Shown: in pieces, positions 1 to 64,000 of the stretch
Numbering within the stretch: the stretch's first letter is position 1
How the letters are laid out: the number at the start of each line of letters is the position of its first letter
From: Sinimarinibacterium arenosum
GTDB taxonomy: Bacteria > Pseudomonadota > Gammaproteobacteria > Nevskiales > Nevskiaceae
DNA: 64,000 bases
Assembly: GCF_005047655.1 (NCBI RefSeq)
Contig: NZ_SUKF01000008.1
Coordinates: 186,001 to 250,000 of the forward strand
Reading direction: 5' to 3'
Notes under the pieces: generated by a model
Database searches by the model: none
Told to the model about the DNA's origin: nothing
What the model saw: the letters and a program-made list of their open reading frames with translations, nothing else
Position numbers and translations under genes: made by a program

Positions 1-1293
1 ACGCGCGACCAGCTTGCGGACTTCGTCGATTTTCTCTCGGGTTTCCAGCACCAGCAGCGTATTGGTGCGTTCGTCTACCGACACGCGGCCGCGTTCGCTG
101 AGCAGCGAGGTATCGGCGCTGGAAAGCAGTGCCTTGATATCGGTCGCCTTGGCGTAGTTGACCTGGATGATCTCGGAACGCAGAGGGGCGAGCTCGACCT
201 TCTGCTTGAGCGCCTCAAGTTCAAGTTTTTCGCGCTGGGCAATTTCGCTGCTTGGCGCGACCAGCATCACGTTGCCCTGCTGCCGCATGCCCAGACCTTT
301 GGTGCGCAGGATGATGTCAAGTGCCTGGTCCCAGGGCACGTTTTCCAAGCGCATCGCCATATCGCCGTTGACCGAGTCGCTGATCACGATATTGGTGCCG
401 GCAACGTCGGCGATGATCTGCAGCAGGGAGCGGACGTTGATGCTCTGGAACGAGAGGCTGATGCGTTCGCCAGTGAACTGTGGCTGGCTCAGTTTGCGCT
501 GTTCGACCTCGCTGGCCGTCAGCGGAATCAGCTCGACGGTGTACTGGTTGCCGGACTGGTACGCGGTCTGTTCATAGTCCTTGTTGCCTGCGATGGTCAC
601 CACGATCTCGGTGTCGTTGCCGGCGTGGAGCACGTCGACAAATTTCACCGGTGTGGCGAAGTCGAGGACGTCCATGCGCCGTGTCAGCGCGCTTGAAACC
701 GAAGCATTGCGGAAACGGGTGATGATCTTGCCGCTCTCGTTCCGGGTATCGACCGGGATGTTGGGGTTCGAAAGACGAACGAGTACGCGTCCCTCGCCGT
801 TGTCGCCGCGACGGAAGTCCACGCCCTCGATCTGCGCGCCCGCGCGTGCGGTGGCGGTTGCCATGCCCGACGGAGTGGACACCATGGCCCCGCCGCCGAC
901 GCGAATCAGCAGCGTGTTGCTGACCTGCTTGACGTCGTACTGTGCCGGGTTGTTGAGCTCGACCACCAGTCGCGTCCGCGTTTGTGATTCGGCCATGGCG
1001 ACCGCGCGCACGTTGCCGATGTTGACCTTGCGGTAGCGCTCGGTCATCGCAAGACGGGTATCCGGCAGGTCAATCGACAGCCGTGCCGGTTGGTCGACGG
1101 AAAACACGGCAGGCTGCGGCGCCGGCTCGGACATGGTCAACGTGATCAGAACGCCTTGTCCTTCTTGGGCGACAAAGTCGATGGACTCGAGTGCGCGGTC
1201 AGCGGCCGGCTGGGCGTGTAGACCGACGGCAGCCAGCGCGAACACAAGTCCTCCCAGGAGTCGTCTGCGTCGTGCGGCGATGAGGTTGAACAT
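1..1293 (-). CDS. pilQ: Type IV pilus secretin PilQ, N-terminal part (cut by window edge)
   Basis: PilQ forms the outer-membrane secretin pore through which type IV pili pass. Only the first ~431 codons lie in the window; the C-terminal secretin barrel is beyond base 1. The N-terminus has a signal peptide (Arg-rich start, hydrophobic core, GLHAQ cleavage region). AMIN-type peptidoglycan-binding segments follow (for example SIDFVAQEGQGVLITL), then secretin N domains (ISLSFQSINVRSLLQIIADV and IIQVNYAKATDIKALL). An AGGAG ribosome-binding site precedes the ATG at 1293. It is the last gene of pilM-N-O-P-Q, 19 bp after pilP. Identification rests on domains plus synteny. Confidence 0.95.
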   Translation of the reverse strand, partial: MFNLIAARRRRLLGGLVFALAAVGLHAQPAADRALESIDFVAQEGQGVLITLTMSEPAPQPAVFSVDQPARLSIDLPDTRLAMTERYRKVNIGNVRAVAMAESQTRTRLVVELNNPAQYDVKQVSNTLLIRVGGGAMVSTPSGMATATARAGAQIEGVDFRRGDNGEGRVLVRLSNPNIPVDTRNESGKIITRFRNASVSSALTRRMDVLDFATPVKFVDVLHAGNDTEIVVTIAGNKDYEQTAYQSGNQYTVELIPLTASEVEQRKLSQPQFTGERISLSFQSINVRSLLQIIADVAGTNIVISDSVNGDMAMRLENVPWDQALDIILRTKGLGMRQQGNVMLVAPSSEIAQREKLELEALKQKVELAPLRSEIIQVNYAKATDIKALLSSADTSLLSERGRVSVDERTNTLLVLETREKIDEVRKLVAR

Positions 1294-1312
1294 AGTGATA
1301 CTCCTGGGTGCT

Positions 1313-1822
1313 TTACTCGGCGAGCGTCAGGCTTGCAGGTCGTTGGGTCCAGCCGCCGAATCCGTCCGGGACCAGTTCCAGCAGGCTGATTTCGGATTCG
1401 GAGATGGCCACGACTTCGCCGTAGTTCTGTCCCATGTGGTTTTTACGTGTTACACGATGGATAACGCCGTCGGGTGCGCGGACCAGCGCAAACATGCCGT
1501 TCGGTGCCGCGATCGTTCCGACCATGCGAAGCGCATCAAGCGGGAATTCCTCCAAGGCTTCGCGGTTGCGATTCAGGTCTGGCCGCGGGCCGGACGAGAC
1601 GATCGCCGTCGCAGGCTGGTCGTTGCGCAATTCCACGAACGGATCCCGGCGCTCGCCAGGGTCGTAGGCGAAGCTTTCGAACTGCTTCGGTTGCGGAATC
1701 GGGTCAATCGCCTTGGATTTGCGCGCCTTGACCTCGGCCACGTACTGCTCCAGATCGGACATATCGGAGCCGCAAGCCGTGAGCGACAGCACTACCGCCG
1801 CGACGAGACAGAAGCGGATCAT
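1313..1822 (-). CDS. pilP: Type IV pilus inner-membrane lipoprotein PilP
   Basis: PilP is an inner-membrane-anchored lipoprotein that links the PilN/PilO dimer to the N domains of PilQ. The 169-aa product begins with a hydrophobic signal ending in a lipobox-like SLTACG, so Cys17 is the probable lipidated residue. The C-terminal half (MVGTIAAPNGMFALVRAPDG, then VTRKNHMGQNYGEVV) is the beta-rich domain characteristic of PilP. The start overlaps the end of pilO by 4 bp, indicating translational coupling. Length matches the family. Confidence 0.95.
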   Translation of the reverse strand: MIRFCLVAAVVLSLTACGSDMSDLEQYVAEVKARKSKAIDPIPQPKQFESFAYDPGERRDPFVELRNDQPATAIVSSGPRPDLNRNREALEEFPLDALRMVGTIAAPNGMFALVRAPDGVIHRVTRKNHMGQNYGEVVAISESEISLLELVPDGFGGWTQRPASLTLAE

Positions 1823-2478
1823 TTCTTGCCCCCTTTCTTCTTGTTGTTCTTGGGTGCAGCTGCAGCGATCTCGTCGTCGTCAAGGTAACGGTAGGTTTGC
1901 GCGGTGGCGGTCATCCTCAGCCGGGTCGAATTGGCAGCGTTCTTGCCGCCAGAGGGACGAATTTCAACGTTCTCAATCGTCACGATCCGCGGCAGTGCGG
2001 CGACCGCGCTGACGAAGGTCCCCATCTCGTGGTAGTCACCGATCACGACGATGCGATTGGGGATCGCGGCGTAGAATTCCTTGGGAACTTCGCCCTGCGG
2101 CTGGAACAGTTCTTCTTCCAGTCCTGCTGCGACGCGTGCCTGCGAAATATCAATCAGCAGGTTGGCAACCTCGGCGCGGCTTGGCAGCTGTTTGAGCATT
2201 GCGCCGAACGAGCGTTCCATTTCGGCGAGTTGCTCGCGATAGGCGTCCAGTCCGGCGACCTTTCGTTGTTTGGCCTCCAGTTCCGTGCGCAGCGTTGCTT
2301 CCTGCGCTCGTGCCTTTTTTACTTCCTCGTAAATCGGCTTGATGCCGAACCAGAGGCCGGCTGCGATCAGCAGAATCGTCGTAAGCACCACCAGCGCCCA
2401 ACGGGCCCAGCCCGGCCACGCGCCAGGATTCTGCATGTCCAGCGACTGCAGTTGCTGCAGGATCTCCTGGGGCTTCAT
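1819..2478 (-). CDS. pilO: Type IV pilus alignment protein PilO
   Basis: PilO pairs with PilN to form the inner-membrane alignment subcomplex of type IV pili. The 219-aa product has a short cytoplasmic N-terminus (MKPQEILQQLQSLD), one membrane segment at about residues 28-48 (WALVVLTTILLIAAGLWFGI), a coiled coil, and a ferredoxin-like periplasmic domain. It ends in a Lys-rich tail (NNKKKGGKK). It overlaps pilN and pilP by 4 bp each, consistent with one coupled operon. Confidence 0.95.
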   Translation of the reverse strand: MKPQEILQQLQSLDMQNPGAWPGWARWALVVLTTILLIAAGLWFGIKPIYEEVKKARAQEATLRTELEAKQRKVAGLDAYREQLAEMERSFGAMLKQLPSRAEVANLLIDISQARVAAGLEEELFQPQGEVPKEFYAAIPNRIVVIGDYHEMGTFVSAVAALPRIVTIENVEIRPSGGKNAANSTRLRMTATAQTYRYLDDDEIAAAAPKNNKKKGGKK

Positions 2479-3071
2479 TCGACCACCCCCTCGTCGGTGC
2501 CGTCGGCGGAGCCTTCGCTCTTCCCGGGCGTCGTCAGACGAGTGACCTGCAGCTTGAACTCCGCTTTGCGTCGCTTGTCCTTGTCTCCGGTCTTGATCAC
2601 GATCAGTTTCGGATTCTGGAACCAGGGCGACGCGTCCAGATTCTTCATGTAAGTGGAGATGCGACCATTGGACTCGGCAATGCCGTCCAAAGTGACCTGA
2701 CTGCCCTGCTGCTTCAGATTGGTCAGATTGACGCCTTCAGGCAGCGTATTGACGATCTCATCAAAGAAATGGACCGATGCCGAGCGGCTTGCCTGCAGCT
2801 CTTCGATCACGTGCATGCGCGCCAGCAGGTTGGTCTTGACGCGCTCAAGTTCCTGGATTTCCTTGATCTGTTGATCCATCTCCTTGATCTGCGTGCGCAG
2901 GTATTCGTTACGCGCTTGCTGGTAGCTCAGTTGCCCGTCGACGGCGGTCCAGGATGCCAGCAATGCCAAGCCTGCGGCGACGACCCCGAGGCCCATCATC
3001 GCGGCGAATTCCTTTTTGCGTCGTTCGCGCCGTTCCTTGCGCCAGTCCAGCAGGTTGATGCGGGTGGTCAT
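2475..3071 (-). CDS. pilN: Type IV pilus alignment protein PilN
   Basis: PilN anchors the cytoplasmic PilM ATPase-like protein to the inner membrane through its conserved N-terminal INLL peptide. I place the start at 3071 because the protein then begins MTTRINLLDWRKERR, the PilM-binding motif. A longer in-frame reading to 3158 would overlap pilM and add non-conserved residues. The 198-aa product has one TM segment at about residues 23-43, a coiled coil with repeated IKE and MDQQ elements, and a C-terminal alpha/beta domain. It lies 40 bp downstream of pilM. Confidence 0.95.
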   Translation of the reverse strand: MTTRINLLDWRKERRERRKKEFAAMMGLGVVAAGLALLASWTAVDGQLSYQQARNEYLRTQIKEMDQQIKEIQELERVKTNLLARMHVIEELQASRSASVHFFDEIVNTLPEGVNLTNLKQQGSQVTLDGIAESNGRISTYMKNLDASPWFQNPKLIVIKTGDKDKRRKAEFKLQVTRLTTPGKSEGSADGTDEGVVE

Positions 3072-3111
3072 GGGCGTGCTCCCGCTGCGGCGACGTGATT
3101 CGAGGCGACCA

Positions 3112-4200
3112 TCACGCGTCGTCCTGATCGAACGCGCGCCATGCCAGGCCGCAGGCAATCAGCAATGATGATTCGTCCTGCGCCAAGGTGCTCGGTTTGG
3201 CCTTGGACGCAACGCTCATGGTGCTGAATGGGTGTGCAATGACCGTCGGAATCTGCAGACGCTCCTGGATCCGCGCTTCAACGCCAGGAATATGGGCGCA
3301 GCCTCCGGCAAGGATGATCTGATCAATGCTGTTGTAACGCGTTGCCGCAGAAAAGAAGAACTGCAACGAGCGATCGATCTGCTGCGCCATGTCGGATACG
3401 AAATGCTCCAATACTTCGGTTTCGTAGCCCTGCGGCAGCACGCCGGAGCGCTTGGCCTTGGTGGCGTCTTCAAATGACATCTGGTATGTGCGCATGATGT
3501 CTTCGGTCAGTTGACGACCGCCGAAGGCCTGGTCGCGTGTGTAGACCGACTGCAGATCATGCAGCACCAGGACAGATGTCGTGGTGGCGCCCATGTCGAC
3601 GATTGCGATGGTTTTGCCATGGCCACCGTCCGGCATCTGGTGCTGGAGAAACTGACAGGCATTTTCCAGTGCCTGCGCTTCGATATCGACAACCTTGACG
3701 GTCAGGCCGGCAAGGTCGGCCGCGGCGCAGCGCTGTTCGACTTGCTCCTTGCGGCAGGCGGCGAGCATCACATCAAGCATTTCGGCGTTCTTGGGGCTGA
3801 CGCCCAAGACCTGGAAGTCGAGGCTGACCTCGTCGATCGGGTATGGAATGAACTGATCGGCCTCGGCCTTGATCTGCTCCTCCATGTCGTCGTCCGACAG
3901 TGACGCTGGCATTTCGATGATCTTGGTGATGACCGATGCGCCGGCTACAGCAACGGCAGCCTGTCGGGTGCGGGTGCCTGCGCGGTTGACGGCGCGCGCA
4001 ATTGCTTCCCCGACGAGCTTGGGATCGGTAATCTGTTTGTCCGTCACGGCGTTCGGCGGCAACGCTTCAATCGCGTAACCTTCGACGTGGTAACGGTTCC
4101 CCTTGCGCGAAAGCTCAAGCAGCTTGACCGAGCTGGAACTGATGTCCAGCCCGATGAGCTTCTGGCTTCCTCCGCCTAACAGCGATTGCAAGATGGCCAT
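3112..4200 (-). CDS. pilM: Type IV pilus actin-like assembly protein PilM
   Basis: PilM is a cytoplasmic actin/FtsA-fold protein that binds nucleotide and the N-terminal peptide of PilN. The 362-aa product contains the expected actin-fold phosphate loops: LIGLDISSSSVKLLEL near residues 16-31, TIAIVDMGATTTSVLVL near the middle, and ILAGGCAHIPG in the C-terminal third. It is the first gene of pilM-N-O-P-Q and is divergent from mrcA across a 168-bp gap, an arrangement found in pseudomonads and xanthomonads. Confidence 0.97.
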   Translation of the reverse strand: MAILQSLLGGGSQKLIGLDISSSSVKLLELSRKGNRYHVEGYAIEALPPNAVTDKQITDPKLVGEAIARAVNRAGTRTRQAAVAVAGASVITKIIEMPASLSDDDMEEQIKAEADQFIPYPIDEVSLDFQVLGVSPKNAEMLDVMLAACRKEQVEQRCAAADLAGLTVKVVDIEAQALENACQFLQHQMPDGGHGKTIAIVDMGATTTSVLVLHDLQSVYTRDQAFGGRQLTEDIMRTYQMSFEDATKAKRSGVLPQGYETEVLEHFVSDMAQQIDRSLQFFFSAATRYNSIDQIILAGGCAHIPGVEARIQERLQIPTVIAHPFSTMSVASKAKPSTLAQDESSLLIACGLAWRAFDQDDA

Positions 4201-4368
4201 TTCGCCTCACGCCGCCTCGTTGACATTCCCCCACGGGACCGAAAGACTCTTCCCGCATCTGGCCGTACTATAACCCAATATTGCTACTGTGCAACTGGAA
4301 GTTCCGGCGGCAACTATCTGATCATGCAGCAAACATTCAATCTCAATCTTCATAATTCCTGACCCCGG

Positions 4369-6771
4369 ATGGCGCACAAGAAAACTGGCTTGCGGGTGCT
4401 CGCGTGGCTCTCGCTCGCGGGACTGATCATCGGTACGGCGATTGCCGTCGTCGCCGCCGTCGCCATCTCGCAGATGCGTGCCGAGCTCCCTTCGGTCGAC
4501 AGCCTGCGTCAGCTGCAGCTGTCTGAACCGCTTCGCATCTATACCCGCGACGGCCAGCTGATCGGCGAATTTGGCGCCGAACGGCGTGCAACGCTGACCT
4601 ATGCGGAGCTTCCGCCCGGCTTGGTGCGTGCATTTCTCGCTGCGGAAGACGATCGTTTCTTCGAGCATCCAGGGGTGGATTGGCAGGGCTTGATGCGCGC
4701 GGTGGTCAAGCTCGCGCTGACTGGTGAGAAGTCGCAGGGCGGTAGCACCATCACGATGCAGCTGGCGCGCAACGTGTTTCTGAGCAGTGAACGTACGTAT
4801 ACGCGCAAGTTCAAGGAGATCTTGCTGGCTTTGAAGGTGGAAAAGGAGCTGACTAAGGAAGAAATCCTTGAGCTCTATCTCAACAAGATCTACCTCGGCG
4901 AGCGTGCCTACGGGGTGGGTGCGGCGGCGCTGGTGTATTTCGGCAAGCCTGTCGGCGAGCTGAGCCTGAGTCAGATTGCGGTGATCGCCGGCTTGCCCAA
5001 GGCGCCGTCGCGCGACAATCCGGTGGCAAATCCGAAGAAAGCGGTGGAGCGTCGCAATTACGTGCTCCGGCGCATGCGTGAGCTCGGAAACATTTCGGAG
5101 CTGGAGTATCAGGCGGCATTGGCCGAGCCAGTCGCGGTGCATCCCTATCAGGCCAAGGTCGATGTCGATGCGCACTACGTGGCCGAGATGGTCCGCGCCG
5201 AGCTCTTTGCCGAATATGGCGAGGACGCCTATACCCGTGGCCTGAATGTTGTTACCACGATCGATTCGAAGCGACAAAAGGCTGCCAATACCGCACTGCG
5301 CCATGCCTTGTTCGCCTATGACGAGCGCCACGGTTGGCGTGGGGCCGAGACGCGGATTCCGGATCAGATGCTGGCCGGCGGCGGTGGCGGTGAATTGACG
5401 GCCTTGCTCGACAGTTATGCCACTGTTGCTGGCTTGGTTCCTGCGGTAGTGACCGCATTCGCCCCAACAGGCATTGATCTGTTGACTGCCCAAGGGGCCG
5501 TCAAGCTCGCGCCCGCGGCGTTTGAATGGGCGGGTCTGTCGGCCAAGAAGCCGCTACAGCCCGGAGATGTGGTTCGCTTACGCCCGGAGGGCAATGACTA
5601 TCGTCTGGCGCAATTGCCTCAGATTCAGGGTGCGTTCGTGGCCGTCGATCCGGATGACGGTGCGATTCAGGCTTTGGTCGGCGGCCTCGACTTTTTTGCC
5701 GGCAAGTTCAACCGTGTGATCCAGGCGCGGCGCCAGGCAGGATCCGGATTCAAACCCTTTCTGTATTCGGCAGCGATGAACTACGGATTTACGCCGGCAT
5801 CGGTCATTCTTGATGCGCCGGTGGTGTTCGATGATTCAGCGCTGGAGTCTACCTGGCGGCCCGAGAACTACGGCGGTGATATCAAGGGACCGATGCGTTT
5901 GCGCGAGGCTTTGGTGCAGTCGCGCAATCTGGTCTCCATTCGTTTGTTGCAGGCCATTGGGCTGAACTATGCGCGGGACTACATTCCCCGGTTCGGCCTG
6001 CCGGCCGACCGATTGCCGAATGACCTGACCATGGCACTTGGGAGCGCCGTCTTTACGCCGCTGGAGATGGCGCGGGGGTATTCGACCATCGCCAATGGGG
6101 GATTCGTGATCGACCCCTATTTCATTGACAGCGTGCGTGACAATCACGGAAGCGAGCTGTTCCGGGCCAAGCCGAAGCGCGCGTGCGAAGCCTGTCTGGA
6201 ACAGAATGTCGCAGGAGCCGCACAGTCACCCGAGTCGAGCGAAGATGCCGGCAGTGCGGTGCCTGCTCCGGATCAGAACTGGACCCCAGCGACGCGAACG
6301 ATCGATCCACGGATCATCTGGCTGATCACCGACATCCTGCATGATGTTGCGACGCGAGGAACTGCCGCGAAGGTGCGGGAGCTGGGCCGCTCCGATCTGG
6401 GCGGGAAAACCGGAACCACCAATGATGAAACCGACGCCTGGTTCAGCGGATTCCAGCGCCATCTGGTCGCGGTAACCTGGGTTGGCTTCGATCAGCCGAC
6501 GCCGCTGGGGCGTGGTGAAGTCGGAGGACGGGCAGCCTTGCCGGCGTGGATGGATTTCATGCGCACCGTGCTCAAGGACGTGCCGGAAGAAACGCTGCCG
6601 CGACCGGATGGACTGGTCAATGTGCGTATCGATCCCAATACCGGCCGGTTGGCCGCAGTTGGCGATCCGGATGCGATTTTCGAAACGGTGCAGCAGGACC
6701 ACATTCCGGAACCCGACGATGCACCCCGATTCCAGCGCGAACAGCAAACTGACCTGCAGGATCTGTTTTAG
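4369..6771 (+). CDS. mrcA: Penicillin-binding protein 1A (glycosyltransferase/transpeptidase)
   Basis: This bifunctional class A PBP polymerises glycan strands and cross-links peptides in the periplasm. The 800-aa protein has an N-terminal membrane anchor (residues ~8-30). The GT51 domain carries EDDRFFEHPGVDW, GGSTITMQLARN and LYLNKIYLGERAYG. The transpeptidase carries SGFK (SxxK), SRN (SxN) and GGKTGTTND (KTG). An OB-like insertion separates the two, as in E. coli PBP1A. Start ATG 4369 directly precedes the basic MAHKKTGLR cytoplasmic segment. Divergent from pilM. Confidence 0.96.
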   Translation: MAHKKTGLRVLAWLSLAGLIIGTAIAVVAAVAISQMRAELPSVDSLRQLQLSEPLRIYTRDGQLIGEFGAERRATLTYAELPPGLVRAFLAAEDDRFFEHPGVDWQGLMRAVVKLALTGEKSQGGSTITMQLARNVFLSSERTYTRKFKEILLALKVEKELTKEEILELYLNKIYLGERAYGVGAAALVYFGKPVGELSLSQIAVIAGLPKAPSRDNPVANPKKAVERRNYVLRRMRELGNISELEYQAALAEPVAVHPYQAKVDVDAHYVAEMVRAELFAEYGEDAYTRGLNVVTTIDSKRQKAANTALRHALFAYDERHGWRGAETRIPDQMLAGGGGGELTALLDSYATVAGLVPAVVTAFAPTGIDLLTAQGAVKLAPAAFEWAGLSAKKPLQPGDVVRLRPEGNDYRLAQLPQIQGAFVAVDPDDGAIQALVGGLDFFAGKFNRVIQARRQAGSGFKPFLYSAAMNYGFTPASVILDAPVVFDDSALESTWRPENYGGDIKGPMRLREALVQSRNLVSIRLLQAIGLNYARDYIPRFGLPADRLPNDLTMALGSAVFTPLEMARGYSTIANGGFVIDPYFIDSVRDNHGSELFRAKPKRACEACLEQNVAGAAQSPESSEDAGSAVPAPDQNWTPATRTIDPRIIWLITDILHDVATRGTAAKVRELGRSDLGGKTGTTNDETDAWFSGFQRHLVAVTWVGFDQPTPLGRGEVGGRAALPAWMDFMRTVLKDVPEETLPRPDGLVNVRIDPNTGRLAAVGDPDAIFETVQQDHIPEPDDAPRFQREQQTDLQDLF

Positions 6772-6801
6772 CCGCCACCCAGCCGGCCTGGGAGCGATTT
6801 C

Positions 6802-7413
6802 GTGAACATGGGCTCGCGGCAGGCGATTGCGGAAGAAGCCGCACGCGTGATCTGCACCGAGCAGCTCACGGATTTTCACGCGGCCAAGCTCAAGGCGGTC
6901 GAGCACCTGGGTTTTCCTCCGCGTACGCCGTTGCCGGAGAACGCGGCGGTGCTGCAGGCGGTGATCGAGTATCAGCGTTTATTTGGTGGAGCAGCCTACC
7001 GGGAACGACTGCGCTCAATGCGCGCTGCTGCGCTGCAGGCGATGCGGCTACTGATGCCGTTTTCGCCGCGGCTGGTGGGGGGGGCGGTTACCGGCGCTGT
7101 GACACAGGCACATCATGTGCAGCTTCATGTATTTGCCGACTCGGCGGAAAGCGTCGACATTGATCTGCTCAACCGCGGGATTGACTTCGAACAGGACGAA
7201 CGCCATTTCCGCTACGCCAACGGGCGCGAATTGCGCATTCCTCTGGTGCGTCTGACGCTAGGCGGCGAGCTGATCGACGTTGCGATCTTTGATGTCGAGG
7301 GACTGCACCGGCCCCCGATCAATCCGCTGGAGGGTCGCAGCTACCAGCGTCTCGATCTTGAGCAGGCCCAGGCATTGGTGGAAGGAAGGGGGGGCGCTGC
7401 TCAAAACGACTAG
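6802..7413 (+). CDS. Conserved hypothetical protein
   Basis: I do not recognise a defined function. The 203-aa soluble protein has no signal peptide or TM segment. Its N-terminal half is helical and Ala-rich (HAAKLKAVEHLGFPP, YRERLRSMRAAALQAMRLL). Its C-terminal half is alpha/beta (VQLHVFADSAESVDIDLL, then LRIPLVRLTLGGELIDVAIFD). The second part has the look of a nucleotidyltransferase-like fold, with paired acidic residues after a beta strand (VDIDLL), but this is a weak impression. A GTG start at 6802 is preferred because GGGAG lies 8 nt upstream. It follows mrcA by 30 bp and is probably cotranscribed with it. Confidence 0.75.
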   Translation: MNMGSRQAIAEEAARVICTEQLTDFHAAKLKAVEHLGFPPRTPLPENAAVLQAVIEYQRLFGGAAYRERLRSMRAAALQAMRLLMPFSPRLVGGAVTGAVTQAHHVQLHVFADSAESVDIDLLNRGIDFEQDERHFRYANGRELRIPLVRLTLGGELIDVAIFDVEGLHRPPINPLEGRSYQRLDLEQAQALVEGRGGAAQND

Positions 7414-7433
7414 GCCCTCCGGAGAGGGCCTAG
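7410..7433. terminator. Bidirectional hairpin terminator
   Basis: Arms CTAGGCCCT and AGGGCCTAG (9 bp, perfect) flank CCGGAG. It overlaps the stop codon of the upstream plus-strand gene and lies between convergent genes (that gene and gltA). No long T-run is present, so efficiency is uncertain. Confidence 0.6.
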
Positions 7434-7457
7434 TGTTGGATTCAGGAAAAGCGCGGA

Positions 7458-8753
7458 TCAGCGTTTTTCGATTGCACTGACGTTGCGTTCGCTGGCGCCG
7501 GTGTAAATCTGGCGGGGGCGTGCGATGCGCATCGTCGGGTCGGAGATCATTTCGATCCAGTGTGCGGCCCAGCCGACGGTGCGAGCGATCGCGAACATCG
7601 GCGTAAACATGTTGACCGGAATGCCGAGTGCCTTGTAGATGATGCCGGAATAGAAGTCGACGTTCGGGTACAGCTTGCGTTCCTTGAAGTAGTCGTCCGA
7701 CAGTGCGATTTCTTCCAGCTTCATGGCCAGTTCGAGCTGTGGATCGTTTTCCTTGCCCAGGTGCCTTAGAACCTTGTGGCACTCGTCGCGGATGATCGTG
7801 GCGCGCGGGTCGAAGTTCTTGTAGACGCGATGGCCGAAGCCCATCAGGCGCACGCCGGAATTCTTGTCCTTGACCTTGTCCATGAAGCCCTGGACCTTGG
7901 ACACGTCGCCGATTTCATTGAGCATCTTCAACACGGCTTCGTTGGCGCCGCCGTGTGCCGGTCCCCACAGCGCCGCGATGCCGGAGGCAATCGCCGCATA
8001 GGGATTGGTCCCGGTCGAGCCGGCCATGCGCACGGTCGAGGTCGAAGCATTCTGTTCGTGGTCGGCGTGCAGGATGAAGAGCACGTCGAGCGCACGCGCG
8101 GCCACCGGATTGACCTCATACGGTTCGGCTGGCACGGCGAACATCATGTGCAGCAGGTTCGAGCAGTAGTCGAGGCCATTCTGCGGATACATGAACGGCT
8201 GGCCGAAGTAACGCTTGTATGCGGCGGCGGCAATCGTCGGAATCTTCGCGATCATGCGATGCGCGAAAATCTTGCGATGCTCCGGGTCCTTGTTGTTGGT
8301 GGTGTCGTGATAGAACGCCGACAAGGAGCCGACCACGCCGGTGAGCATCGCCATCGGGTGGGCGTCATAGCGGAAGCCGTTGAACAGGCCGCGCAACGAT
8401 TCGTTGATCATCGTGTGCTTGCGGATGTTCAGATCGAACTCGGTCAGCTGCTGTGCGTTCGGCAGCTCGCCGTTGAGGATCAGGTAGGCAACCTCGATGA
8501 ACGAGCAGTGCTCGGCCAGCTGGGCGACCGGATAACCGCGATACAGCAGGACGCCGGCATCGCCGTCAATGTAGGTGATCGACGATTTGGTCGAGCAGGT
8601 CGACGAAAATCCCGGATCGTAGGTGAACACGTCCATCTGCCCATAGACCTTGCCGACATCAAGTCCAACGGGGCCGAGGGTGCCGGAGATGGCGGGCAGG
8701 TCGGTCTTTTCGCCGGTGGCGTTGTTGACCAAGCTGTAGCTGGGCGTGCTCAT
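7458..8753 (-). CDS. gltA: Citrate synthase
   Basis: Catalyses acetyl-CoA + oxaloacetate to citrate, the entry step of the TCA cycle. The 431-aa product has the hexameric type II citrate synthase layout, with N-terminal beta domain ([25 protein letters not shown]). The catalytic histidines are visible in [16 protein letters not shown] and GFGHRVYKN, and the catalytic Asp region in [10 protein letters not shown] start at 8753 ([11 protein letters not shown]); the in-frame extension to 8903 is Arg-rich and overlaps the malic enzyme gene. It lies 19 bp downstream of the malic enzyme gene and is probably cotranscribed. Confidence 0.97.
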
Positions 8754-8772
8754 AGTTAATCTCTCGCTGGTT

Positions 8773-10029
8773 TCAACTCGGATAGTGCGACGGATACGGC
8801 GCTTTCGCCGCACCACTTGCAACAGCCGCACGCGCCACAGCAGGCGCGACGAGGTCGCGCAAACGGGGGTCGATTGGCTTGGGAATGATGTACTCGGGAC
8901 CAAAGGATAGCGATTTTTGCCCGTAGGCTTCCAGCATCGCGGCCGGAACCGGCTCCCGCGCCAGCTGGGCCAGCGCGTGCACCGCGGCGATTTTCATCTC
9001 GCGGTTGATCATCCGCGCGCGGACATCCAGTGCCCCGCGAAACAGGAACGGAAAGCACAGGACGTTGTTGACCTGGTTCGGATAGTCGCTGCGGCCGGTA
9101 GCCATGATCAGATCATTGCGCACTTTCAGCGCGACTTCCGGCAGGATTTCCGGTTCCGGATTCGACAGCGCGAATACGATCGGGCGTTCGTTCATCAGCA
9201 TCAGCCATTCCGACCGCATCAGGCCGGGCCCTGAAACGCCAATGAAGACGTCGGCCCCCGCCAGCGCACCGGCCAAGGTTCGGCGTTCGCTGGGCAGTGC
9301 CGCAAACTCGCGCTTTTCCTTGTTCAGCTTGTCAAAATCCTCGCGCTCCGTGTGGATCACACCCTTGCGGTCAACCAGCCACATATTCTCGCGACGCGCA
9401 CCAAGATCGAGCGCCAGGCGCATCGAAGCAATTCCGGCGGCGCCCGCGCCGAGGCAGACGATGCGCGCGTCTTCGATGCGCTTGCCCTGCAAATCCAGCG
9501 CATTCAGCAATGCGGCGCCCATGACGATCGCGGTCCCGTGCTGATCGTCATGGAATACCGGAATGTCGCAGCGCTGGATCAACGCGTCCTCGATCTCGAA
9601 ACAGGCAGGCGCCGCAATGTCTTCAAGATTGATGCCACCGAAGGTCGGAGCAATGCGCGCAACGGTATCGATGAATGCCTGAGGGTCCTTTTCGTCCACT
9701 TCGATATCAAACACATCGATGTCAGCGAACTTCTTGAACAGGACCGCCTTGCCTTCCATCACCGGTTTGCCCGCCAGCGCCCCGCAATCGCCCAGGCCCA
9801 GAACCGCGGTCCCGTTTGAGATTACGGCGACCAGATTGCCTTTCGCGGTATAGCGATATGCAGCCTCAGGATCCGCCTGGATCGCGCGTACCGGCTCGGC
9901 GACGCCCGGCGTATAGGCCAGAGCCAGATCGCTCGGGGTGGAAACGGATTTGGTGATGGAAATGCCGAGTTTTCCAGGTTGCGGAAACTCGTGATAGTCC
10001 AACGCGGACTGGTGGAGAGAGTCGTTCAT
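8773..10029 (-). CDS. NAD(P)-dependent malic enzyme, short form without phosphotransacetylase domain
   Basis: Oxidative decarboxylation of malate to pyruvate with NAD(P)H formation. The 418-aa protein matches the N-terminal malic enzyme part of MaeB-type proteins: [13 protein letters not shown], the [12 protein letters not shown] loop, [12 protein letters not shown] (metal-binding Asp pair) and the Rossmann motif [11 protein letters not shown]. It ends after the NAD-binding domain ([18 protein letters not shown]). The ~330-residue phosphotransacetylase-like domain of E. coli MaeB is absent, so it resembles the single-domain form. Start 10029 ([13 protein letters not shown]) is the conserved N-terminus; a longer reading to 10110 is not supported. 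Confidence 0.93.
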
Positions 10030-10144
10030 TGTCTTGCGCAGTGCCTTCTGCCTGGATGCGCGCGGGGCTCGCGGGGGCGCAATCTTGCCCTCACGCCCTT
10101 CAAACGGCAATGACTGCAGCGACAGTCACCTGCCGAGCAACAAA

Positions 10145-10168
10145 AAAGCCGCGCCAATGCGCGGCTTT
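10145..10168 (-). terminator. Rho-independent terminator of rpmE
   Basis: Perfect 10-bp arms (AAAGCCGCGC and GCGCGGCTTT) with a CAAT loop, followed on the minus strand by a run of six T. It lies 18 bp downstream of the rpmE stop. Confidence 0.88.
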
Positions 10169-10186
10169 CTAAGGCAACGAAAAGGC

Positions 10187-10396
10187 TTATGCTGCCTTGC
10201 CGTAGCGCTTCTTGAACTTGTCGACACGTCCGCCGACGTCCAGCACCTTCTGCTTGCCGGTGTAGTACGGATGGCAGGATGAGCAGACTTCGACCTGCAT
10301 GACATCGCTGCTGATCGTCGAGCGTGTATTGAATGAATTGCCGCAGCTGCACTGGACCGTCACAGCCTTGTAATCCGGATGAATGCCTTCTTTCAT
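10187..10396 (-). CDS. rpmE: 50S ribosomal protein L31
   Basis: Large-subunit ribosomal protein. The 69-aa product ([20 protein letters not shown] onward) carries the CxC...CxxC set (CSCG, CSSC) of the zinc-binding L31 form, so this is the zinc-containing paralogue rather than the zinc-free YkgM type. Start 10396 gives the canonical MKEGIHP N-terminus; an upstream ATG five codons earlier is less conserved. Followed by a strong terminator. Confidence 0.97.
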
Positions 10397-10512
10397 GGGA
10401 AACCCCGACAACGCTTGGGATCGCGAAATGCGAAAGGGCGCGAATTCTAAGGGAGGATGCGGCAGGATGCAACCGCTGCCCGTCCGGTGCTGTATGGCCG
10501 AGGGGTAGCGCC

Positions 10513-10547
10513 AAGGGATGAGGCCCGCTGCCGGGGCCTCATCCCTT
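10513..10547 (-). terminator. Strong hairpin downstream of RTX-1
   Basis: Perfect 14-bp arms (AAGGGATGAGGCCC and its complement) with a 7-nt loop, 19 bp after the RTX-1 stop. The stem differs in sequence from the hairpin shared by RTX-2, -3 and -4. Confidence 0.75.
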
Positions 10548-10566
10548 CGCCGCTCACCCTAAAGGG

Positions 10567-11097
10567 CTACCTATCATTCTGCCTCGGTTCGTAGATGACT
10601 TCGCAGTTATCAAACGTCGTCCTATACGCCGGGCGATCTTCCGATGTGTAGAAATAGCCGTAGCTGCCGTAGCAGGTATCGGTACCGAGGCTGCCGTTCA
10701 GGCGATTGCGTTCATGAATCGCATCCCCGGTGTTCGGACCACCATTGCCCTCGCCATTGGCCACCAGGATATCGTTGCCGGGACCGCCGAACACGAAGTC
10801 GTTTCCGTTGCCGCCGACCAGGCAGTCGTCGCCAGCGCCGCCGTGGATCTTGTCGTCTCCCCCGAGTCCGAGGATCACATCGTTCCCCGCCGTGCCCAGG
10901 ATCGAATCGTTGCCCTCGGTGCCAATGATGATGTTGGCTTCTTCGAAATCCGGCCCACATTCCTTCGGCACCCAAGTTTCCTGCTGGGCCATGGCGGGGA
11001 AGGCCAGGCCCGCTCCTAAAAAGACCGCTGCTGCGATCAGTGTCTTGTGTGTGGTGCGGGTCGAAATAGATCCTGTGTTGCGCCCATGATTAATCAT
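10567..11097 (-). CDS. RTX-1: secreted RTX-repeat calcium-binding protein, short form
   Basis: Predicted 176-aa exported protein. Signal peptide residues ~1-37 end in FPAMAQQ (AxA cleavage). After an ECGPDFEEANIII linker come six nonapeptide RTX repeats of the GGxGxD type (for example GTAGNDVIL, GGAGDDCLV, GGNGNDFVF), which normally fold as a Ca2+-binding parallel beta roll. The C-terminal cap has two more Cys (GTDTCYGS, FDNCE). Four Cys in the mature protein suggest two periplasmic or extracellular disulfides. AGGAG precedes the start. It lacks the ~200-residue N-terminal domain of RTX-3, -4 and -5, and its cap most resembles RTX-5. Partner and role unknown. Confidence 0.88.
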   Translation of the reverse strand: MINHGRNTGSISTRTTHKTLIAAAVFLGAGLAFPAMAQQETWVPKECGPDFEEANIIIGTEGNDSILGTAGNDVILGLGGDDKIHGGAGDDCLVGGNGNDFVFGGPGNDILVANGEGNGGPNTGDAIHERNRLNGSLGTDTCYGSYGYFYTSEDRPAYRTTFDNCEVIYEPRQNDR

Positions 11098-11399
11098 CTT
11101 CAGCTCCTATATTGCCGCAGGGGGCAGAATTCGCCCCGAATTGAACAACTATCGACTCTCTCTGTGATTGACCTTACCTTTGAGAGGCATATGCGCAAAT
11201 AAGTAATTATGCGTATGACTCCAGCTCACGGACCTCGCGCCGCGGCATGAGTCCGTTATGTGGGGGCCTTCAGTCGGGTGGTGCAGCGGTATTCGGAAGG
11301 GCGAGCTATTCCCGCTTGATCCCACAGGCTTCTCCATGCCTCTGCGGAGGGCGCAGAGCACCGCGTTGCTACTCAGTTATCGCAGGGAAATATCCAGAT
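11098..11399. other. Intergenic region between RTX-1 and the RTX-2 terminator
   Basis: 302 bp without a convincing gene. It must hold the RTX-1 promoter and 5' UTR (start at 11097, minus strand). I see no clear -35/-10 pair, riboswitch or protein-binding dyad. Confidence 0.5.
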
Positions 11400-11429
11400 G
11401 AAAGAGGCCCGCATCTGCGGGCCTCTTTC
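11400..11429 (-). terminator. Shared-type terminator of RTX-2
   Basis: 13-bp perfect arms (GAAAGAGGCCCGC) around an ATCT loop, 30 bp after the RTX-2 stop. The central 24 bp are identical to the hairpins at 12253 and 13638. Confidence 0.85.
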
Positions 11430-11459
11430 ATTGATCAGGATTAAAGACTTCTGGGTGGC

Positions 11460-11987
11460 TTACTCGCGCATTTCTCGCGGTTCGTAGACGACTTCGCAGT
11501 TGATAAACACGGTGTCGTAGCTCTCGCCGTACGCTGTCAGGTCGTAGTAGCCATAGCTTCCGTAGCAGATATCGCTGCCGCGGCTGCCGTTCAGGCGATC
11601 CCGGGAGTGAATCACGGGATTGCCGGTCATCTCGCCTCCGCCTTCGCCATCGGCGACCAGGACATCGTTGCCGGCACCGCCCATCAGGAAGTCGTTTCCG
11701 GGGCCGCCGATCAGGCAGTCATCGCCATTGCCCCCGTATATATTGTCGTTGCCGCCCAAGCCGAAGATCACGTCCCTGTCGCGTGTGCCGGAGATCGAAT
11801 CGTCCCCTTCTGTGCCCATGATGATGTTGGCCTCTTCAAAGTCGGGGCCGCACTCTTCGGGAATCCATCCCTGCTGAGCTGTGGCAGGCAATGCCATGCA
11901 GGCGCCCAGTAGCGCCAGTACTGCGGTCAGTGCTTTGCGCGTTGAAACCGAAGGCTGATTCTGCGCGTAAGTGTGCATTTCCATCAT
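11460..11987 (-). CDS. RTX-2: secreted RTX-repeat calcium-binding protein, short form
   Basis: Predicted 175-aa paralogue of RTX-1. The signal peptide ends near MALPATAQQG. The mature part opens with WIPEECGPDFEEANIIMGTEG and continues with nonapeptide repeats (GLGGNDNIY, GGNGDDCLI, GGPGNDFLM, GGAGNDVLV) and the Cys-containing cap (SDICYGSYGYY, INCEVVYEP). One repeat is degenerate (GTRDRDVIF). GGAGGGAG lies just upstream of the ATG at 11987. Like RTX-1 it lacks the large N-terminal domain. Function unknown. Confidence 0.88.
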   Translation of the reverse strand: MMEMHTYAQNQPSVSTRKALTAVLALLGACMALPATAQQGWIPEECGPDFEEANIIMGTEGDDSISGTRDRDVIFGLGGNDNIYGGNGDDCLIGGPGNDFLMGGAGNDVLVADGEGGGEMTGNPVIHSRDRLNGSRGSDICYGSYGYYDLTAYGESYDTVFINCEVVYEPREMRE

Positions 11988-12252
11988 TGACTCCCTCCAT
12001 ATGATTCCAGAGCGCTATGCGCTATGCGCTATGGATGTATCGTCTTGAGAGATAGAAACTACGCCTTCGGTCTCATCGCCGCAAGCACAGGAGCCCTGCG
12101 TGTCCCAGGCGGGTATTGGGCGCTGTGCCGAGTGATGCGCGGCAGTCAATGCGTTGCCGGGTAAAGCTGCAGACCCCTCGAATGCGAGGCGGAAAGTTGC
12201 CGAGGTTCCTGAGTTTGCGTGGTGATCTCGGAAAACGGAGCGCCACAGGAAA
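11988..12252. other. Intergenic region upstream of RTX-2
   Basis: Together with the terminator that follows, a 317-bp gap without a gene. It should contain the RTX-2 promoter. Apart from a small 7-bp tandem repeat (12012-12032) and the RTX-3 terminator at its far end, I see nothing definite. Confidence 0.5.
12012..12032. repeat. Three tandem 7-bp repeats (GCGCTAT)
   Basis: GCGCTAT occurs three times head to tail, 25 bp upstream of the RTX-2 start codon, within its probable 5' UTR or promoter. Possible slippage tract; no function assigned. Confidence 0.9.
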
Positions 12253-12278
12253 AAGAGGCCCGCATCTGCGGGCCTCTT
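12253..12278 (-). terminator. Shared-type terminator of RTX-3
   Basis: 11-bp arms (AAGAGGCCCGC) around ATCT, 26 bp after the RTX-3 stop. The inner 24 bp are identical to the RTX-2 and RTX-4 hairpins. Confidence 0.85.
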
Positions 12279-12304
12279 GAGCTGCAGCAGGAAAGATCTC
12301 GCGA

Positions 12305-13450
12305 TCAATCCGGGTACGGGTACATGGTCTGCTCGATCACGGTCTCGCAGTTGTCATAGGTCGTCCGGTAGGACGGGCCTTCGTAGTACGACGGGCCATT
12401 GCGCTTGCCGTAGTAGTAGTCCGTGCTGCCGTAGCAGGTGTCAGTGCCGCGGCTGCCGTTGAGACGATCACGGCTCTGCGAGGCAGGATTGGCGGGCATC
12501 ATGCTCCCGGCAGCTTCGCCAGCGATCAGCACGTCGTTGCCGGCGCCGCCGAACAGATAGTCATTGCCGTAGCCGCCAATCAGGCAGTCGTCGCCGTTGC
12601 TGCCGTTGATGTTGTCGTCGCCGTCGAGGCCAAAGATCACGTCCTTGCCCGGCGTGCCGCTCAGCACGTCGTTGTCTTCGGTGCCGACGATGATGTTGGC
12701 GTCTTCAAAGCCGGGGCCGCACTCTTCCGGGATGATGCTGAGTTCTTCACCGGATACCAGCATCACGATGTTGTCGTCGGGAAAGCCTTGGGTTGCAATG
12801 TCGGTGATCTCGGGCAGCATGCATGTCGCCGCCGCAAGGTAGGTCGGACCCGTTTGCCCCGCCGAATTGGCGCCTGGGAAGAAATACGGCGCGCCGCCTG
12901 GTACGTGGATGTCAACAACCAGGTCCTCGGTTGTTGGATCCAGTACGGTGCCACTGACGGGGATGTCCATGAAAAACAGCGTGCCGTCGTTGACGGTGGC
13001 TGCTGCGCTGCCGATCGACGTCAGGTTGGCGAAAACAAGTGGCGCAGTGCTGGGGATCGAATACAGCCGAAGCTCGATCGGCTGGGATCCGCTGGTGCCA
13101 GCTTCTTGAACACCGATCCGCACCGTGTTGACCGTGAACGCGCCAGCAATGCCGTGGTCCGCATTGAGCAAGAAGCGGCGAATATGATCGTTTTCTGCGT
13201 AAGGACAGCTCGCCCCGGTCGAAGGGATCAGTGTTGTCGTATCTGTATTCTGAGTGATGATCGCCGGGCCTGGCAGTGTTGGGAGCACTGTTGCGGCTGA
13301 ACCGGGATTGACCGCGCCGCCGCTGGAATTTGAAAGACTTGCTGCCGACGCGGTGCCAATGAGTCCTAGACCCAAGGTCACTATAATTGTTGCCAGCGCC
13401 TTGCGCCCTGAAGCCGCGCTGCGGCCTGATTGAATCTGGTTGTGTTGCAT
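12305..13450 (-). CDS. RTX-3: secreted two-domain RTX-repeat protein, long form
   Basis: 381-aa predicted exported protein. A signal peptide (residues ~1-37, LGLIGTASAAS) is followed by a ~200-residue beta-rich N-terminal domain (YAENDHIRRFLLNADHGIAG, then FTVNTVRIGVQEAG) unique to the three long paralogues. The ECGPGFEDANIIVGTE hinge and nonapeptide repeats (GLDGDDNIN, GSNGDDCLI, GGYGNDYLF, GGAGNDVLI) follow. The C-terminal cap (SRDRLNGSRGTDTCYGS, YDNCETVIEQ) is nearly identical to RTX-4 at DNA level, implying recent duplication or gene conversion. GGAGGGG precedes the ATG. The N-domain looks like a jelly-roll binding module; its ligand is unknown. Confidence 0.88.
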   Translation of the reverse strand: MQHNQIQSGRSAASGRKALATIIVTLGLGLIGTASAASLSNSSGGAVNPGSAATVLPTLPGPAIITQNTDTTTLIPSTGASCPYAENDHIRRFLLNADHGIAGAFTVNTVRIGVQEAGTSGSQPIELRLYSIPSTAPLVFANLTSIGSAAATVNDGTLFFMDIPVSGTVLDPTTEDLVVDIHVPGGAPYFFPGANSAGQTGPTYLAAATCMLPEITDIATQGFPDDNIVMLVSGEELSIIPEECGPGFEDANIIVGTEDNDVLSGTPGKDVIFGLDGDDNINGSNGDDCLIGGYGNDYLFGGAGNDVLIAGEAAGSMMPANPASQSRDRLNGSRGTDTCYGSTDYYYGKRNGPSYYEGPSYRTTYDNCETVIEQTMYPYPD

Positions 13451-13637
13451 GAGAATCCCCTCCCTAACCCTTGATTGGAACCTATCCGCCGTCGCTGATA
13501 GCGCCCCGCGGTTGCGCCACGTTACTTTGTGTGGCGCGGCCGACTGCCTTTTAAGGGTAGTCAGTTTTCTGGTTGCCGTGCGTAGGAAATTGTCGTGTCG
13601 GGCGATGTGCGCCGTTTACTCCTGGAGCCCATGCAAA

Positions 13638-13661
13638 AGAGGCCCGCATCTGCGGGCCTCT
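13638..13661 (-). terminator. Shared-type terminator of RTX-4
   Basis: 10-bp perfect arms (AGAGGCCCGC) around ATCT, 16 bp after the RTX-4 stop; third copy of the same 24-bp hairpin. Confidence 0.85.
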
Positions 13662-13677
13662 CGAACTTCAGTTTGGA

Positions 13678-14850
13678 TCAATCCGGGTACGGGTACATGG
13701 TCTGCTCGATGACGGTCTCGCAGTTGTCATACGTGGTTCGATAGGACGGACCCATGTAGGACGGGCCATTGCGCTTGCCGTAGTAGTAGTCCGTGCTGCC
13801 GTAGCAGGTGTCAGTGCCGCGGCTGCCGTTGAGGCGATCCCGACTCTGGCTGGCAGGATTGGTCACCATCGTTGCCTGTGGTTCATCGGCAATCAGCACA
13901 TCGTTGCCAGCGCCACCGAACAGGAAGTCATTGCCATAACCGCCGATCAAGCAGTCATCGCCGTTGCTGCCGTTGATATTGTCGTCGCCGCCCAAGCCAA
14001 AGATCACATCTTTGCCAGCCGTACCCACCAGCAAATCGTTGCCCTCAGTGCCGATGATGATGTTGGCGTCTTCAAAGCCGGGGCCGCATTCCGCCGGAAT
14101 CACGCTTTCTTCCTCGCCAGAGATTTCCATCAACAAGTGCATATTGGGGAAGCCCAAACTCGCGATATCGATCGGCTCCGCCGCCCCGCATTCCGGGGCG
14201 GCGAGATAGCTCGGATGTGACTGTCCATTCGCATTGGAGCCGAGGAACAGCAAGTAGCCCGATCCTGACCCGTTCGCGAGGTGGATCGAAACCACAAGAT
14301 CCTGAGTTGTCGGATCGCTAATGGTGCCGGAGACACCAACATCCTGGAAATACTGGGTGCCATCGCCTACGTACACGGTGGAACTGCCGAGATAGGTCAG
14401 ATTTGCAAAAGTCAGTGGATCAGTTGAAGCAATTGAATACAGAAGTACTTCAACCGGCTGAGAGCCGTCGATCCCGGCCGTTGCCGTTTCCACCGCGAAG
14501 CGGACAGCATTGACGGTAAAGCTGTTGACGATGCCTTCATCTGCATTCAGCAGGAAACGCCGGAAGTAATGGTTCTCGACATGATACGAGCCCGCATTAC
14601 AGCTGACGGTGTTGCCCTCAGTAATCGTCGTGGTGTCGCTGTTTTGCGTGATGACCGTGGGGCCCGGCAGCACCATCGGAGATACCGGCGTCGATGCTGT
14701 GTCGGATGAGGTTGCCCCACTGGCTGACAACACCGGTGTGGCTGCCAGTGCTGGGCCAGCCAAACCGAGTCCAAATGCTAAATACATCGCAGCCAGCGTC
14801 TTGCGTGCAAGAACTGAAGCCGGCACGGTCTGATGCTCGAATTTGCCCAT
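13678..14850 (-). CDS. RTX-4: secreted two-domain RTX-repeat protein, long form
   Basis: 390-aa paralogue of RTX-3. Signal peptide (FGLGLAGPALAATP), N-terminal beta domain (VENHYFRRFLLNADEGIVNS, TQDLVVSIHLANG), ECGPGFEDANIIIGTEGND hinge, nonapeptide repeats (GLGGDDNIN, GSNGDDCLI, GGYGNDFLF, GGAGNDVLI), and a Cys-containing cap with DTCYGSTDYYYGKRNGPSY. The last residues (MYPYPD) are identical to RTX-3. A GGGGGG tract lies 8 nt before the ATG. The N-domain differs from RTX-3 much more than the C-terminus does, so the two halves have different histories. Confidence 0.88.
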   Translation of the reverse strand: MGKFEHQTVPASVLARKTLAAMYLAFGLGLAGPALAATPVLSASGATSSDTASTPVSPMVLPGPTVITQNSDTTTITEGNTVSCNAGSYHVENHYFRRFLLNADEGIVNSFTVNAVRFAVETATAGIDGSQPVEVLLYSIASTDPLTFANLTYLGSSTVYVGDGTQYFQDVGVSGTISDPTTQDLVVSIHLANGSGSGYLLFLGSNANGQSHPSYLAAPECGAAEPIDIASLGFPNMHLLMEISGEEESVIPAECGPGFEDANIIIGTEGNDLLVGTAGKDVIFGLGGDDNINGSNGDDCLIGGYGNDFLFGGAGNDVLIADEPQATMVTNPASQSRDRLNGSRGTDTCYGSTDYYYGKRNGPSYMGPSYRTTYDNCETVIEQTMYPYPD

Positions 14851-15088
14851 CGCGAATTCCCCCCAAAAGAAACCAATTATTAATGGCGCTTCTCGCCGAT
14901 TAACTATCTCTGAACCGTCAAGCTACGCCACGATTCTTGCACTGGCAATCGACAATTTCCTACGTTGATGCAGGCGGCTCAGGCTGCTGCCTGACACTGC
15001 CATTGATTTCATAACACGTGAGGCGGCATTTGCTGCTAATTCCTCGGTGCAGCCTCTGAAGTGCTGACCGCAGACGAGGTTCGAAATC

Positions 15089-15116
15089 CAAGGGGTTTGC
15101 AGAAGCAAACCCCTTG
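15089..15116 (-). terminator. Hairpin terminator of RTX-5
   Basis: 12-bp perfect arms (CAAGGGGTTTGC and complement) with an AGAA loop, 26 bp after the RTX-5 stop. Unrelated in sequence to the shared RTX-2/3/4 hairpin. Confidence 0.78.
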
Positions 15117-15142
15117 CAAGAAACGAAGAGCCGGTCTGACGC

Positions 15143-16276
15143 TTACTTGTTCATCCCCGGTTGGTAGATGATTTCGCAGTTGTCGAACGTGGTGACGTAG
15201 GACGGACTCTCGTTATAGAAATAGCCGTAGCTGCCGTAGCAGGTATCGGTACCGCGGCTACCGTTCAGGCGATTGCGTTCATGGATCGCATCACCGGTAG
15301 CCGGACCGCCCTTGCCCTCGCCATTGGCCACCAGGATATCGTTGCCGGAGCCACCCAGCATGTAGTCGTTGCCGTTGCCGCCAATCAGACAGTCGTCGTC
15401 GGCGCCGCCATCGATCTTGTCATCGCCGCCCATGCCGAAGATCACATCCTTGCCGCGGGTGCCGGTCAGGGTGTCGTTGCCGTCGGTGCCGACGATGATG
15501 TTGGCATCTTCGAAGCCGGGGCCGCACTCTTCCGGAATCGGGGGGACTTCCTGGCCGGAGACTTCCATGACATACGCAAAAGTCGCATAGCCCAAGCCGG
15601 CCAGATCAACCGGTTCAGGGGCACCGCAGGTGCTCGAGGCAAGATAGCTCGGGCCAATCTGGCCGCCTTCGTTAACTGCCATGAAGAAGCGATTGCTGAT
15701 CGCTTGTCCATCGGGAACGTGAATGGCAACCACCAGATCATATCCAACCGGGTCGCTAACGGTGCCGCTGACTGCACTTTCGACGAATCCCGTGCCATTG
15801 GGCACAGCTGCCGGGGCATCGCCGACGGGCACCAAATTCGCGAAAGTGAGCGCGGAGCCACTGGCGATCTGGAACAGCTCGACTTGAACATCCTGAACGC
15901 CTCCGCTTCCGGCAACCGCATCATAAACCGCGAAGCGGACGGCGTTGACCGTAAAGGCTCCATTAATCCCATGATCGGTGTTCAGCAGGAAGCGGCGCAT
16001 CAAATAGGTCTCGAACGCGAAACCGTTGTTGCAGGTGATGCCGTTGCCGGGAAGGATCGAGCTTGTATCGAGATTTTGCGTGATCACCGTTGGGCCGGGG
16101 AGCACATTAGGAGTGGCGGCGCCGGAATTCGGTGTCGTGAGCGGCCCATCGGTTGCAGAAAGCGATAAGTTTGACGCGGAGGCTGAACCCAAGAGTCCGA
16201 AAGTGATGAGCGTCGCGGTCAGAAATTTGCGCCCGAAGGCCAAGCCCTTCCTGGGCTGGAATACTGTGCTGTCCAT
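15143..16276 (-). CDS. RTX-5: secreted two-domain RTX-repeat protein, long form
   Basis: 377-aa exported paralogue. Start 16276 is preferred over 16282 because GGGAG lies 6 nt before it and abuts the upstream ATG. Signal peptide (FGLLGSASASN), N-terminal beta domain (TYLMRRFLLNTDHGINGA, VGYDLVVAIHVPDG), ECGPGFEDANIIVGTDGND hinge, nonapeptide repeats (GMGGDDKID, GGADDDCLI, GGNGNDYML, GGSGNDILV) and a cap (GDAIHERNRLNGSRGTDTC, FDNCEIIY). The cap matches short RTX-1 at the far end of the array more closely than its neighbour RTX-4. Function unknown. Confidence 0.88.
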   Translation of the reverse strand: MDSTVFQPRKGLAFGRKFLTATLITFGLLGSASASNLSLSATDGPLTTPNSGAATPNVLPGPTVITQNLDTSSILPGNGITCNNGFAFETYLMRRFLLNTDHGINGAFTVNAVRFAVYDAVAGSGGVQDVQVELFQIASGSALTFANLVPVGDAPAAVPNGTGFVESAVSGTVSDPVGYDLVVAIHVPDGQAISNRFFMAVNEGGQIGPSYLASSTCGAPEPVDLAGLGYATFAYVMEVSGQEVPPIPEECGPGFEDANIIVGTDGNDTLTGTRGKDVIFGMGGDDKIDGGADDDCLIGGNGNDYMLGGSGNDILVANGEGKGGPATGDAIHERNRLNGSRGTDTCYGSYGYFYNESPSYVTTFDNCEIIYQPGMNK

Positions 16277-16556
16277 GTGCATCTCCCAAGCTTCGATAAA
16301 AAGGCTGTGGCCGGCGCCGAGTCGGCCTCATCCATCCTGTTCTCCGAATCCAAGCCCCAAGTTTCAGCGGTCACACGCAGACCTCTCCTCCTGCGCTGGC
16401 GCGGAGCCGCATTGAGTGCCTTTCATCGATGGACGGACTCGCAGCGGAGTTGGCAATTTGAACCAGGACGCGGAGACTTGCGTTGATCGACGTCAATCGA
16501 GAGAAAGCTTCAGATCCTGGCGGAGAGACTGGCGCCAAAATCGAAAAGTCTTGCAC

Positions 16557-17723
16557 TCAGGAGGGTGCACCGTTCAGGAACAGACCCAGCAAAGCATTCA
16601 GGTAATTCAGGCCCTGTGCCGTGGCTCGAACATGAGTCGGACTCGTTGACAGCCAGCCCTGTTCGATGGCGCTGAGCACGGCGGGATCGGTGGGGTTCCA
16701 ATCCGTCCCGGTGTGTTGCCGGTACAGCTCGACTTCGAATCCCCGGTTGAGGCGTAGCGCATTCATCAGGAATTCAAATGGACGGTCTTTTTCAGGGACT
16801 GCGTGCTGCTCCTGCACGCTCGCAGCAGTGCCGCTGCGCTCCATGTAGGTTCGGGGGTGTTTGTGGCGCGCACGTCGCGTGATGTTCAAACCGGATGCTG
16901 TACTTATGCTGCGCTTGGCGTGGGCGCCGGCGCCGATGCCCAGGTAGTCGCCGAAGGTCCAGTAGTTCACATTGTGTCGGGCCTTGCGACCCGCTTGTGC
17001 GTAGGCCGATATTTCGTACTGGCGGTAGCCTGCTGACGCCAAGCGCTCAACCCCGCCTTCCTGCATCGCCCAGGCTGTGTCATCGTCCGGTAAGGGCGGC
17101 GGGCGCAGGCCGAATTCTGTATTGGGTTCGAGCGTCAGCTGGTAGTACGACAGATGCTCGGGTGCGAGCGCGATGGCTGCGGCCAGATCGGCGGAGGCTT
17201 GCCGAGCGGTCTGGTCCGGCAGCGCATACATCAGATCGATATTGATGTTATCGAAACCGGCGCGGCGCGCGAGCTCGAACGCGCGTAGTGCTTCCTGACG
17301 GCCATGGATGCGACCCAGCCGCTTCAGCATGTCGTCGTCCAGACTCTGAAACCCCATCGATATCCGGTTGACACCGGCGCTGCGGTAGCCGGGAAAGTGC
17401 CCGGCCTCGGCGGTTCCGGGGTTGGCTTCCAGCGTGATCTCGATATCCGGTGCGAAATTAAGTCGACGGGCGATCGCGTCAAGCAGGCGTCCGATCGCTT
17501 CGGCCGAAAACAGACTGGGCGTACCGCCGCCCATGAAGATCGACTGCAGCGGACGCGGCTCCGGTGTTTCAGTCAGCTCGAAATCGAGATCGCGCAGCAG
17601 AGCATCGACGTATGCCTGCTCGGGAATTTCAGCACGCAGGGTGTGTGAGTTGAAGTCGCAGTAGGGACATTTGCGCACGCACCATGGAAAGTGCAGGTAC
17701 AGCGACAGCGGAATGTCAGCCAT
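16557..17723 (-). CDS. hemW: Radical SAM heme chaperone HemW (CPO-like)
   Basis: HemW is a heme-binding radical SAM protein, long misannotated as oxygen-independent coproporphyrinogen III oxidase. The 388-aa product begins [20 protein letters not shown], with the CxxxCxxC cluster motif CVRKCPYC and the aromatic residue before the last Cys typical of Hem[10 protein letters not shown] and EANPGTAE are further family motifs, and the HemN_C domain is at the end. Start 17723 is chosen over 17759 for conservation. It overlaps rdgB by 8 bp; the rph-rdgB-hemW order is common in gammaproteobacteria. Confidence 0.94.
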
Positions 17724-18318
17724 GCAGCAGCTGCCGCAGCTGCGCGACGGCCTGGCCACGATGGCTGATGCGGTTCTTCACTGCGGCATCAAGATCGGCT
17801 GCGGAGCAGCCATGGTCGTCGACCCAGAACAAAGGGTCGTAGCCGAATCCGTTGGCGCCGCGCGGAGTTTCCAGAATCCGTCCGGGCCACAGGCCCTGAG
17901 CGATCAGCGGTACCGGATCGTCGGCGTGACGCAGGTACACCATGGTGCAGACGAAGCGCGCTGCGCGACGCGCCGGATCAACCCCATGCAGGGCTTCGAG
18001 CAACTTGCGGTTGTTGGCCGCATCGTTGCTCGGCTCCCCGGCGTAGCGCGCGGAACGCACGCCTGGAGCGCCGCCGAGATAATCGACTTCCAGGCCGGAG
18101 TCGTCAGCGATTGCCGGCAGGCCGGAAATTCTGCAGGCGTGACGGGCTTTGATCAGCGCATTCTCCACGAAGGTGGGCGCGGTTTCCTCGACATCGTCGG
18201 CGCCGAATTCGGAGATTGAACGCAAATCCAATCCCAGAGGGGACAGCAATGGCTGCAGCTCGCGAAGCTTCTTGGCGTTACGGCTGGCGACCACCAGCTG
18301 TGTCGGCGCTGCGCCCAT
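17716..18318 (-). CDS. rdgB: XTP/dITP diphosphatase (Ham1 family)
   Basis: Hydrolyses non-canonical purine nucleotides (dITP, XTP) to monophosphates, preventing their incorporation into DNA. The 200-aa protein has the N-terminal [13 protein letters not shown] (substrate phosphate-binding SxNxxK), [14 protein letters not shown] with metal-binding Glu, [25 protein letters not shown] split across strands, and the C-terminal [13 protein letters not shown] and SHRGQAV motifs. It sits 6 bp after rph and overlaps hemW. Confidence 0.96.
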
Positions 18319-18324
18319 CGTTCG

Positions 18325-19035
18325 TCAGCCCGCCAGAGCCTTGCGCTGCTGTTCGACCAATTCGCCGATGCCGGCGCTGGCCAGATCGAGCAAGGCGTCC
18401 AGTTCTTCCCGGCGGAAGGCATGGCCTTCGGCGGTGCCCTGGACTTCAATGAAATGCCCGGCGTCGTTCATCACGACGTTCATGTCGCACTCGCAGGCCG
18501 AATCCTCGGCATAGTCGAGATCGAGCACCGGTTGGCCTTTGTAAATGCCGACGGACACCGCGGCGATCTGGCCGAACAAAGGGTCACGCTTGATACGACC
18601 GTTCTTGCGCATCGCAGCAACAGCGTCTGCCAGCGCAACATAACCGCCGGTGATGGCCGCAGTGCGCGTTCCACCATCTGCCTGCAGGACATCGCAGTCG
18701 ATGGTGACCGTATGGCTGCCGAGGGCGTCCATGTCGATGCAGGCGCGCAGACTACGGCCGATCAGGCGCTGGATTTCCTGGGTGCGTCCGGATTGCTTGC
18801 CCTGAGCTGCTTCGCGGCGACTGCGTGTGTGTGTCGCGCGCGGCAACATGCCGTATTCGGCGGTGACCCAGCCGCCATCGCGCTTCCATGCCGGGCCGCG
18901 TTCCTCGACGCTGGCGGTGCAGAGAACGCGGGTGTGACCGAACGTGACCAGCACCGAACCTTCGGCGTGACGGGTGAATCCGCGTTCGATGGTGATCGAA
19001 CGGAGTTGATCGGGCGCGCGGCCTGAGGGTCGCAT
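18325..19035 (-). CDS. rph: Ribonuclease PH
   Basis: Phosphorolytic 3'-5' exoribonuclease for tRNA 3' maturation. The 236-aa product shows the family start ([20 protein letters not shown]), [40 protein letters not shown] and the phosphate-binding region [19 protein letters not shown]. Full length (E. coli native RNase PH is 238 aa). First gene of rph-rdgB-hemW. Confidence 0.97.
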
Positions 19036-19166
19036 GGGGGTCGTTTGGGACGGGCGGTCGCGGAGTATAGCTGAGCGGTCGTGACGACCCTACCTGATTC
19101 GGCCGGATTGGCGCATGCTATCAACGCACGACGCGAATAAAAATTTCAGGGAATATCGGGTGTGTT

Positions 19167-19182
19167 GATCCTTAAAAGGATC
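19167..19182. promoter_or_regulatory. Small inverted repeat in the 5' region of the 19206 operon
   Basis: GATCCTT-AA-AAGGATC, a perfect 7-bp dyad 23 bp upstream of the GTG start. It could be an operator or an RNA hairpin near the ribosome-binding site; no known family recognised. Confidence 0.4.
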
Positions 19183-19205
19183 GAAATCACCGCTACGGAG
19201 GGCGT

Positions 19206-19694
19206 GTGACCGCAGTGGCATTCGGAAGGAACCGACGAGTACGCCTGGCGTGGATTCTCTGCGTCGGCTTCCTCGGTTGCTGCTGGCTGTCCGTGGTTCG
19301 AGCGGGCGACATTGAAATTCTGGTTGCAGGCGAACGTCAGCAGCCTGATCTCGATCGCCGCCAGCTGCTGTCAGTCTATATAGGGCGGCTTACCACTTGG
19401 CGAGACGGGCGCCCGATTCGGGTGTTTGTTCTCCCGGATGACGACCCAGTGCACGAACAGTTCTGTCACCAGGTGCTGGGCACCTATCCCTATGTACTGC
19501 GTTCGGCCTGGGACAAGCTGGTCTATACCGGCACCGGGTTCGCGCCCACCGTCGTGCGCGACGTGCAGGAAATGCGGCGTCGGGTCGAATCGACGCCTGG
19601 CGCCATCGGCTATGCGCCGGCGCTGGCTCCGGACGATCTGCACCAGCGACCCCTCAATGATCAGAGTTCCCAACCGGGCGGAGTTCACCAATGA
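19206..19694 (+). CDS. PstS-like periplasmic phosphate-binding-domain protein
   Basis: 162-aa exported protein resembling the short PstS-like substrate-binding domain found outside true ABC operons. Signal peptide residues ~1-33 (WILCVGFLGCCWLSVVRAG). The mature part has DRRQLLSVYIGRLTTWRDGR and a VLPDDDPVHEQFCHQVLG segment, then RVESTPGAIGYAPALAP near the end, typical of PBP-like phosphate-binding folds (GAIGY). It starts with GTG and its stop overlaps the porin start by 4 bp. No PstCAB nearby, so a sensory or ligand-presenting role with the downstream barrel and kinase is more likely than transport. Confidence 0.75.
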   Translation: MTAVAFGRNRRVRLAWILCVGFLGCCWLSVVRAGDIEILVAGERQQPDLDRRQLLSVYIGRLTTWRDGRPIRVFVLPDDDPVHEQFCHQVLGTYPYVLRSAWDKLVYTGTGFAPTVVRDVQEMRRRVESTPGAIGYAPALAPDDLHQRPLNDQSSQPGGVHQ

Positions 19695-20893
19695 GCCATC
19701 GCAGGTTTCAACGTTGGCAAGTCATTTCGGCTCAGGTACTGGGAACGGTGGCCTGCTGCATAGCGACAACAGTGCAGGCGGCGCCCGATCTTCAGTACCA
19801 GCTGCATGGATTTGCTGCGCAGGCATACGCGCTTTCGGACGGCAACAACTATGTTGGTGATAGTCTCGATGGCAGTCTGGATTTCTACGAATTGGGCCTG
19901 AATGGTTCGGCTGGAATTGGCCCGGTGACGGTTTCGGCGCAGGGGCTGGTGCGCCGCTTTGGCGAGCAGGACAGCGGAGACTTGCGGCTCGATTATGGCT
20001 TTCTGGACTATCGCGCGGTCTCGACAATGGATGCCACCGCGGGTGTTCGGCTCGGCCGCGTCAAGAACTACTATGGTTTATTCAATGACACGCGCGACGT
20101 CGTCTTCACCCGTCCCGGAATCATGCTGCCATCGTCGGTCTATTTTGAAGGCACGGGCATTCGATCAATCCTGTTCTCATCCGATGGCGGACAGCTGTAC
20201 GGCGGTTATGGATACGGCGATCACTACATCAGCCTGAATGTCACGCTAGCGCTTGACGACACTGCCAGCGCCGATGAGAAGCGCACGTTGTTCGGCGGCG
20301 GCACGAATTTTCCAGGCGATTTACAGATTAATGATCTGACCGTCGCGCGCCTGATGGACGAATGGGGCGGCGGAACTTGGCGTGCCGCGCTCAGCTTTGT
20401 ACACGGAAAGATCGCAATAGACCCGGCGCCGGGTGTGCCGATTTCAGGTGCGATCAATACCGATCTCTACGTTGCTTCGTTGCGGCACAGCGGGGAAAAG
20501 TATGCGATCACGACCGAGTACATAGTGGCATCGGCGACCGGACAGTCGAATCCTGGCGGGCGCATCGATTCAAAATCCGACGGTCTGTATGTCCAGTTGG
20601 ATTACCGCGTGACTGAACAGTGGACCGGCATGCTGCGCTATGACCTGTACTTCGCTGATCGCAATGACCGGAATGGCAACGACTATGTGGCCGAGACAGG
20701 GGGGGATCGCCACTCCCGTTACTCGCGTGATCTGACTTTTGGGGTCAACTGGCTGCCGGATCCGCATTGGGGTGTGTGGGCCGAATATCACCTGATTCAA
20801 GGCTCGGCGACGACGCCTCGGACTGAAAACCAGGGGCGCTCGATTGAGTCGGACGGATCGTTGTTGCTGCTGATGGTGGGTTACCATTTCTGA
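19691..20893 (+). CDS. Outer-membrane beta-barrel (porin-like) protein
   Basis: 400-aa protein with a signal peptide (VACCIATTVQAAP) and alternating amphipathic strands throughout (for example LQYQLHGFAAQAYAL, YGFLDYRAVSTMDATAGVRL, WTGMLRYDLYFADRND). The C-terminus MVGYHF ends in Phe, a BAM recognition signal. No specific substrate can be read. It is translationally coupled (ATGA overlap) to the PstS-like protein and 34 bp before the hybrid kinase gene, so the three are likely one operon linking an envelope protein pair to a signalling kinase. Confidence 0.8.
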   Translation: MSHRRFQRWQVISAQVLGTVACCIATTVQAAPDLQYQLHGFAAQAYALSDGNNYVGDSLDGSLDFYELGLNGSAGIGPVTVSAQGLVRRFGEQDSGDLRLDYGFLDYRAVSTMDATAGVRLGRVKNYYGLFNDTRDVVFTRPGIMLPSSVYFEGTGIRSILFSSDGGQLYGGYGYGDHYISLNVTLALDDTASADEKRTLFGGGTNFPGDLQINDLTVARLMDEWGGGTWRAALSFVHGKIAIDPAPGVPISGAINTDLYVASLRHSGEKYAITTEYIVASATGQSNPGGRIDSKSDGLYVQLDYRVTEQWTGMLRYDLYFADRNDRNGNDYVAETGGDRHSRYSRDLTFGVNWLPDPHWGVWAEYHLIQGSATTPRTENQGRSIESDGSLLLLMVGYHF

Positions 20894-20927
20894 AGGGCTT
20901 GCTCGCGCGGATCGCATCTGATTTTTT

Positions 20928-23918
20928 ATGAACGACCTTCCGCCTTCAGTGCGGGATGAACAGTACGAGCTGCCCAAGCGACGCGGCAGCTTGCGCTGGA
21001 AATCGTTTCTGGTTCTGCTGGCCCTGCTGGGTGGCGTGCATCTGTTTCTGGGCTACTTGAGCTATCGCTCGTTGGGTGCGCGGCATGAAAAGGACATTGC
21101 CGAGCGCTTCGCCGGCCTCAATCCAAGATTGCTGGCGCAACTGGACCAGTCCGCGGCGCAGATGTCGCGGTTGGCGTCGCAGCTGGCGACTGTTGCCTTT
21201 GATGATGCGGAGCCGACGTCGCTGGATCTGGCGCCGGAGATCCAGGCGGCCCTGACCCGGGTGGATTACTACACCGCAGACGGTCAATTGATCCGCAGTG
21301 CAATCGGTGATTCATTGAGCCCGTCAGCGACGCTGGTCGAACTCATACGCAAAGCTGCGGACATCGGGCATCCCCTTGATCTGGTTTCCTGCGCTGGCGA
21401 GTGTGAACACTGGGTGATGACCCCCGCGTTTGACCGACAGGGTAATGAGCTGGTTGTCGTGACCGGCGAGTCTATGGCCGGCCCCTTATTGACGTTTCAG
21501 CGTGACACTGGTGTTGATCTGGCACTGCTGAAAGTCGAATCGGGTCGTGAGCGTGTGGCCATGGTGACCAATGCCCCGACGCTGAGGCCTTTGCTGGAGC
21601 GGCATCAGGGTCAAGTACAGTCCAATATCCAGGCGCATGTGGATATTCATGAACTGGTTGACGGTGGCCGGCACTATCGCATGATGCACGAGCATCTGAC
21701 GATGCCGAATACACCGGTTCCGATTCCGCTGATCTATTTGTATGACGACAGCGCGGAACTGGCTGCAATTGCGCGAGATGTCCGTACCGGGCTGCTGATC
21801 ACCTTGGCGGGATTGGTTGCCTCGGCAGCGGCATTGTTCATGTTGATCGGGACCGCAGTACGGCGGTTGAATCAGATCACGCGTGCGTTGCCGTTGCTGG
21901 CCGAGCGTCGATTTGATGCCGTGCAGAAAGAACTGTCCGCGATTGCTCCCAGTCGCTTCGTGGCGGACGAAGTCGACATATTGCAGATCACTGCACGCCG
22001 GCTGGCCGAGCGCCTGCAACGCCTGGATCAAGCGGAAGCAGCGAGTGAGGCAAAGAGCCGGTTTCTTGCAGTAATGAGTCACGAGATTCGTACGCCGATG
22101 AATGGTGTGCTCGGCATGCTCGAACTGCTCGATCGCACGCGCCTTGATACCGAGCAGCATGAGTCCGTACGGGTGATTCGCGAATCGGCGCAGATGCTCT
22201 TGGGGGTGCTCAACGACATCCTTGATTTTTCCAAGATCGAAGCCGGTCGTGTGGATCTGGAGCAGATACCTCTGAGCATCGAAGATCTGGTGGATGGGGT
22301 ACTTGATAGTGTCGCCGCCAGTATTCACGCCAAGCCGATCCGGCTGATTTCCGACATCGCGCCGGAGGTGCCGGAGCGGGTGATCGGAGATCCGACCCGT
22401 TTGCGCCAGGTGCTGCAGAACCTGTGCAGCAACGCCGCCAAGTTCACAGAACGGGGACGGATCTGTGTTCACGTCACTGCTCATACGGACGATGGCGAAC
22501 ACATCCAGTTGCGTTTCGAAGTTGAAGACAGCGGTATCGGAGTGCCCGACAACCTGAGCACGCAGCTGTTTCAGCCGTTCGGACAGGCCGAGACCTCAAC
22601 CACCCGGCGCTTTGGTGGAACCGGCCTGGGATTGTCGATCTGCCGTGGCCTGGTTGAGCGCATGGGCGGTCGAATCGGCTATGACAGCGCCCCAGGGCGC
22701 GGCAGTACCTTCTGGTTCGAACTTGTGTTGCCTGTGGCAAAGGTCGATGCGGAGGAACCCGGCGTACGCAAGGTTGCCGAGGGCCTCCTGCAGTTGCAGC
22801 TGCAGTTGGGGGACGTTGCAGAGGCGCAGGCGTTGACGCGGTATGCCGTTGCCGCAGGCATCGAAGTGATCACGCTCCCGAGTCAGTGGCGCGCGCAAGC
22901 GATGCATCTGCGGCTCAGTGATTGGGTGGGGCCCTACCAGGACGTCGAATCAACGCAAAGTGCCGCCCATGTATTGAAGCTCGAGCGCGTCGACGGCGAT
23001 CGCTCCAGTGAACTGTCTTTGCGCAGGCCGGTGGGACGCCGCAAATTGTTGCGGCGCATTTTCGAAATCTGTGGGTTCAGTGCTGCGCCGGGATACTCGC
23101 GTTCGAATGAGAGGACGCCGGGCAAGTTGCGCGGCCATGTACTGGTGGCTGAGGACCATCCGACCAATCAGACCGTCATTGAGCGGCAGCTGCAGATTCT
23201 GGGGCTGGATGTCGAGATGGTGGATGATGGCCAGTCGGCGCTGGAGCGACTCAAGATCCGCGATTACACCGCGCTGATCACCGATCTGCACATGCCGCGG
23301 CTTGACGGCTTTTCGTTGGCGCGGGAAGTGCGCGCACTGGAGCGCGCCGGCATGCGTCGCGGGCGTATCCCGATTATCGCCATGACCGCGGATGTGCTTG
23401 GCAGCGTCCCAACGCAGTGTCGCGACGCCGGCATGGATGACTGCATCTCCAAGCCGGTGACCCTGGCCGAATTGAGTGATCGCCTTGGCCGCTGGGTGTC
23501 CTCGGCGGGGCAATCGCCGGAGGTGCCGCTTGATCCGCAAGCCTTGAAGGATCTGGTCGGTGACGATCCCTTGGTGATCCAGCATCTGTTCGAGGAATTT
23601 CTGGCAGCGAATGATCCGGTTGTCGCTGCATTGCAGCCCGCCCTGGATGCGGGCGACTTCGAGACTTTGCGCGGCCATGTGCATCGCCTGCTGGGTTCAT
23701 CGCGGACGCTGGGTGCACGGCCATTGACCGAAGCGCTCGAAGCGCTGCAAAGCGCAGCACGAGGCACGGATGTCGCATCCAGTGCCGACGATATCCAGCA
23801 GGTGTGCCGGGCTTACCAGCGCCTGCGGGACTACTTGCGCGTGGCCAGCCCGCTGTCGATGCGCGGGGACGCCCAGGCCGGTAACGCGGATGGGGGCATC
23901 GCCGGCGACAGCCAGTAG
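20928..23918 (+). CDS. Tripartite hybrid histidine kinase (HisKA-HATPase-REC-Hpt)
   Basis: 996-aa inner-membrane sensor kinase. TM1 at ~26-46 and TM2 at ~288-310 enclose a ~240-residue periplasmic sensor. HAMP-like linker, then HisKA with [15 protein letters not shown] (His385), HATPase with N box and GGTGLGLSI, a degenerate middle region (~610-725), a receiver with phosphoacceptor Asp786 ([10 protein letters not shown]), and a C-terminal Hpt with [11 protein letters not shown] (His919). It can therefore run a full intramolecular phosphorelay. Third gene after the PstS-like and barrel genes. Its last 88 bp overlap the convergent REC-EAL gene at 23831. The facing REC-EAL proteins are natural candidate targets (inference). 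Confidence 0.93.
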
Positions 23919-25063
23919 CCCTGGATGGCGTCGCAGCCGAGGTCGCGCAACAGCGCGAGCTGCTCCGCGGTCTCGACTCCCTCGGCAACGGTGAATAGCC
24001 CGAGGTCGCGCGCCAGGACCAGGCTCGAATGCAGAATGCTGCGAGCTTTGGCGTCGGTAGGCGCCATGATGACAAAGGACCGGTCCAGTTTCAGCTCAGT
24101 GAATGGCATCCGGTTGAGGCGCTCCAGCGATGAAAAGCCGGTGCCGAAATCATCCAGCGCGAGGCGGAAGCCGAGCAGGCGCAGTCGTGCAAGGACTTCA
24201 AGAATATCGGTTGCATCACCGCTGATGCCGCGCTCGGTGACTTCGAGCGTGATCTGGTCCGGGGACACTCCCGCGGCATGTGCCTGAGACAGCAGTTTTT
24301 CCGGAGCGTCCAGAGCGTACAGCGTTGCCGGTGACAGATTGATCGAGAGTCGTACCGGTAGCCCGATCTGAGCCCAATCTGCGGCGATGGCGAACGACTG
24401 CTTTACCACACTGTCGGTCAGTAGTTCGATCAGGTCAGACTGTTCTGCGAGTTCGATGAAGTCCTGTGTCGGAATCGGCCCAAACTCGGGATCGGTCCAG
24501 CGCGCCAGCGCTTCTGCGCCACAGATGCGTCCATCCTTGATCAGCGCCTGTGGTTGCAGGGCAATGGTGATCTGATTGTCTTCCAGCGCTTTGCGCAGAC
24601 GCTCGGCGTCAATGGGAAGCGGGGCGATGATCGCTGAGGCGGGCTTGGTCGCCCGGGGGGTGTCGATGCCGTCGATCAACGTTCGTAAATCGATGGTCGA
24701 CACCGGTTTGGTCAGGCTGCCGAGGACATGGATACCGCGTAGACGCGCGACGTCATCGGCAGCACGCAACAGTCGCGGGTCGACCCCGCTGATCAGGATG
24801 ACGGCGGCTTGAGGCTGATTTTCGGCGACACTGCGCAGCAGCTGCAGCCCGTCTTCGCCGGGCATCTGCAGGTCGGTGATGACGATGTCGTAGGTGGCCT
24901 GAGCCAGCAACGCCCGCGCCTGTTCGCCACTCGCTGCGCCGGCCGAGCGCGCAACACCGAGTGTCGCCAGTTGCCGAAGCAACGTGCTACGGACGAAATC
25001 ATCGTCATCAACCACCAGCACCGACACATCAGCATGCACGCCAGCGCCCTCCCGATCGGACAA
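23831..25063 (-). CDS. Response regulator with EAL phosphodiesterase domain (REC-EAL, copy C)
   Basis: 410-aa cytoplasmic response regulator. Receiver with acidic pocket [11 protein letters not shown] and phosphoacceptor Asp64 ([12 protein letters not shown]). The EAL domain follows and looks catalytically intact: EAL at 184-186 (CGAEALARW), RLSINLSP (metal Asn), [18 protein letters not shown], and LKLDRSFV. It should hydrolyse c-di-GMP when activated. Last of three tandem REC-EAL genes. Its 3' end overlaps the end of the convergent hybrid kinase gene by 88 bp, so transcripts of the two would be complementary there. Confidence 0.93.
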
Positions 25064-25137
25064 CGGATCGTATCCGTCGTCGCCATTGTTTGCCTACTGC
25101 CGGAAAGCATACACCTGCGTAATACGCGTGGCAGTGC

Positions 25138-26346
25138 TCAGCGATCGTGATTGCGCAGCCATTGCGGTAACTGCTCTGGCGGCATCGGGCGTGCAAAATG
25201 AAATCCCTGTCCGACATCGCAGCCGAGTGCGCGCATCAGCCGGGCATCCTCGTCAGTCTCGATGCCTTCGGCCACGGAGCGCAGCTTCAGGTCGTGGGCC
25301 AGGCGGATGCTGGATTCTACGATACGGCGGGCGTCTCGGTCCCGACGCGCGACCGAGACGAAGCTGCGGTCAATCTTGAGCTCGGTGAACGGGATATGGC
25401 GTAGCCGTTCCAGTGACGAGTAGCCGGTGCCAAAATCGTCGATCGACAGTTCCATTCCATGCAGCCGCAGCCGTGTCAGCACTTCGAGCGGGATCAGCAG
25501 ATCAGTCGCCAGTCCGCTTTCGGTGATTTCGAGCACGATGCGACCTGGCTCGACTCGAAACAGCGATGCCATGGACACAATGCGGGCATGCAGGCCTGCG
25601 TCGACCACCACCGACGGGGAAATGTTGACGGAGATCCGCAGGTCAATGCCTTCGTCGAGCCACAGACGCACTGCGCGCATCGATTGCCGCATGACGGCAT
25701 CGGTCAGCTCGGGCATCAGTCCCGCGGCGTCCATTGAAGGCAGAAAGTGATCCGGGGGGATCGTGGCGCCGTTGCCAGCTCTCCAGCGTACCAGCGCTTC
25801 GACGGCATCAACCGCACCGGTGAGCAGATCGATCTGTGGCTGAACAGCGATGAAGAATGCGTCTGTGCGCAACGCTTGGTGCAGGGCCTCGTCGGCGATC
25901 ACCGTGCGTGCGGAACCTGCAGGGCGAACATTCGGTTGGCGCCGCATTCGGCCCACCAGCTCTTTGAATCCAGCCGGATGCAGGGGCTTTTGCAGGCTGC
26001 CGAGTACCGTCAGGCGACGATTCCGGGCAATCTGCTCGACGCTACGCAGCAAGCGCGTCTCGGCGCTGCTGATGAAAATCATGGCGGCGTCGGGACGCTG
26101 GTCGGCGATATCGCGCAGCAACTGGATCCCATCCGTGCCGGGGAGCATCAGATCACAGACGATCAGATCATAGGGTTGACTGCCGTGTAACAGCGCGCGC
26201 GCGCGGTCTCCGTCTTCGGCAACCATGATCGCTTCAATGCCCAGGGCTTCGAGGTGAAGCGCCACAACCTCACGGATGAACGCGTCATCGTCCACGATCA
26301 GTGCGCGGATCGGGGCCAGGGTCGGGATGTCAGTTGAGGCGTGCAT
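25138..26346 (-). CDS. Response regulator with EAL phosphodiesterase domain (REC-EAL, copy B)
   Basis: 402-aa paralogue. Receiver phosphoacceptor Asp65 (VCDLMLPGTDG). The EAL domain keeps catalytic signatures: VEALVRW (EAL 183-185), RISVNISPS, LEITESGL, IDDFGTGYSS and LKIDRSFV. Start 26346 (MHASTDIPTLAPIRALIVDD) is chosen because upstream in-frame codons lie inside the preceding gene and read as Arg/Ser-rich shadow. It overlaps copy A by 17 bp and ends 74 bp before copy C. Confidence 0.92.
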   Translation of the reverse strand: MHASTDIPTLAPIRALIVDDDAFIREVVALHLEALGIEAIMVAEDGDRARALLHGSQPYDLIVCDLMLPGTDGIQLLRDIADQRPDAAMIFISSAETRLLRSVEQIARNRRLTVLGSLQKPLHPAGFKELVGRMRRQPNVRPAGSARTVIADEALHQALRTDAFFIAVQPQIDLLTGAVDAVEALVRWRAGNGATIPPDHFLPSMDAAGLMPELTDAVMRQSMRAVRLWLDEGIDLRISVNISPSVVVDAGLHARIVSMASLFRVEPGRIVLEITESGLATDLLIPLEVLTRLRLHGMELSIDDFGTGYSSLERLRHIPFTELKIDRSFVSVARRDRDARRIVESSIRLAHDLKLRSVAEGIETDEDARLMRALGCDVGQGFHFARPMPPEQLPQWLRNHDR

Positions 26347-27559
26347 GGGCACTGCTGCTGTGTGCTGCAGCTTGCCGGACCGGCGTCGCCGCGCCGGTGC
26401 GTGCGGCGATCCAGTCCGGAAGGTCGTCGACCGCGATGGCGGTTCCGACCAGCGGTCCCTGTATCGCAACACAGTCCAGACGTTCCACGGCTTCGGCCTG
26501 CGCGCGCGTGGCGACGCCGTCAGCGATGCACGGCAGTTCCAGCGTGCGCGCGGTCTGGACCGCGTGTTCCAGTAGGCGGGTGCCGACGCGATGGGCGCCC
26601 AGCAGGCGCCGGTCCAGACGAACCTCGCTGGCGGGAATCCGCTGCAGCCGCGTGAAGCCGCAGTGATTGCCGCTGAAGTCGTCGATGCAGACGCGCATCT
26701 CGCGCATCCGCAGTCGCGCCAGTACATCCAGTGCCGAGCAGTCGTCGCTGAGTGCTTGCTCCGGGATGCCGATACCGAACAGATTCTGCAGCACACCGGC
26801 CTGTCGCAGCCGGTGTTCGAGCTGATCCGGCAGATCGAGACGGTTCAGCGCGATGCCCGGCAGGCTGACACTGACTGAAATCGAGATGTGCTGGCGCCAC
26901 AACTCAGCGGCGATGTCGATACCGAGCGTGACCAGTGACGCGGTTAGGCGTGAGGTCAAGCCATGTTGCAGCGCGGTGGCGAGCAGCTGGTCGTGATCAT
27001 GCTCGTGTTCGCTGCCGTCCTCGTAAAGGTGGGCGCGAAGATCGACGCCATAAATGGTTTCTTCGCCTAGGCGAACGCAGGGCGACGCTCGCAGGTGTAC
27101 CTTGCCGCGATCAAGGGCCTGCGCCAGCCCATCCGCACTGAGCCGGGGCCGGGGCTGCGTCGGCGCGGGCAGCTCGGTCATCAGGACTTCGATCAGTTCG
27201 CCGAGAATTTCCGCGCGCACCGGTTTGCGGATCGCGCCGAGCACCCGCAGCCCACGCTGGCGAGACAGGATGGCGACCGCGCGCAGCACGCTCTGCTCCG
27301 CAGAGCTGATCAACACCAGCGCGGCCGCCGGATTGCGCACGTTGAGTTCGCGCAGCATTTCGACGCCGTCCATGCCGGGCATCATCAGGTCCGCAATGAT
27401 CAGATCAAAGCGCCGGCCGGCCCCGATCACCCGCAATGCCGTCGTCGCCTCGGGGGCGGTTTCGAGTTCCACGATGCCGAGCGTGCGCAACTGCGCACTG
27501 ACGGTGGTGCGGACGAAATCGTCGTCGTCGATCAGCAGGACGGAGGGGGGGGTGGACAT
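26330..27559 (-). CDS. Response regulator with degenerate EAL domain (REC-EAL, copy A)
   Basis: 409-aa protein with an intact receiver (VLLIDDDDFVR, Asp57 in IIADLMMPGMDG) but an EAL domain that has lost several active-site residues. The EAL triad position reads VDLRA (172-176), the metal Asn region reads SVSVSLPG instead of SVNISP, the E-x-T-E element reads GIPEQ, and DDFGTG reads DDFSGN (293-298). The overall fold signal persists (VRLDRRLL, LPCIADGV). It is probably enzymatically dead and could act as a c-di-GMP receptor or partner of copies B and C. First gene of the tandem trio. Confidence 0.9.
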   Translation of the reverse strand: MSTPPSVLLIDDDDFVRTTVSAQLRTLGIVELETAPEATTALRVIGAGRRFDLIIADLMMPGMDGVEMLRELNVRNPAAALVLISSAEQSVLRAVAILSRQRGLRVLGAIRKPVRAEILGELIEVLMTELPAPTQPRPRLSADGLAQALDRGKVHLRASPCVRLGEETIYGVDLRAHLYEDGSEHEHDHDQLLATALQHGLTSRLTASLVTLGIDIAAELWRQHISISVSVSLPGIALNRLDLPDQLEHRLRQAGVLQNLFGIGIPEQALSDDCSALDVLARLRMREMRVCIDDFSGNHCGFTRLQRIPASEVRLDRRLLGAHRVGTRLLEHAVQTARTLELPCIADGVATRAQAEAVERLDCVAIQGPLVGTAIAVDDLPDWIAARTGAATPVRQAAAHSSSAHARLN

Positions 27560-27696
27560 CGGACAGGGGCGGCGTCGGCAGGTGGCGGCAGTGAAGGACG
27601 AGGAAAGGTTGTTCCCGGTTAGCGGCTGAAGTGCACGCTTTCTGAAGGCCTTCCGCCGGAGCGCTATTCCGGGTGCGGGGTCGCAGCGCGTACCCT

Positions 27697-28125
27697 ATGC
27701 GCATGGATGCCGATGAACTGATTGAAACCTTTGAATTCCTGGGTGACTGGGAAGAACGCTATCGCTACCTGATTGAACTGGGGCGTGAATTGCCGCCGCT
27801 GGCGCCAGAGGCGCACGTGGATGCCAACAAAGTCCGCGGTTGCATGTCGCAGGTCTGGCTGACGCATACCGTACAGCCGGGGCCGCCCGTAACCCTGGAA
27901 TTTCAGGGCGATTCTGATGCGCACATCGTCAAGGGTTTGATTGCGCTGTTGTTCAAACTGCTGTCCGGGAAGACCCCGCAACAGATTCTGGAGACTGACG
28001 TCAACGGTGTTTTTGAGCGACTGGGGCTGGAAAGTCACATCTCGATGAACCGCCGCAATGGCTTCTATGCGATGGTCGAGCGGATCCGGCACATGGCAGC
28101 CGATCCGGCGTTCGCTGCGCGCTGA
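27697..28125 (+). CDS. sufE: Cysteine desulfuration protein SufE
   Basis: Accepts persulfide sulfur from the cysteine desulfurase SufS for Fe-S cluster assembly. The 142-aa protein has the SufE pattern: DELIETFEFLGDWEERYRYL, then VRGCMSQVWL with the sulfur-accepting Cys, and a C-terminal LGLESHISMNRRNGFYAMV. Start at the ATG 27697 (MRMDADELI); another ATG two codons later is equally possible. No sufBCDS genes are adjacent. Confidence 0.93.
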   Translation: MRMDADELIETFEFLGDWEERYRYLIELGRELPPLAPEAHVDANKVRGCMSQVWLTHTVQPGPPVTLEFQGDSDAHIVKGLIALLFKLLSGKTPQQILETDVNGVFERLGLESHISMNRRNGFYAMVERIRHMAADPAFAAR

Positions 28126-28196
28126 AGCGTCGGCTGCGTCACGGCCTGCAGCGACCTAAGCAGGCTAGAATCGCCTGAACGAACAAGGAGCTTGCC

Positions 28197-29156
28197 ATGG
28201 GGACGATCGTTGCTTTCGCATTTGGACTCTTCCTGCTGGTCACGGCCTGGAAGGGTGTAGTCACCGTGCCGCAGGGCACCGAATACACGATCGAGCGTTT
28301 CGGCAAGTACCGGGCGACGTTTGAGCCGGGGTTCCACTGGCTGGTGCCCTACATCGACCGGATCGGGCGCAAGTTGTCGATGATGGAACAGGTGCTCGAC
28401 GTGCCCTCGCAGGAAGTCATCACCAAGGACAATGCCATGGTCGGCGTCGACGGCGTGGTGTTCTTCCAGGTGCTGGATGCGCCGAAGGCGGCGTACGAAG
28501 TCCAGCAGCTCGAGGTCTCGATCATGCAGCTGACGATGACCAATTTGCGCACCGTGATGGGCTCGATGGATCTGGACGAGCTGCTGTCGCAACGCGATCA
28601 CATCAACGCCAAGCTGTTGAGCGTGGTGGACGATGCCACCACCCCCTGGGGCATCAAGGTCACCCGCATCGAGATCAAGGACATTCGCCCGCCGACGGAT
28701 CTGGTCACGGCGATGGCGCGGCAGATGAAGGCGGAGCGCGAAAAACGCGCCAACATCCTGGAGGCCGAGGGTTTCCGTCAGGCTGCAATTCTGAAGGCCG
28801 AGGGTGAGCGGCAGTCGCAGATCCTGGCGGCCGAGGCGCAGAAACAGGAACAGATTCTCGAAGCCGAAGGGCGCAAGGAAGCGGCGTTTCGTGATGCTGA
28901 GGCTCGGGAGCGCTTCGCCGAGGCTGAAGCGCGCGCGACGATGATGGTGTCGCAGGCGATCGAAAAGGGCGACATCCAGGCGATCAACTACTTCGTCGCG
29001 ACCAAATACATCGAGGCGCTGTCGCGTATTGCGACCAGTCCAAACGAGAAGCTGGTGCTGATGCCGTTGGAAGCGTCCAGTGTGATCGGCGCGCTCGGTG
29101 GCATCAGCGAACTGGCGAAGAAGGCAGGTGTGGCGACAGGAGGGAGCGCCGCGTGA
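28197..29156 (+). CDS. qmcA: SPFH-domain membrane protein (QmcA/stomatin-like)
   Basis: 319-aa inner-membrane SPFH protein thought to organise membrane microdomains and protease access. N-terminal TM residues ~3-20 (IVAFAFGLFLLVTAWKGV), then the band-7 domain (YTIERFGKYRATFEPGFHWL), and a long Ala/Glu-rich coiled coil (EREKRANILEAEGFRQA). AAGGAG lies 7 nt upstream of the ATG. Overlaps the NfeD-type gene by 4 bp, the usual QmcA/NfeD pairing. Confidence 0.94.
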   Translation: MGTIVAFAFGLFLLVTAWKGVVTVPQGTEYTIERFGKYRATFEPGFHWLVPYIDRIGRKLSMMEQVLDVPSQEVITKDNAMVGVDGVVFFQVLDAPKAAYEVQQLEVSIMQLTMTNLRTVMGSMDLDELLSQRDHINAKLLSVVDDATTPWGIKVTRIEIKDIRPPTDLVTAMARQMKAEREKRANILEAEGFRQAAILKAEGERQSQILAAEAQKQEQILEAEGRKEAAFRDAEARERFAEAEARATMMVSQAIEKGDIQAINYFVATKYIEALSRIATSPNEKLVLMPLEASSVIGALGGISELAKKAGVATGGSAA

Positions 29157-29587
29157 ACATCGAATACTGGCACTGGCTGGTGCTGGGCTTCGCGCTGCTG
29201 GTCCTTGAGATGTTCCTGTCGACGGAGTTCATCTTCCTGTGGGTTGGCGCGGCGGCGGCAGTCGTGGGACTCATTGCCTGGTTGGTGCCGGGCCTGGGCT
29301 GGGAGATCGAGTTCGCCCTGTGGGGCGCGCTTTCAGTCATTGCGGTACTGGCATGGCGCAAGTTCAAACCCCTGGCGTTCGAGAGCGAACGCCCGACTCT
29401 TAATCGACGGGGTCATTCCTATGTCGGCCGTCAGTTCACGCTGGACGAGCCGATCGTCAACGGCATCGGCAAGCTGCGCGTCGATGACTCGCATTGGCGC
29501 ATCAGTGGGGCGGATGCGCCGATCGGTGCTCAGGTGCGAGTGGTCGCGGCGGATGGGGCAACCTTGAACGTGGAGCGCATCGATTAA
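29153..29587 (+). CDS. NfeD-family membrane protein (YbbK/YbbL type)
   Basis: 144-aa partner of the SPFH protein. Two to three TM segments in the first ~75 residues (WLVLGFALLVLEMFLS, FLWVGAAAAVVGLIAWLVPG), followed by a small OB-fold NfeD domain (VGRQFTLDEPIVNGIGKLRV, then VRVVAADGATLNVERI). This is the short NfeD form without a ClpP-like protease domain. Coupled to the upstream gene through a 4-bp overlap. Confidence 0.92.
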   Translation: MNIEYWHWLVLGFALLVLEMFLSTEFIFLWVGAAAAVVGLIAWLVPGLGWEIEFALWGALSVIAVLAWRKFKPLAFESERPTLNRRGHSYVGRQFTLDEPIVNGIGKLRVDDSHWRISGADAPIGAQVRVVAADGATLNVERID

Positions 29588-29627
29588 GCACGAACCACAA
29601 GGGCTGGGCCATCACCACCCCCATGAA

Positions 29628-30293
29628 GTGCTGGGGGTTGAAGTCTCCGACAAGCTGTATTCGTTTGGCGAAGAGCTGGCACACGCGATCACCCACGGTC
29701 TGGGCGTCGTTCTGTCGGTCATCGGCCTGACGGTTCTGGTCGCGCGGGCCAGTGTCTATGGGGACATCTGGCAGGTCACGGCAGTCAGCATCTTCGGCAC
29801 CACGCTGGTTCTGATGTACACGGCCTCGACGCTGTATCACAGCATTCCGTTGCCGCGTGCCAAGCACATCCTGCGGGTGTTGGATCATTCGTTGATCTAT
29901 TTCTTGATCGCCGGAACCTACACGCCGTTTACCTTGGTCACGCTCAAGGGCGCGTGGGGCTGGAGCCTGTTTGCGTTCACTTGGGGCCTGGCCATCATTG
30001 GCGTCGTGTTCAAGATTTTCGCGACCGGAAAATTCGAGAAGCTGTCGCTGGCGATCTATCTGGGGATGGGGTGGTGTGCAATTGCCGCCATCAAACCGCT
30101 GCTGCAGAACCTCGAGCCCGGAGGTCTTGCGTTGATGGTGGCCGGCGGCATCACCTACAGCGGTGGCGTCGCGTTCTACGTGTGGGAACGCCTGCGCTAT
30201 CACCATGCGATCTGGCACCTGTTCGTTCTAGGCGGCAGCGTGCTGCACTTCTTTGCGATTCTTTTCTATGTAGTGTCCGGGCCGAATGGCTGA
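29628..30293 (+). CDS. Hemolysin III family (PAQR-like) membrane protein
   Basis: 221-aa seven-TM protein of the HlyIII/YqfA family. Conserved motifs: EELAHAITHGLG in the first segment, MYTASTLYHS, ILRVLDHSLIYFLIAGTYTP, and AIWHLFVLGGSVLHFFAI near the end, giving the His/Asp set of the PAQR metal-binding fold. GTG start at 29628. Physiological role in bacteria is poorly defined; hemolysis should not be assumed from the name. Confidence 0.9.
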   Translation: MLGVEVSDKLYSFGEELAHAITHGLGVVLSVIGLTVLVARASVYGDIWQVTAVSIFGTTLVLMYTASTLYHSIPLPRAKHILRVLDHSLIYFLIAGTYTPFTLVTLKGAWGWSLFAFTWGLAIIGVVFKIFATGKFEKLSLAIYLGMGWCAIAAIKPLLQNLEPGGLALMVAGGITYSGGVAFYVWERLRYHHAIWHLFVLGGSVLHFFAILFYVVSGPNG

Positions 30294-30334
30294 TTTCCGG
30301 TACGCACACGCGAGCAAGCTTGCTGGAGTCGATC

Positions 30335-31231
30335 ATGAGTCATGAATGGGTACATGGTCCGGATAGCCCCTACCGGGTGCCGCATGACGACGGCTTTACG
30401 CTGAAGGATTTTTCCACCGTGCCGCCGTCCGATGCACCGGACAAGTCAGAGCGGCAACAGAGGCTGGTGTCGTTCGTAGAAGAGATCGACGCGCTGCAGC
30501 GGGTGTTGTACGCCGACAATCGTCACGCGGTATTGCTGGTGTTCCAGGCGATGGACGCGGCGGGCAAGGACGGCACGATTCGCGCCGTGCTGTCCGGAGT
30601 CGATCCCGCGGGGTGCCAGGTCACCTCGTTCAAGCGACCCTCTGAAAACGAACTGGATCACGATTTTTTGTGGCGGCATGCGCGTTCATTACCCGAGCGT
30701 GGGCGCATCGGTGTGTTCAACCGCAGCTGGTACGAGGAAGTGCTGGCGGTGCGGGTGCACCCGGAGTTTCTCGAGCGCCAGCGCCTGCCGTGGCAACCGG
30801 ATTCCCTCGATGCGCTGTGGCAGGAGCGCTACGAGTCGATCAACGGATTCGAGCGGCATCTGGCCCGCAACGGCACGCTGATTCTGAAATTCTGGCTCAA
30901 TGTTTCGCGTGAGGAGCAGCGAGAGCGGCTGCTTGAGCGACTGAAAGAGCCGGACAAGAACTGGAAATTTGACATCAACGACATGGGTGAACGAGCGCGC
31001 TGGGATGACTTTCAGGTCGCCTATCACCACATGTTGAAGGAAACGTCCAAACCCTGGGCGCCTTGGTACGCGATTCCGGCCGACAGCAAGTCGTATATGC
31101 GCTGTGCGGTCGCTGAAATCATTGCTCAGGGGCTGCGCCGGCTGGACCTGAAGTACCCCGATGCGAGCCCGGAAGTGCGTCAGAAGCTGCGCGAACTGAT
31201 TGGCGAACTGCGCGCAAAAAAAGGGGATTAA
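30335..31231 (+). CDS. ppk2: Polyphosphate kinase 2 family phosphotransferase
   Basis: Transfers phosphate from polyphosphate to nucleotides. The 298-aa protein carries the PPK2 Walker A motif (QAMDAAGKDGTIRAV), the lid/ENEL element (KRPSENELDHDFLWR), GVFNRSWYEEVLAVRVHPE, and the Walker B-like FWLNVSREEQ region. The length and GVFNRSWYEEVL resemble the subgroup that phosphorylates AMP/ADP, though substrate class is inferred. Start 30335 (MSHEWVHGPDSPYRVPHDDG); in-frame upstream sequence overlaps the hemolysin III gene and is not conserved. Confidence 0.92.
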   Translation: MSHEWVHGPDSPYRVPHDDGFTLKDFSTVPPSDAPDKSERQQRLVSFVEEIDALQRVLYADNRHAVLLVFQAMDAAGKDGTIRAVLSGVDPAGCQVTSFKRPSENELDHDFLWRHARSLPERGRIGVFNRSWYEEVLAVRVHPEFLERQRLPWQPDSLDALWQERYESINGFERHLARNGTLILKFWLNVSREEQRERLLERLKEPDKNWKFDINDMGERARWDDFQVAYHHMLKETSKPWAPWYAIPADSKSYMRCAVAEIIAQGLRRLDLKYPDASPEVRQKLRELIGELRAKKGD

Positions 31232-31409
31232 GCCCGGCGCTCATGCGATCGGGGGATGATTCGGCCAGCGCGGATGCGCATAATGCGGAGCTGGCCGCAT
31301 TCGCGGCCGCCCAAAGCAAGGTCCTTCCGTCCCAGCCGCCATTCCGGCCAGCGGGTGATACATCCGCCCGGGTGCGTTGCGCCGGGAGCGCCCTGCTCGG
31401 GAGCTGACC

Positions 31410-32042
31410 ATGGAACGGACACAGATGACCGAACAAAAAGCGACCAATGTGCATTGGCACGAAGGCGACGTCACGCGGGCCGATCGCGCGACGCTGCTGG
31501 GCCAGCGGGGTGCGACGATCTGGTTCACCGGCCTGTCCGGTTCGGGCAAGAGCACGGTGGCGGTCGCGCTGGAAAAGGCGCTGCACGCACAGGGCCGGCT
31601 GGTGTATCGCCTCGACGGCGACAACGTGCGCATGGGCATCAACAAGAATCTCGGCTTTTCCGCCGAGGATCGCGCCGAAAACATTCGTCGCATTGGCGAA
31701 GTCGCCAAACTATTTGTCGATGCCGGTGTGATCGTCCTGTCGAGCTTTGTCTCACCGTACCGTGCCGATCGTGACAAGGTGCGCGAGCTGCACGAGGCCG
31801 ACGGCATGGACTTTGTCGAGGTCTACGTCGACGTGCCGTTGGAAGAGGCCGAAAAGCGAGATCCGAAAGGCCTGTACAAGAAGGCCCGCGCTGGTCAGAT
31901 CAAGAATTTTACCGGCATCGACGATCCCTACGAGGCCCCGACGCAGCCCGAACTGATACTGCCCAGCCACTTGATGACCCTGGACGAGGAAGTCCAGGCG
32001 CTGATCGCGATGCTCAAATCCCGCCAGATCCTGCCGGCCTGA
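31410..32042 (+). CDS. cysC: Adenylylsulfate (APS) kinase
   Basis: Phosphorylates APS to PAPS. The 210-aa product has the P-loop GLSGSGKST, the family VYRLDGDNVRMGINKNLGFS, NIRRIGEVAKLFVDAG and the lid DPKGLYKKARAGQIKNFTGI. Start 31410 is preferred because GGGAG lies 6 nt upstream; the ATG at 31425 (MTEQKATNVHWHEG) matches many homologues and is an alternative. First gene of cysC-sat-cysQ. Confidence 0.95.
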   Translation: MERTQMTEQKATNVHWHEGDVTRADRATLLGQRGATIWFTGLSGSGKSTVAVALEKALHAQGRLVYRLDGDNVRMGINKNLGFSAEDRAENIRRIGEVAKLFVDAGVIVLSSFVSPYRADRDKVRELHEADGMDFVEVYVDVPLEEAEKRDPKGLYKKARAGQIKNFTGIDDPYEAPTQPELILPSHLMTLDEEVQALIAMLKSRQILPA

Positions 32043-32086
32043 AGCCGCCGGACGCTGTTCCCCCCAACGCCACCGGTTTCTCCACG

Positions 32087-33277
32087 ATGATTGCTCCTCA
32101 CGGTTCCGATACCCTCAATCCGCGCTTCGTCTACGACACCACCAAGCATGAAGCGCTGCTGCACGAAGCGCAGAGCCTGCCGTCGCTGCTGCTGAATTCT
32201 GCCGCCGCAGCCAACGCCGTGATGCTGGGCGCGGGCTATTTCAATCCGCTGTCCGGTTACATGAATCTGGCGGATGCGCTGAGCGTGGCGGAGAAGCTGC
32301 ACACGACCGATGGCTTGTTCTGGCCCGTGCCGGTGCTCAATCTGACCAAGGAAAGTGGAATTGTTGCCGGCAGCCGCATCGCGCTGCGCGACCCCAATGT
32401 CGAGGGGCATCCGGTGCTCGCGGTGATGGACGTCGAGGCGGTCGAGACCGTCAGCGATGAGCAGATCACGTTCATGGCCGAACAGATTTTCGGCACGCTC
32501 GACCCCAAGCATCCGGGGGTTGGAACCTTCACGGCGCTCGGCAACACGCTGCTGTCCGGCCCGATCCAGGTGCTGAACTTCAGCTACTTCCAGAGTGAAT
32601 TCCCGGACACCTTCCGCACCGCCGTCGAGATCCGGAACGAGATCATCGAGCGCGGCTGGAAGACAGTCGTTGCATTCCAGACCCGCAACCCGATGCACCG
32701 CGCACACGAGGAACTGTGCCGCATGGCCAAGGAGCGGCTCGGTGCTGACGGCATCGTGATCCACATGCTGCTGGGCAAGCTCAAGTCCGGCGATATCCCG
32801 GCGGATGTGCGCGACGCCTGTATTCGCAAGATGGTCGAGGTCTACTTCGAACCGAATACGGTGATGATCACCGGCTACGGATTCGACATGCTCTACGCCG
32901 GTCCGCGTGAGGCGGTGCTGCACGCGGTGTTCCGTCAGAACATGGGGGCAACACATCTGATCGTCGGCCGCGACCATGCCGGTGTCGGTGATTATTACGG
33001 ACCGTTCGATGCGCAGACGGTATTCGACACGCAGGTGCCGGACGGCGCCTTGAAGATTGAAATCTTCCGTGCCGACAACACCGCGTTCTCGAAGAAGCTG
33101 GGCCGAGTGGTGATGATGCGCGAGGCACCCGACCATACCAAGGACGACTTCATTGCCTTGTCCGGGACGAAGGTGCGCGAGATGCTGGGACAGGGCATTG
33201 CGCCGCCGCCGGAATTCTCGCGGCCCGAAGTCGCGAAGATCCTGATGGACTACTACCAGAAGCTCGACGCGCAATGA
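32087..33277 (+). CDS. sat: Sulfate adenylyltransferase (ATP sulfurylase, Sat type)
   Basis: Makes APS from ATP and sulfate. The 396-aa protein is the Sat/MET3 type rather than CysDN. Motifs: QTRNPMHRAHEEL (nucleotide-binding QxRN and HxxH), GRDHAGVGDYYGPFDAQ, and the C-terminal ISGTKVRE-like LSGTKVREML. Placed between cysC and cysQ, with the sat stop overlapping the cysQ start by 4 bp. Context favours assimilatory sulfate activation, though Sat can also work in sulfur oxidation. Confidence 0.96.
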   Translation: MIAPHGSDTLNPRFVYDTTKHEALLHEAQSLPSLLLNSAAAANAVMLGAGYFNPLSGYMNLADALSVAEKLHTTDGLFWPVPVLNLTKESGIVAGSRIALRDPNVEGHPVLAVMDVEAVETVSDEQITFMAEQIFGTLDPKHPGVGTFTALGNTLLSGPIQVLNFSYFQSEFPDTFRTAVEIRNEIIERGWKTVVAFQTRNPMHRAHEELCRMAKERLGADGIVIHMLLGKLKSGDIPADVRDACIRKMVEVYFEPNTVMITGYGFDMLYAGPREAVLHAVFRQNMGATHLIVGRDHAGVGDYYGPFDAQTVFDTQVPDGALKIEIFRADNTAFSKKLGRVVMMREAPDHTKDDFIALSGTKVREMLGQGIAPPPEFSRPEVAKILMDYYQKLDAQ

Positions 33278-34095
33278 GTCGGCCCGATCTCGACGCGCTG
33301 GTTGCGATCGCACTCGATGCTGGCGCGGCGATCCTGCGCATCTACGCAAAGCTGCAGCCTGGTGATGCCAAGGCCAAGGGTGACGGCTCGCCGGTAACCG
33401 AAGCGGATACCCAGGCCGAGGCGATCATTCTCGCCGGTCTGGCCAAGACCACTCCGCAGATCGCGGTGGTGGCGGAAGAATCGGTCGCCGCCGGACGGAT
33501 CCCGGAGACACAGGGGCAGCCGTTCTTCCTGGTTGATCCGCTCGACGGCACCAAGGAATTCATCAGCAAGAACGGTGATTTCACCGTCAATATCGCGTTG
33601 ATCGAAGAGGGCGTGCCGGTGCTGGGTGTTGTCTATGCGCCCGCCATTGGCGAGCTGTATACCGGCGTCATCGGCGCCGGCGCGCGTCAGGCCAAGGTCG
33701 TCGACGGCGTTGTCGGGGCGTGGCAGCCGATTTGCGCGCGCACCGCTCCAGCGGATGGCGTCAAGGTTATCGCGAGTCGGTCGCATCTGTCGGACGAAAC
33801 CAAGGCTTTCATCGACAAGTTCCAGGCCAGCGATTTCGTGTCTGCGGGTTCGTCGTTGAAGTTCTGCCGCGTGGCCGCGGGTCAGGCGGATTTGTACCCG
33901 CGACTGGCGCGCACGATGGAGTGGGACACGGCTGCCGCGGATGCCGTGCTGCGTGCCGCCGGAGGCATGGTCATGACCATGGATGGGCAGCCGCTGCGCT
34001 ATGGCAAGCGCAACCAGGCAAGCGATACCGACTTCGCCAATCCGTGGTTTGTCGCCGCAGGGGATTGGGATCCGTTCGCCGTTGCCGGCGTCTGA
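33274..34095 (+). CDS. cysQ: 3'(2'),5'-bisphosphate nucleotidase CysQ
   Basis: Removes PAP formed during PAPS reduction. The 273-aa inositol monophosphatase-fold protein has the metal motif VDPLDGTKEF, the upstream VAEESVAAG glutamate, and a C-terminal WDTAAADAVLRAAGG. Signature is the Li+-sensitive phosphatase family. ATGA overlap with sat shows translational coupling. Confidence 0.96.
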   Translation: MSRPDLDALVAIALDAGAAILRIYAKLQPGDAKAKGDGSPVTEADTQAEAIILAGLAKTTPQIAVVAEESVAAGRIPETQGQPFFLVDPLDGTKEFISKNGDFTVNIALIEEGVPVLGVVYAPAIGELYTGVIGAGARQAKVVDGVVGAWQPICARTAPADGVKVIASRSHLSDETKAFIDKFQASDFVSAGSSLKFCRVAAGQADLYPRLARTMEWDTAAADAVLRAAGGMVMTMDGQPLRYGKRNQASDTDFANPWFVAAGDWDPFAVAGV

Positions 34096-34104
34096 AAACA
34101 GTGC

Positions 34105-34124
34105 GCACCGGAATCGTCCGGTGC
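34105..34124. terminator. Hairpin after cysQ
   Basis: 8-bp perfect stem (GCACCGGA / TCCGGTGC) with an ATCG loop, between cysQ and the ferredoxin reductase gene. No T-run follows, so it may be an attenuating or RNA-stabilising stem rather than a full terminator. Confidence 0.45.
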
Positions 34125-34139
34125 TGATGGAGAGTTGAA

Positions 34140-35375
34140 TTGAACAGCGAAATTTCGACCTGCGTGATCGTCGGCGCCGGCCAGGCCGGTTGTGAATTGG
34201 CTACTGCGCTGCGTCAGCAGGGCTTTGAAGGCCGTATCGTGATGATCGGCGACGAGCCCTATCTGCCGTATCGGCGCCCGCCGTTGTCGAAGACTTACTT
34301 GTCCGGTGAGGCCAAGCTGGAATCGCTGTTCATCAAGCCGCAGTCGACCTACGACAAGCTCAATGTCGAATGTCGCATCGGTGTCACGGTGCAGGCGATC
34401 GATCGAGCGGCGCATACCGTGAGCCTGTCCGATGGTGAAACGTTGACGTACACCAAGCTCGCATTGACCACCGGAGGTCGTGCGCGGCGTCTGAGCCTGG
34501 CCGGCGGCGACGCCGCCAATGTTCACTATGTTCGCAGCATCGCCGACATCGAGCGGTTGCAGGCCGATTTCGTGGCGGGCAAGCGTCTGGTGATCATTGG
34601 CGGGGGTTACATCGGGCTTGAGGCGGCTGCAGTTGGTATCAAGAAGGAATTGAAAGTCAGCGTGATCGAGGCGCTTCCACGCGTGCTCGCACGCGTCACG
34701 GCACCGGAAGTCTCGGCGTTCTACGAGCGTGTGCATCGTGAGCACGGCGTTGATCTGCGCACCGGCGTCGGCGTTGAGGCGCTGGAAACCCAGGGTGATC
34801 GCGTGACCGCGGTCAAGCTCGCTGACGGCACCGCAGTGCCGGCCGATCTGGTCATCGTCGGTATTGGCCTGATTCCAGGCACAGAACTGGCCGAGGCTGC
34901 CGGACTTGAAGTGTCGAATGGCATTGTCGTCGATGCGCATACGCAGACTTCCGACCCGGATATTCTCGCCGCCGGTGACTGCACCTTTCACGACAACGAT
35001 TTCTTCGGGCGCAAGGTTCGGCTCGAATCGGTCCCCAATGCGATGGAGCAGGCGCGCGTTGCCGCTGCGACGATCTGTGGAAAGGATGTGCGCTATGCCG
35101 CAGTGCCGTGGTTCTGGTCTGATCAATACGATCTGAAGCTGCAGATGGTTGGACTGAATCAGGGCTATGACCAGATCGTCGTGCGCGGAGACATGGCAAG
35201 TAACAGTTTCTGTGCGTTCTATCTGCAGAACGGCGTCGTTATCGCGGCTGATGCAGTGACCCGTCCTCAGGACTTCATGGTTGCGAAGAAACTGGTTGCG
35301 GGGCGCGTCGCTGCTGATGCCGCCAAGCTCGCGGATGAGACGGTCGAGCTGAAGTCGCTGTTGCCGGCGGCCTGA
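34140..35375 (+). CDS. FAD-dependent ferredoxin/rubredoxin reductase
   Basis: 411-aa flavoprotein of the ferredoxin-NAD(P)+ reductase family used in oxygenase or P450 electron chains. FAD-binding GAGQAGCELATALR at the N-terminus, YRRPPLSKTYLSG, a second dinucleotide fold (VIIGGGYIGLEAAAV), DILAAGDCTFHDND, and the SVPNAMEQARVAA and VPWFWSDQYDLKLQ motifs. TTG start at 34140 with GGAGAG upstream. No ferredoxin or oxygenase is adjacent, so its partner is unknown. Confidence 0.9.
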   Translation: MNSEISTCVIVGAGQAGCELATALRQQGFEGRIVMIGDEPYLPYRRPPLSKTYLSGEAKLESLFIKPQSTYDKLNVECRIGVTVQAIDRAAHTVSLSDGETLTYTKLALTTGGRARRLSLAGGDAANVHYVRSIADIERLQADFVAGKRLVIIGGGYIGLEAAAVGIKKELKVSVIEALPRVLARVTAPEVSAFYERVHREHGVDLRTGVGVEALETQGDRVTAVKLADGTAVPADLVIVGIGLIPGTELAEAAGLEVSNGIVVDAHTQTSDPDILAAGDCTFHDNDFFGRKVRLESVPNAMEQARVAAATICGKDVRYAAVPWFWSDQYDLKLQMVGLNQGYDQIVVRGDMASNSFCAFYLQNGVVIAADAVTRPQDFMVAKKLVAGRVAADAAKLADETVELKSLLPAA

Positions 35376-35391
35376 TTCCCTGCAGCGGGGA

Positions 35392-37107
35392 TCAGTGCGG
35401 CAGGCGCAGACCCAGCCGGGTCGGCTGGTCCCCGGAAACTTCGCGCACGACCAGTTGAAGGTCGCCAAGTCGCAGTCGATCGCCGACGACGGGATGCGGC
35501 AGATGCTGGATCAGCAACTGCGCAACGGTGGACTCTGCGGCGCCGGGTGGCGGCTCAATGCCGTAAGCGGCGCAGAGTTCACCCACCGGCGCATCCGGAT
35601 TGACGCTGAATTCACCAAAGAACAATCGCTCCGCGGGCGCCAGCGGCGCCTGCACCGACTCGAACAGTCGGTCCAGCACGGGCAGCTGACTTTGCGCAGT
35701 CAGCAGTGAAATATAGTCGCCTGCTTGCAGCCCACCCCATTCGCGGTAATGCAGCACGCGGCTGCCGCGGGAGATGCAGATGACCCGCGATACATCAGGC
35801 AACGGCAAGTCTTTGGGCCGCATATCGATCAGGCTGCTATTACGCGCGACGCGGTAGCTGACCACTTCGAATCCACGTTGTCCCGGCAGATCGATGTCAA
35901 CGCGATGGATACGCGCCGACGTTGCAGGCACCTGCAGGCCCAGCAGGCGCGCAGCGCTGGCAACGGTCGTGCCCTGGATCAGCAGCGACACCAGCACGAT
36001 GAAGAACGCGATATTGAAGAACAGATCCGCATGGTCGAGACCGGCAAGCCACGGATAGGTCGCCAGAAGAATGGGCACGGAACCGCGCAGGCCGACCCAC
36101 GCGATATAGCCCTGCTCACGCAGCGGAAACCGAAATGGCAGCAGGCTGAGCCAGACCGCGATCGGGCGCGCAATCAAAATCAGTACGGCGGAAACCAACA
36201 ATCCCGGCAGGACCAGCGGCAGCAGTCGATGGGGTGACGCCAGCAGGCCGAGAATCACGAACATGCCGATCTGCGCGGTCCAGGCGATACCATCATGGAA
36301 GCGCCGGATACCCGCAGCGGCACGTACCTGACGATTGCCGAGCAACAGTCCGGCCAGATACACCGCCAGAAAGCCGCTTCCGCCCAGAAGCGCGGTCAAA
36401 CCGAAGATCAGCAAGCCGCCGAACAATGCCAGCAAGGGGTACAGCGAATCTCCCAGCGGCAGCCGATTGAGCGCGACCAGCAACAGCCAGCCGCCGGCCA
36501 GGCCCACTGCCGTACCGAGCAGCATCTGTTGCAGCAGCAGACTCAGTGCCGACAGCACGCCGAAGGTTTCGGGTGTTTGCAGAAAACTGATCAACGCCAG
36601 AGTGAGAAAAACCGCCATCGGATCGTTGGTGCCGGATTCGATCTCCAGTGCGGAGGTCACGCGCTGGTTCAGCGAGACCGAGCGCGTATGCAGCAGTGAA
36701 AACACCGCGGCGGCGTCGGTCGAACCGATGATGGCGCCGATCAACAGGCCTTCGGCAATCTCTAGGTTCAGAAGCCAGGCGCTGAACACGCCGACGATCG
36801 AAGTGGTGACCAGCACGCCGACGGTGGCCAGAGACAATGCCGGACGCAGTCCGACGCGGAAGCTGGCGAGCTGTGTGCGCATGCCGCCGTCGAACAGAAC
36901 AACGGCCAATGCCGCGGTTGCGGCCAGATTGGCCAGGGGATAGTTGCTGAACGGGATGCCGCCGGGGCCGTCTTCGCCGGCCAGCATGCCGACGACCAGA
37001 AACACCAGCAACAATGGCACGCCCAGACGCGGCGTCACCGCACTTGCCAGGATGCTTGCCAGGAACAGAACGCCGGCCAGGAAGATCAGTTGATTGGTCA
37101 GCTCCAT
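35392..37107 (-). CDS. cvrA: Potassium/proton antiporter (CPA1, NhaP2/CvrA type)
   Basis: 571-aa inner-membrane antiporter. About 12-13 TM segments over residues ~5-385, with VLFDGGMRTQL and GSTDAAAVFSLLH and NDPMAVFLTL, the conserved CPA1 core including the Asp-containing ND motif. The cytoplasmic C-terminus contains a TrkA-C domain (VDIDLPGQRGFEVVSYRVAR) and a CorC/HlyC-like module. Start 37107 (MELTNQLIFLAGVLF) is chosen; the extension to 37149 is basic and unconserved. Convergent with the reductase gene, 16 bp apart. Confidence 0.92.
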   Translation of the reverse strand: MELTNQLIFLAGVLFLASILASAVTPRLGVPLLLVFLVVGMLAGEDGPGGIPFSNYPLANLAATAALAVVLFDGGMRTQLASFRVGLRPALSLATVGVLVTTSIVGVFSAWLLNLEIAEGLLIGAIIGSTDAAAVFSLLHTRSVSLNQRVTSALEIESGTNDPMAVFLTLALISFLQTPETFGVLSALSLLLQQMLLGTAVGLAGGWLLLVALNRLPLGDSLYPLLALFGGLLIFGLTALLGGSGFLAVYLAGLLLGNRQVRAAAGIRRFHDGIAWTAQIGMFVILGLLASPHRLLPLVLPGLLVSAVLILIARPIAVWLSLLPFRFPLREQGYIAWVGLRGSVPILLATYPWLAGLDHADLFFNIAFFIVLVSLLIQGTTVASAARLLGLQVPATSARIHRVDIDLPGQRGFEVVSYRVARNSSLIDMRPKDLPLPDVSRVICISRGSRVLHYREWGGLQAGDYISLLTAQSQLPVLDRLFESVQAPLAPAERLFFGEFSVNPDAPVGELCAAYGIEPPPGAAESTVAQLLIQHLPHPVVGDRLRLGDLQLVVREVSGDQPTRLGLRLPH

Positions 37108-37286
37108 GGATGGAGTGTATCTGTTGGCGCGGCTTGCTCGAGCAAGCACACACGCGAAAAATTTGCGTTGCGCTAAATCAGAGAATGGCTAGGCTTCGTC
37201 TGGGGCTGCGGCTATACTTCGCCGTCTTTTCGGGGGCCGTCTCTGACGGGCGGTCCTAACACGCAAGAATAATTAGGAGCTCGCCC

Positions 37287-37769
37287 GTGGATCAAAACGG
37301 CCACGATAAAACGTTTTTTGCCAACTTCGGCATGGTCATGGCGGGACTGTTCGGGATTTTCTTCATCTGTGTGGTGGCGGCGCGTCTGCTCGTTGCCGAC
37401 GAGCAGGAAGATCCGGCAGCTCTGGCCCGCGTCGAGGAGCGGATCAAGCCGGTGGCCACAGTGATTACCGATCCTGCGGCGTTGGTGAAAGTCGCCGCTG
37501 CAGCGCCGGCACGCGAGCCGATGACGGGCGAACAGGTCTACACCAAGCTTTGCGCCGGTTGTCACATGGCCGGTGTTCTGGCCGCGCCCAAGACGGACGA
37601 TGCAGCGGCATGGTCAGCGCGCAAGACCGCTGCGGGTGGGGTGGACGGACTGGTCAATTCCGCGCTACACGGCAAGAACGCAATGCCGCCCAAGGGTGGC
37701 GATCCCAGCCTCAGTGACGATGAGGTCAAGGCGGCGGTCGAGTACATGTTGAAGCAATCGGGACTGTAG
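37287..37769 (+). CDS. Cytochrome c5 family protein
   Basis: 160-aa membrane-anchored monoheme cytochrome c. A single TM segment (residues ~10-33, ANFGMVMAGLFGIFFICVVAARL) precedes an Ala/Pro-rich linker and a class I cytochrome domain with heme motif CAGCH and distal Met (KNAMPPKGG). It probably shuttles electrons in the periplasm. Monocistronic, followed by a strong terminator. Confidence 0.92.
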   Translation: MDQNGHDKTFFANFGMVMAGLFGIFFICVVAARLLVADEQEDPAALARVEERIKPVATVITDPAALVKVAAAAPAREPMTGEQVYTKLCAGCHMAGVLAAPKTDDAAAWSARKTAAGGVDGLVNSALHGKNAMPPKGGDPSLSDDEVKAAVEYMLKQSGL

Positions 37770-37799
37770 TCACGAGCAAAGACATTGGGCGGGATCCAG

Positions 37800-37824
37800 A
37801 AGGCCGGGGCGAAACCCCGGCCTT
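37800..37824 (+). terminator. Rho-independent terminator of cytochrome c5 gene
   Basis: 10-bp perfect arms (AAGGCCGGGG / CCCCGGCCTT) with a CGAAA loop, followed by a T-rich stretch. Confidence 0.9.
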
Positions 37825-37840
37825 TTTATTGCAGAAGGCC

Positions 37841-37863
37841 ATGCGCACCAAATTGGTGCGCAT
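37841..37863. promoter_or_regulatory. NtrC (NR-I) binding site
   Basis: Near-perfect dyad with ATGCGCACCAA arms around one central base. It matches the NtrC pattern GCACCA-N3-TGGTGC exactly. It lies ~140 bp upstream of a sigma-54 promoter in front of a porin gene, near glnK-amtB. Confidence 0.8.
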
Positions 37864-38002
37864 GAGTGATCTGTGCTTTGGCTTCCTGCAAGGATTAGCA
37901 ATCTGATAGCTTCAAGCTGCGAGCTGGGGGCAGTCAAAAAGGTCAATCTTGCCGCCCCAAGCTTGGCGCAGCCGCCGCAGTTGGGGGGATTCCCCCAGTA
38001 CT

Positions 38003-38018
38003 TGGCATGCGGCTTGCG
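38003..38018 (+). promoter_or_regulatory. Sigma-54 promoter of the TorF-type porin
   Basis: TGGCAT-GCGGC-TTGCG matches the -24/-12 consensus TGGCAC-N5-TTGCW with conserved GG and GC dinucleotides at correct spacing. Predicted start about 60 bp before the ATG at 38091. Supported by the upstream NtrC dyad. Confidence 0.8.
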
Positions 38019-38090
38019 TTAGGTCTCGTGGGCCGCAGCAGCATGGGAGTCTGCAGCGGAAGTTATCCACATTTTGAAAGAGGCTTTCAA

Positions 38091-38795
38091 ATGGAATTCA
38101 AGCGTTCGGCTGTGAGCGCCGCTGTGCTCGGTGCTGCCCTGATGTCCGGCAGTGCATTGGCAGGTGTCAGTGGAAACGTTGGGGCGGTAAGCGAATATGT
38201 GTTCCGCGGCATTTCGCAGGGCTCGGGGGCGGCAGTGCAGGGCGGCGTCGACTACGCAGCCGACTCGGGCTTCTACGTGGGCCTGTGGGGTTCGAACATC
38301 AGCTGGGGCCCCGGCAGTGCGGAAACCGATGTCTATGCCGGCTTCTCCGGCGGCGATACGGTGACCTACGACCTCGGCGTGACCTACTACTACTACCCGG
38401 AAGAGGACGAAGCCGGCACCGATCCGACCGCAAATACCGTCGAAGCCTACTTTGGCCTTGGGTTTGGTCCGGTCTCCGTCAAGGCGTACTACTCACCGAC
38501 GTATTTCGGCGCGACCGACCCCTCGGGCGACGACATTACCCAGCTGTACGTCAACGCTTCGGCCAGCTTCCCGATGTCGGATTCGCTGTCGCTGGACGCC
38601 GCAGTCGGCATGACCTCGCTGTCTGATGATGTGAACTTCGGTTATGAAACCACAGACAGCTACATCGACTACAGCGTTGCGCTGAGCAAGGCGATTGACG
38701 ATACGATGAGCGCGAGCTTCTCGATCATCGGCACGGACCTGTCCGACGACGATCCGAAGTACGTGGTCAGCCTGTCCAAGTCGTTTGATCTGTAA
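38091..38795 (+). CDS. TorF-family putative porin
   Basis: 234-aa outer-membrane protein. Signal peptide MEFKRSAVSAAVLGAALMSG ending SALAG, then VSEYVFRGISQGSG (hallmark of the family), repeated aromatic beta strands (VTYDLGVTYYYYPEED, FGLGFGPVSVKAYYSPTYFG), and the C-terminal strand YVVSLSKSFDL. Homologues are often found beside glnK-amtB. Here it sits about 3.5 kb upstream of glnK1, with its own NtrC site and sigma-54 promoter, so a role in uptake under nitrogen limitation is likely. Start 38091 fits the signal peptide; earlier in-frame codons overlap the promoter. Confidence 0.88.
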   Translation: MEFKRSAVSAAVLGAALMSGSALAGVSGNVGAVSEYVFRGISQGSGAAVQGGVDYAADSGFYVGLWGSNISWGPGSAETDVYAGFSGGDTVTYDLGVTYYYYPEEDEAGTDPTANTVEAYFGLGFGPVSVKAYYSPTYFGATDPSGDDITQLYVNASASFPMSDSLSLDAAVGMTSLSDDVNFGYETTDSYIDYSVALSKAIDDTMSASFSIIGTDLSDDDPKYVVSLSKSFDL

Positions 38796-38812
38796 GCAGC
38801 GACTGCAGCATC

Positions 38813-38841
38813 AAGAAGGGCCGCCGTGTGCGGCCCTTCTT
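38813..38841. terminator. Bidirectional terminator between porin and comM
   Basis: 12-bp perfect arms (AAGAAGGGCCGC / GCGGCCCTTCTT) with a 5-nt loop, between convergent genes. Confidence 0.85.
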
Positions 38842-38860
38842 CGTTTCAGGCTGCCGACAC

Positions 38861-40366
38861 TCAGGCGCTGCGGTCGAAGCCACGGTAGCGCAGGGCTTCG
38901 GCGATCTGCGGTGCGCCGATGTCGGCGGTGTCGTGCAGATCGGCAATGGTCCGGGCGACGCGGAGAATGCGATGGTATCCGCGCGCCGACAGGCTCAGGC
39001 GTGCGGCTGCTTGTTGCAGCAGGACTTCGGCGTCGCGGTCGGGCCTGCAATACCGGTCCAGCTGGCTGCCGTGCAGCTCGGAGTTGAGCTGCTGCTGGCG
39101 GTCCAACTGGCGTCGACGCGCGAAAATCACGCGGCTGCGTACGGCTTCGCTGGGCTCTCCCGGCGCCTGCTCCCGAGCGAGAGCGAGATGCTCTACCCGA
39201 TGCACGAACAGATGCAGGTCGATGCGGTCCAGCAACGGGCCGGAAATGCGGCCGCGATAGCGTTGCACCTGTTCCGGTGTGCAGCGGCACTTGCCGCTGG
39301 GATCACCGAGCCAGCCGCAGGGGCACGGGTTCATCGCCGCAACCAACTGAAACCGCGCAGGAAAATCGACCTGGCGTGCGGCGCGTGAGATGGTGATGCG
39401 ACCGCTTTCCAGCGGTTCGCGCAGAACCTCCAGGACGCGGCGATCGAATTCCGGTAGTTCGTCCAGGAACAACACGCCGTGGTGGGCCAGCGTGATCTCA
39501 CCGGGGCGTGGATTGCCGCCGCCACCGACCAGCGCGACGCCGGAAGCGGTGTGATGCGGGGCGCGAAAGGGGCGTCTTCCCCAGTCGCTGATCTGGAACC
39601 CGCGCGGGCCAATGGAAGCGACGGCGGCGGCTTCCAGTGCTTCGGTATCGGAGAGTGCCGGCAGAATGCCGGGAAGGCGTTGCGCCAGCATCGATTTGCC
39701 CGATCCCGGTGGGCCCGCCAGCAGCAGTGAATGGCCTCCGGCAGCAGCGACCTCCAGTGCGCGACGGGCACTGCCCTGGCCGCGTACGTCGGCCAGATCC
39801 AACAGGTTGTTGAAAGCTGCGCGGGGCGATTGTGCCGGTTCGGCGGTCCAGTGGCGCTGATGCAGGTTCGCGCACAGCGCGGCAAGGTTGTCGGCGCCGT
39901 AGATGCGCGCCTGCGGCGCCAACGTGGCTTCGGCGACATTGGCCGACGGAACCAGCAGAGCATGCCCGGCTGCGCGGGCTTTCAGTGCTGCCGGCAGGCA
40001 GCCAGGGACGGGTCGGATTTCGCCGGACAGCGACAACTCGCCAAGGACTTCGACGTCGTGCAGGGTTTCCAGCGGAATCTGACCGGATGCACCGAGAATG
40101 CCCAAGGCGATGGCCAGATCAAAACGGCTGCCGCTTTTGGGGAGATCGGCAGGGGCCAGATTGCAGGTGATGCGTTGCAAGGGAAAGCGGTAGCCGCAGG
40201 TGGTGATGGCGGCTTTGACGCGATCCTTGGCTTCGCGCACAGCGGCCTCGGGCAGGCCGACAATGTTCAGGCCCGGCAACCCTGGAGCCAGATGCACCTC
40301 AACCGTGACCGGGTCTGCCTCAAGCCCGTTTTGCGCACGCGCCCAAACGCTCGCCAGCTGCGTCAT
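38861..40366 (-). CDS. comM: ComM/YifB AAA+ helicase (Mg-chelatase-like)
   Basis: 501-aa ComM-family protein, a branch-migration helicase that aids integration of DNA during natural transformation. N-terminal Lon-like domain (VEVHLAPGLPGLNIVGLPE), AAA+ core with Walker A LLAGPPGSGKSMLAQRLPG and Walker B GVLFLDELPEFDR, and the C-terminal Mg-chelatase region with a Cys pair (NPCPCGWLGDPSGKCRC). With the pil genes in this window it suggests competence potential. Confidence 0.95.
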   Translation of the reverse strand: MTQLASVWARAQNGLEADPVTVEVHLAPGLPGLNIVGLPEAAVREAKDRVKAAITTCGYRFPLQRITCNLAPADLPKSGSRFDLAIALGILGASGQIPLETLHDVEVLGELSLSGEIRPVPGCLPAALKARAAGHALLVPSANVAEATLAPQARIYGADNLAALCANLHQRHWTAEPAQSPRAAFNNLLDLADVRGQGSARRALEVAAAGGHSLLLAGPPGSGKSMLAQRLPGILPALSDTEALEAAAVASIGPRGFQISDWGRRPFRAPHHTASGVALVGGGGNPRPGEITLAHHGVLFLDELPEFDRRVLEVLREPLESGRITISRAARQVDFPARFQLVAAMNPCPCGWLGDPSGKCRCTPEQVQRYRGRISGPLLDRIDLHLFVHRVEHLALAREQAPGEPSEAVRSRVIFARRRQLDRQQQLNSELHGSQLDRYCRPDRDAEVLLQQAAARLSLSARGYHRILRVARTIADLHDTADIGAPQIAEALRYRGFDRSA

Positions 40367-40465
40367 CGCAAGTCCCTCCCTTGCGCTGCGAAGTCTGTAT
40401 TCCCTGCCGCCACAACGGCGGACTGATCCTTCGTCTACCGGGCAGACGTCGTGCCCGGATTGTGT

Positions 40466-40717
40466 TCAGCCTTGTCGCTGTTCCAGTGCCTGCAGGCGCT
40501 GCTCGAGTGCTGCGAGCTTGGTCTGAGTGCGCCGCAGCAGCTCGGCCTGAAGGTCAAAGCGCTCGCGCGACACCAGGTCCCACTTTTCCAGATTGGCTCT
40601 GAGCACCGCGCGGAAATTGTCCTCAAGCTCGTGGCGCAGGCCCTTGAGTCCCGGGGGCAGCATCTGCCCGAGCTTGGCGGCGAGGTCTTCGAGTTGGCGA
40701 GGTTCCATGACAGTCAT
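40466..40717 (-). CDS. ubiK: Ubiquinone biosynthesis accessory factor UbiK (BMFP)
   Basis: 83-aa coiled-coil protein of the membrane fusogenic BMFP family that assists aerobic ubiquinone synthesis. Sequence EPRQLEDLAAKLGQMLPPG, then LVSRERFDLQAELLRRTQ and a C-terminal Leu-heptad coiled coil (LAALEQRLQALEQRQ) match UbiK. Start 40717 or 40708; neither has a clear Shine-Dalgarno sequence. Confidence 0.9.
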   Translation of the reverse strand: MTVMEPRQLEDLAAKLGQMLPPGLKGLRHELEDNFRAVLRANLEKWDLVSRERFDLQAELLRRTQTKLAALEQRLQALEQRQG

Positions 40718-40769
40718 CAATAGAGCGTGTGCAAAGCATACGACCCGACAGTCGCGGTGGCGAGCGTCA

Positions 40770-42017
40770 TCAGTCCTGCCAGTCCTCAACCAGCATGCCG
40801 AGCTTGGCCGCTAGCCAGGGTGTGGTGGTGGCCTGCAGCAGAATCGTCACCAGAATCGCGATGAACGTCACTGCGCCGATGATTTCGGCGCCTGGGGCTT
40901 TCATGCCGGCGAGCAGGCCTGCCAGTGCCGCCGGAATGACGCCGGTTTCACGGGTCCAGCACATGAACAGACGCTCCTTGAAGGTCCAGCGCGCGCGACG
41001 GTCCGGCCAGGTGCAGATGAATACCGTCAGCGGCCGCGCGACGAACATGAAGATGCCGACCAGCATCAGGCCCTGGACCCAGTAGCGCTGCATCAGTGCG
41101 AAGTCGACCTGGGAGCCCAGCAGCACGAAGATCATCAGACGCATGATCAGCGCCATTTCGGCGACGAAGATCTCCATCTTCTCGGCCTCCATCGGCTGCA
41201 TGCGGAAGCCGAAGGACTCCTTGTTGCCGATCAGGATGCCAAACACGAACACCGCCATGAAGCCGGAGGCGTGGTAATTGTCGGCGGCCAGGTAGGCACC
41301 GGCGACCGCCATCAGCGTCACGACCGGTCCGAATTCACCGAGAAACGCATATTTCTCGTGCGCCAGCAGTAGCGCTGCGGCATAGCCGACGACGCTGCCG
41401 ATCAGGATGCCGAGGCTGGCCTGCTTCAGCAGTTCCAGAATCGAGCCGCTGAGCGAGAAAGAGCCCTGTCCCATCGCGATCGCCAGCACCGTGAACGTCA
41501 GGATCGCGCCGGTCGCGTCGTTGAACGCCGACTCTGACATCACCGTTTGCGAAATGCGCTCCTTGATGGGGATCTGCTTGAAGATCGGCACCAGGGTTGC
41601 CGGGTCGGTTGACGCCGTGGCGGCACCGAGCAGGGCTGCTACCACCAGCGGCAGGCCCATGATCCAGTGAGCCGCAGCAGTGGTCACGGCGGCCGTGATC
41701 AGCAGCCCGAGCGTCGCGATGATCGCAATGGTGACCCAGACCTCGCGCAACACGCGGAAGCGCAGCGAGGCGCCGCCGTCGAACAGGATGTAGCACGAGC
41801 CGAAGATCAGGATGATCTGATTGAGGCCGCTGTCGGCGTGGATGTCGATGGCGCCAAGGGCTTGTGGGCCCAGGGCGATGCCAACCAGCAGAAACACGGC
41901 GACATCAGGAATTCGCAATCGTTTGGCGATGACGCCACCGAGGCTGCCGGCGGCCAGAATGATGCCAAACGCGTGCAGCAGCTCTTTGGCCGCTGACAGC
42001 GAGGATGAAGCTTCCAT
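40770..42017 (-). CDS. Cation/proton antiporter (CPA1 family)
   Basis: 415-aa inner-membrane protein with about 12 TM segments, including FGSCYILFDGGASLRFR, AATASTDPATLVPIF and SESAFNDATGAILTF, the CPA1 ND active-site element. Unlike the antiporter at 35392 it has no cytoplasmic C-terminal regulatory domain, ending shortly after the last TM segment (LGMLVEDWQD). Start 42017 (MEASSSLSAAKELLHAFG); the upstream extension is Arg-rich. Ion specificity cannot be read. Confidence 0.88.
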   Translation of the reverse strand: MEASSSLSAAKELLHAFGIILAAGSLGGVIAKRLRIPDVAVFLLVGIALGPQALGAIDIHADSGLNQIILIFGSCYILFDGGASLRFRVLREVWVTIAIIATLGLLITAAVTTAAAHWIMGLPLVVAALLGAATASTDPATLVPIFKQIPIKERISQTVMSESAFNDATGAILTFTVLAIAMGQGSFSLSGSILELLKQASLGILIGSVVGYAAALLLAHEKYAFLGEFGPVVTLMAVAGAYLAADNYHASGFMAVFVFGILIGNKESFGFRMQPMEAEKMEIFVAEMALIMRLMIFVLLGSQVDFALMQRYWVQGLMLVGIFMFVARPLTVFICTWPDRRARWTFKERLFMCWTRETGVIPAALAGLLAGMKAPGAEIIGAVTFIAILVTILLQATTTPWLAAKLGMLVEDWQD

Positions 42018-42101
42018 CGTGGGGTGAATCCTGACGTCGCGGGGACGTCTGACGCTTGAGGGGTGCGTAGTGTAATCGCGACGCCGCGCGTTCGGGAGTG
42101 G

Positions 42102-42608
<507 letters not shown>

Positions 42609-42623
42609 GGGGAGTTCAAACCA

Positions 42624-44096
42624 ATGATGCGTAAATTTTTGACTGTCATGACGCTGGCCGCGTGCTGCGGTCTCGCGCCTGCGTGGGCGCAGGATGAGAT
42701 GCCTGCTGCTGAGTCGGTTGCTGCAGAAACAACCGAAATGGCCGCCGATGCTCCAACAGATGCGGCTGTCGTCGTCGAGGAGACCGTAACCGAGACGGCC
42801 GCGCCAGCGGAAGAAGCGCCGGCGGAAGCGGCAGAAGAAGCGCCGACGCTGGACAGCGGTGACACCGCGTGGATGCTGACGTCAACGGCGCTGGTTCTGC
42901 TGATGACGATTCCGGGTCTGGCGTTGTTCTATGCCGGCATGGTTCGTTCGAAGAACGTCCTGTCGGTGATGATGCAATGCTTCGCCATCACCGCTCTGGT
43001 GTCGGTGCTGTGGACCATCTATGGCTATAGCATGGCTTTCGATACAACGGGCATGGAAGCTGGTGTCGTCAACTTCAACAGCATTGTCGGCGGCATGAGC
43101 AAGGCGTTCATGGCCGGCGTCGGCCTGGATAGTCTGACTGCAGCGATTCCGGAGTCGGTCTTCGCGACCTTCCAGATGACGTTTGCCATCATCACCCCCG
43201 CGCTGATCGTTGGCGCATTTGCAGAGCGCATGAAGTTTTCGTCTCTGCTGGTGTTCATGACCCTGTGGGTCACGGTCTGCTACTTCCCGATGGCACACAT
43301 GGTGTGGAGTGGCGATGGCGGCTTGCTGTGGGATTGGGGCGTGCTTGATTTCGCTGGCGGCACTGTCGTGCACATCAATGCCGGTATCGCAGGTCTGGTC
43401 GCAGCAATCATGCTTGGCAAGCGCAAGGGTTACGGCAAGGAATCGATGGCGCCGAACAACCTTGGCTATACCGTCATGGGTGCGAGCATGCTGTGGGTTG
43501 GCTGGTTTGGATTCAACGCCGGCTCCGCAGTGGGTGCAAACGGCGCTGCGGGCATGGCGATGTTTGTGACCCAGGTTGCGACCGCCTCCTCGGCACTGGC
43601 CTGGATGTTCGCCGAGTGGATCACGCACAAGAAGCCATCAGTGCTCGGTATTGCGTCAGGCGCGGTTGCAGGCCTGGTTGCGGTTACGCCTGCATCCGGC
43701 ACTGCGGGTCCGATTGGCGCACTGTGGATCGGTTTGGCAGCTGGCGTGATCTGCTTCCTGGCTTCGACCAAGTTGAAGAAAGCGGTGGGCTATGACGATT
43801 CTCTGGACGTGTTCGGTGTGCACTGCGTCGGCGGTATCGTCGGTGCGATCCTGACCGGCCTGTTCTGCTTCCCCTCCATGGGTGGCGTGTGGGAGCCGGG
43901 TGAAGGCGCCACGATCGGTAGCCAGCTGTGGATTCAGACCAAGGGCGTTCTGTTCACGCTGGTTTACACCGGTGTGCTGAGCGTTGTGTTGCTGATGATC
44001 ACGAAGGTGGTAACGGGTGGTCTGCGTGTCACTGAAGAGGCTGAGACTGAAGGTCTCGATCTTACTCAGCACAACGAACGCGGCTACATCCTGTAA
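42624..44096 (+). CDS. amtB: Ammonium transporter AmtB (copy 1) with acidic N-terminal extension
   Basis: 490-aa ammonium channel with 11 TM segments. The twin pore histidines are present (GGTVVHINAGIAGL and DVFGVHCVGGIVG), with NNLGYTVMGASMLWVGWFGF and the C-terminal TEEAETEGLDLTQHNERGY that contacts GlnK. A signal peptide (CCGLAPAWAQ) is followed by a ~50-residue Ala/Glu/Thr-rich acidic segment before the usual LDSGDTAWMLTSTALVLLM start. That extension is absent from AmtB2. Confidence 0.96.
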   Translation: MMRKFLTVMTLAACCGLAPAWAQDEMPAAESVAAETTEMAADAPTDAAVVVEETVTETAAPAEEAPAEAAEEAPTLDSGDTAWMLTSTALVLLMTIPGLALFYAGMVRSKNVLSVMMQCFAITALVSVLWTIYGYSMAFDTTGMEAGVVNFNSIVGGMSKAFMAGVGLDSLTAAIPESVFATFQMTFAIITPALIVGAFAERMKFSSLLVFMTLWVTVCYFPMAHMVWSGDGGLLWDWGVLDFAGGTVVHINAGIAGLVAAIMLGKRKGYGKESMAPNNLGYTVMGASMLWVGWFGFNAGSAVGANGAAGMAMFVTQVATASSALAWMFAEWITHKKPSVLGIASGAVAGLVAVTPASGTAGPIGALWIGLAAGVICFLASTKLKKAVGYDDSLDVFGVHCVGGIVGAILTGLFCFPSMGGVWEPGEGATIGSQLWIQTKGVLFTLVYTGVLSVVLLMITKVVTGGLRVTEEAETEGLDLTQHNERGYIL

Positions 44097-44125
44097 TAAC
44101 GCATCACATTTTTCTCCGGTGGGTT

Positions 44126-44155
44126 GGGGCGGACTTCACAGTCCGCCCCTTTTTT
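44126..44155 (+). terminator. Rho-independent terminator of glnK1-amtB1
   Basis: 10-bp perfect arms (GGGGCGGACT / AGTCCGCCCC), TCAC loop and a T6 run. Confidence 0.92.
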
Positions 44156-44226
44156 GTGCGCAGGCCTTCGACTTTTTCCCGGGGTCGCCCTAAACTCCGG
44201 CATTCGATTCGATCAAGGCTAACGTC

Positions 44227-44565
44227 ATGAAAATGCTGGTTGCGGTTATCAAACCGTTCAAGCTCGATGCGGTGCGCGAAGCGCTTGCCGATCTCGGCGT
44301 ACAGGGCATGACGGTCACCGAAGTACGGGGCTTTGGGCGCCAGAAAGGGCATACCGAGCTGTATCGCGGCGCCGAGTACACCGTCGACCTGCTCCCCAAG
44401 ATCAAGCTCGAGCTGGCCGTGACACCGGAGATGGCGGACAAGGCGGTCGATGCCATTCTGAAAGCCGCCAAGACCGGCCAGATTGGCGACGGCAAGATTT
44501 TCATCTACGACCTCGAGCAGACGGTCCGCATCCGCACCGGCGAATCCGGGGTCGAAGCCGTCTGA
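44227..44565 (+). CDS. glnK: PII nitrogen regulatory protein GlnK (copy 2)
   Basis: 112-aa PII paralogue (MKMLVAVIKPFKLDAVREAL), with T-loop [19 protein letters not shown] (Tyr51 kept) and DGKIFIYDLEQTVRIRTGE. It sits after a strong terminator and has no recognisable sigma-54 promoter, so it is likely expressed independently of copy 1. 70 bp before amtB2. Confidence 0.96.
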   Translation: MKMLVAVIKPFKLDAVREALADLGVQGMTVTEVRGFGRQKGHTELYRGAEYTVDLLPKIKLELAVTPEMADKAVDAILKAAKTGQIGDGKIFIYDLEQTVRIRTGESGVEAV

Positions 44566-44635
44566 GCTTCAGCCGTATCCCGTGCCTGCCGCGAACTGCA
44601 TCGCGCGGTGGGCATTTTTGTGTCCGGGGGAGAAT

Positions 44636-45940
44636 ATGAAAACAAAAATTGCCGCAGCGATCGCACTGCTTTCGTCGCCTGTCTACGCGCAGGAGTCCGC
44701 GACGGCGCTTAACAGCGGGGATACCGCGTGGTTGCTGACTGCGACCGCGCTGGTGTTGTTCATGAGCCTGCCCGGACTGGCGCTGTTTTATGGCGGGCTG
44801 GTGCGCGCCAAGAACGTTCTGTCTGTTCTGGTGCAGTGCTTTGCGATCGTCTGTGTGGTGTCCGTGCTGTGGCTGATCTGCGGGTACAGCCTGGCCTTTG
44901 CCCCCGGCAGTGGATTCATCGGCGGCTGGTCGAAGGCGTTCTTCAACGGCGTTGGCGAGAGCACGCTGAGTGGAGGCGTGCCGGAGTCCGTCTTTGCCAT
45001 GTTCCAGCTGACTTTCGCCGCGATCACGCCGGCGCTGGTTGTCGGCGGCTTTGCCGAGCGCATGAAGTTTTCCGCGATGCTGCTGTTCTCGACGCTGTGG
45101 GTGATGGCGGTCTATGTCCCGGTGTGTCATTGGGTCTGGGCGTCAGACGGCTGGCTATATCAGCGTGGTCTGCTCGATTTTGCCGGCGGTACCGTTGTGC
45201 ACATCACCGCCGGCGTCGCGGCACTGGTCGCGGCGATGCAGCTGGGTCGGCGCAACGGCTTTCCACATACCGCAATGCTGCCACACAACATGACGATGAC
45301 CGTGACCGGTGCCGGCATGTTGTGGGTCGGCTGGTTCGGTTTCAACGGGGGTTCGGCGCTGGCTGCTGACGGGAATGCCGGCATGGCGGTGCTGGTCACG
45401 CATACGTCTGCGGCCGCGGGCGCGCTGATGTGGAGCGCTATCGAGTGGTTCAAGTTCGGCAAACCCTCGGCGCTGGGTATTGTGACCGGGATGGTTGCGG
45501 GGCTTGGCACGATCACGCCGGCATCCGGCTTCGTCGGCCCTGGGGGCGCGCTGGTGATCGGACTCACTGCTGGTGCGGTTTGCTTTACCGCGACCCAGTG
45601 GCTGAAGCGGCGCATGAAGATCGACGACTCGCTGGACGTGTTCCCGGTACATGGCGTTGGCGGCATCCTCGGGACATTTGCGGTCGCGCTGTTTGCGTCC
45701 AGCGGGCTCGGTGTATTCAGCGGGCAGGGCTATGCCGAAGGCATGGATATGGGTCGCCAGTTCGCGGTGCAGATTACCGGCATTGTGGCGGTGGGTGCCT
45801 ATACCGCGGTCTTGAGCTGGGGCCTGCTGAAGCTGGTCGACGTCATGGTCGGCGGTTTGCGCGTGACACCCGAAGAAGAAAACGCCGGCCTCGACACCAC
45901 GCAGCACAACGAGCGCGGCTACGATCTGCAGAGCTTGTGA
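44636..45940 (+). CDS. amtB: Ammonium transporter AmtB (copy 2)
   Basis: 434-aa AmtB paralogue with a signal peptide (IALLSSPVYAQE) and a short direct run into LNSGDTAWLLTATALVLFM. Pore histidines at GGTVVHITAGVAAL and DVFPVHGVGGILG; GlnK-contact tail EENAGLDTTQHNERGYDL. Start 44636 has GGGGGAG just upstream. Two GlnK-AmtB pairs side by side suggest regulatory specialisation. Confidence 0.96.
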   Translation: MKTKIAAAIALLSSPVYAQESATALNSGDTAWLLTATALVLFMSLPGLALFYGGLVRAKNVLSVLVQCFAIVCVVSVLWLICGYSLAFAPGSGFIGGWSKAFFNGVGESTLSGGVPESVFAMFQLTFAAITPALVVGGFAERMKFSAMLLFSTLWVMAVYVPVCHWVWASDGWLYQRGLLDFAGGTVVHITAGVAALVAAMQLGRRNGFPHTAMLPHNMTMTVTGAGMLWVGWFGFNGGSALAADGNAGMAVLVTHTSAAAGALMWSAIEWFKFGKPSALGIVTGMVAGLGTITPASGFVGPGGALVIGLTAGAVCFTATQWLKRRMKIDDSLDVFPVHGVGGILGTFAVALFASSGLGVFSGQGYAEGMDMGRQFAVQITGIVAVGAYTAVLSWGLLKLVDVMVGGLRVTPEEENAGLDTTQHNERGYDLQSL

Positions 45941-45948
45941 TGCTGGAG

Positions 45949-46221
45949 CTAGCCGCCGCCTTCGGGCGGCGGCAGACGGTTATGGAAGCCGTCGCAGTGC
46001 GGTGCATGGCGCGTGTGCTTGCAGCCACACAACCATTGCGTGCCGCTGCGGCGAGTGACTTCAAAAGCCATGGGCTGCATGCCGCTGCCATCATGTGAGC
46101 CGTCGCAGAACGGCTGTGTGTTCGAACGGCCGCAGGCGCACCACAGATAGCGGCCCGGGGCGAGGTCGAGCACGTAGGCGCTGCGGCGCGCAATGATCGG
46201 GCAGGGGCGTGAATCGCTCAC
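45949..46221 (-). CDS. Tandem CDGSH iron-sulfur domain protein
   Basis: 90-aa protein with two CDGSH-type [2Fe-2S] motifs: CACGRSNTQPFCDGSH and CGCKHTRHAPHCDGFH. Each keeps the three Cys and one His ligands (the second reads CDGFH). No TM segment, so soluble, unlike eukaryotic mitoNEET. It lies 69 bp downstream of the NikR-like gene on the same strand and could be the last gene of that operon. A 9-bp GC hairpin (45952-45973) overlaps its 3' end. Confidence 0.9.
   Translation of the reverse strand: MSDSRPCPIIARRSAYVLDLAPGRYLWCACGRSNTQPFCDGSHDGSGMQPMAFEVTRRSGTQWLCGCKHTRHAPHCDGFHNRLPPPEGGG
45952..45973. terminator. GC-rich hairpin between convergent amtB2 and CDGSH genes
   Basis: GCCGCCGCC-TTCG-GGCGGCGGC, perfect 9-bp stem with a tetraloop, overlapping the CDGSH stop region. 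No T-run in either direction; may act as a weak bidirectional terminator. Confidence 0.45.
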
Positions 46222-46290
46222 ACGGATAGTTGGCGGCGCGCACGGAATGTACGCGCTGCCATGGTAGCGTCAATCGAACACGCGCTTGCG

Positions 46291-46728
46291 CTACTGATGC
46301 AGCTGCGGAATCAGCGTGGTGGTCAGTTCCAGCTTGCCGGAGATGACGCCGCGATTGGTGATCATCTTGTCGGCGATCAGCTGCAGCTGCGCCGCCGGGC
46401 CCTGCACCAGAATCACCTCCATCGTCTGCGAATGCATCAGGTGCACGTGCAGCGAGCTGATGATTTCGCGGATGTGTTGATGCTGCAGATCCGCCAGCAG
46501 CTTTTGCAGCCGCGGCGTCGAATGGTCGTACAACAAGGTGATGGTGCCTGCCATGATTTCGTTGCCGCGCTCTTTTTTGTGCGCGGTGATCTGATGGCTG
46601 ATCATTTCAGCAATGGCTTGAGAGCGACTGTCGAAGCCGCGTTCGGCCACCATTTCATCGAGCTGCAGCAGCAGCGTCTCCGGCAAGGAGACGCTGATCC
46701 GGCTGACACCCCCGTTGTTCTGACTCAT
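46291..46728 (-). CDS. NikR-like metalloregulator lacking the Cys ligand
   Basis: 145-aa ribbon-helix-helix/ACT-fold repressor of the NikR family. N-terminal RHH (SRISVSLPETLLLQLDEMV, RSQAIAEMI), then the metal-binding domain LLYDHSTPRLQKLLADLQHQ and SSLHVHLMHSQTMEVILVQG. Aligned to E. coli NikR, ligands His76, His87 and His89 correspond to His83, His94 and His96, but Cys95 is replaced by Thr102. Metal or ligand specificity may therefore differ from nickel. Start 46728 (MSQNNGGVSRIS). It follows glnT by 17 bp, in the operon whose promoter carries a NikR-type dyad. Confidence 0.88.
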   Translation of the reverse strand: MSQNNGGVSRISVSLPETLLLQLDEMVAERGFDSRSQAIAEMISHQITAHKKERGNEIMAGTITLLYDHSTPRLQKLLADLQHQHIREIISSLHVHLMHSQTMEVILVQGPAAQLQLIADKMITNRGVISGKLELTTTLIPQLHQ

Positions 46729-46745
46729 CGGTCTTGCGTGGTGTA

Positions 46746-48107
46746 CTAGAACAGGTGGCTGTAGCGCTCGATTTCCCAGGCCGAGACGTGACGGTGGTAG
46801 GCCTCCCATTCGTTGCGCTTGTAACGCACGAACTCGTCGCGCAGTTCCTGCCCCAGGGTTTCGGTGACGAAGGGGTCGGCTTCGAAGGCATCGACCGCTT
46901 CGGCCAGCGTTTTCGGCAGGAACTCGATACCGCGCTCGGCGCGCTGTGCTTCGCTCAGTTCGTAGAGGTTGTCTTCCTGCGCCTTGCCCGGATCCAGACC
47001 TTCGCGGATGCCTTCAAGACCTGCGGCCAGAGCCAAGGTCGCGGCCAGATAGGGATTCAGCGCGCCATCGGCGTTGCGGGATTCGCAGCGGCCGCCGCCC
47101 ATCGGCACGCGGATCGAATTGGTGCGATTGTTCGATCCGAACGAGTTGAATACCGGAGCCCAGGAGAAATACGCCATCTCGCCCTGACGCTGCAGGCGTT
47201 TGTAGCTGTTGACGGTCGGTGCGAACGCCGCGCACAGCGCCTTGCCGTGCTTGAGGATGCCGGCGATGAAGTGATAGCCGATCGGTGTCAGGCCCAGGCC
47301 GCGCGGATCTTCCTTCGGATCGCAGGCAAACACATTGGCGCCGGTCTTGAGGTCGTACAGCGACATGTTGAAATGCGCGCCATTGCCGGTTTTGTCGGCG
47401 AACGGTTTGGGCATGCAGGTGGCCAGCAGGCCTTCCTGCTTGGCGAACTCCTTGGCCATCAGGCGGAAGAAGATGAAGCGGTCGCAGCTGGTGATGGCGT
47501 CGGCGTACTTGAAGTCGAACTCGTACTGACCGTTGGCGTCTTCGTGGTCGAACGAGTACAGATCCCAGCCCAGCGCGTTGATCGTGGTGGCGACCTTGTC
47601 GAGCCAGTTGAACTGGTCGAGAAAGCCGCGCACGTCGTAGCAGGACTTGACCAGCTTGTCGTCGGGATTGGGCACCGAAAGCGAACCGTCCTCGCCCTGC
47701 TTGAGCACATAGATTTCGCACTCGATGCCGAGGTTCATGCCAAAGCCCATCGATGCGGCTTTCGCCAGCTGTTTCTTCAGGGCGACCCGCGTGTTCAACG
47801 GATAGGGCTCACCCTTGAAGGTGTTGTCCGCCGGCATCCACGCGACTTCCGGCTGCCACGGCAACTGGATGATGTGATCGAGGTCCGGCACCGAGGCGAT
47901 TTCGTCGTCGTTCGGGCGCTGGCCGAGACCGTCGAGCGCATAGCCCGTATACAGCTCGGAACCGCGCGCCATCTGTGGCAAGTGAGAAATCGGCACGACC
48001 TTGCCCTTGGGAATGCCGTGGATGTCGACATAGGCGCCGATGCAATACTTCACACCTTTGGCTTCAAGGTCCTTCTGGATGCGTTGAATCTCTTCGTTGC
48101 TCTTCAT
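46746..48107 (-). CDS. glnT: Type III glutamine synthetase (GlnT-like)
   Basis: 453-aa GlnT-type ligase. It makes glutamine or, in relatives, gamma-glutamyl amides such as gamma-glutamylmethylamide. Motifs: [30 protein letters not shown], active-site [35 protein letters not shown] and [20 protein letters not shown]. Start 48107 ([16 protein letters not shown]); the in-frame extension lies within the creatininase gene. In an ABC transporter/amidohydrolase operon it may capture ammonia or an amine released from the imported substrate (inference). Confidence 0.92.
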
Positions 48108-48132
48108 CGTGTTGCTCGTTTCGTCGGGGGGG

Positions 48133-48906
48133 TCAGCCGTCGATGTCGACGGCCTGGAAATAGGAATGTGGCAGTGGCGGTTGCTCGGCCATGCCACGCA
48201 GCACGCGCCCGGACAGGTCTTCGACCATCCATGCGTACAGCTGCGCGCCGTCGGCGGCACTGGCGCGGCTGGGAAAACCGGTGACGCCGTTGCTGCTGGT
48301 GCGATTGACCGGATGCGAGAACACGCAGCCGTCGGTGCGGTCTGGATCGTCGGCCGCGGCGATGCGATCCTCGCGCACCATCGACGGTGCAATTGCCTGC
48401 ATCAAGGCCGTCTCGGCGGCGTTCGCGTGCCAGTCCTCGGCGTCCTCGAAATGTTTCTCGCGCACGCGGTCGCTGATCAATGCAGTGCCGATCAGCGCCA
48501 CCATCAGCTCGTCGTGTTCGGCGCGCAGCATCTCCAGTGCACAGCGCAGCGGGGCGGCGTTGGTGACGTGACCGTTGACCAAAAACAGGCGGCGGAAGCC
48601 GGAGGCATAGACCCAGTCGCCGATGTCCTTGACCACGTCGATCAGCGTCTTCGGCTGCAGCGCGATCGTGCCAGGCCAGCGCTTCGAGTGGCCGATCGAG
48701 CAGCCGTAGGGCAACAGCGGCAGCAGCGCCGCGCCGGTCCGATCGGCGACGTCACGGCACAGCTGCATCGAGATCTCGCTGTCCATGCCGCAGCCCAGAT
48801 GCGGGCCGTGCTGCTCGGTCGCGCCGATCGGCAGGATCGCCGTGGTCATGCCGCCGCGTGCCAGCGCGCCGATCTCTTCCCAGGTCATTCGGTACCAGTC
48901 ATGCAT
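48133..48906 (-). CDS. Creatininase-family amidohydrolase
   Basis: 257-aa metal-dependent amidohydrolase of the creatininase/FAPy deformylase fold. Metal-ligand pattern is visible: [15 protein letters not shown] (Glu, His, Asp), VNGHVTN (His) and [10 protein letters not shown] (Glu). The substrate cannot be deduced; family members act on creatinine, formylated pyrimidines and other cyclic or acyl amides. Neighbours (NitT/TauT ABC transporter and GlnT) point to a small imported nitrogen compound. 10 bp from the ABC ATPase gene. Confidence 0.85.
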
Positions 48907-48916
48907 GGGGATTCAC

Positions 48917-49831
48917 TCAGTAAACGTCAGGCACGACATCGTCGACGGCGACCATGCGCACCATGTTGAGGTGGTCTTCACTGAGACCGACGGTTTCGGT
49001 CTGCGGCGGATGGATCAGTTCTTCCAGCCGCGCCTTGGTGGCGAGAAATTCCGGACTCAGGAATTGCTGCGTCGAGCGCGGATGTGGCACTGGCACCTCG
49101 ATCAGTTCCTGCACTTCGCCGGGATGCGCTTTCAGCACGAGGATGCGATCGGCAAGAAAGATCGCCTCGTCCAGGTCGTGCGTGATGAACAGGATCGTGA
49201 CGTCGATGTTCTTCCAGATGTCGAGCAGGTAGCTCTGCATGCGACAGCGCGTCTGTGCATCTAGCGCGCCGAAGGGTTCGTCCATCAGCAGGATGCGCGG
49301 CTGGTTGGCGAGTGCGCGCGCAATCGCGACGCGCTGCTTCATGCCGCCGGAGAGCTGATGCGGATAGGCGTCGGCGAACTTGGACAGGCCGACCAGATCG
49401 ATCCACTGCAGCGCGGTGGGTTCAGGCATGCCGCTGCGGCCGGAGACCTGCAGGCCAAACATCACGTTCTGCTTGACCGTCAGCCAAGGGAACAGCGTGT
49501 AGCCCTGGAACACCATGCCGCGGTCCGGGCCCGGGCCGCTGACCGGCTGGCCATCGAGTAGCACCTGGCCGCTGCTCTGCGTTTCGAGCCCGGCGAGCAT
49601 GCGGATCAGCGTCGACTTGCCGCAGCCGCTGGGACCGATCACGCAGACGAACTCGCGCCGGTGCACGGTCAGGTTGATGTCGCGCAGCGCGGTGACAGTG
49701 CCCTGGCGCGATTCAAAGTTCTTGCCGAGGTTCTGCACTTCGAGAATCACCGGGCGCTGCTTCAGGCGCTCGAAGCGCGCGCGCACCTCGGGCGACTGCT
49801 CGCGATAACTGGGCAGTTGGATTTGGGTCAT
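48917..49831 (-). CDS. ABC transporter ATP-binding protein (NitT/TauT type)
   Basis: 304-aa ATPase of the nitrate/sulfonate/taurine-type importers. Walker [11 protein letters not shown] loop [12 protein letters not shown], signature [15 protein letters not shown], Walker [13 protein letters not shown], switch His in [18 protein letters not shown] ~60-residue C-terminal tail ([16 protein letters not shown]) follows the core. Between the permease and creatininase genes. Confidence 0.94.
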
Positions 49832-49852
49832 GGAACTTCGCGTGTGAATGAA

Positions 49853-50815
49853 TCAGTGGGCGAGACTGCGTTGCCACGGGAAGATGCGGCGTCCGATCCA
49901 GGCCAGCAGCAGATCGGTCGTCAGGCCGAGTACGCCGATCATGAAGATCGCGGCGTAGACGTTTTCGAAATTCTTGTAACGCGCCTGCTGCGTGATGAAC
50001 CAGGTGATGCCTGAGCTGGCGCCGATCATTTCGGCGACGATCAGGTAGGTCCAGGCCCAGCCGAGCAGGATGCGCTGATCCTTGTACAGATCCACGATGA
50101 TGCCGGGGATGACCACGCGGAACAGCAGCGACATGCGTTTGGCGCCGAGCGTCATCGCCGCTTCCAGCAAGGATGGATCGAGCTTGCGCGTGGTGTTGGC
50201 GATCACCAGCACCTGCTGGAAGAAGGTGCCGATGACGATGATCGCGATCTTCGGCGCCTCGTTGATGCCGAGCACCGCAACCGCCAGGGCACCAAACGCG
50301 GGCGCCGGCAGATAGCGGAAGAACTCGACGAAGGGTTCGTTCAGCCGCGAGAACACGTCATAGGTCCCGGCCAGGATGCCTAGTGGCACGCCGAACAGTG
50401 ACGAGATCAGGAAGCCCATCGCGATCACGTAGATGCTGTTGCCCAGGCTTTCGTGCAGCCACTTCTCGTCGCGACGCTTGGGTTCGGTGGTGAACGCGGT
50501 GTACATCGCCTTGGCAACCTGATGCGGTGCCGGGAGATAGATCGGGTTGGCGGATGTGCCGACGGGAACCGCTTCGCCCTTCTGTCTTGCGGCCTCGGCT
50601 TCGCGCTCGAACACCTCTTGTTCGAGCAGCATGCCCTGGGTGAAGTACGACACCGAACCGGGATCGCTGACCTCCACCATTGGATGCCAGATGAAGGGCA
50701 CGTAACTGACCAGACACCAGATCGCCAGCGGAATCACGAAACTCAAGATGCCGAGGAACATGCGTCGCCGTGGCGACAGTTCCTTGCGGACAGCAAACCA
50801 GCTTTGAGCGGACAT
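49853..50815 (-). CDS. ABC transporter permease (NitT/TauT type)
   Basis: 320-aa inner-membrane permease of the BPD_transp_1 family. First TM at ~18-42, then an unusually long periplasmic stretch (~50-125, with EVFEREAEAARQKGEAVPVG) before the core TM bundle (SIYVIAMGFLISSLFGVPLG). The EAA-loop region LLEAAMTLGAKRMSLLFRVVIP contacts the ATPase. Long pre-core segments occur in some urea- or guanidine-linked permeases; here the substrate is unassigned. Confidence 0.92.
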   Translation of the reverse strand: MSAQSWFAVRKELSPRRRMFLGILSFVIPLAIWCLVSYVPFIWHPMVEVSDPGSVSYFTQGMLLEQEVFEREAEAARQKGEAVPVGTSANPIYLPAPHQVAKAMYTAFTTEPKRRDEKWLHESLGNSIYVIAMGFLISSLFGVPLGILAGTYDVFSRLNEPFVEFFRYLPAPAFGALAVAVLGINEAPKIAIIVIGTFFQQVLVIANTTRKLDPSLLEAAMTLGAKRMSLLFRVVIPGIIVDLYKDQRILLGWAWTYLIVAEMIGASSGITWFITQQARYKNFENVYAAIFMIGVLGLTTDLLLAWIGRRIFPWQRSLAH

Positions 50816-50873
50816 CGTCGTGAATTCCAGAACTGGGTAAGTGATCGGGTGTCTGGTCGGGTGTCGCGTGGAC

Positions 50874-51851
50874 TTACAGGCCTGCCGTCAGTGAGCCATC
50901 GATGTAGCTGTCGACATCCTGTGCTTCCTTGTAGACATCGTTGGCGAGGTTGAACTCGTCGACGATCTTCGAAGAGCCGTACAGCGAACCGAAGCCGTCG
51001 CCCTTCTTGAAGAAGCCTTTGGCTTCGTCCAGCGTCAGGATCTTGGTGCCGGTGTAGAAACCTTCATATTCCTCGGGAGAGACACCGACGCGCGATGCCA
51101 TGATCTTGATCGCATCGGCATGCGTCTTCGGATCGTGGATGTAGTCGACCGCGCGGTACCAGACCTTCACGACCTTTTCCCAGTCCGCCTTGCGCGTGGC
51201 CAGACTCACTGGCGACACCGCGAGCACGTCATAGATCAGGCCGGGTTCGTCGGCGCTGGTGTAGATCGGCTTGGAACCGGGGACCAGCTTCAGGGCGACG
51301 CCGGAGTTCGGCTGCCACGCCGCGATGGCGGAGACGTCACCGCTGGCGAGCACCTGTGGGGTTTCGTTGGTCGGCACGTTGACCAGGGTCACGTCCTTCT
51401 CGCTCATGCCGGCCTTCTTCAGGCCGTTGAGCAGCAGCAGGTGATCGACGAAACCGATCTCGACGCCGACCTTCTTGCCCTTCAGATCCTTCAGCGAGCT
51501 GATGCCCGGCTTGCCGACGATCATGTCGTTGCCGTTGCTGTAGTCGTTGATGATGATCATCACGCTCTTGGCGCCGGTGGCGCCGGTCACCAGCGCATCG
51601 CCGTTGGTCATCGTCACCGCGTCGAGCTTGCCGGCCGCGAAGGCGTCCATCGACGCGACGTAGTCGAACCATTCGAACGAGACGTCGACGCCAGCGTCCT
51701 TGAACCAGTTCTTCTCGATCGCGACCTGCCATGCGACCCAGCCCGGCCAGTCGCTGTAGCCGATTTTCAGGGGTTCCGCAGCCTGCGCGGACAGCGACAG
51801 CATCCACGCGCCCAGCGTTGCGGCAAACAGTTTCTTCATACCGATCTTCAT
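50874..51851 (-). CDS. ABC transporter substrate-binding protein (NitT/TauT type)
   Basis: 325-aa periplasmic binding protein. Signal peptide after [20 protein letters not shown] (cleavage near AQAAEP), then [39 protein letters not shown] and [18 protein letters not shown], typical of SsuA/TauA/NrtA-like proteins. Start 51851 is chosen because GAGGA sits 6 nt upstream; a farther in-frame start at 51887 would lie within the operator. First gene of the operon to nikR. Ligand unknown; guanidine or a related nitrogen compound is a hypothesis from context. Confidence 0.92.
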
Positions 51852-51868
51852 CGCGGGTCCTCTTTGAA

Positions 51869-51896
51869 GTATTACGAACAGAGACATTCGTATTAC
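51869..51896 (-). promoter_or_regulatory. Probable operator of the NikR-like repressor
   Basis: 28-bp dyad: GTATTACGAA, 8 bp, TTCGTATTAC; 9 of 10 positions are symmetric. Overall size equals the E. coli NikR operator (GTATGA-N16-TCATAC, 28 bp) and the outer triplets GTA/TAC match. It covers the predicted start site of the sigma-54 promoter at 51903, ideal for repression. The NikR-like gene lies in the same operon. Confidence 0.72.
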
Positions 51897-51902
51897 TCAC
51901 AC

Positions 51903-51918
51903 AGCAAGTGCCGTGCCA
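51903..51918 (-). promoter_or_regulatory. Sigma-54 promoter of the ABC-creatininase-glnT-nikR operon
   Basis: On the minus strand TGGCAC-GGCAC-TTGCT is an exact match to TGGCACG-N4-TTGCW. Predicted transcription start ~51893, giving a ~42-nt leader to the ATG at 51851. Confidence 0.85.
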
Positions 51919-51945
51919 TTGCACTTGCGCCCCTCAGATTGCTGT

Positions 51946-51959
51946 CAAACCGGGGTTTG
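51946..51959. promoter_or_regulatory. Inverted repeat upstream of the sigma-54 promoter
   Basis: CAAACC-GG-GGTTTG, perfect 14-bp palindrome 28 bp upstream of the -24 element. It could be a regulator site or part of the 3' end of the preceding transcription unit. Does not match NtrC. Confidence 0.35.
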
Positions 51960-52064
51960 CGCGCATCGCGTCGGATCCATGGGGGTGTCGATGCTGTGTT
52001 CTGAGGCATGCCTGCGCGCCGAGACAGTGCGCCGCGCGATCGCATCGCGCATTCGTCAGAACGA

Positions 52065-52910
52065 TCAGCGCTGCGCGATGAAGCGAGTGAAATGCGCGTG
52101 TTCGGTGTCGCCGACCCAGCGATTCAGATCCCACAGGTCGGCGACCGGCGCCCGCGTGAACGGCAGGCAGTGCAGGTAGCCGTCCGGTCCGAACTCCGGC
52201 GTCATCGTGGTGAGCGTCGTTCCGCCAGCGTGCTGCGCGTCCCAGATCAGTGTCCACCAGCGCTGGTGCGCCGCCAGCGCTTCGGCGAATTCCGGCGCAG
52301 CCGGATGCGGTACCTGCGGACCCTGGTCATAGCCGACGCGGGCGTGGATGTGGCGAACGTTGGGCGCGATGGCTTTGATGATGTCGAGCTCGCTGTCGAT
52401 CAGCCGCTCGCAGACCACGCACCAGTGACTGAAATCGGCGGTGAGTGGAATTTGCGGCAGCGCGGCGACGACATCGCGCGTGATCCACGGATTGAACAGC
52501 GAACGCCCACGATGCGTCTCGAAACTCAGTGACAGGCCGTGCCGTCGTGCCAGCGCCATGCCGCCTTCGAAGAAGCGCAGCGAGTCCGCCAGCGGCCACG
52601 CGTCGCACCCGCCGATGCAGTTCACGTGCAGTGGATGAAGCGCCTGCGCACGCGACAGGCCGGCGTCGAGATCGCGCAGATGCTGCTCGACGCTGGCGTG
52701 GCGGTCGGGGACGTAACTGCCGGCGGTGGTGATCTCGGCGATGAACTGCAGTCCGTGGTCGTTCAGCGCCGCGCTCAGCTCGGCGAGCTGGGCGGGACTT
52801 TGTGGCGTTTGTCCCTCAAGACCGCCGAAGCCGGCGGCGTGTGCCTGCCCGGCGGCGGCGGCCAGCGATCCGTCGTGACCCCACAGCGTCTTGAACAGTT
52901 TCAGTTCCAT
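52065..52910 (-). CDS. Sugar phosphate isomerase/epimerase-like TIM-barrel protein
   Basis: 281-aa xylose isomerase-like TIM barrel. Visible features: LKLFKTLWGHDGSLAAAAGQ, HVNCIGGCDAWPL, LSLSFETHRGRSLFNPW with metal-type Glu/His, LTADFSHWCVV (Asp/His) and VRHIHARVGYDQG (His). These acidic and His residues fit a metal-dependent isomerase or epimerase site. Substrate unknown. It is 4 bp downstream of the desaturase gene and likely cotranscribed with it from the sigma-54 promoter at 53958. Confidence 0.85.
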   Translation of the reverse strand: MELKLFKTLWGHDGSLAAAAGQAHAAGFGGLEGQTPQSPAQLAELSAALNDHGLQFIAEITTAGSYVPDRHASVEQHLRDLDAGLSRAQALHPLHVNCIGGCDAWPLADSLRFFEGGMALARRHGLSLSFETHRGRSLFNPWITRDVVAALPQIPLTADFSHWCVVCERLIDSELDIIKAIAPNVRHIHARVGYDQGPQVPHPAAPEFAEALAAHQRWWTLIWDAQHAGGTTLTTMTPEFGPDGYLHCLPFTRAPVADLWDLNRWVGDTEHAHFTRFIAQR

Positions 52911-52914
52911 GACT

Positions 52915-53910
52915 TCAGTGCGCCGTCAGGAACGACACGCCGAGCACGCCGATGAAATCCTGCGGCGCGCCGATCGCGTGGTCGGGCGCATCGCCATTCA
53001 GCACGCGCGCGACGCGGTGGCGGTGGTAGCTGCGCAGCAGCGCGGCAAATGGCAGGACGTGATCCGGCGTGCTCCCGGGTTGCGCACGATGCAGCGCCGG
53101 CAGTGCATGCCACGGCGTGCTGGGATGGATGTGATGCGCGTTGTGGTAACCGAAGTTCAGCATCAATCGATCAATCCAGGGATGTGTCGGCGCCAGCGGA
53201 TTGGAGTAGGTGTTGCGCTGTTCGTAGGCACGGTCGCCGGCAGGGCGCTGCGGGGTGCCGTCGTCCAGTGTGGTCAGCACGGCATAGGTGTGCTGGTGCA
53301 CGTCCATGAAGCGCAGTGCGTGCAGGAACAGCAGATACGCGAGCGCGTAATACAGCGGCGCCGTCGGCGTGATCCACGCCATGCCGACGAACAGGCTGCC
53401 GCGCACGACCAGATTGACCAGCACGCGCGTGCGGCGATCGCGGCGCTTCGGCGAGGTGAACGGCAGCACGATCACCAGCGCATGCATCAGCAGGTCGACT
53501 GCCGGGATGTAGGCCCACTCGGCCAGCTGCACCGCGCGCAGCCACCCCGGATGGCGCAGCAGCAGCGCACGGTAGTCGTAGGCGATGACGTCGGCGCGTT
53601 CGGAGTGATGGCGCAGATGCTTGCGCCGGATATCGTCGTAGCGACCATAACTGGCGCCGACCATCCAGCTCAGCACTGCGCCGAGCCGGCGATTGGCGGC
53701 CTGTGAGACGAAAATGCTGTTGTGCGCGCATTCGTGGATCAGATACGCGGCCACGACCAGGCTGTGCGCCAGCGCCAGGCATGCAATCCCTTGCAGCAGC
53801 ATGGTGCCGGACAGCAGGCCGCCAATTGCTGCAGCGGTTACGCCCAGGGCGTAGCCCAGCGCCGCGAGTTGTGGCCAGTCCGCGCGGCCGCCGCGCAATG
53901 CCCAGTCCAT
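52915..53910 (-). CDS. Membrane fatty acid desaturase-like di-iron protein
   Basis: 331-aa integral membrane di-iron enzyme. Three His boxes are present: HECAH (AYLIHECAHNSIF), HLRHH (KHLRHHSERAD) and HNAHH (FGYHNAHHIHP). TM segments flank them (LGYALGVTAAAIGGLLSG, MLLQGIACLALAHSLVV). Start 53910 (MDWALRGGRADWPQ) is preferred over 53979, because the latter would put a sigma-54 promoter inside the coding sequence; GGAG lies 7 nt before 53910. It could hydroxylate or desaturate a lipid or a small alkyl substrate. Its place in a nitrogen locus is unexplained. Confidence 0.85.
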   Translation of the reverse strand: MDWALRGGRADWPQLAALGYALGVTAAAIGGLLSGTMLLQGIACLALAHSLVVAAYLIHECAHNSIFVSQAANRRLGAVLSWMVGASYGRYDDIRRKHLRHHSERADVIAYDYRALLLRHPGWLRAVQLAEWAYIPAVDLLMHALVIVLPFTSPKRRDRRTRVLVNLVVRGSLFVGMAWITPTAPLYYALAYLLFLHALRFMDVHQHTYAVLTTLDDGTPQRPAGDRAYEQRNTYSNPLAPTHPWIDRLMLNFGYHNAHHIHPSTPWHALPALHRAQPGSTPDHVLPFAALLRSYHRHRVARVLNGDAPDHAIGAPQDFIGVLGVSFLTAH

Positions 53911-53957
53911 CCTGCCGCTCCATGCCTGCGGCCAAGGCGCCGCAATGCAGGCCACTG

Positions 53958-53973
53958 CGCAATCGACGTGCCA
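53958..53973 (-). promoter_or_regulatory. Sigma-54 promoter of the desaturase/TIM-barrel operon
   Basis: Minus strand TGGCAC-GTCGA-TTGCG matches TGGCACG-N4-TTGCW except the last base. Predicted start ~53947, about 37 nt upstream of the ATG at 53910. It overlaps the alternative longer start of the desaturase, which is why the shorter start is preferred. Confidence 0.72.
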
Positions 53974-54132
53974 CGCCATCGCGGACCTTAGATAGGCATG
54001 AGGTAGGCATGGGGGTTTGTGCGATCCAGCGTGATGGCCGGTGGTGCACTATTTCGACGCATCGGTGCGCCATCGTGGCGCGGATGTGGTCACCGGACGC
54101 GCGCAGGCGGCGTCACAGCCGCGGCTTCGCCG

Positions 54133-54148
54133 TGGCATGTGTTGTGCT
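54133..54148 (+). promoter_or_regulatory. Sigma-54-like promoter of the guanidine operon
   Basis: TGGCAT-GTGTT-GTGCT fits the -24/-12 pattern with two mismatches to TGGCAC-N5-TTGCW, keeping GG and GC at correct spacing. Predicted start ~54160, so the whole riboswitch would be transcribed. Confidence 0.6.
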
Positions 54149-54209
54149 ATATCTGCACTTGAGAGGGGTAGGCCGCGCTTCGGAAAACCGATGCCCGGCC
54201 CGCTGCTTC

Positions 54210-54328
54210 GAAGGGTGGCTAGGGTTCCGGTCCGCGGTGCGGATGCTGGTCCGAGAGCCGCCGGCCTCTGCGAGGCGGGCCTGTCCCGCGGATCGGATGC
54301 TGCACGGAGGGATAAAAGCCCGGGAGGA
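54210..54328 (+). ncRNA. Guanidine-I (ykkC) riboswitch
   Basis: The sequence carries the conserved blocks of the guanidine-I aptamer in order: CTAGGGTTCCG (54219-54229), CTGGTCCGAGAG (54246-54257) and ACGGAGGGATAAAAGCCCGG (from 54304), with variable stems between. It lies on the plus strand upstream of the carboxyguanidine deiminase, guanidine carboxylase and allophanate hydrolase genes. Guanidine binding is expected to switch expression on. The expression platform runs into 54329-54387; a T-run terminator is not obvious, so control may act on translation of the leader ORF or cgdA. Confidence 0.92.
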
Positions 54329-54387
54329 TCGCTTTGATGTCAGGCGCTCTCTCGTTGTGCTTTCGATCTGACCCGCAGGAGGCTGCC

Positions 54388-54447
54388 GTGAACAAAATAC
54401 TGAATCCCCAACCGCCCTCTCGCCCTACGTGCGGAGCGTGGCGATGA
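54388..54447 (+). CDS. 19-codon leader ORF coupled to cgdA
   Basis: GTG start with AGGAGG 6-7 nt upstream, encoding [19 protein letters not shown], and a TGA stop that overlaps the ATG of the next gene (ATGA). It sits between the riboswitch and the first structural gene. The strong ribosome site and exact 4-nt coupling suggest it is translated and that riboswitch-controlled initiation here governs cgdA translation. No homologue recognised; it could be a by-product of the translational switch rather than a functional peptide. Confidence 0.6.
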   Translation: MNKILNPQPPSRPTCGAWR

Positions 54448-55181
54448 CTGCGCTCTCACCGATCGCGCCGTCCGCGCTGCTGTGGCAGGAAACCGTGCCC
54501 GGGGGCTGTCACTGGTCCGGCCTGATGCGACGCGGCAGCGCGCTGCGCCTGACCGATCTCGACGGCGGCGCCAACGTCTCGGCGCTTTTCTTCAATCAGG
54601 AAGAGAAGCTCGAGCGCTACAACATGCCGGACTCGCTCAAGGCACAGCACACCGCGTTTCTGACCACCGGCAACGTACTGATGTCGGACATGGGCCGCGT
54701 GCTGTGCTCGATCATCGGTGACGAGCTCGGGTGGCACGACACCGTCTGCGGGCTGTCGGATGCGAATTCGATTCGTGAAAAGTACGGCGAGGCGCGGTAC
54801 CAGACGCATCGCAACGCGATGCATCGCAGTGCGCGTGACGGGCTGCTGGTCGAACTCGGAAAGTGGGGACTGGGCAAGCGTGATCTGGTCGCCAACGCCA
54901 ACTTCTTCAGCAAGGTGGTGCCGGATGCTGACGGCTATCTGGGCTACGTCACGGGGCATAGCCGCGCCGGCGCCGCGCTGGACCTGCGCTTCGACATGAA
55001 CGTACTGGTGGTGCTGTCGACTGCGCCACATCCGCTGGCTCCTGCCGGAGCGTACCGGCCTGCGGCGGTCGAACTCAGCGCCTGGCACGCCGGTGTCGCT
55101 GCGCCCGACGACGTCTGCCGTTTGCACTGTCCGCAGAACCAGCGGGCGTTCACCAACACCGACCGCTACTTCGCGCAATAG
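54444..55181 (+). CDS. cgdA: Carboxyguanidine deiminase subunit (DUF1989, UAAP1)
   Basis: 245-aa DUF1989-family protein, formerly 'urea amidolyase-associated protein'. Such pairs form carboxyguanidine deiminase, which converts carboxyguanidine to allophanate and ammonia. Motifs: [56 protein letters not shown]. Start ATG 54444 (MTALSPIAP), coupled to the leader ORF. First enzyme gene of the riboswitch-controlled operon. Which of the two subunits is called CgdA is assigned by order only. Confidence 0.88.
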
Positions 55182-55192
55182 GGAGTGCAGAG

Positions 55193-55852
55193 ATGAGTCT
55201 GATCGTTGAAAGTCATCTGCGCCCGGAAACCGCGGTGCTGGATCAGGTCTGCGCTGCCGGTGAGCCGTGGATGGCGACGGTGCGCAAGGGCCAGGTGTTC
55301 CGCATTCTCGACCTCGAAGGCAACCAGGCCGTGGACACACTGTTCTACAGCGCGGCCGACGCGGAGGAACGCTACAGCGCGGTGGATACGATCCAGCGGC
55401 AGGCGCGCCTGTATCTGGAAGCAGGATCGGTGCTGTACTCCAGCGAAGGTCGACCGATGCTGACCATTGTCGCCGACACCTGCGGTCGCCACGACACCCT
55501 AGGGGGCGCCTGTGCGGCCGAAAGCAATACCGTGCGCTATGCACTGGACAAGCGACCGATGCACAGCTGCCGTGACAATTTCATGCACGCGCTGGCGCAC
55601 TGCGACTGCGCGCATCACCTGAATCTGGGCAAGCGCGACATCGCACCGAATATCAATTTCTTCATGAACGTGCCGGTGACGCCGGACGGCGCACTGAAAT
55701 TCGATGACGGCATTTCCGCCCCGGGCAAATACGTCGAGCTGCGAGCAGAGATGGACGTGGTGGTGCTGATCTCCAACTGCCCGCAGCTCAACAATCCCTG
55801 CAATGCCTACAACCCGACGCCGGTGCGGCTGTTGGTGTGGGACCCGGAATGA
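55193..55852 (+). CDS. cgdB: Carboxyguanidine deiminase subunit (DUF1989, UAAP2)
   Basis: 219-aa DUF1989 paralogue of the preceding protein. Shared landmarks: [58 protein letters not shown] and [19 protein letters not shown]. The Cys/His-rich centre suits a metal site. It partners with the upstream subunit. 11 bp separate the two genes. Confidence 0.9.
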
Positions 55853-55888
55853 GCGGAATCTGATCCGGCGGTATCGCGGTAACACGAC

Positions 55889-55935
55889 AGCGGGACGACC
55901 CGTTGCCGTCCTCACGCAGAAGCGGGACGACCCGT
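55889..55935 (+). repeat. Paired 15-bp direct repeat before gdnC
   Basis: AGCGGGACGACCCGT occurs exactly at 55889-55903 and 55921-55935, 32 bp apart, in the 99-bp gap between cgdB and gdnC. Each copy contains CGGG-ACGA-CCCG, which can fold into a small hairpin. Could tune gdnC translation or mRNA stability. Confidence 0.7.
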
Positions 55936-55951
55936 CGATGAGATCGATGTC

Positions 55952-58900
55952 ATGTTCAACAAGGTCCTGATAGCCAATCGCGGTGCCATCGCCTGCCGCG
56001 TCATCCGCACGCTCAAGGCGCTCGGCGTGAAGTCGGTCGCGGTGTATTCGGAGGCCGATGCCAATGCGCTGCATGTGAGTCTGGCCGACGAAGCCGTATG
56101 CATCGGTCCGGCGCCGGCGACGGAGAGCTATCTGCGCGCTGAGCGCATTCTGGATGCAGCGCGCGCGACCGGTGCCGAAGCGATCCATCCAGGGTACGGC
56201 TTCCTCTCCGAGAATCCGGACTTTGCCGAAGCCTGTGCCGCAGCCGGCATCGCCTTCGTCGGGCCGACCCCGGAGCAGATGCGCGCGTTCGGCCTCAAGC
56301 ACACCGCGCGCAGCCTGGCCGAGGACAGTGGCGTGCCGATGCTGCCCGGCAGCGGCCTGCTCAATGACGTCGGACATGCGCGCGCCGAGGCCGCACGCAT
56401 CGGCTACCCGGTGATGCTCAAGAGCACTGCCGGTGGCGGTGGCATCGGCATGCGTCTGGTGTGGTCAGACGACGCGCTGGAGGAGGCCTATGCTTCGGTC
56501 GATCGTCTGGCGCGCGCCAATTTCAAGGAAGCCGGCATCTTCATCGAAAAATACGTCGAGGCCGCGCGCCATATCGAAGTGCAGGTCTTCGGCGATGGCG
56601 AAGGTCACGTCATCGCGCTGGGCGAGCGCGACTGCTCGGTCCAGCGGCGCAATCAGAAAGTGATCGAGGAAACGCCGGCCCCCGGCTTGAGCGACGCGCA
56701 GCGTGCGCAGCTGCACTCCGTCGCGGTGCGCTTGATGCAGTCGGTCAACTATCGCTCGGCCGGCACTGTCGAGTTTGTGATGGACGCGAGCACCGGCGCG
56801 TTCTATTTCCTGGAGGTCAACACGCGGCTGCAGGTCGAGCACGGTGTGACCGAACAGGTTGCCGGGGTCGATCTGGTGGCCTGGATGCTGCAGCTGGCTG
56901 CGGGCGATCTCCCGGCGTTGGACGGTTTGCAGCCACGCCTGCGCGGCGCGTCGATCCAGGTGCGTCTGTATGCCGAAGATCCGAACAAGGACTTCCAGCC
57001 GTCGTCGGGACTACTGACCGAAGTGGCGTTTCCGGCGGACGCGCGCATCGAAAGTGCGGTGGTTGGCGGCGCCGAGGTCACGCCGTACTACGATCCGATG
57101 CTGGCCAAGCTGATCGTCACCGCCGACACGCGTGATGCCGCGCTGGAAAAGCTGCAGGCGGCGCTGGCCGCGACGCGCATCGCCGGCATCGAAACCAATC
57201 TCGACTATCTGCGTCAGGTTGTTGGCGACCGCGTTTTTGCTGAAGGCCGCCAGACCACGCGCTACCTGAACAGCTTCCACTATCTGCCGTCCACGATCGA
57301 CGTGATCGAACCCGGCGTGCAGACCTCGGTGCAGGACTGGCCCGGTCGTGTGGGCTACTGGGATGTTGGCGTACCGCCCTCCGGTCCGATGGACGCACTG
57401 GCGCTGCGCATCGGCAACCGGCTGCTCGGCAACGACGAAGGCAGCGCCGCACTCGAATGCACCATGAGCGGACCCAGCCTGCGTTTCAATTGCGACACCG
57501 TGTTTGCGCTGACTGGCGCAGAAACGGCGGCGACGCTGGATGGCGCACCGCTGGCGTACTGGCAGACGCATCGCGTCCGCGCCGGCAGCGTACTCACTAT
57601 CGGTGCGGTCAAGGACGCCGGCTGTCGCAGTTATCTGTGCGTGCGGGGTGGGTTCGACGTGCCGGATTATCTCGGCGCCAAGGCCACCTTCACGCTGGGC
57701 CAATTCGGCGGGCACGCCGGTCGCACGCTGCGAGGCGGCGATGTGCTGCATCTGTGTCCGGCCGCGGAACCCTCGATCGCCGCTGACGCGCACTGGCCGG
57801 CAGCGGCGCGACCGCAGCATGCGCGGCACTGGCAGATCGGCGTGCTCTACGGTCCGCATGGCGCCCCGGACTTTTTCACCGACCCGGACATCGAGCGCTT
57901 CTTCGCGACCGATTGGGAAGTGCACTACAACTCCAGCCGCACCGGCGTGCGTCTGATCGGACCCAAGCCGGAATGGGCGCGCAGCGACGGCGGCGAAGCC
58001 GGCCTGCATCCGTCCAACATCCACGACAATGCTTACGCCATTGGCGCGATCGACTTCACTGGCGACATGCCGGTGATTCTCGGGCCTGATGGCCCCAGTC
58101 TCGGCGGCTTCGTGTGTCCGGCCGTGGTGGTGCAGGCCGAGCTGTGGAAGCTGGGGCAGCTGCGTCCGGGCGACACCTTGCGGTTTGTCCCGGTCGGGGC
58201 GGAGCAGGCGGCGCAGATGCTGGAGGCCCAGGCGGCAAGCCTGAGCTGCGGTGCGCCGCTGGCGCAGCCGCAGACCGAGGCGCTGACGTCTCCGATCCTG
58301 ATGCAGCGTGCCGCTGCGGGTGAGCATCCGCAGGTGATCTATCGGCAGGCCGGCGATGCCTATCTGCTGGTCGAGTACGGGCCGCTGGAACTGGACCTGA
58401 CACTGCGCTTCCGAGCGCACGCGCTGATGGAAGCGCTGCAGGGCTGGCGTGATACCCAGGACAACAGCGGCATCATCGATCTGACGCCGGGCATCCGCTC
58501 ACTGCAGGTGCATTACGATCCGCGCCGACTGGCCCGCACGGCCCTGCTTGAACGCCTGCAGCAGATCGAGGATGCGTTGCCGGCGATCGACGAGAACAGT
58601 GTGCCGACACGCATCGTGCATCTTCCGTTGTCCTGGGACGATGCCGCGACGAAACTCGCGATCGACAAGTACATGCAGTCGGTGCGCAAGGACGCGCCGT
58701 GGTGTCCGAGCAATATCGAATTCATCCGTCGTATCAACGGGCTCGACAGCGTCGACGCGGTCAAGCGCATCGTGTTCGATGCCGCGTATCTGGTGCTGGG
58801 CCTCGGCGACGTCTATCTCGGCGCGCCGGTGGCGACCCCGCTGGACCCGCGGCATCGACTGGTCACCACCAAGTACAACCCGGCGCGCACCTGGACGCCG

Positions 58901-59557
58901 GAGAATGCCGTCGGTATCGGCGGTGCCTATCTGTGCGTCTACGGCATGGAAGGGCCGGGCGGCTACCAGTTTGTCGGTCGCACCGTGCAGATGTGGAACC
59001 GCTGGCGCCAGACGGCCGATTTCGCCAAACCCTGGCTGCTGCGTTTCTTCGACCAGATCCGTTTCTACGAAGTCGGCGCCGATGAGCTGCTGCAGCTGCG
59101 GCAGGATTTCGTCGCTGGGCGCTTCCAGCTGAAGATCGAGCACAGTCGATTCAACCTGGCCGACTACACCCGCTTTCTCGGTGACAACGCTGCGGAGATT
59201 TCCAGCTTCAAGACGCAGCAGCAATCCGCCTTCGACGCGGAACGTGAACGCTGGCGCGCGGCCGGTCAGGCCGAATACGTCAGCGAGGCCGAGGTCGCCG
59301 CAGCCGGCCCCGATAGCGAACTCGACCTGCCGCCCGGCGCGCGCATGGTCACTGCGCACGTGCCGGGCAGTGTCTGGAAGGTGCTGGTGCAGCCGGGTCA
59401 GCGCGTCGCCGCTGGCGAGACCCTGGTGATCGTGGAATCGATGAAGATGGAATTCAGTGTGGTGGCGCCCGAAGCCGGCGAGGTCCTGACGGTGCTGTGC
59501 CGCGAAGGTGCGCCGGTATCGGCGGGCCAGGATGTGCTGACCCTGCAAGTCTCATGA
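55952..59557 (+). CDS. gdnC: Guanidine carboxylase (biotin-dependent, 'urea carboxylase' family)
   Basis: 1201-aa biotin enzyme that carboxylates guanidine using ATP and bicarbonate. Domains: biotin carboxylase (~1-450; [46 protein letters not shown]), KipA/AHS2-like (~475-780), KipI/AHS1-like (~830-1030, with [16 protein letters not shown]), and a C-terminal biotinyl domain with ESMKMEF (biotin Lys1165). Family members are annotated as urea carboxylase, but the guanidine-I riboswitch and adjacent deiminase pair make guanidine the likely physiological substrate. 13 bp before atzF. Confidence 0.93.
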
Positions 59558-59570
59558 GCCGGAGCCCGCG

Positions 59571-61373
59571 ATGAGCGACCAGATTCCTGACAGTCTCGAC
59601 CTGGACACGCTGCGCGCCGCGTATCGCGCGGGTCTCAAGCCCAGCGTGCTGCTCGAGGCCCTGCTGGAACGCGCCGAAAACGATACACGGCATTGCTGGA
59701 TCGCCTTGACGCCGGTCGAGCAGCTGCGCGCGCTGGCGAGCGCGCTGGATGCGCAAGCGCCGGACTCGCTGCCGTTGTACGGCGTGCCGTTCGCGATCAA
59801 GGACAACATTGATCTCGAAGGGCTGCCGACGACGGCGGCGTGCCCCGATTTTGCCTACATGCCCGAGCGCAGCGCCGAAGTCGTCGAACGCCTGATCGCG
59901 GCCGGGGCGTTGCCGCTGGGCAAAACCAATCTGGACCAGTTCGCCACCGGCCTCAACGGCACGCGTTCGCCCTACGGGGTCTGCCTCAACGCCTTCGATC
60001 CGGCCTATGTCTCCGGCGGGTCCAGCTCGGGTTCCGCGGTCAGTGTCGCAACCGCTCAGGTCAGTTTTTCGTTGGGCACCGACACCGCGGGGTCCGGTCG
60101 GGTCCCGGCCGCGTTCAACAATCTGGTGGGGCTGAAGCCGACGCGCGGCCTGATTTCGACGCGGGGCGTGGTGCCGGCGTGCCGCTCACTCGATTGCGTC
60201 TCGATTTTCGCGCTGACGGCGGAAGACGCCGAGCGGGTCTACGGCGTGGCGCTGGGCGGTGACGGTGATCCGGCGTACGCGCGGGCTGCCGAGCCGCATG
60301 GCTTCGATTTCGGACGTGCGCAGGGCTTCCGCTTCGGCGTGCCGCGCGCGGAGCAGCTCCAGTTCTTTGGTGACGCGGCCTACGAGGCGCTGTTCGCTGA
60401 AGCCGTCACCCGACTCGAGGCGCTGGGCGGGACGCGCTGCGAGATCGATTTCGCGCCGTTTCTCGATGCCGCCCGACTGCTCTACGACGGGCCGTGGGTC
60501 GCCGAGCGCTATCACGCAATCCGCGAATTTATCGAGCGCCAGCCGGAATCTCTGCTGCCGGTGATCCGGCAGATCGTCGGTGCCGCGGCATCCCTGCGCA
60601 GCGTTGATGCCTTCGACGCGTTCTATCAGCTGGCAGCGCTGAAGCGCAGCGCCGATGCCATCTGGAAGGATGTCGATGTGGTGCTGACGCCGACCGCCGG
60701 CTTCATCCCGACGATCGAGGCGACCCTTGCCGAGCCGGTACGCCTCAACAGCGATCTCGGGTACTACACCAACTTCATGAACCTGCTGGATTACGCCGCG
60801 GTGGCAATGCCGGCGGGTTTTCGCGCCGACGGCCTGCCGTTTGGCGTCACGCTGTTCGCGCCGGCGCATCAGGACGTGCCGCTGCTGCATCTGGCCGCGC
60901 GCTGGCAGCGCGCGGGCGCGGTGACCTTGGGTGCCACCGCGCAACCGATGCCGCCGCTGGCCGCGGTGGCGCCGGCCGTGCCCAGCGGGCAGGTCCAGCT
61001 CGCCGTCTGCGGTGCGCACATGGCGGGTCTGCCGTTGAATCATCAGCTCACCGAGCGCGGTGCGCGCCTGGTGTGCGCGACGCAGTCGGCGCCGGCCTAT
61101 CGTTTTTATGCACTGGCCGGCGGGCCGCCGTTCCGGCCGGGCATGATCCGCGTCGCCGAAGGTGGTGCTGCGATCGAGGTCGAAGTGTGGGAGCTGCCGG
61201 CGCGCCTGTTCGGCAGCTTTGTGGCCGCAATCCCGGCGCCGCTGGGGATCGGCAAGCTGGAGCTGGCCGACGGTCGCTGGGTGCCGGGTTTCATCTGCGA
61301 GCCGGGGGGTGTGGTTGGCGCTGCCGACATCACGCATCACGGCGGCTGGCGCGCCTATCTGGCTCAGCGGTAG
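59571..61373 (+). CDS. atzF: Allophanate hydrolase
   Basis: 600-aa amidase-signature enzyme that splits allophanate to ammonia and CO2, the last step of the guanidine route. Catalytic triad elements: Lys77 (FAIKDNIDLEG), the GGSSSGS segment around Ser151-155, and Ser175 (DTAGSGRVPAAFNN). A C-terminal allophanate hydrolase domain (~475-600, AVCGAHMAGLPLNHQL) completes the AtzF layout. Stand-alone rather than fused to the carboxylase as in yeast DUR1,2. Confidence 0.95.
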   Translation: MSDQIPDSLDLDTLRAAYRAGLKPSVLLEALLERAENDTRHCWIALTPVEQLRALASALDAQAPDSLPLYGVPFAIKDNIDLEGLPTTAACPDFAYMPERSAEVVERLIAAGALPLGKTNLDQFATGLNGTRSPYGVCLNAFDPAYVSGGSSSGSAVSVATAQVSFSLGTDTAGSGRVPAAFNNLVGLKPTRGLISTRGVVPACRSLDCVSIFALTAEDAERVYGVALGGDGDPAYARAAEPHGFDFGRAQGFRFGVPRAEQLQFFGDAAYEALFAEAVTRLEALGGTRCEIDFAPFLDAARLLYDGPWVAERYHAIREFIERQPESLLPVIRQIVGAAASLRSVDAFDAFYQLAALKRSADAIWKDVDVVLTPTAGFIPTIEATLAEPVRLNSDLGYYTNFMNLLDYAAVAMPAGFRADGLPFGVTLFAPAHQDVPLLHLAARWQRAGAVTLGATAQPMPPLAAVAPAVPSGQVQLAVCGAHMAGLPLNHQLTERGARLVCATQSAPAYRFYALAGGPPFRPGMIRVAEGGAAIEVEVWELPARLFGSFVAAIPAPLGIGKLELADGRWVPGFICEPGGVVGAADITHHGGWRAYLAQR

Positions 61374-61452
61374 TGTTCGAGGCCGTTCGCGGATCGGCCT
61401 GCGCGGTGCGTGCTGCTAGACTCGGAGCCGGTTCAGCTGAACGAGAGTCGCC

Positions 61453-61899
61453 ATGAGAGGCAAGTCACTGCTGATGGCTGCGATGCTGTGCGCGGCCACG
61501 TCTATTGCTCTGGGCGGGCCTGTTTACAAATGGGTCGACACGCAGGGGCGGTATCACTACGGCGATCAGCCGCTTCCGGGCTGGACGCGCGTCGACGTCA
61601 AGCCGATCGGTGGCGGTGCCACGGAGCCGGAACCCACCCCCACTCCCGCGCCGGTCGACGACGCGCCGGCTGGGGAAGATCCCGTGAAGGCGGTGAACGA
61701 CGCAGCCGCAAGCGCGCGGCTGCGGGCGGACGAATGCAAGCGGCGCAGGGAGCAGCTGGAAACCTACCGCAACGCGCCGCGCATCATCGAGCGCGATGAA
61801 AAAGGCCAGGAACGCGAGTACAACGAGGCGCAGAGGCTGCAGTTGCTCGAACAGACCCAGCGACAGGTCACCGAGCTGTGTCGGGACCCGTCCGGGTAG
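61453..61899 (+). CDS. DUF4124-domain periplasmic protein
   Basis: 148-aa exported protein. Signal peptide residues ~1-21, then the DUF4124 core (VYKWVDTQGRYHYGDQPLPG), a Pro/Thr-rich linker (EPEPTPTPAPVDDAPAG) and a charged coiled coil (ARLRADECKRRREQLETYR, RLQLLEQTQRQ). Function of this family is unknown. Convergent with speE, 10 bp apart; outside the riboswitch operon by an 80-bp gap. Confidence 0.85.
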   Translation: MRGKSLLMAAMLCAATSIALGGPVYKWVDTQGRYHYGDQPLPGWTRVDVKPIGGGATEPEPTPTPAPVDDAPAGEDPVKAVNDAAASARLRADECKRRREQLETYRNAPRIIERDEKGQEREYNEAQRLQLLEQTQRQVTELCRDPSG

Positions 61900-61909
61900 C
61901 GGGGTCGAT

Positions 61910-62761
61910 TCAGGCCTTCAGCGCGCGCCGCATGAAGTTCGGCAGCGCAAACGCACCGCGATGGATCTCGGCGTTGTAGTACTGCGTGTCCAGCGCGTCC
62001 AGCGCCGCCGGATCGAGACGCTCGGCCAGCGCGCCGGCCTGCTTGCAGGCGATCGAGCCTGACCACCAGCCCGACGGATAGATCGGCTGCGGAAAGTGCA
62101 ACAGATGCGTCTGGGCAAAGCCGGCGTCGCGCATGGCCTGATGCATTTCGGTTATCAGATCCTGATGCAGCAGCGGCGATTCGGATTGCTGCACCAGCAT
62201 GCCGTCCGCACGCAGCGCACGGATGCAGTCCAGATAGAAGCGCTTGCCGAACAGACCTTCGGCCGGGCCGACCGGGTCGGTCGAATCGATGATGATCAGG
62301 TCGATCGAGCCTTCCGGGGCGTCCTTCATCCACTGGATGCCGTCGCCGAAGAACAGCGTCGCGCGCGGGTCGTTGTTCTTGTCGCACAGCTCCGGGAAAT
62401 ACTGCTCCGACAGTCGCGTCACGCGCTCGTCGATCTCGACCTGGGTTGCGGACTCGACCTCCGGGTGCTTCAGCACTTCGCGCAAGGTGCCGCAGTCGCC
62501 GCCGCCGACGACCACCACGTTGCGGGGGTTCGGGTGCGAGTTCAGCGCCGGATGCGACATCATCTCGTGATAGAGGAAATTGTCGCGCGTCGTGACCATG
62601 GTGCAGCCGTCGATGGTCATCAGATACCCGAACGTCTCGGTCTTCCAGATCTCGATGGACTGGAAGGGCGTGCGCTCCTCGTGGACCTTTTCGGCCTTGA
62701 GAGAAAATGCGCTGCCGGTGGCGTCAACGGCTTCAGTGAACCAGCTGCGATCGAGTGTCAT
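61910..62761 (-). CDS. speE: Spermidine synthase
   Basis: 283-aa aminopropyltransferase making spermidine from putrescine and decarboxylated SAM. Motifs: FQSIEIWKTETFGYLMTIDG, RNVVVVGGGDCGTLREVLKH (SAM-binding loop), VEIDERVTRLSEQYFPEL, IIIDSTDPVGPAEGLF and ADGMLVQQSESPLLH. Length and motifs match E. coli SpeE. Divergent from speA across 71 bp. Confidence 0.95.
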   Translation of the reverse strand: MTLDRSWFTEAVDATGSAFSLKAEKVHEERTPFQSIEIWKTETFGYLMTIDGCTMVTTRDNFLYHEMMSHPALNSHPNPRNVVVVGGGDCGTLREVLKHPEVESATQVEIDERVTRLSEQYFPELCDKNNDPRATLFFGDGIQWMKDAPEGSIDLIIIDSTDPVGPAEGLFGKRFYLDCIRALRADGMLVQQSESPLLHQDLITEMHQAMRDAGFAQTHLLHFPQPIYPSGWWSGSIACKQAGALAERLDPAALDALDTQYYNAEIHRGAFALPNFMRRALKA

Positions 62762-62832
62762 CGGGAGTTTCCTGAGAAGGCTCTAGAATGGCGGAAAATT
62801 AGCGGCGCGAGTATATCGAGTGACGACTTCCG

Positions 62833-64000
62833 ATGAATGACAATCGCCCGGCGTGGACCGCCGCCCAGGCGCGCGACCTGTACAACACCGCCCAGTGGGG
62901 CGAGGGCTACTTTGACGTCAGCGACGACGGCCACCTGCTGGTGCGCCCGTTTCGCGAGCGCTCGCCGGTGGCGATCGACCTGTACGCGCTGGCGCGACGC
63001 CTGCCGGGCGAGGGCCTGGCGCTGCCGGTGCTGCTGCGCTTCTCCAACATCCTGCACGACCGCGTCGACGCGCTGACCGGCGCCTTCGCCGAGGTCATTG
63101 ACGAACTCGGCTATACCGGCAGCTATACCGCGGTTTACCCGATCAAGGTCAACCAGCAGGAAGACGTCATCCGCGAGATCGTCCGCCATGGCGGCGCGCG
63201 CGTCGGCCTGGAGGCGGGCTCGAAGCCGGAGCTGGCGGCGGTGCTGGGCATGGCGCGGCCGGGCAGTATCGTCGTCTGCAACGGCTACAAGGACCGGGCC
63301 TACATCCGCCGTGCGCTGATCGGGCAGAAGCTCGGGCACAGGGTCTACATCGTCGTCGAAAAGCTGTCCGAGCTGCCGCTGGTGATCGCTGAATCGCGTG
63401 CGCTGGGCGTCGCGCCGGTCATCGGTCTGCGCGTGCGCCTGTCCGCCAACTTCACCAGCACCCAGCAGAACACCGGTGGCGAAAAGGCCAAGTTCGGCCT
63501 GACTTCGCCGCAGGTGCTCGAAGCCGTCGAGATGCTGCGTGCGGCCGGGCATATTGCTGCAGTGCAGATGGTGCATTTCCATCTGGGTTCGCAGGTCGCC
63601 AATGTGCAGGACGTCGCGAAGGGGCTGCGTGAGGCGGCGCGCTTCTACGTCGAGCTGCGCAGACTCGGTGCCCCGGTCAATGTGGTGGACGTCGGCGGCG
63701 GGCTGGGCGTCGATTACGAGGGCACCCGCAGCCGCTCGTTCTGTTCGATGAACTACTCGCAGCGCGAGTACGCACGCAACATCCTGCGCACCCTGCAGGA
63801 AGTCTGTGCCGAGTACGACGAGCCGCAGCCCAATGTGATCTCCGAGTCCGGTCGCGCGCTGACTGCGCATCATGCGGTGCTGATCGCCGATGTCGTCGAT
63901 CGCGATGAACTGCCGACGCGCGAGATCGAGCCGCCGGCTGATGACGCGCCGGTGGTCCTGAGCGAGCTGTATGCGCTGTTCGAGCAGATCGATGTGCAGG
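62833..64000 (+). CDS. speA: Biosynthetic arginine decarboxylase, N-terminal part (cut by window edge)
   Basis: PLP-dependent enzyme converting arginine to agmatine in the polyamine pathway. The visible ~389 codons cover the start MNDNRPAWTAAQARDLYNTA, the SNILHDRVDAL region, PLP-lysine motif AVYPIKVNQQED, HFHLGSQVANV and VDVGGGLGVDYEG. The C-terminus lies beyond base 64000. Divergent from speE. Confidence 0.95.
   Translation, partial: MNDNRPAWTAAQARDLYNTAQWGEGYFDVSDDGHLLVRPFRERSPVAIDLYALARRLPGEGLALPVLLRFSNILHDRVDALTGAFAEVIDELGYTGSYTAVYPIKVNQQEDVIREIVRHGGARVGLEAGSKPELAAVLGMARPGSIVVCNGYKDRAYIRRALIGQKLGHRVYIVVEKLSELPLVIAESRALGVAPVIGLRVRLSANFTSTQQNTGGEKAKFGLTSPQVLEAVEMLRAAGHIAAVQMVHFHLGSQVANVQDVAKGLREAARFYVELRRLGAPVNVVDVGGGLGVDYEGTRSRSFCSMNYSQREYARNILRTLQEVCAEYDEPQPNVISESGRALTAHHAVLIADVVDRDELPTREIEPPADDAPVVLSELYALFEQIDVQ

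Follow-up and report, generated by a model that had tools for sequence, protein, structure and literature searches.

What is an operon encoding an ABC importer, a creatininase-family hydrolase, a glutamine synthetase-like ligase and a NikR-like regulator doing next to the guanidine genes of Sinimarinibacterium arenosum? The 64,000-nucleotide stretch of contig NZ_SUKF01000008.1 analysed here (hereafter the window) encodes on its minus strand, as judged by profile matches, all the families that an earlier note, made from the sequence alone, had assigned to such an operon, and the unit extends beyond the bounds drawn there to a fatty acid desaturase-family (FA_desaturase) gene and a TIM-barrel gene located upstream on the same strand:

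45949–46221, minus strand, CDGSH protein
46291–46728, minus strand, NikR-like regulator with a degenerate metal site (RHH_1 PF01402 and NikR_C PF08753)
46746–48107, minus strand, GlnT, putative GmaS-type gamma-glutamyl ligase (TIGR03105, 645 bits, cut-off 469.6)
48133–48906, minus strand, Creat, creatininase-family metal hydrolase (PF02633, E = 1.1e-68)
48917–49831, minus strand, ABC ATPase (PF00005)
49853–50815, minus strand, ABC permease (PF00528)
50874–51887, minus strand, ORF of the substrate-binding protein (SBP), NitT/TauT-type, NMT1 family (PF09084)
51903–51918, minus strand, sigma-54 (−24/−12) promoter TGGCACGGCACTTGCT (12/12 consensus positions)
52065–52910, minus strand, xylose-isomerase-like TIM barrel (TIM), proposed N-(hydroxymethyl)guanidine lyase (PF01261)
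52915–53979, minus strand, FA_desaturase-family membrane di-iron oxygenase, candidate hydroxylase of (methyl)guanidine (PF00487, E = 1.7e-35)
54208–54328, plus strand, Guanidine-I riboswitch 5′ of cgdA (RF00442, 78.2 bits, cut-off 63)
54429–55181, plus strand, CgdA (TIGR03425, 346.9 bits, cut-off 205.95)
55193–55852, plus strand, CgdB, carboxyguanidine deiminase (TIGR03424, 347.6 bits, cut-off 284.7)
55887–55935, plus strand, Guanidine-II riboswitch 5′ of the carboxylase gene (RF01068, 36.5 bits, cut-off 32)
55952–59557, plus strand, guanidine carboxylase, scored as urea carboxylase (TIGR02712, 1903.5 bits)
59571–61373, plus strand, allophanate hydrolase (PF01425 and PF21986)

The reading that we favour, with a probability of roughly 60%, is that the window carries one guanidine regulon, predicted to combine (methyl)guanidine uptake, demethylation and the carboxylase pathway with a Creat-GlnT unit. 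Such a regulon, arranged in two divergent halves, would scavenge nitrogen: under nitrogen starvation, the sigma-54 promoter would drive an importer of guanidine and methylguanidine (presumed ligands), methylguanidine would be hydroxylated on its methyl group by the membrane oxygenase, and the resulting N-(hydroxymethyl)guanidine would be split by the TIM barrel with its metal site into guanidine and formaldehyde, both steps being proposed from gene replacement. Guanidine carboxylase, CgdAB and allophanate hydrolase, which by sequence belong to a known pathway leading to ammonia, would be switched on through the guanidine riboswitches. GlnT would ligate glutamate, at the expense of ATP, with an amine or a guanidino compound, possibly capturing released nitrogen as a gamma-glutamyl amide, and Creat would hydrolyse an acyl-guanidine or amide bond.

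Recurrence of the gene set with guanidine genes

By profile, gca, cgdA, cgdB and the allophanate hydrolase gene are all present in the window under the control of guanidine riboswitches; TIGR02712 cannot tell guanidine carboxylase from urea carboxylase, and it is because of the riboswitches that the enzyme is predicted to act on guanidine. The minus-strand gene set recurs in other genomes, whereas its failure to do so had been named in advance as grounds for abandoning the operon. Creat and GlnT are adjacent in all 21 genomes in which Creat was found, with GlnT directly after Creat in 16/16 relative loci (L010–L025); an SBP match was obtained in 15 of these loci, the exception (L014) being ended by a contig edge, and at least one of CgdA, CgdB and guanidine carboxylase in 13. 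CgdB is encoded in 19/21 core Creat genomes versus 24/274 genomes of the class sample. Within the latter, it accompanies 8/8 Creat genomes (P = 1e-8 without the window) and 8/9 desaturase genomes (P = 9e-8 without the window), both values ignoring kinship. One locus (L067) unites Creat-GlnT, MgdH, MgdL and the carboxylase pathway in a single operon. The complete genome G628 carries the importer, Creat, GlnT and NikR genes and no CgdB at E ≤ 1e-20; a carboxylase-free nitrogen route is what this genome would need. Plasmid searches with Creat and GlnT returned only relatives of <60% identity.

The CDGSH gene had also been counted in the set, but a scan of 44 further loci gave no match at E ≤ 1e-3, even in the 92–96% identical L010, and we regard it as a chance neighbour.

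Importer and regulators

The sigma-54 promoter was equalled in score by 0/200 shuffled sequences, and motifs with at least 10/12 consensus positions were found at 12/16 SBP promoters. By inspection, the SBP is likely to start at the ATG at position 51851 rather than at the 5′ end of the ORF. Against TIGR03427, the profile of the canonical guanidine/urea-carboxylase importer, the SBP scores 146.9 bits, below the cut-off of 333.9, compared to 453.5 bits for the importer of L048; nevertheless, the window importer occupies the slot held elsewhere by the canonical one. No guanidine riboswitch reached the gathering score at the SBP promoter of the window, but a Guanidine-I aptamer lies immediately 5′ of the SBP gene in L023, L024 and L081. 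The importer slot, these aptamers and the recurrence of the carboxylase genes lend strong support to the link with guanidine suspected previously.

The NikR-like protein shares the RHH and NikR_C domains with NikR, whose nickel site we take to consist of His/His/His/Cys ligands. The Cys is gone in 11/11 rows and the HxH pair in 5/11. With its ligands lost, it is no conserved nickel sensor, contrary to the metal-type repressor envisaged earlier, and nickel control of the operon was rejected.

An interchangeable oxygenase and proposed lyase

The TIM gene lies 4 bases from the desaturase gene, the histidine boxes of which are invariant across 15 rows. In the published pathway, MgdH acts on methylguanidine and MgdL on N-(hydroxymethyl)guanidine (PMC12508155). 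Across genomes, the desaturase and TIM interchange with these two enzymes, as all four oxygenase–lyase pairings occur within single clusters: MgdH and MgdL in L048, L067 and L080, MgdH and TIM in L058, L081, L082 and L083, desaturase and MgdL in L039 and L044, and desaturase and TIM in the window, L010, L011, L013, L015, L016, L017, L022, L023, L043 and L061. Across 22 genomes, TIM is found in 12, MgdL in 5 and both together in none (chance probability 0.0096), with neither in G026, G263, G167, G276 and G282; absence of MgdL is soft because the divergent L080 copy escaped tblastn with the L048 and L039 sequences and was found by profile alone. MgdL was not detected in the genome of the window (G000) at E ≤ 1e-5 nor in the window by profile, and the search for the MgdH 2-OG dioxygenase, which covered the loci, found none within the window. 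Among the core genomes, G084, G026, G276, G282, G628 and G304 lack the desaturase. All MgdL homologues retain an invariant Asp-x-Arg, with the same spacing as the catalytic D49/R51 of MgdL (PMC12508155).

A guanidine riboswitch directly precedes the desaturase gene or an SBP-desaturase operon in 6/14 desaturase loci scanned (L017, L023, L039, L041, L043 and L044); none reached the gathering score at the desaturase/TIM promoter of the window. MBL and EamA genes, frequent companions elsewhere, are absent beside the pair in the window. The pair fits the earlier suggestion that a guanidine-containing precursor is processed here. There are departures from this pattern: the desaturase genome G167 lacks CgdB and its desaturase gene adjoins GlnK, away from guanidine genes, and G263 has a CgdB-like gene at 40% identity with no carboxylase in view (L053). 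The TIM-MgdH pairs of Kozakia and Klebsiella lie near a glyoxylate/hydroxypyruvate reductase gene rather than carboxylase genes, so the compound acted on may not be methylguanidine. A Spirosoma TIM homologue (32%) has a sugar context and was taken as another family. Plasmid searches yielded one weak desaturase match (29%) and no MgdL.

The Creat-GlnT unit

The structure model of Creat matches creatininase 1q3k (E = 5.1e-18, TM 0.75), and Creat shares with creatininase (1j2t/1q3k) the fold and the invariant residues E31, H33, D42, H113, H160 and E165. However, the two are only ~27% identical, and the NGHYEN segment, which contains Glu122 of creatininase, is replaced by N-x-H-V-[TSG]-N in 17/17 Creat rows; with this motif missing, a creatinine-specific creatininase was rejected.

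GlnT had been described as a type III glutamine synthetase. It passes the TIGR03105 profile, but in 21/21 core rows Thr54 and Trp316 replace Asp50 and the flap Glu of glutamine synthetases, and a plain ammonia-capturing enzyme was rejected on these residues. Its residues instead predict a GmaS-type (methylamine-ligase) protein whose amine pocket is distinctive. Its nearest solved relatives are the glutamate–methylamine ligases 9qur and RhGmaS (7cql), and, like RhGmaS (PMC7948447), it lacks Asp50, carries Trp for the flap Glu and keeps Asp177, Glu179 and Glu186. It differs from RhGmaS in the pocket, where Gln175 is replaced by Ser and Asn188 by Asp (PMC7948447): S185/D198 occur in 21/21 core GlnT rows versus Q/N in 7/7 mgs-linked GmaS. 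In the GlnT tree, a single clade with 100/100 support holds the 7 mgs-linked GmaS rows, and 19 core rows group at 92/94, with L024 and L025 unplaced. Taken together, Creat and GlnT are best read as a fixed two-enzyme unit, predicted to form a guanidino side-branch of the pathway.

Alternative explanations

An unlikely alternative route starts from creatinine or creatine: creatinine-like cyclic acyl-guanidines would be imported and opened by Creat, the oxygenase and lyase would free (methyl)guanidine and the carboxylase pathway would finish the job. Indeed, the Guanidine-I-controlled desaturase clusters L039 and L041, which also include SDR, biuret-hydrolase-like and MBL genes, encode a creatininase much nearer to the solved enzyme (E = 3.3e-76 in L039, where NGHYEN is retained), a further creatininase gene lies near TIM-MgdH in L058, and, according to its entry title, a creatininase structure with 1-methylguanidine exists (3a6d). 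However, the window Creat is only ~27% identical to these creatininases and lacks the NGHYEN motif, and no GlnT match is present in L039 or L041. The odds are lower still for GlnT being an ordinary methylamine ligase of the N-methylglutamate pathway supplied by Creat with methylamine from methylguanidine. Its structural relatives and retained residues are those of such a ligase, but the pocket differs, the gene is not beside mgsABC, and MgsB, the NMG synthase subunit, is found in 5/17 genomes, each with a separate gmaS beside mgsABC, and is absent from G000 at E ≤ 1e-5; a role of GlnT in this pathway was rejected.

Equally improbable, and the boldest option for the two enzymes, is that guanidine itself is what the importer, Creat and GlnT handle: gamma-glutamyl-guanidine would be made by GlnT and hydrolysed by Creat, either as a trap and store or as a second nitrogen route. 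Creatininase chemistry is acyl-guanidine hydrolysis, and the Creat-GlnT pair is found alongside more than one type of importer and of oxygenase and, in G628, in the absence of CgdB. On the other hand, guanidine is a poor nucleophile, the compound was not mentioned in the literature searched, and D198 is no evidence for a guanidinium pocket because glutamine synthetases share this residue. Hardly credible is a chance assembly of nickel-responsive or unrelated neighbours: the NikR fold and the one genome lacking CgdB would fit, but gene order is kept in 16/16 loci and the metal ligands are lost. Beyond the single-regulon reading, it is tentatively conceivable, at odds resembling those of the creatinine route, that Creat-GlnT is a new ATP-dependent guanidino-nitrogen step, in which GlnT would make gamma-glutamyl (methyl)guanidine and Creat would cut it, opening a way to nitrogen that need not involve guanidine carboxylase, and that the membrane oxygenase and TIM-barrel hemiaminal lyase constitute a second, independently evolved methylguanidine demethylase.

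Comparison with the known methylguanidine pathway

To our knowledge, few guanidine-producing reactions are known, and no recognisable description of the gene set or its chemistry was found in the literature searched, in which subscription journals were sparsely represented. The origin and fate of methylated guanidines is posed as an open question in the MgdH paper (PMC12508155). If true, the single-regulon reading would add another methylguanidine demethylase, whose enzymes have unrelated folds, a hemiaminal lyase within the sugar-epimerase fold, and a conserved Creat-GlnT unit with known partners, which open its substrate to direct testing.

The closest described counterpart is the MgdH/MgdL operon of Vreelandella boliviensis (PMC12508155), which shares with the window the Guanidine-I and -II riboswitches, an ABC importer, gca/cgdAB/atzF and a two-gene oxygenase–lyase insert. 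Creat, GlnT and the NikR-like gene are extra in the window compared to the operon genes named in the Fig. 1 legend of that paper, and the importers belong to different subfamilies. The oxygenase is a 2-OG dioxygenase (MgdH) in V. boliviensis and a membrane di-iron FA_desaturase in the window, and the lyase is the beta-barrel MgdL in the former and a TIM barrel in the latter. In other genomes, MgdH or MgdL homologues fill these same oxygenase and lyase slots.

Gene layout and recurrence of the cluster

We read the cluster as one that would import guanidine or methylguanidine, demethylate the latter with a desaturase and a TIM-barrel protein, and pass the product to the guanidine carboxylase pathway. 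Its genes are arranged as follows:

53979 to 46291 (-): FA_desaturase-fold membrane di-iron oxygenase (desaturase), xylose-isomerase-like TIM barrel (TIM), sigma-54 promoter, NitT/TauT-type substrate-binding protein (SBP), permease, ATPase, Creatininase-family protein (Creat, PF02633), GmaS-type ligase (GlnT), NikR-like gene
(+): Guanidine-I aptamer, carboxyguanidine deiminase genes cgdA and cgdB, Guanidine-II aptamer, carboxylase, allophanate hydrolase
42198-45940 (+): two successive GlnK-ammonium transporter pairs adjoining the cluster

The desaturase and TIM genes are spaced by 4 bases, and in the window the pair has no adjoining MBL or EamA genes and no riboswitch of its own. The 177-base gap between the TIM and SBP frames contains TGGCACGGCACTTGCT (51918-51903, minus strand), which agrees at 12/12 positions with the sigma-54 consensus, a score equalled by 0 of 200 mononucleotide shuffles. 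Such a motif (≥10/12 positions) was present in 12 of the 16 SBP upstream stretches scanned, the lower scores being 9 (L021), 8 (L015, L017) and 6 (L022). The nearest named relative of the window is a Nevskiales MAG (L010).

The earlier note had proposed an undescribed gene set that should recur in other genomes, and it does: GlnT directly follows Creat in all 21 core genomes, those with a window-type Creat. In the class sample (n = 274; Creat counted at E ≤ 1e-30), Creat was found in 8, CgdB in 24 and the desaturase in 9 genomes; CgdB accompanied Creat in 8/8 and the desaturase in 8/9 (exception, G167), with significance figures for these co-occurrences that ignore kinship. A scan of named genomes contributed 9 further core loci, and 398 genomes sampled across the phylum another 4, not counting the window. 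CgdB was found in 19/21 core genomes; it is missing from G276 (a MAG) and from G628, for which completeness is given as 100%. In the latter, complete genome, L068 is an importer-Creat-GlnT-NikR operon; here the core is able to exist independently of the carboxylase pathway.

Importer and associated genes

An SBP-permease-ATPase set lies directly before cgdA in seven loci that have the carboxylase but lack Creat (L046, L048-L052, L054), with SBPs 28-35% identical to that of the window; L045 gave permease and ATPase matches only, and the set was not seen at L047 and L053. The L048 SBP scores above the cut-off of the urea/guanidine model TIGR03427 (453.5 bits) and the window SBP below it (146.9). 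In L018-L021, among other core loci, the window-type importer set occupies the place of the canonical importer and is followed by Creat-GlnT, and the window-type SBP (at least 70% identity) is single-copy in 15/17 core genomes. The SBP can thus occur apart from Creat-GlnT and the pair apart from this SBP: at L067 Creat-GlnT is accompanied by a canonical-type SBP, and L081, on a Paraburkholderia plasmid, carries a window-type SBP (66%) and MBL behind its own Guanidine-I aptamer, with neither Creat nor GlnT at the locus.

The most telling locus for Creat-GlnT is L067, with this one-strand order:

SBP, EamA, MgdL, MgdH, MBL, Creat, GlnT, Gcw_chp (putative porin), permease, ATPase, cgdA, cgdB, carboxylase, allophanate hydrolase

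Its MBL and EamA represent subfamilies other than those in L013-L017; this points to a role for both activities in the pathway. Two homologous Gcw_chp genes were observed:

window 38091-38795 (+): outer-membrane protein of the Gcw_chp family (PF09694), encoded upstream of both GlnK-transporter pairs
L067:7129-7914 (-): family member within the guanidine operon

Because of the latter position, the Gcw_chp protein may be a guanidine porin.

Oxygenase and putative lyase exchange

All histidine boxes of the desaturase are kept across 15 aligned rows. The TIM barrel conserves an E-D-H-H-E set, typical of a metal site, and its predicted model resembles ketose 3-epimerases (8yeb, E 4e-9, TM 0.64).

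PMC12508155 describes methylguanidine demethylation in V. boliviensis by MgdH (methylguanidine hydroxylase) and MgdL (N-(hydroxymethyl)guanidine lyase). The L048 pair is taken as their homologues on three grounds: it has 2-OG dioxygenase domains, it sits in a carboxylase operon with guanidine riboswitches, and its family shows an invariant Asp-x-Arg. With this pair as probes, all four oxygenase/lyase combinations were observed:

MgdH with MgdL: L048, L067, L080
MgdH with TIM: L058, L081, L082, L083
desaturase with MgdL: L039, L044
desaturase with TIM: window and 10 loci

Genome-wide (n = 22), TIM occurs in 12 and MgdL in 5 genomes with zero overlap; of 16 desaturase genomes, 14 carry either TIM or MgdL and none both. 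An MgdL profile matched 7 of 48 loci, none of them a TIM locus. In an independent plasmid test covering three of four TIM matches (H57-H59, 46-57% identity; the fourth is H61), each of the three sits immediately ahead of a 2-OG oxygenase that shares 52-56% identity with the one at L048. From this gene replacement across genomes, we propose TIM as a putative lyase.

The replacement data are compatible with, and would fit, another N-alkylguanidine as the desaturase/TIM substrate; a glyoxylate reductase adjoining the Kozakia and Klebsiella TIM-oxygenase pairs hints at one leaving glyoxylate. At L082 and L083, TIM-2OG oxygenase pairs adjoin a class II aldolase and a glyoxylate/hydroxypyruvate reductase, no carboxylase genes are in view, and the substrate is perhaps a guanidino acid. 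Counting against methylguanidine demethylation feeding the carboxylase pathway are the lack of MBL and EamA genes and of a riboswitch at the window pair, and also G628, G167 and G263, the last with a CgdB-like gene of 40% identity and no carboxylase in view at the locus. Three further loci and one in G167 bear related genes:

L042:9420-10385 (+): same-family desaturase in G167 adjoining GlnK; guanidine genes are not in view, and its function may be a different one
L039:4575-11642 (-) and L041:8395-13619 (+): Guanidine-I-controlled clusters of SBP, desaturase, SDR, MBL, a biuret-hydrolase-like protein and a creatininase closely related to the enzyme of known structure; they may encode a route from creatinine to guanidine
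L058:6150-11533 (+): creatininase, arginase-family hydrolase, TIM and MgdH in proximity in G145; candidate second creatinine or alkylguanidine cluster

GlnT and Creat compared with known enzymes

At L070 Creat and GlnT occur by themselves, preceded by a divergently oriented NikR-like gene, and this arrangement indicates that the NikR-like protein probably controls the pair. The closest solved relatives of GlnT are the methylamine ligases 9qur and 7cql. Its pocket residues Ser185 and Asp198 are invariant in 21/21 core rows, the same positions being Gln and Asn in 7/7 GmaS rows adjoining mgsABC; five genomes hold both the core-type GlnT and an mgs-linked GmaS. Asp198 is also common to glutamine synthetases, and therefore the pocket does not identify the amine. 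Compared with the GmaS structure (PMC7948447), GlnT keeps the catalytic Asp and Glu but lacks Asp50 and the flap Glu. Creat has a predicted creatininase-like fold, and the NGHYEN segment of creatininase is altered in it.
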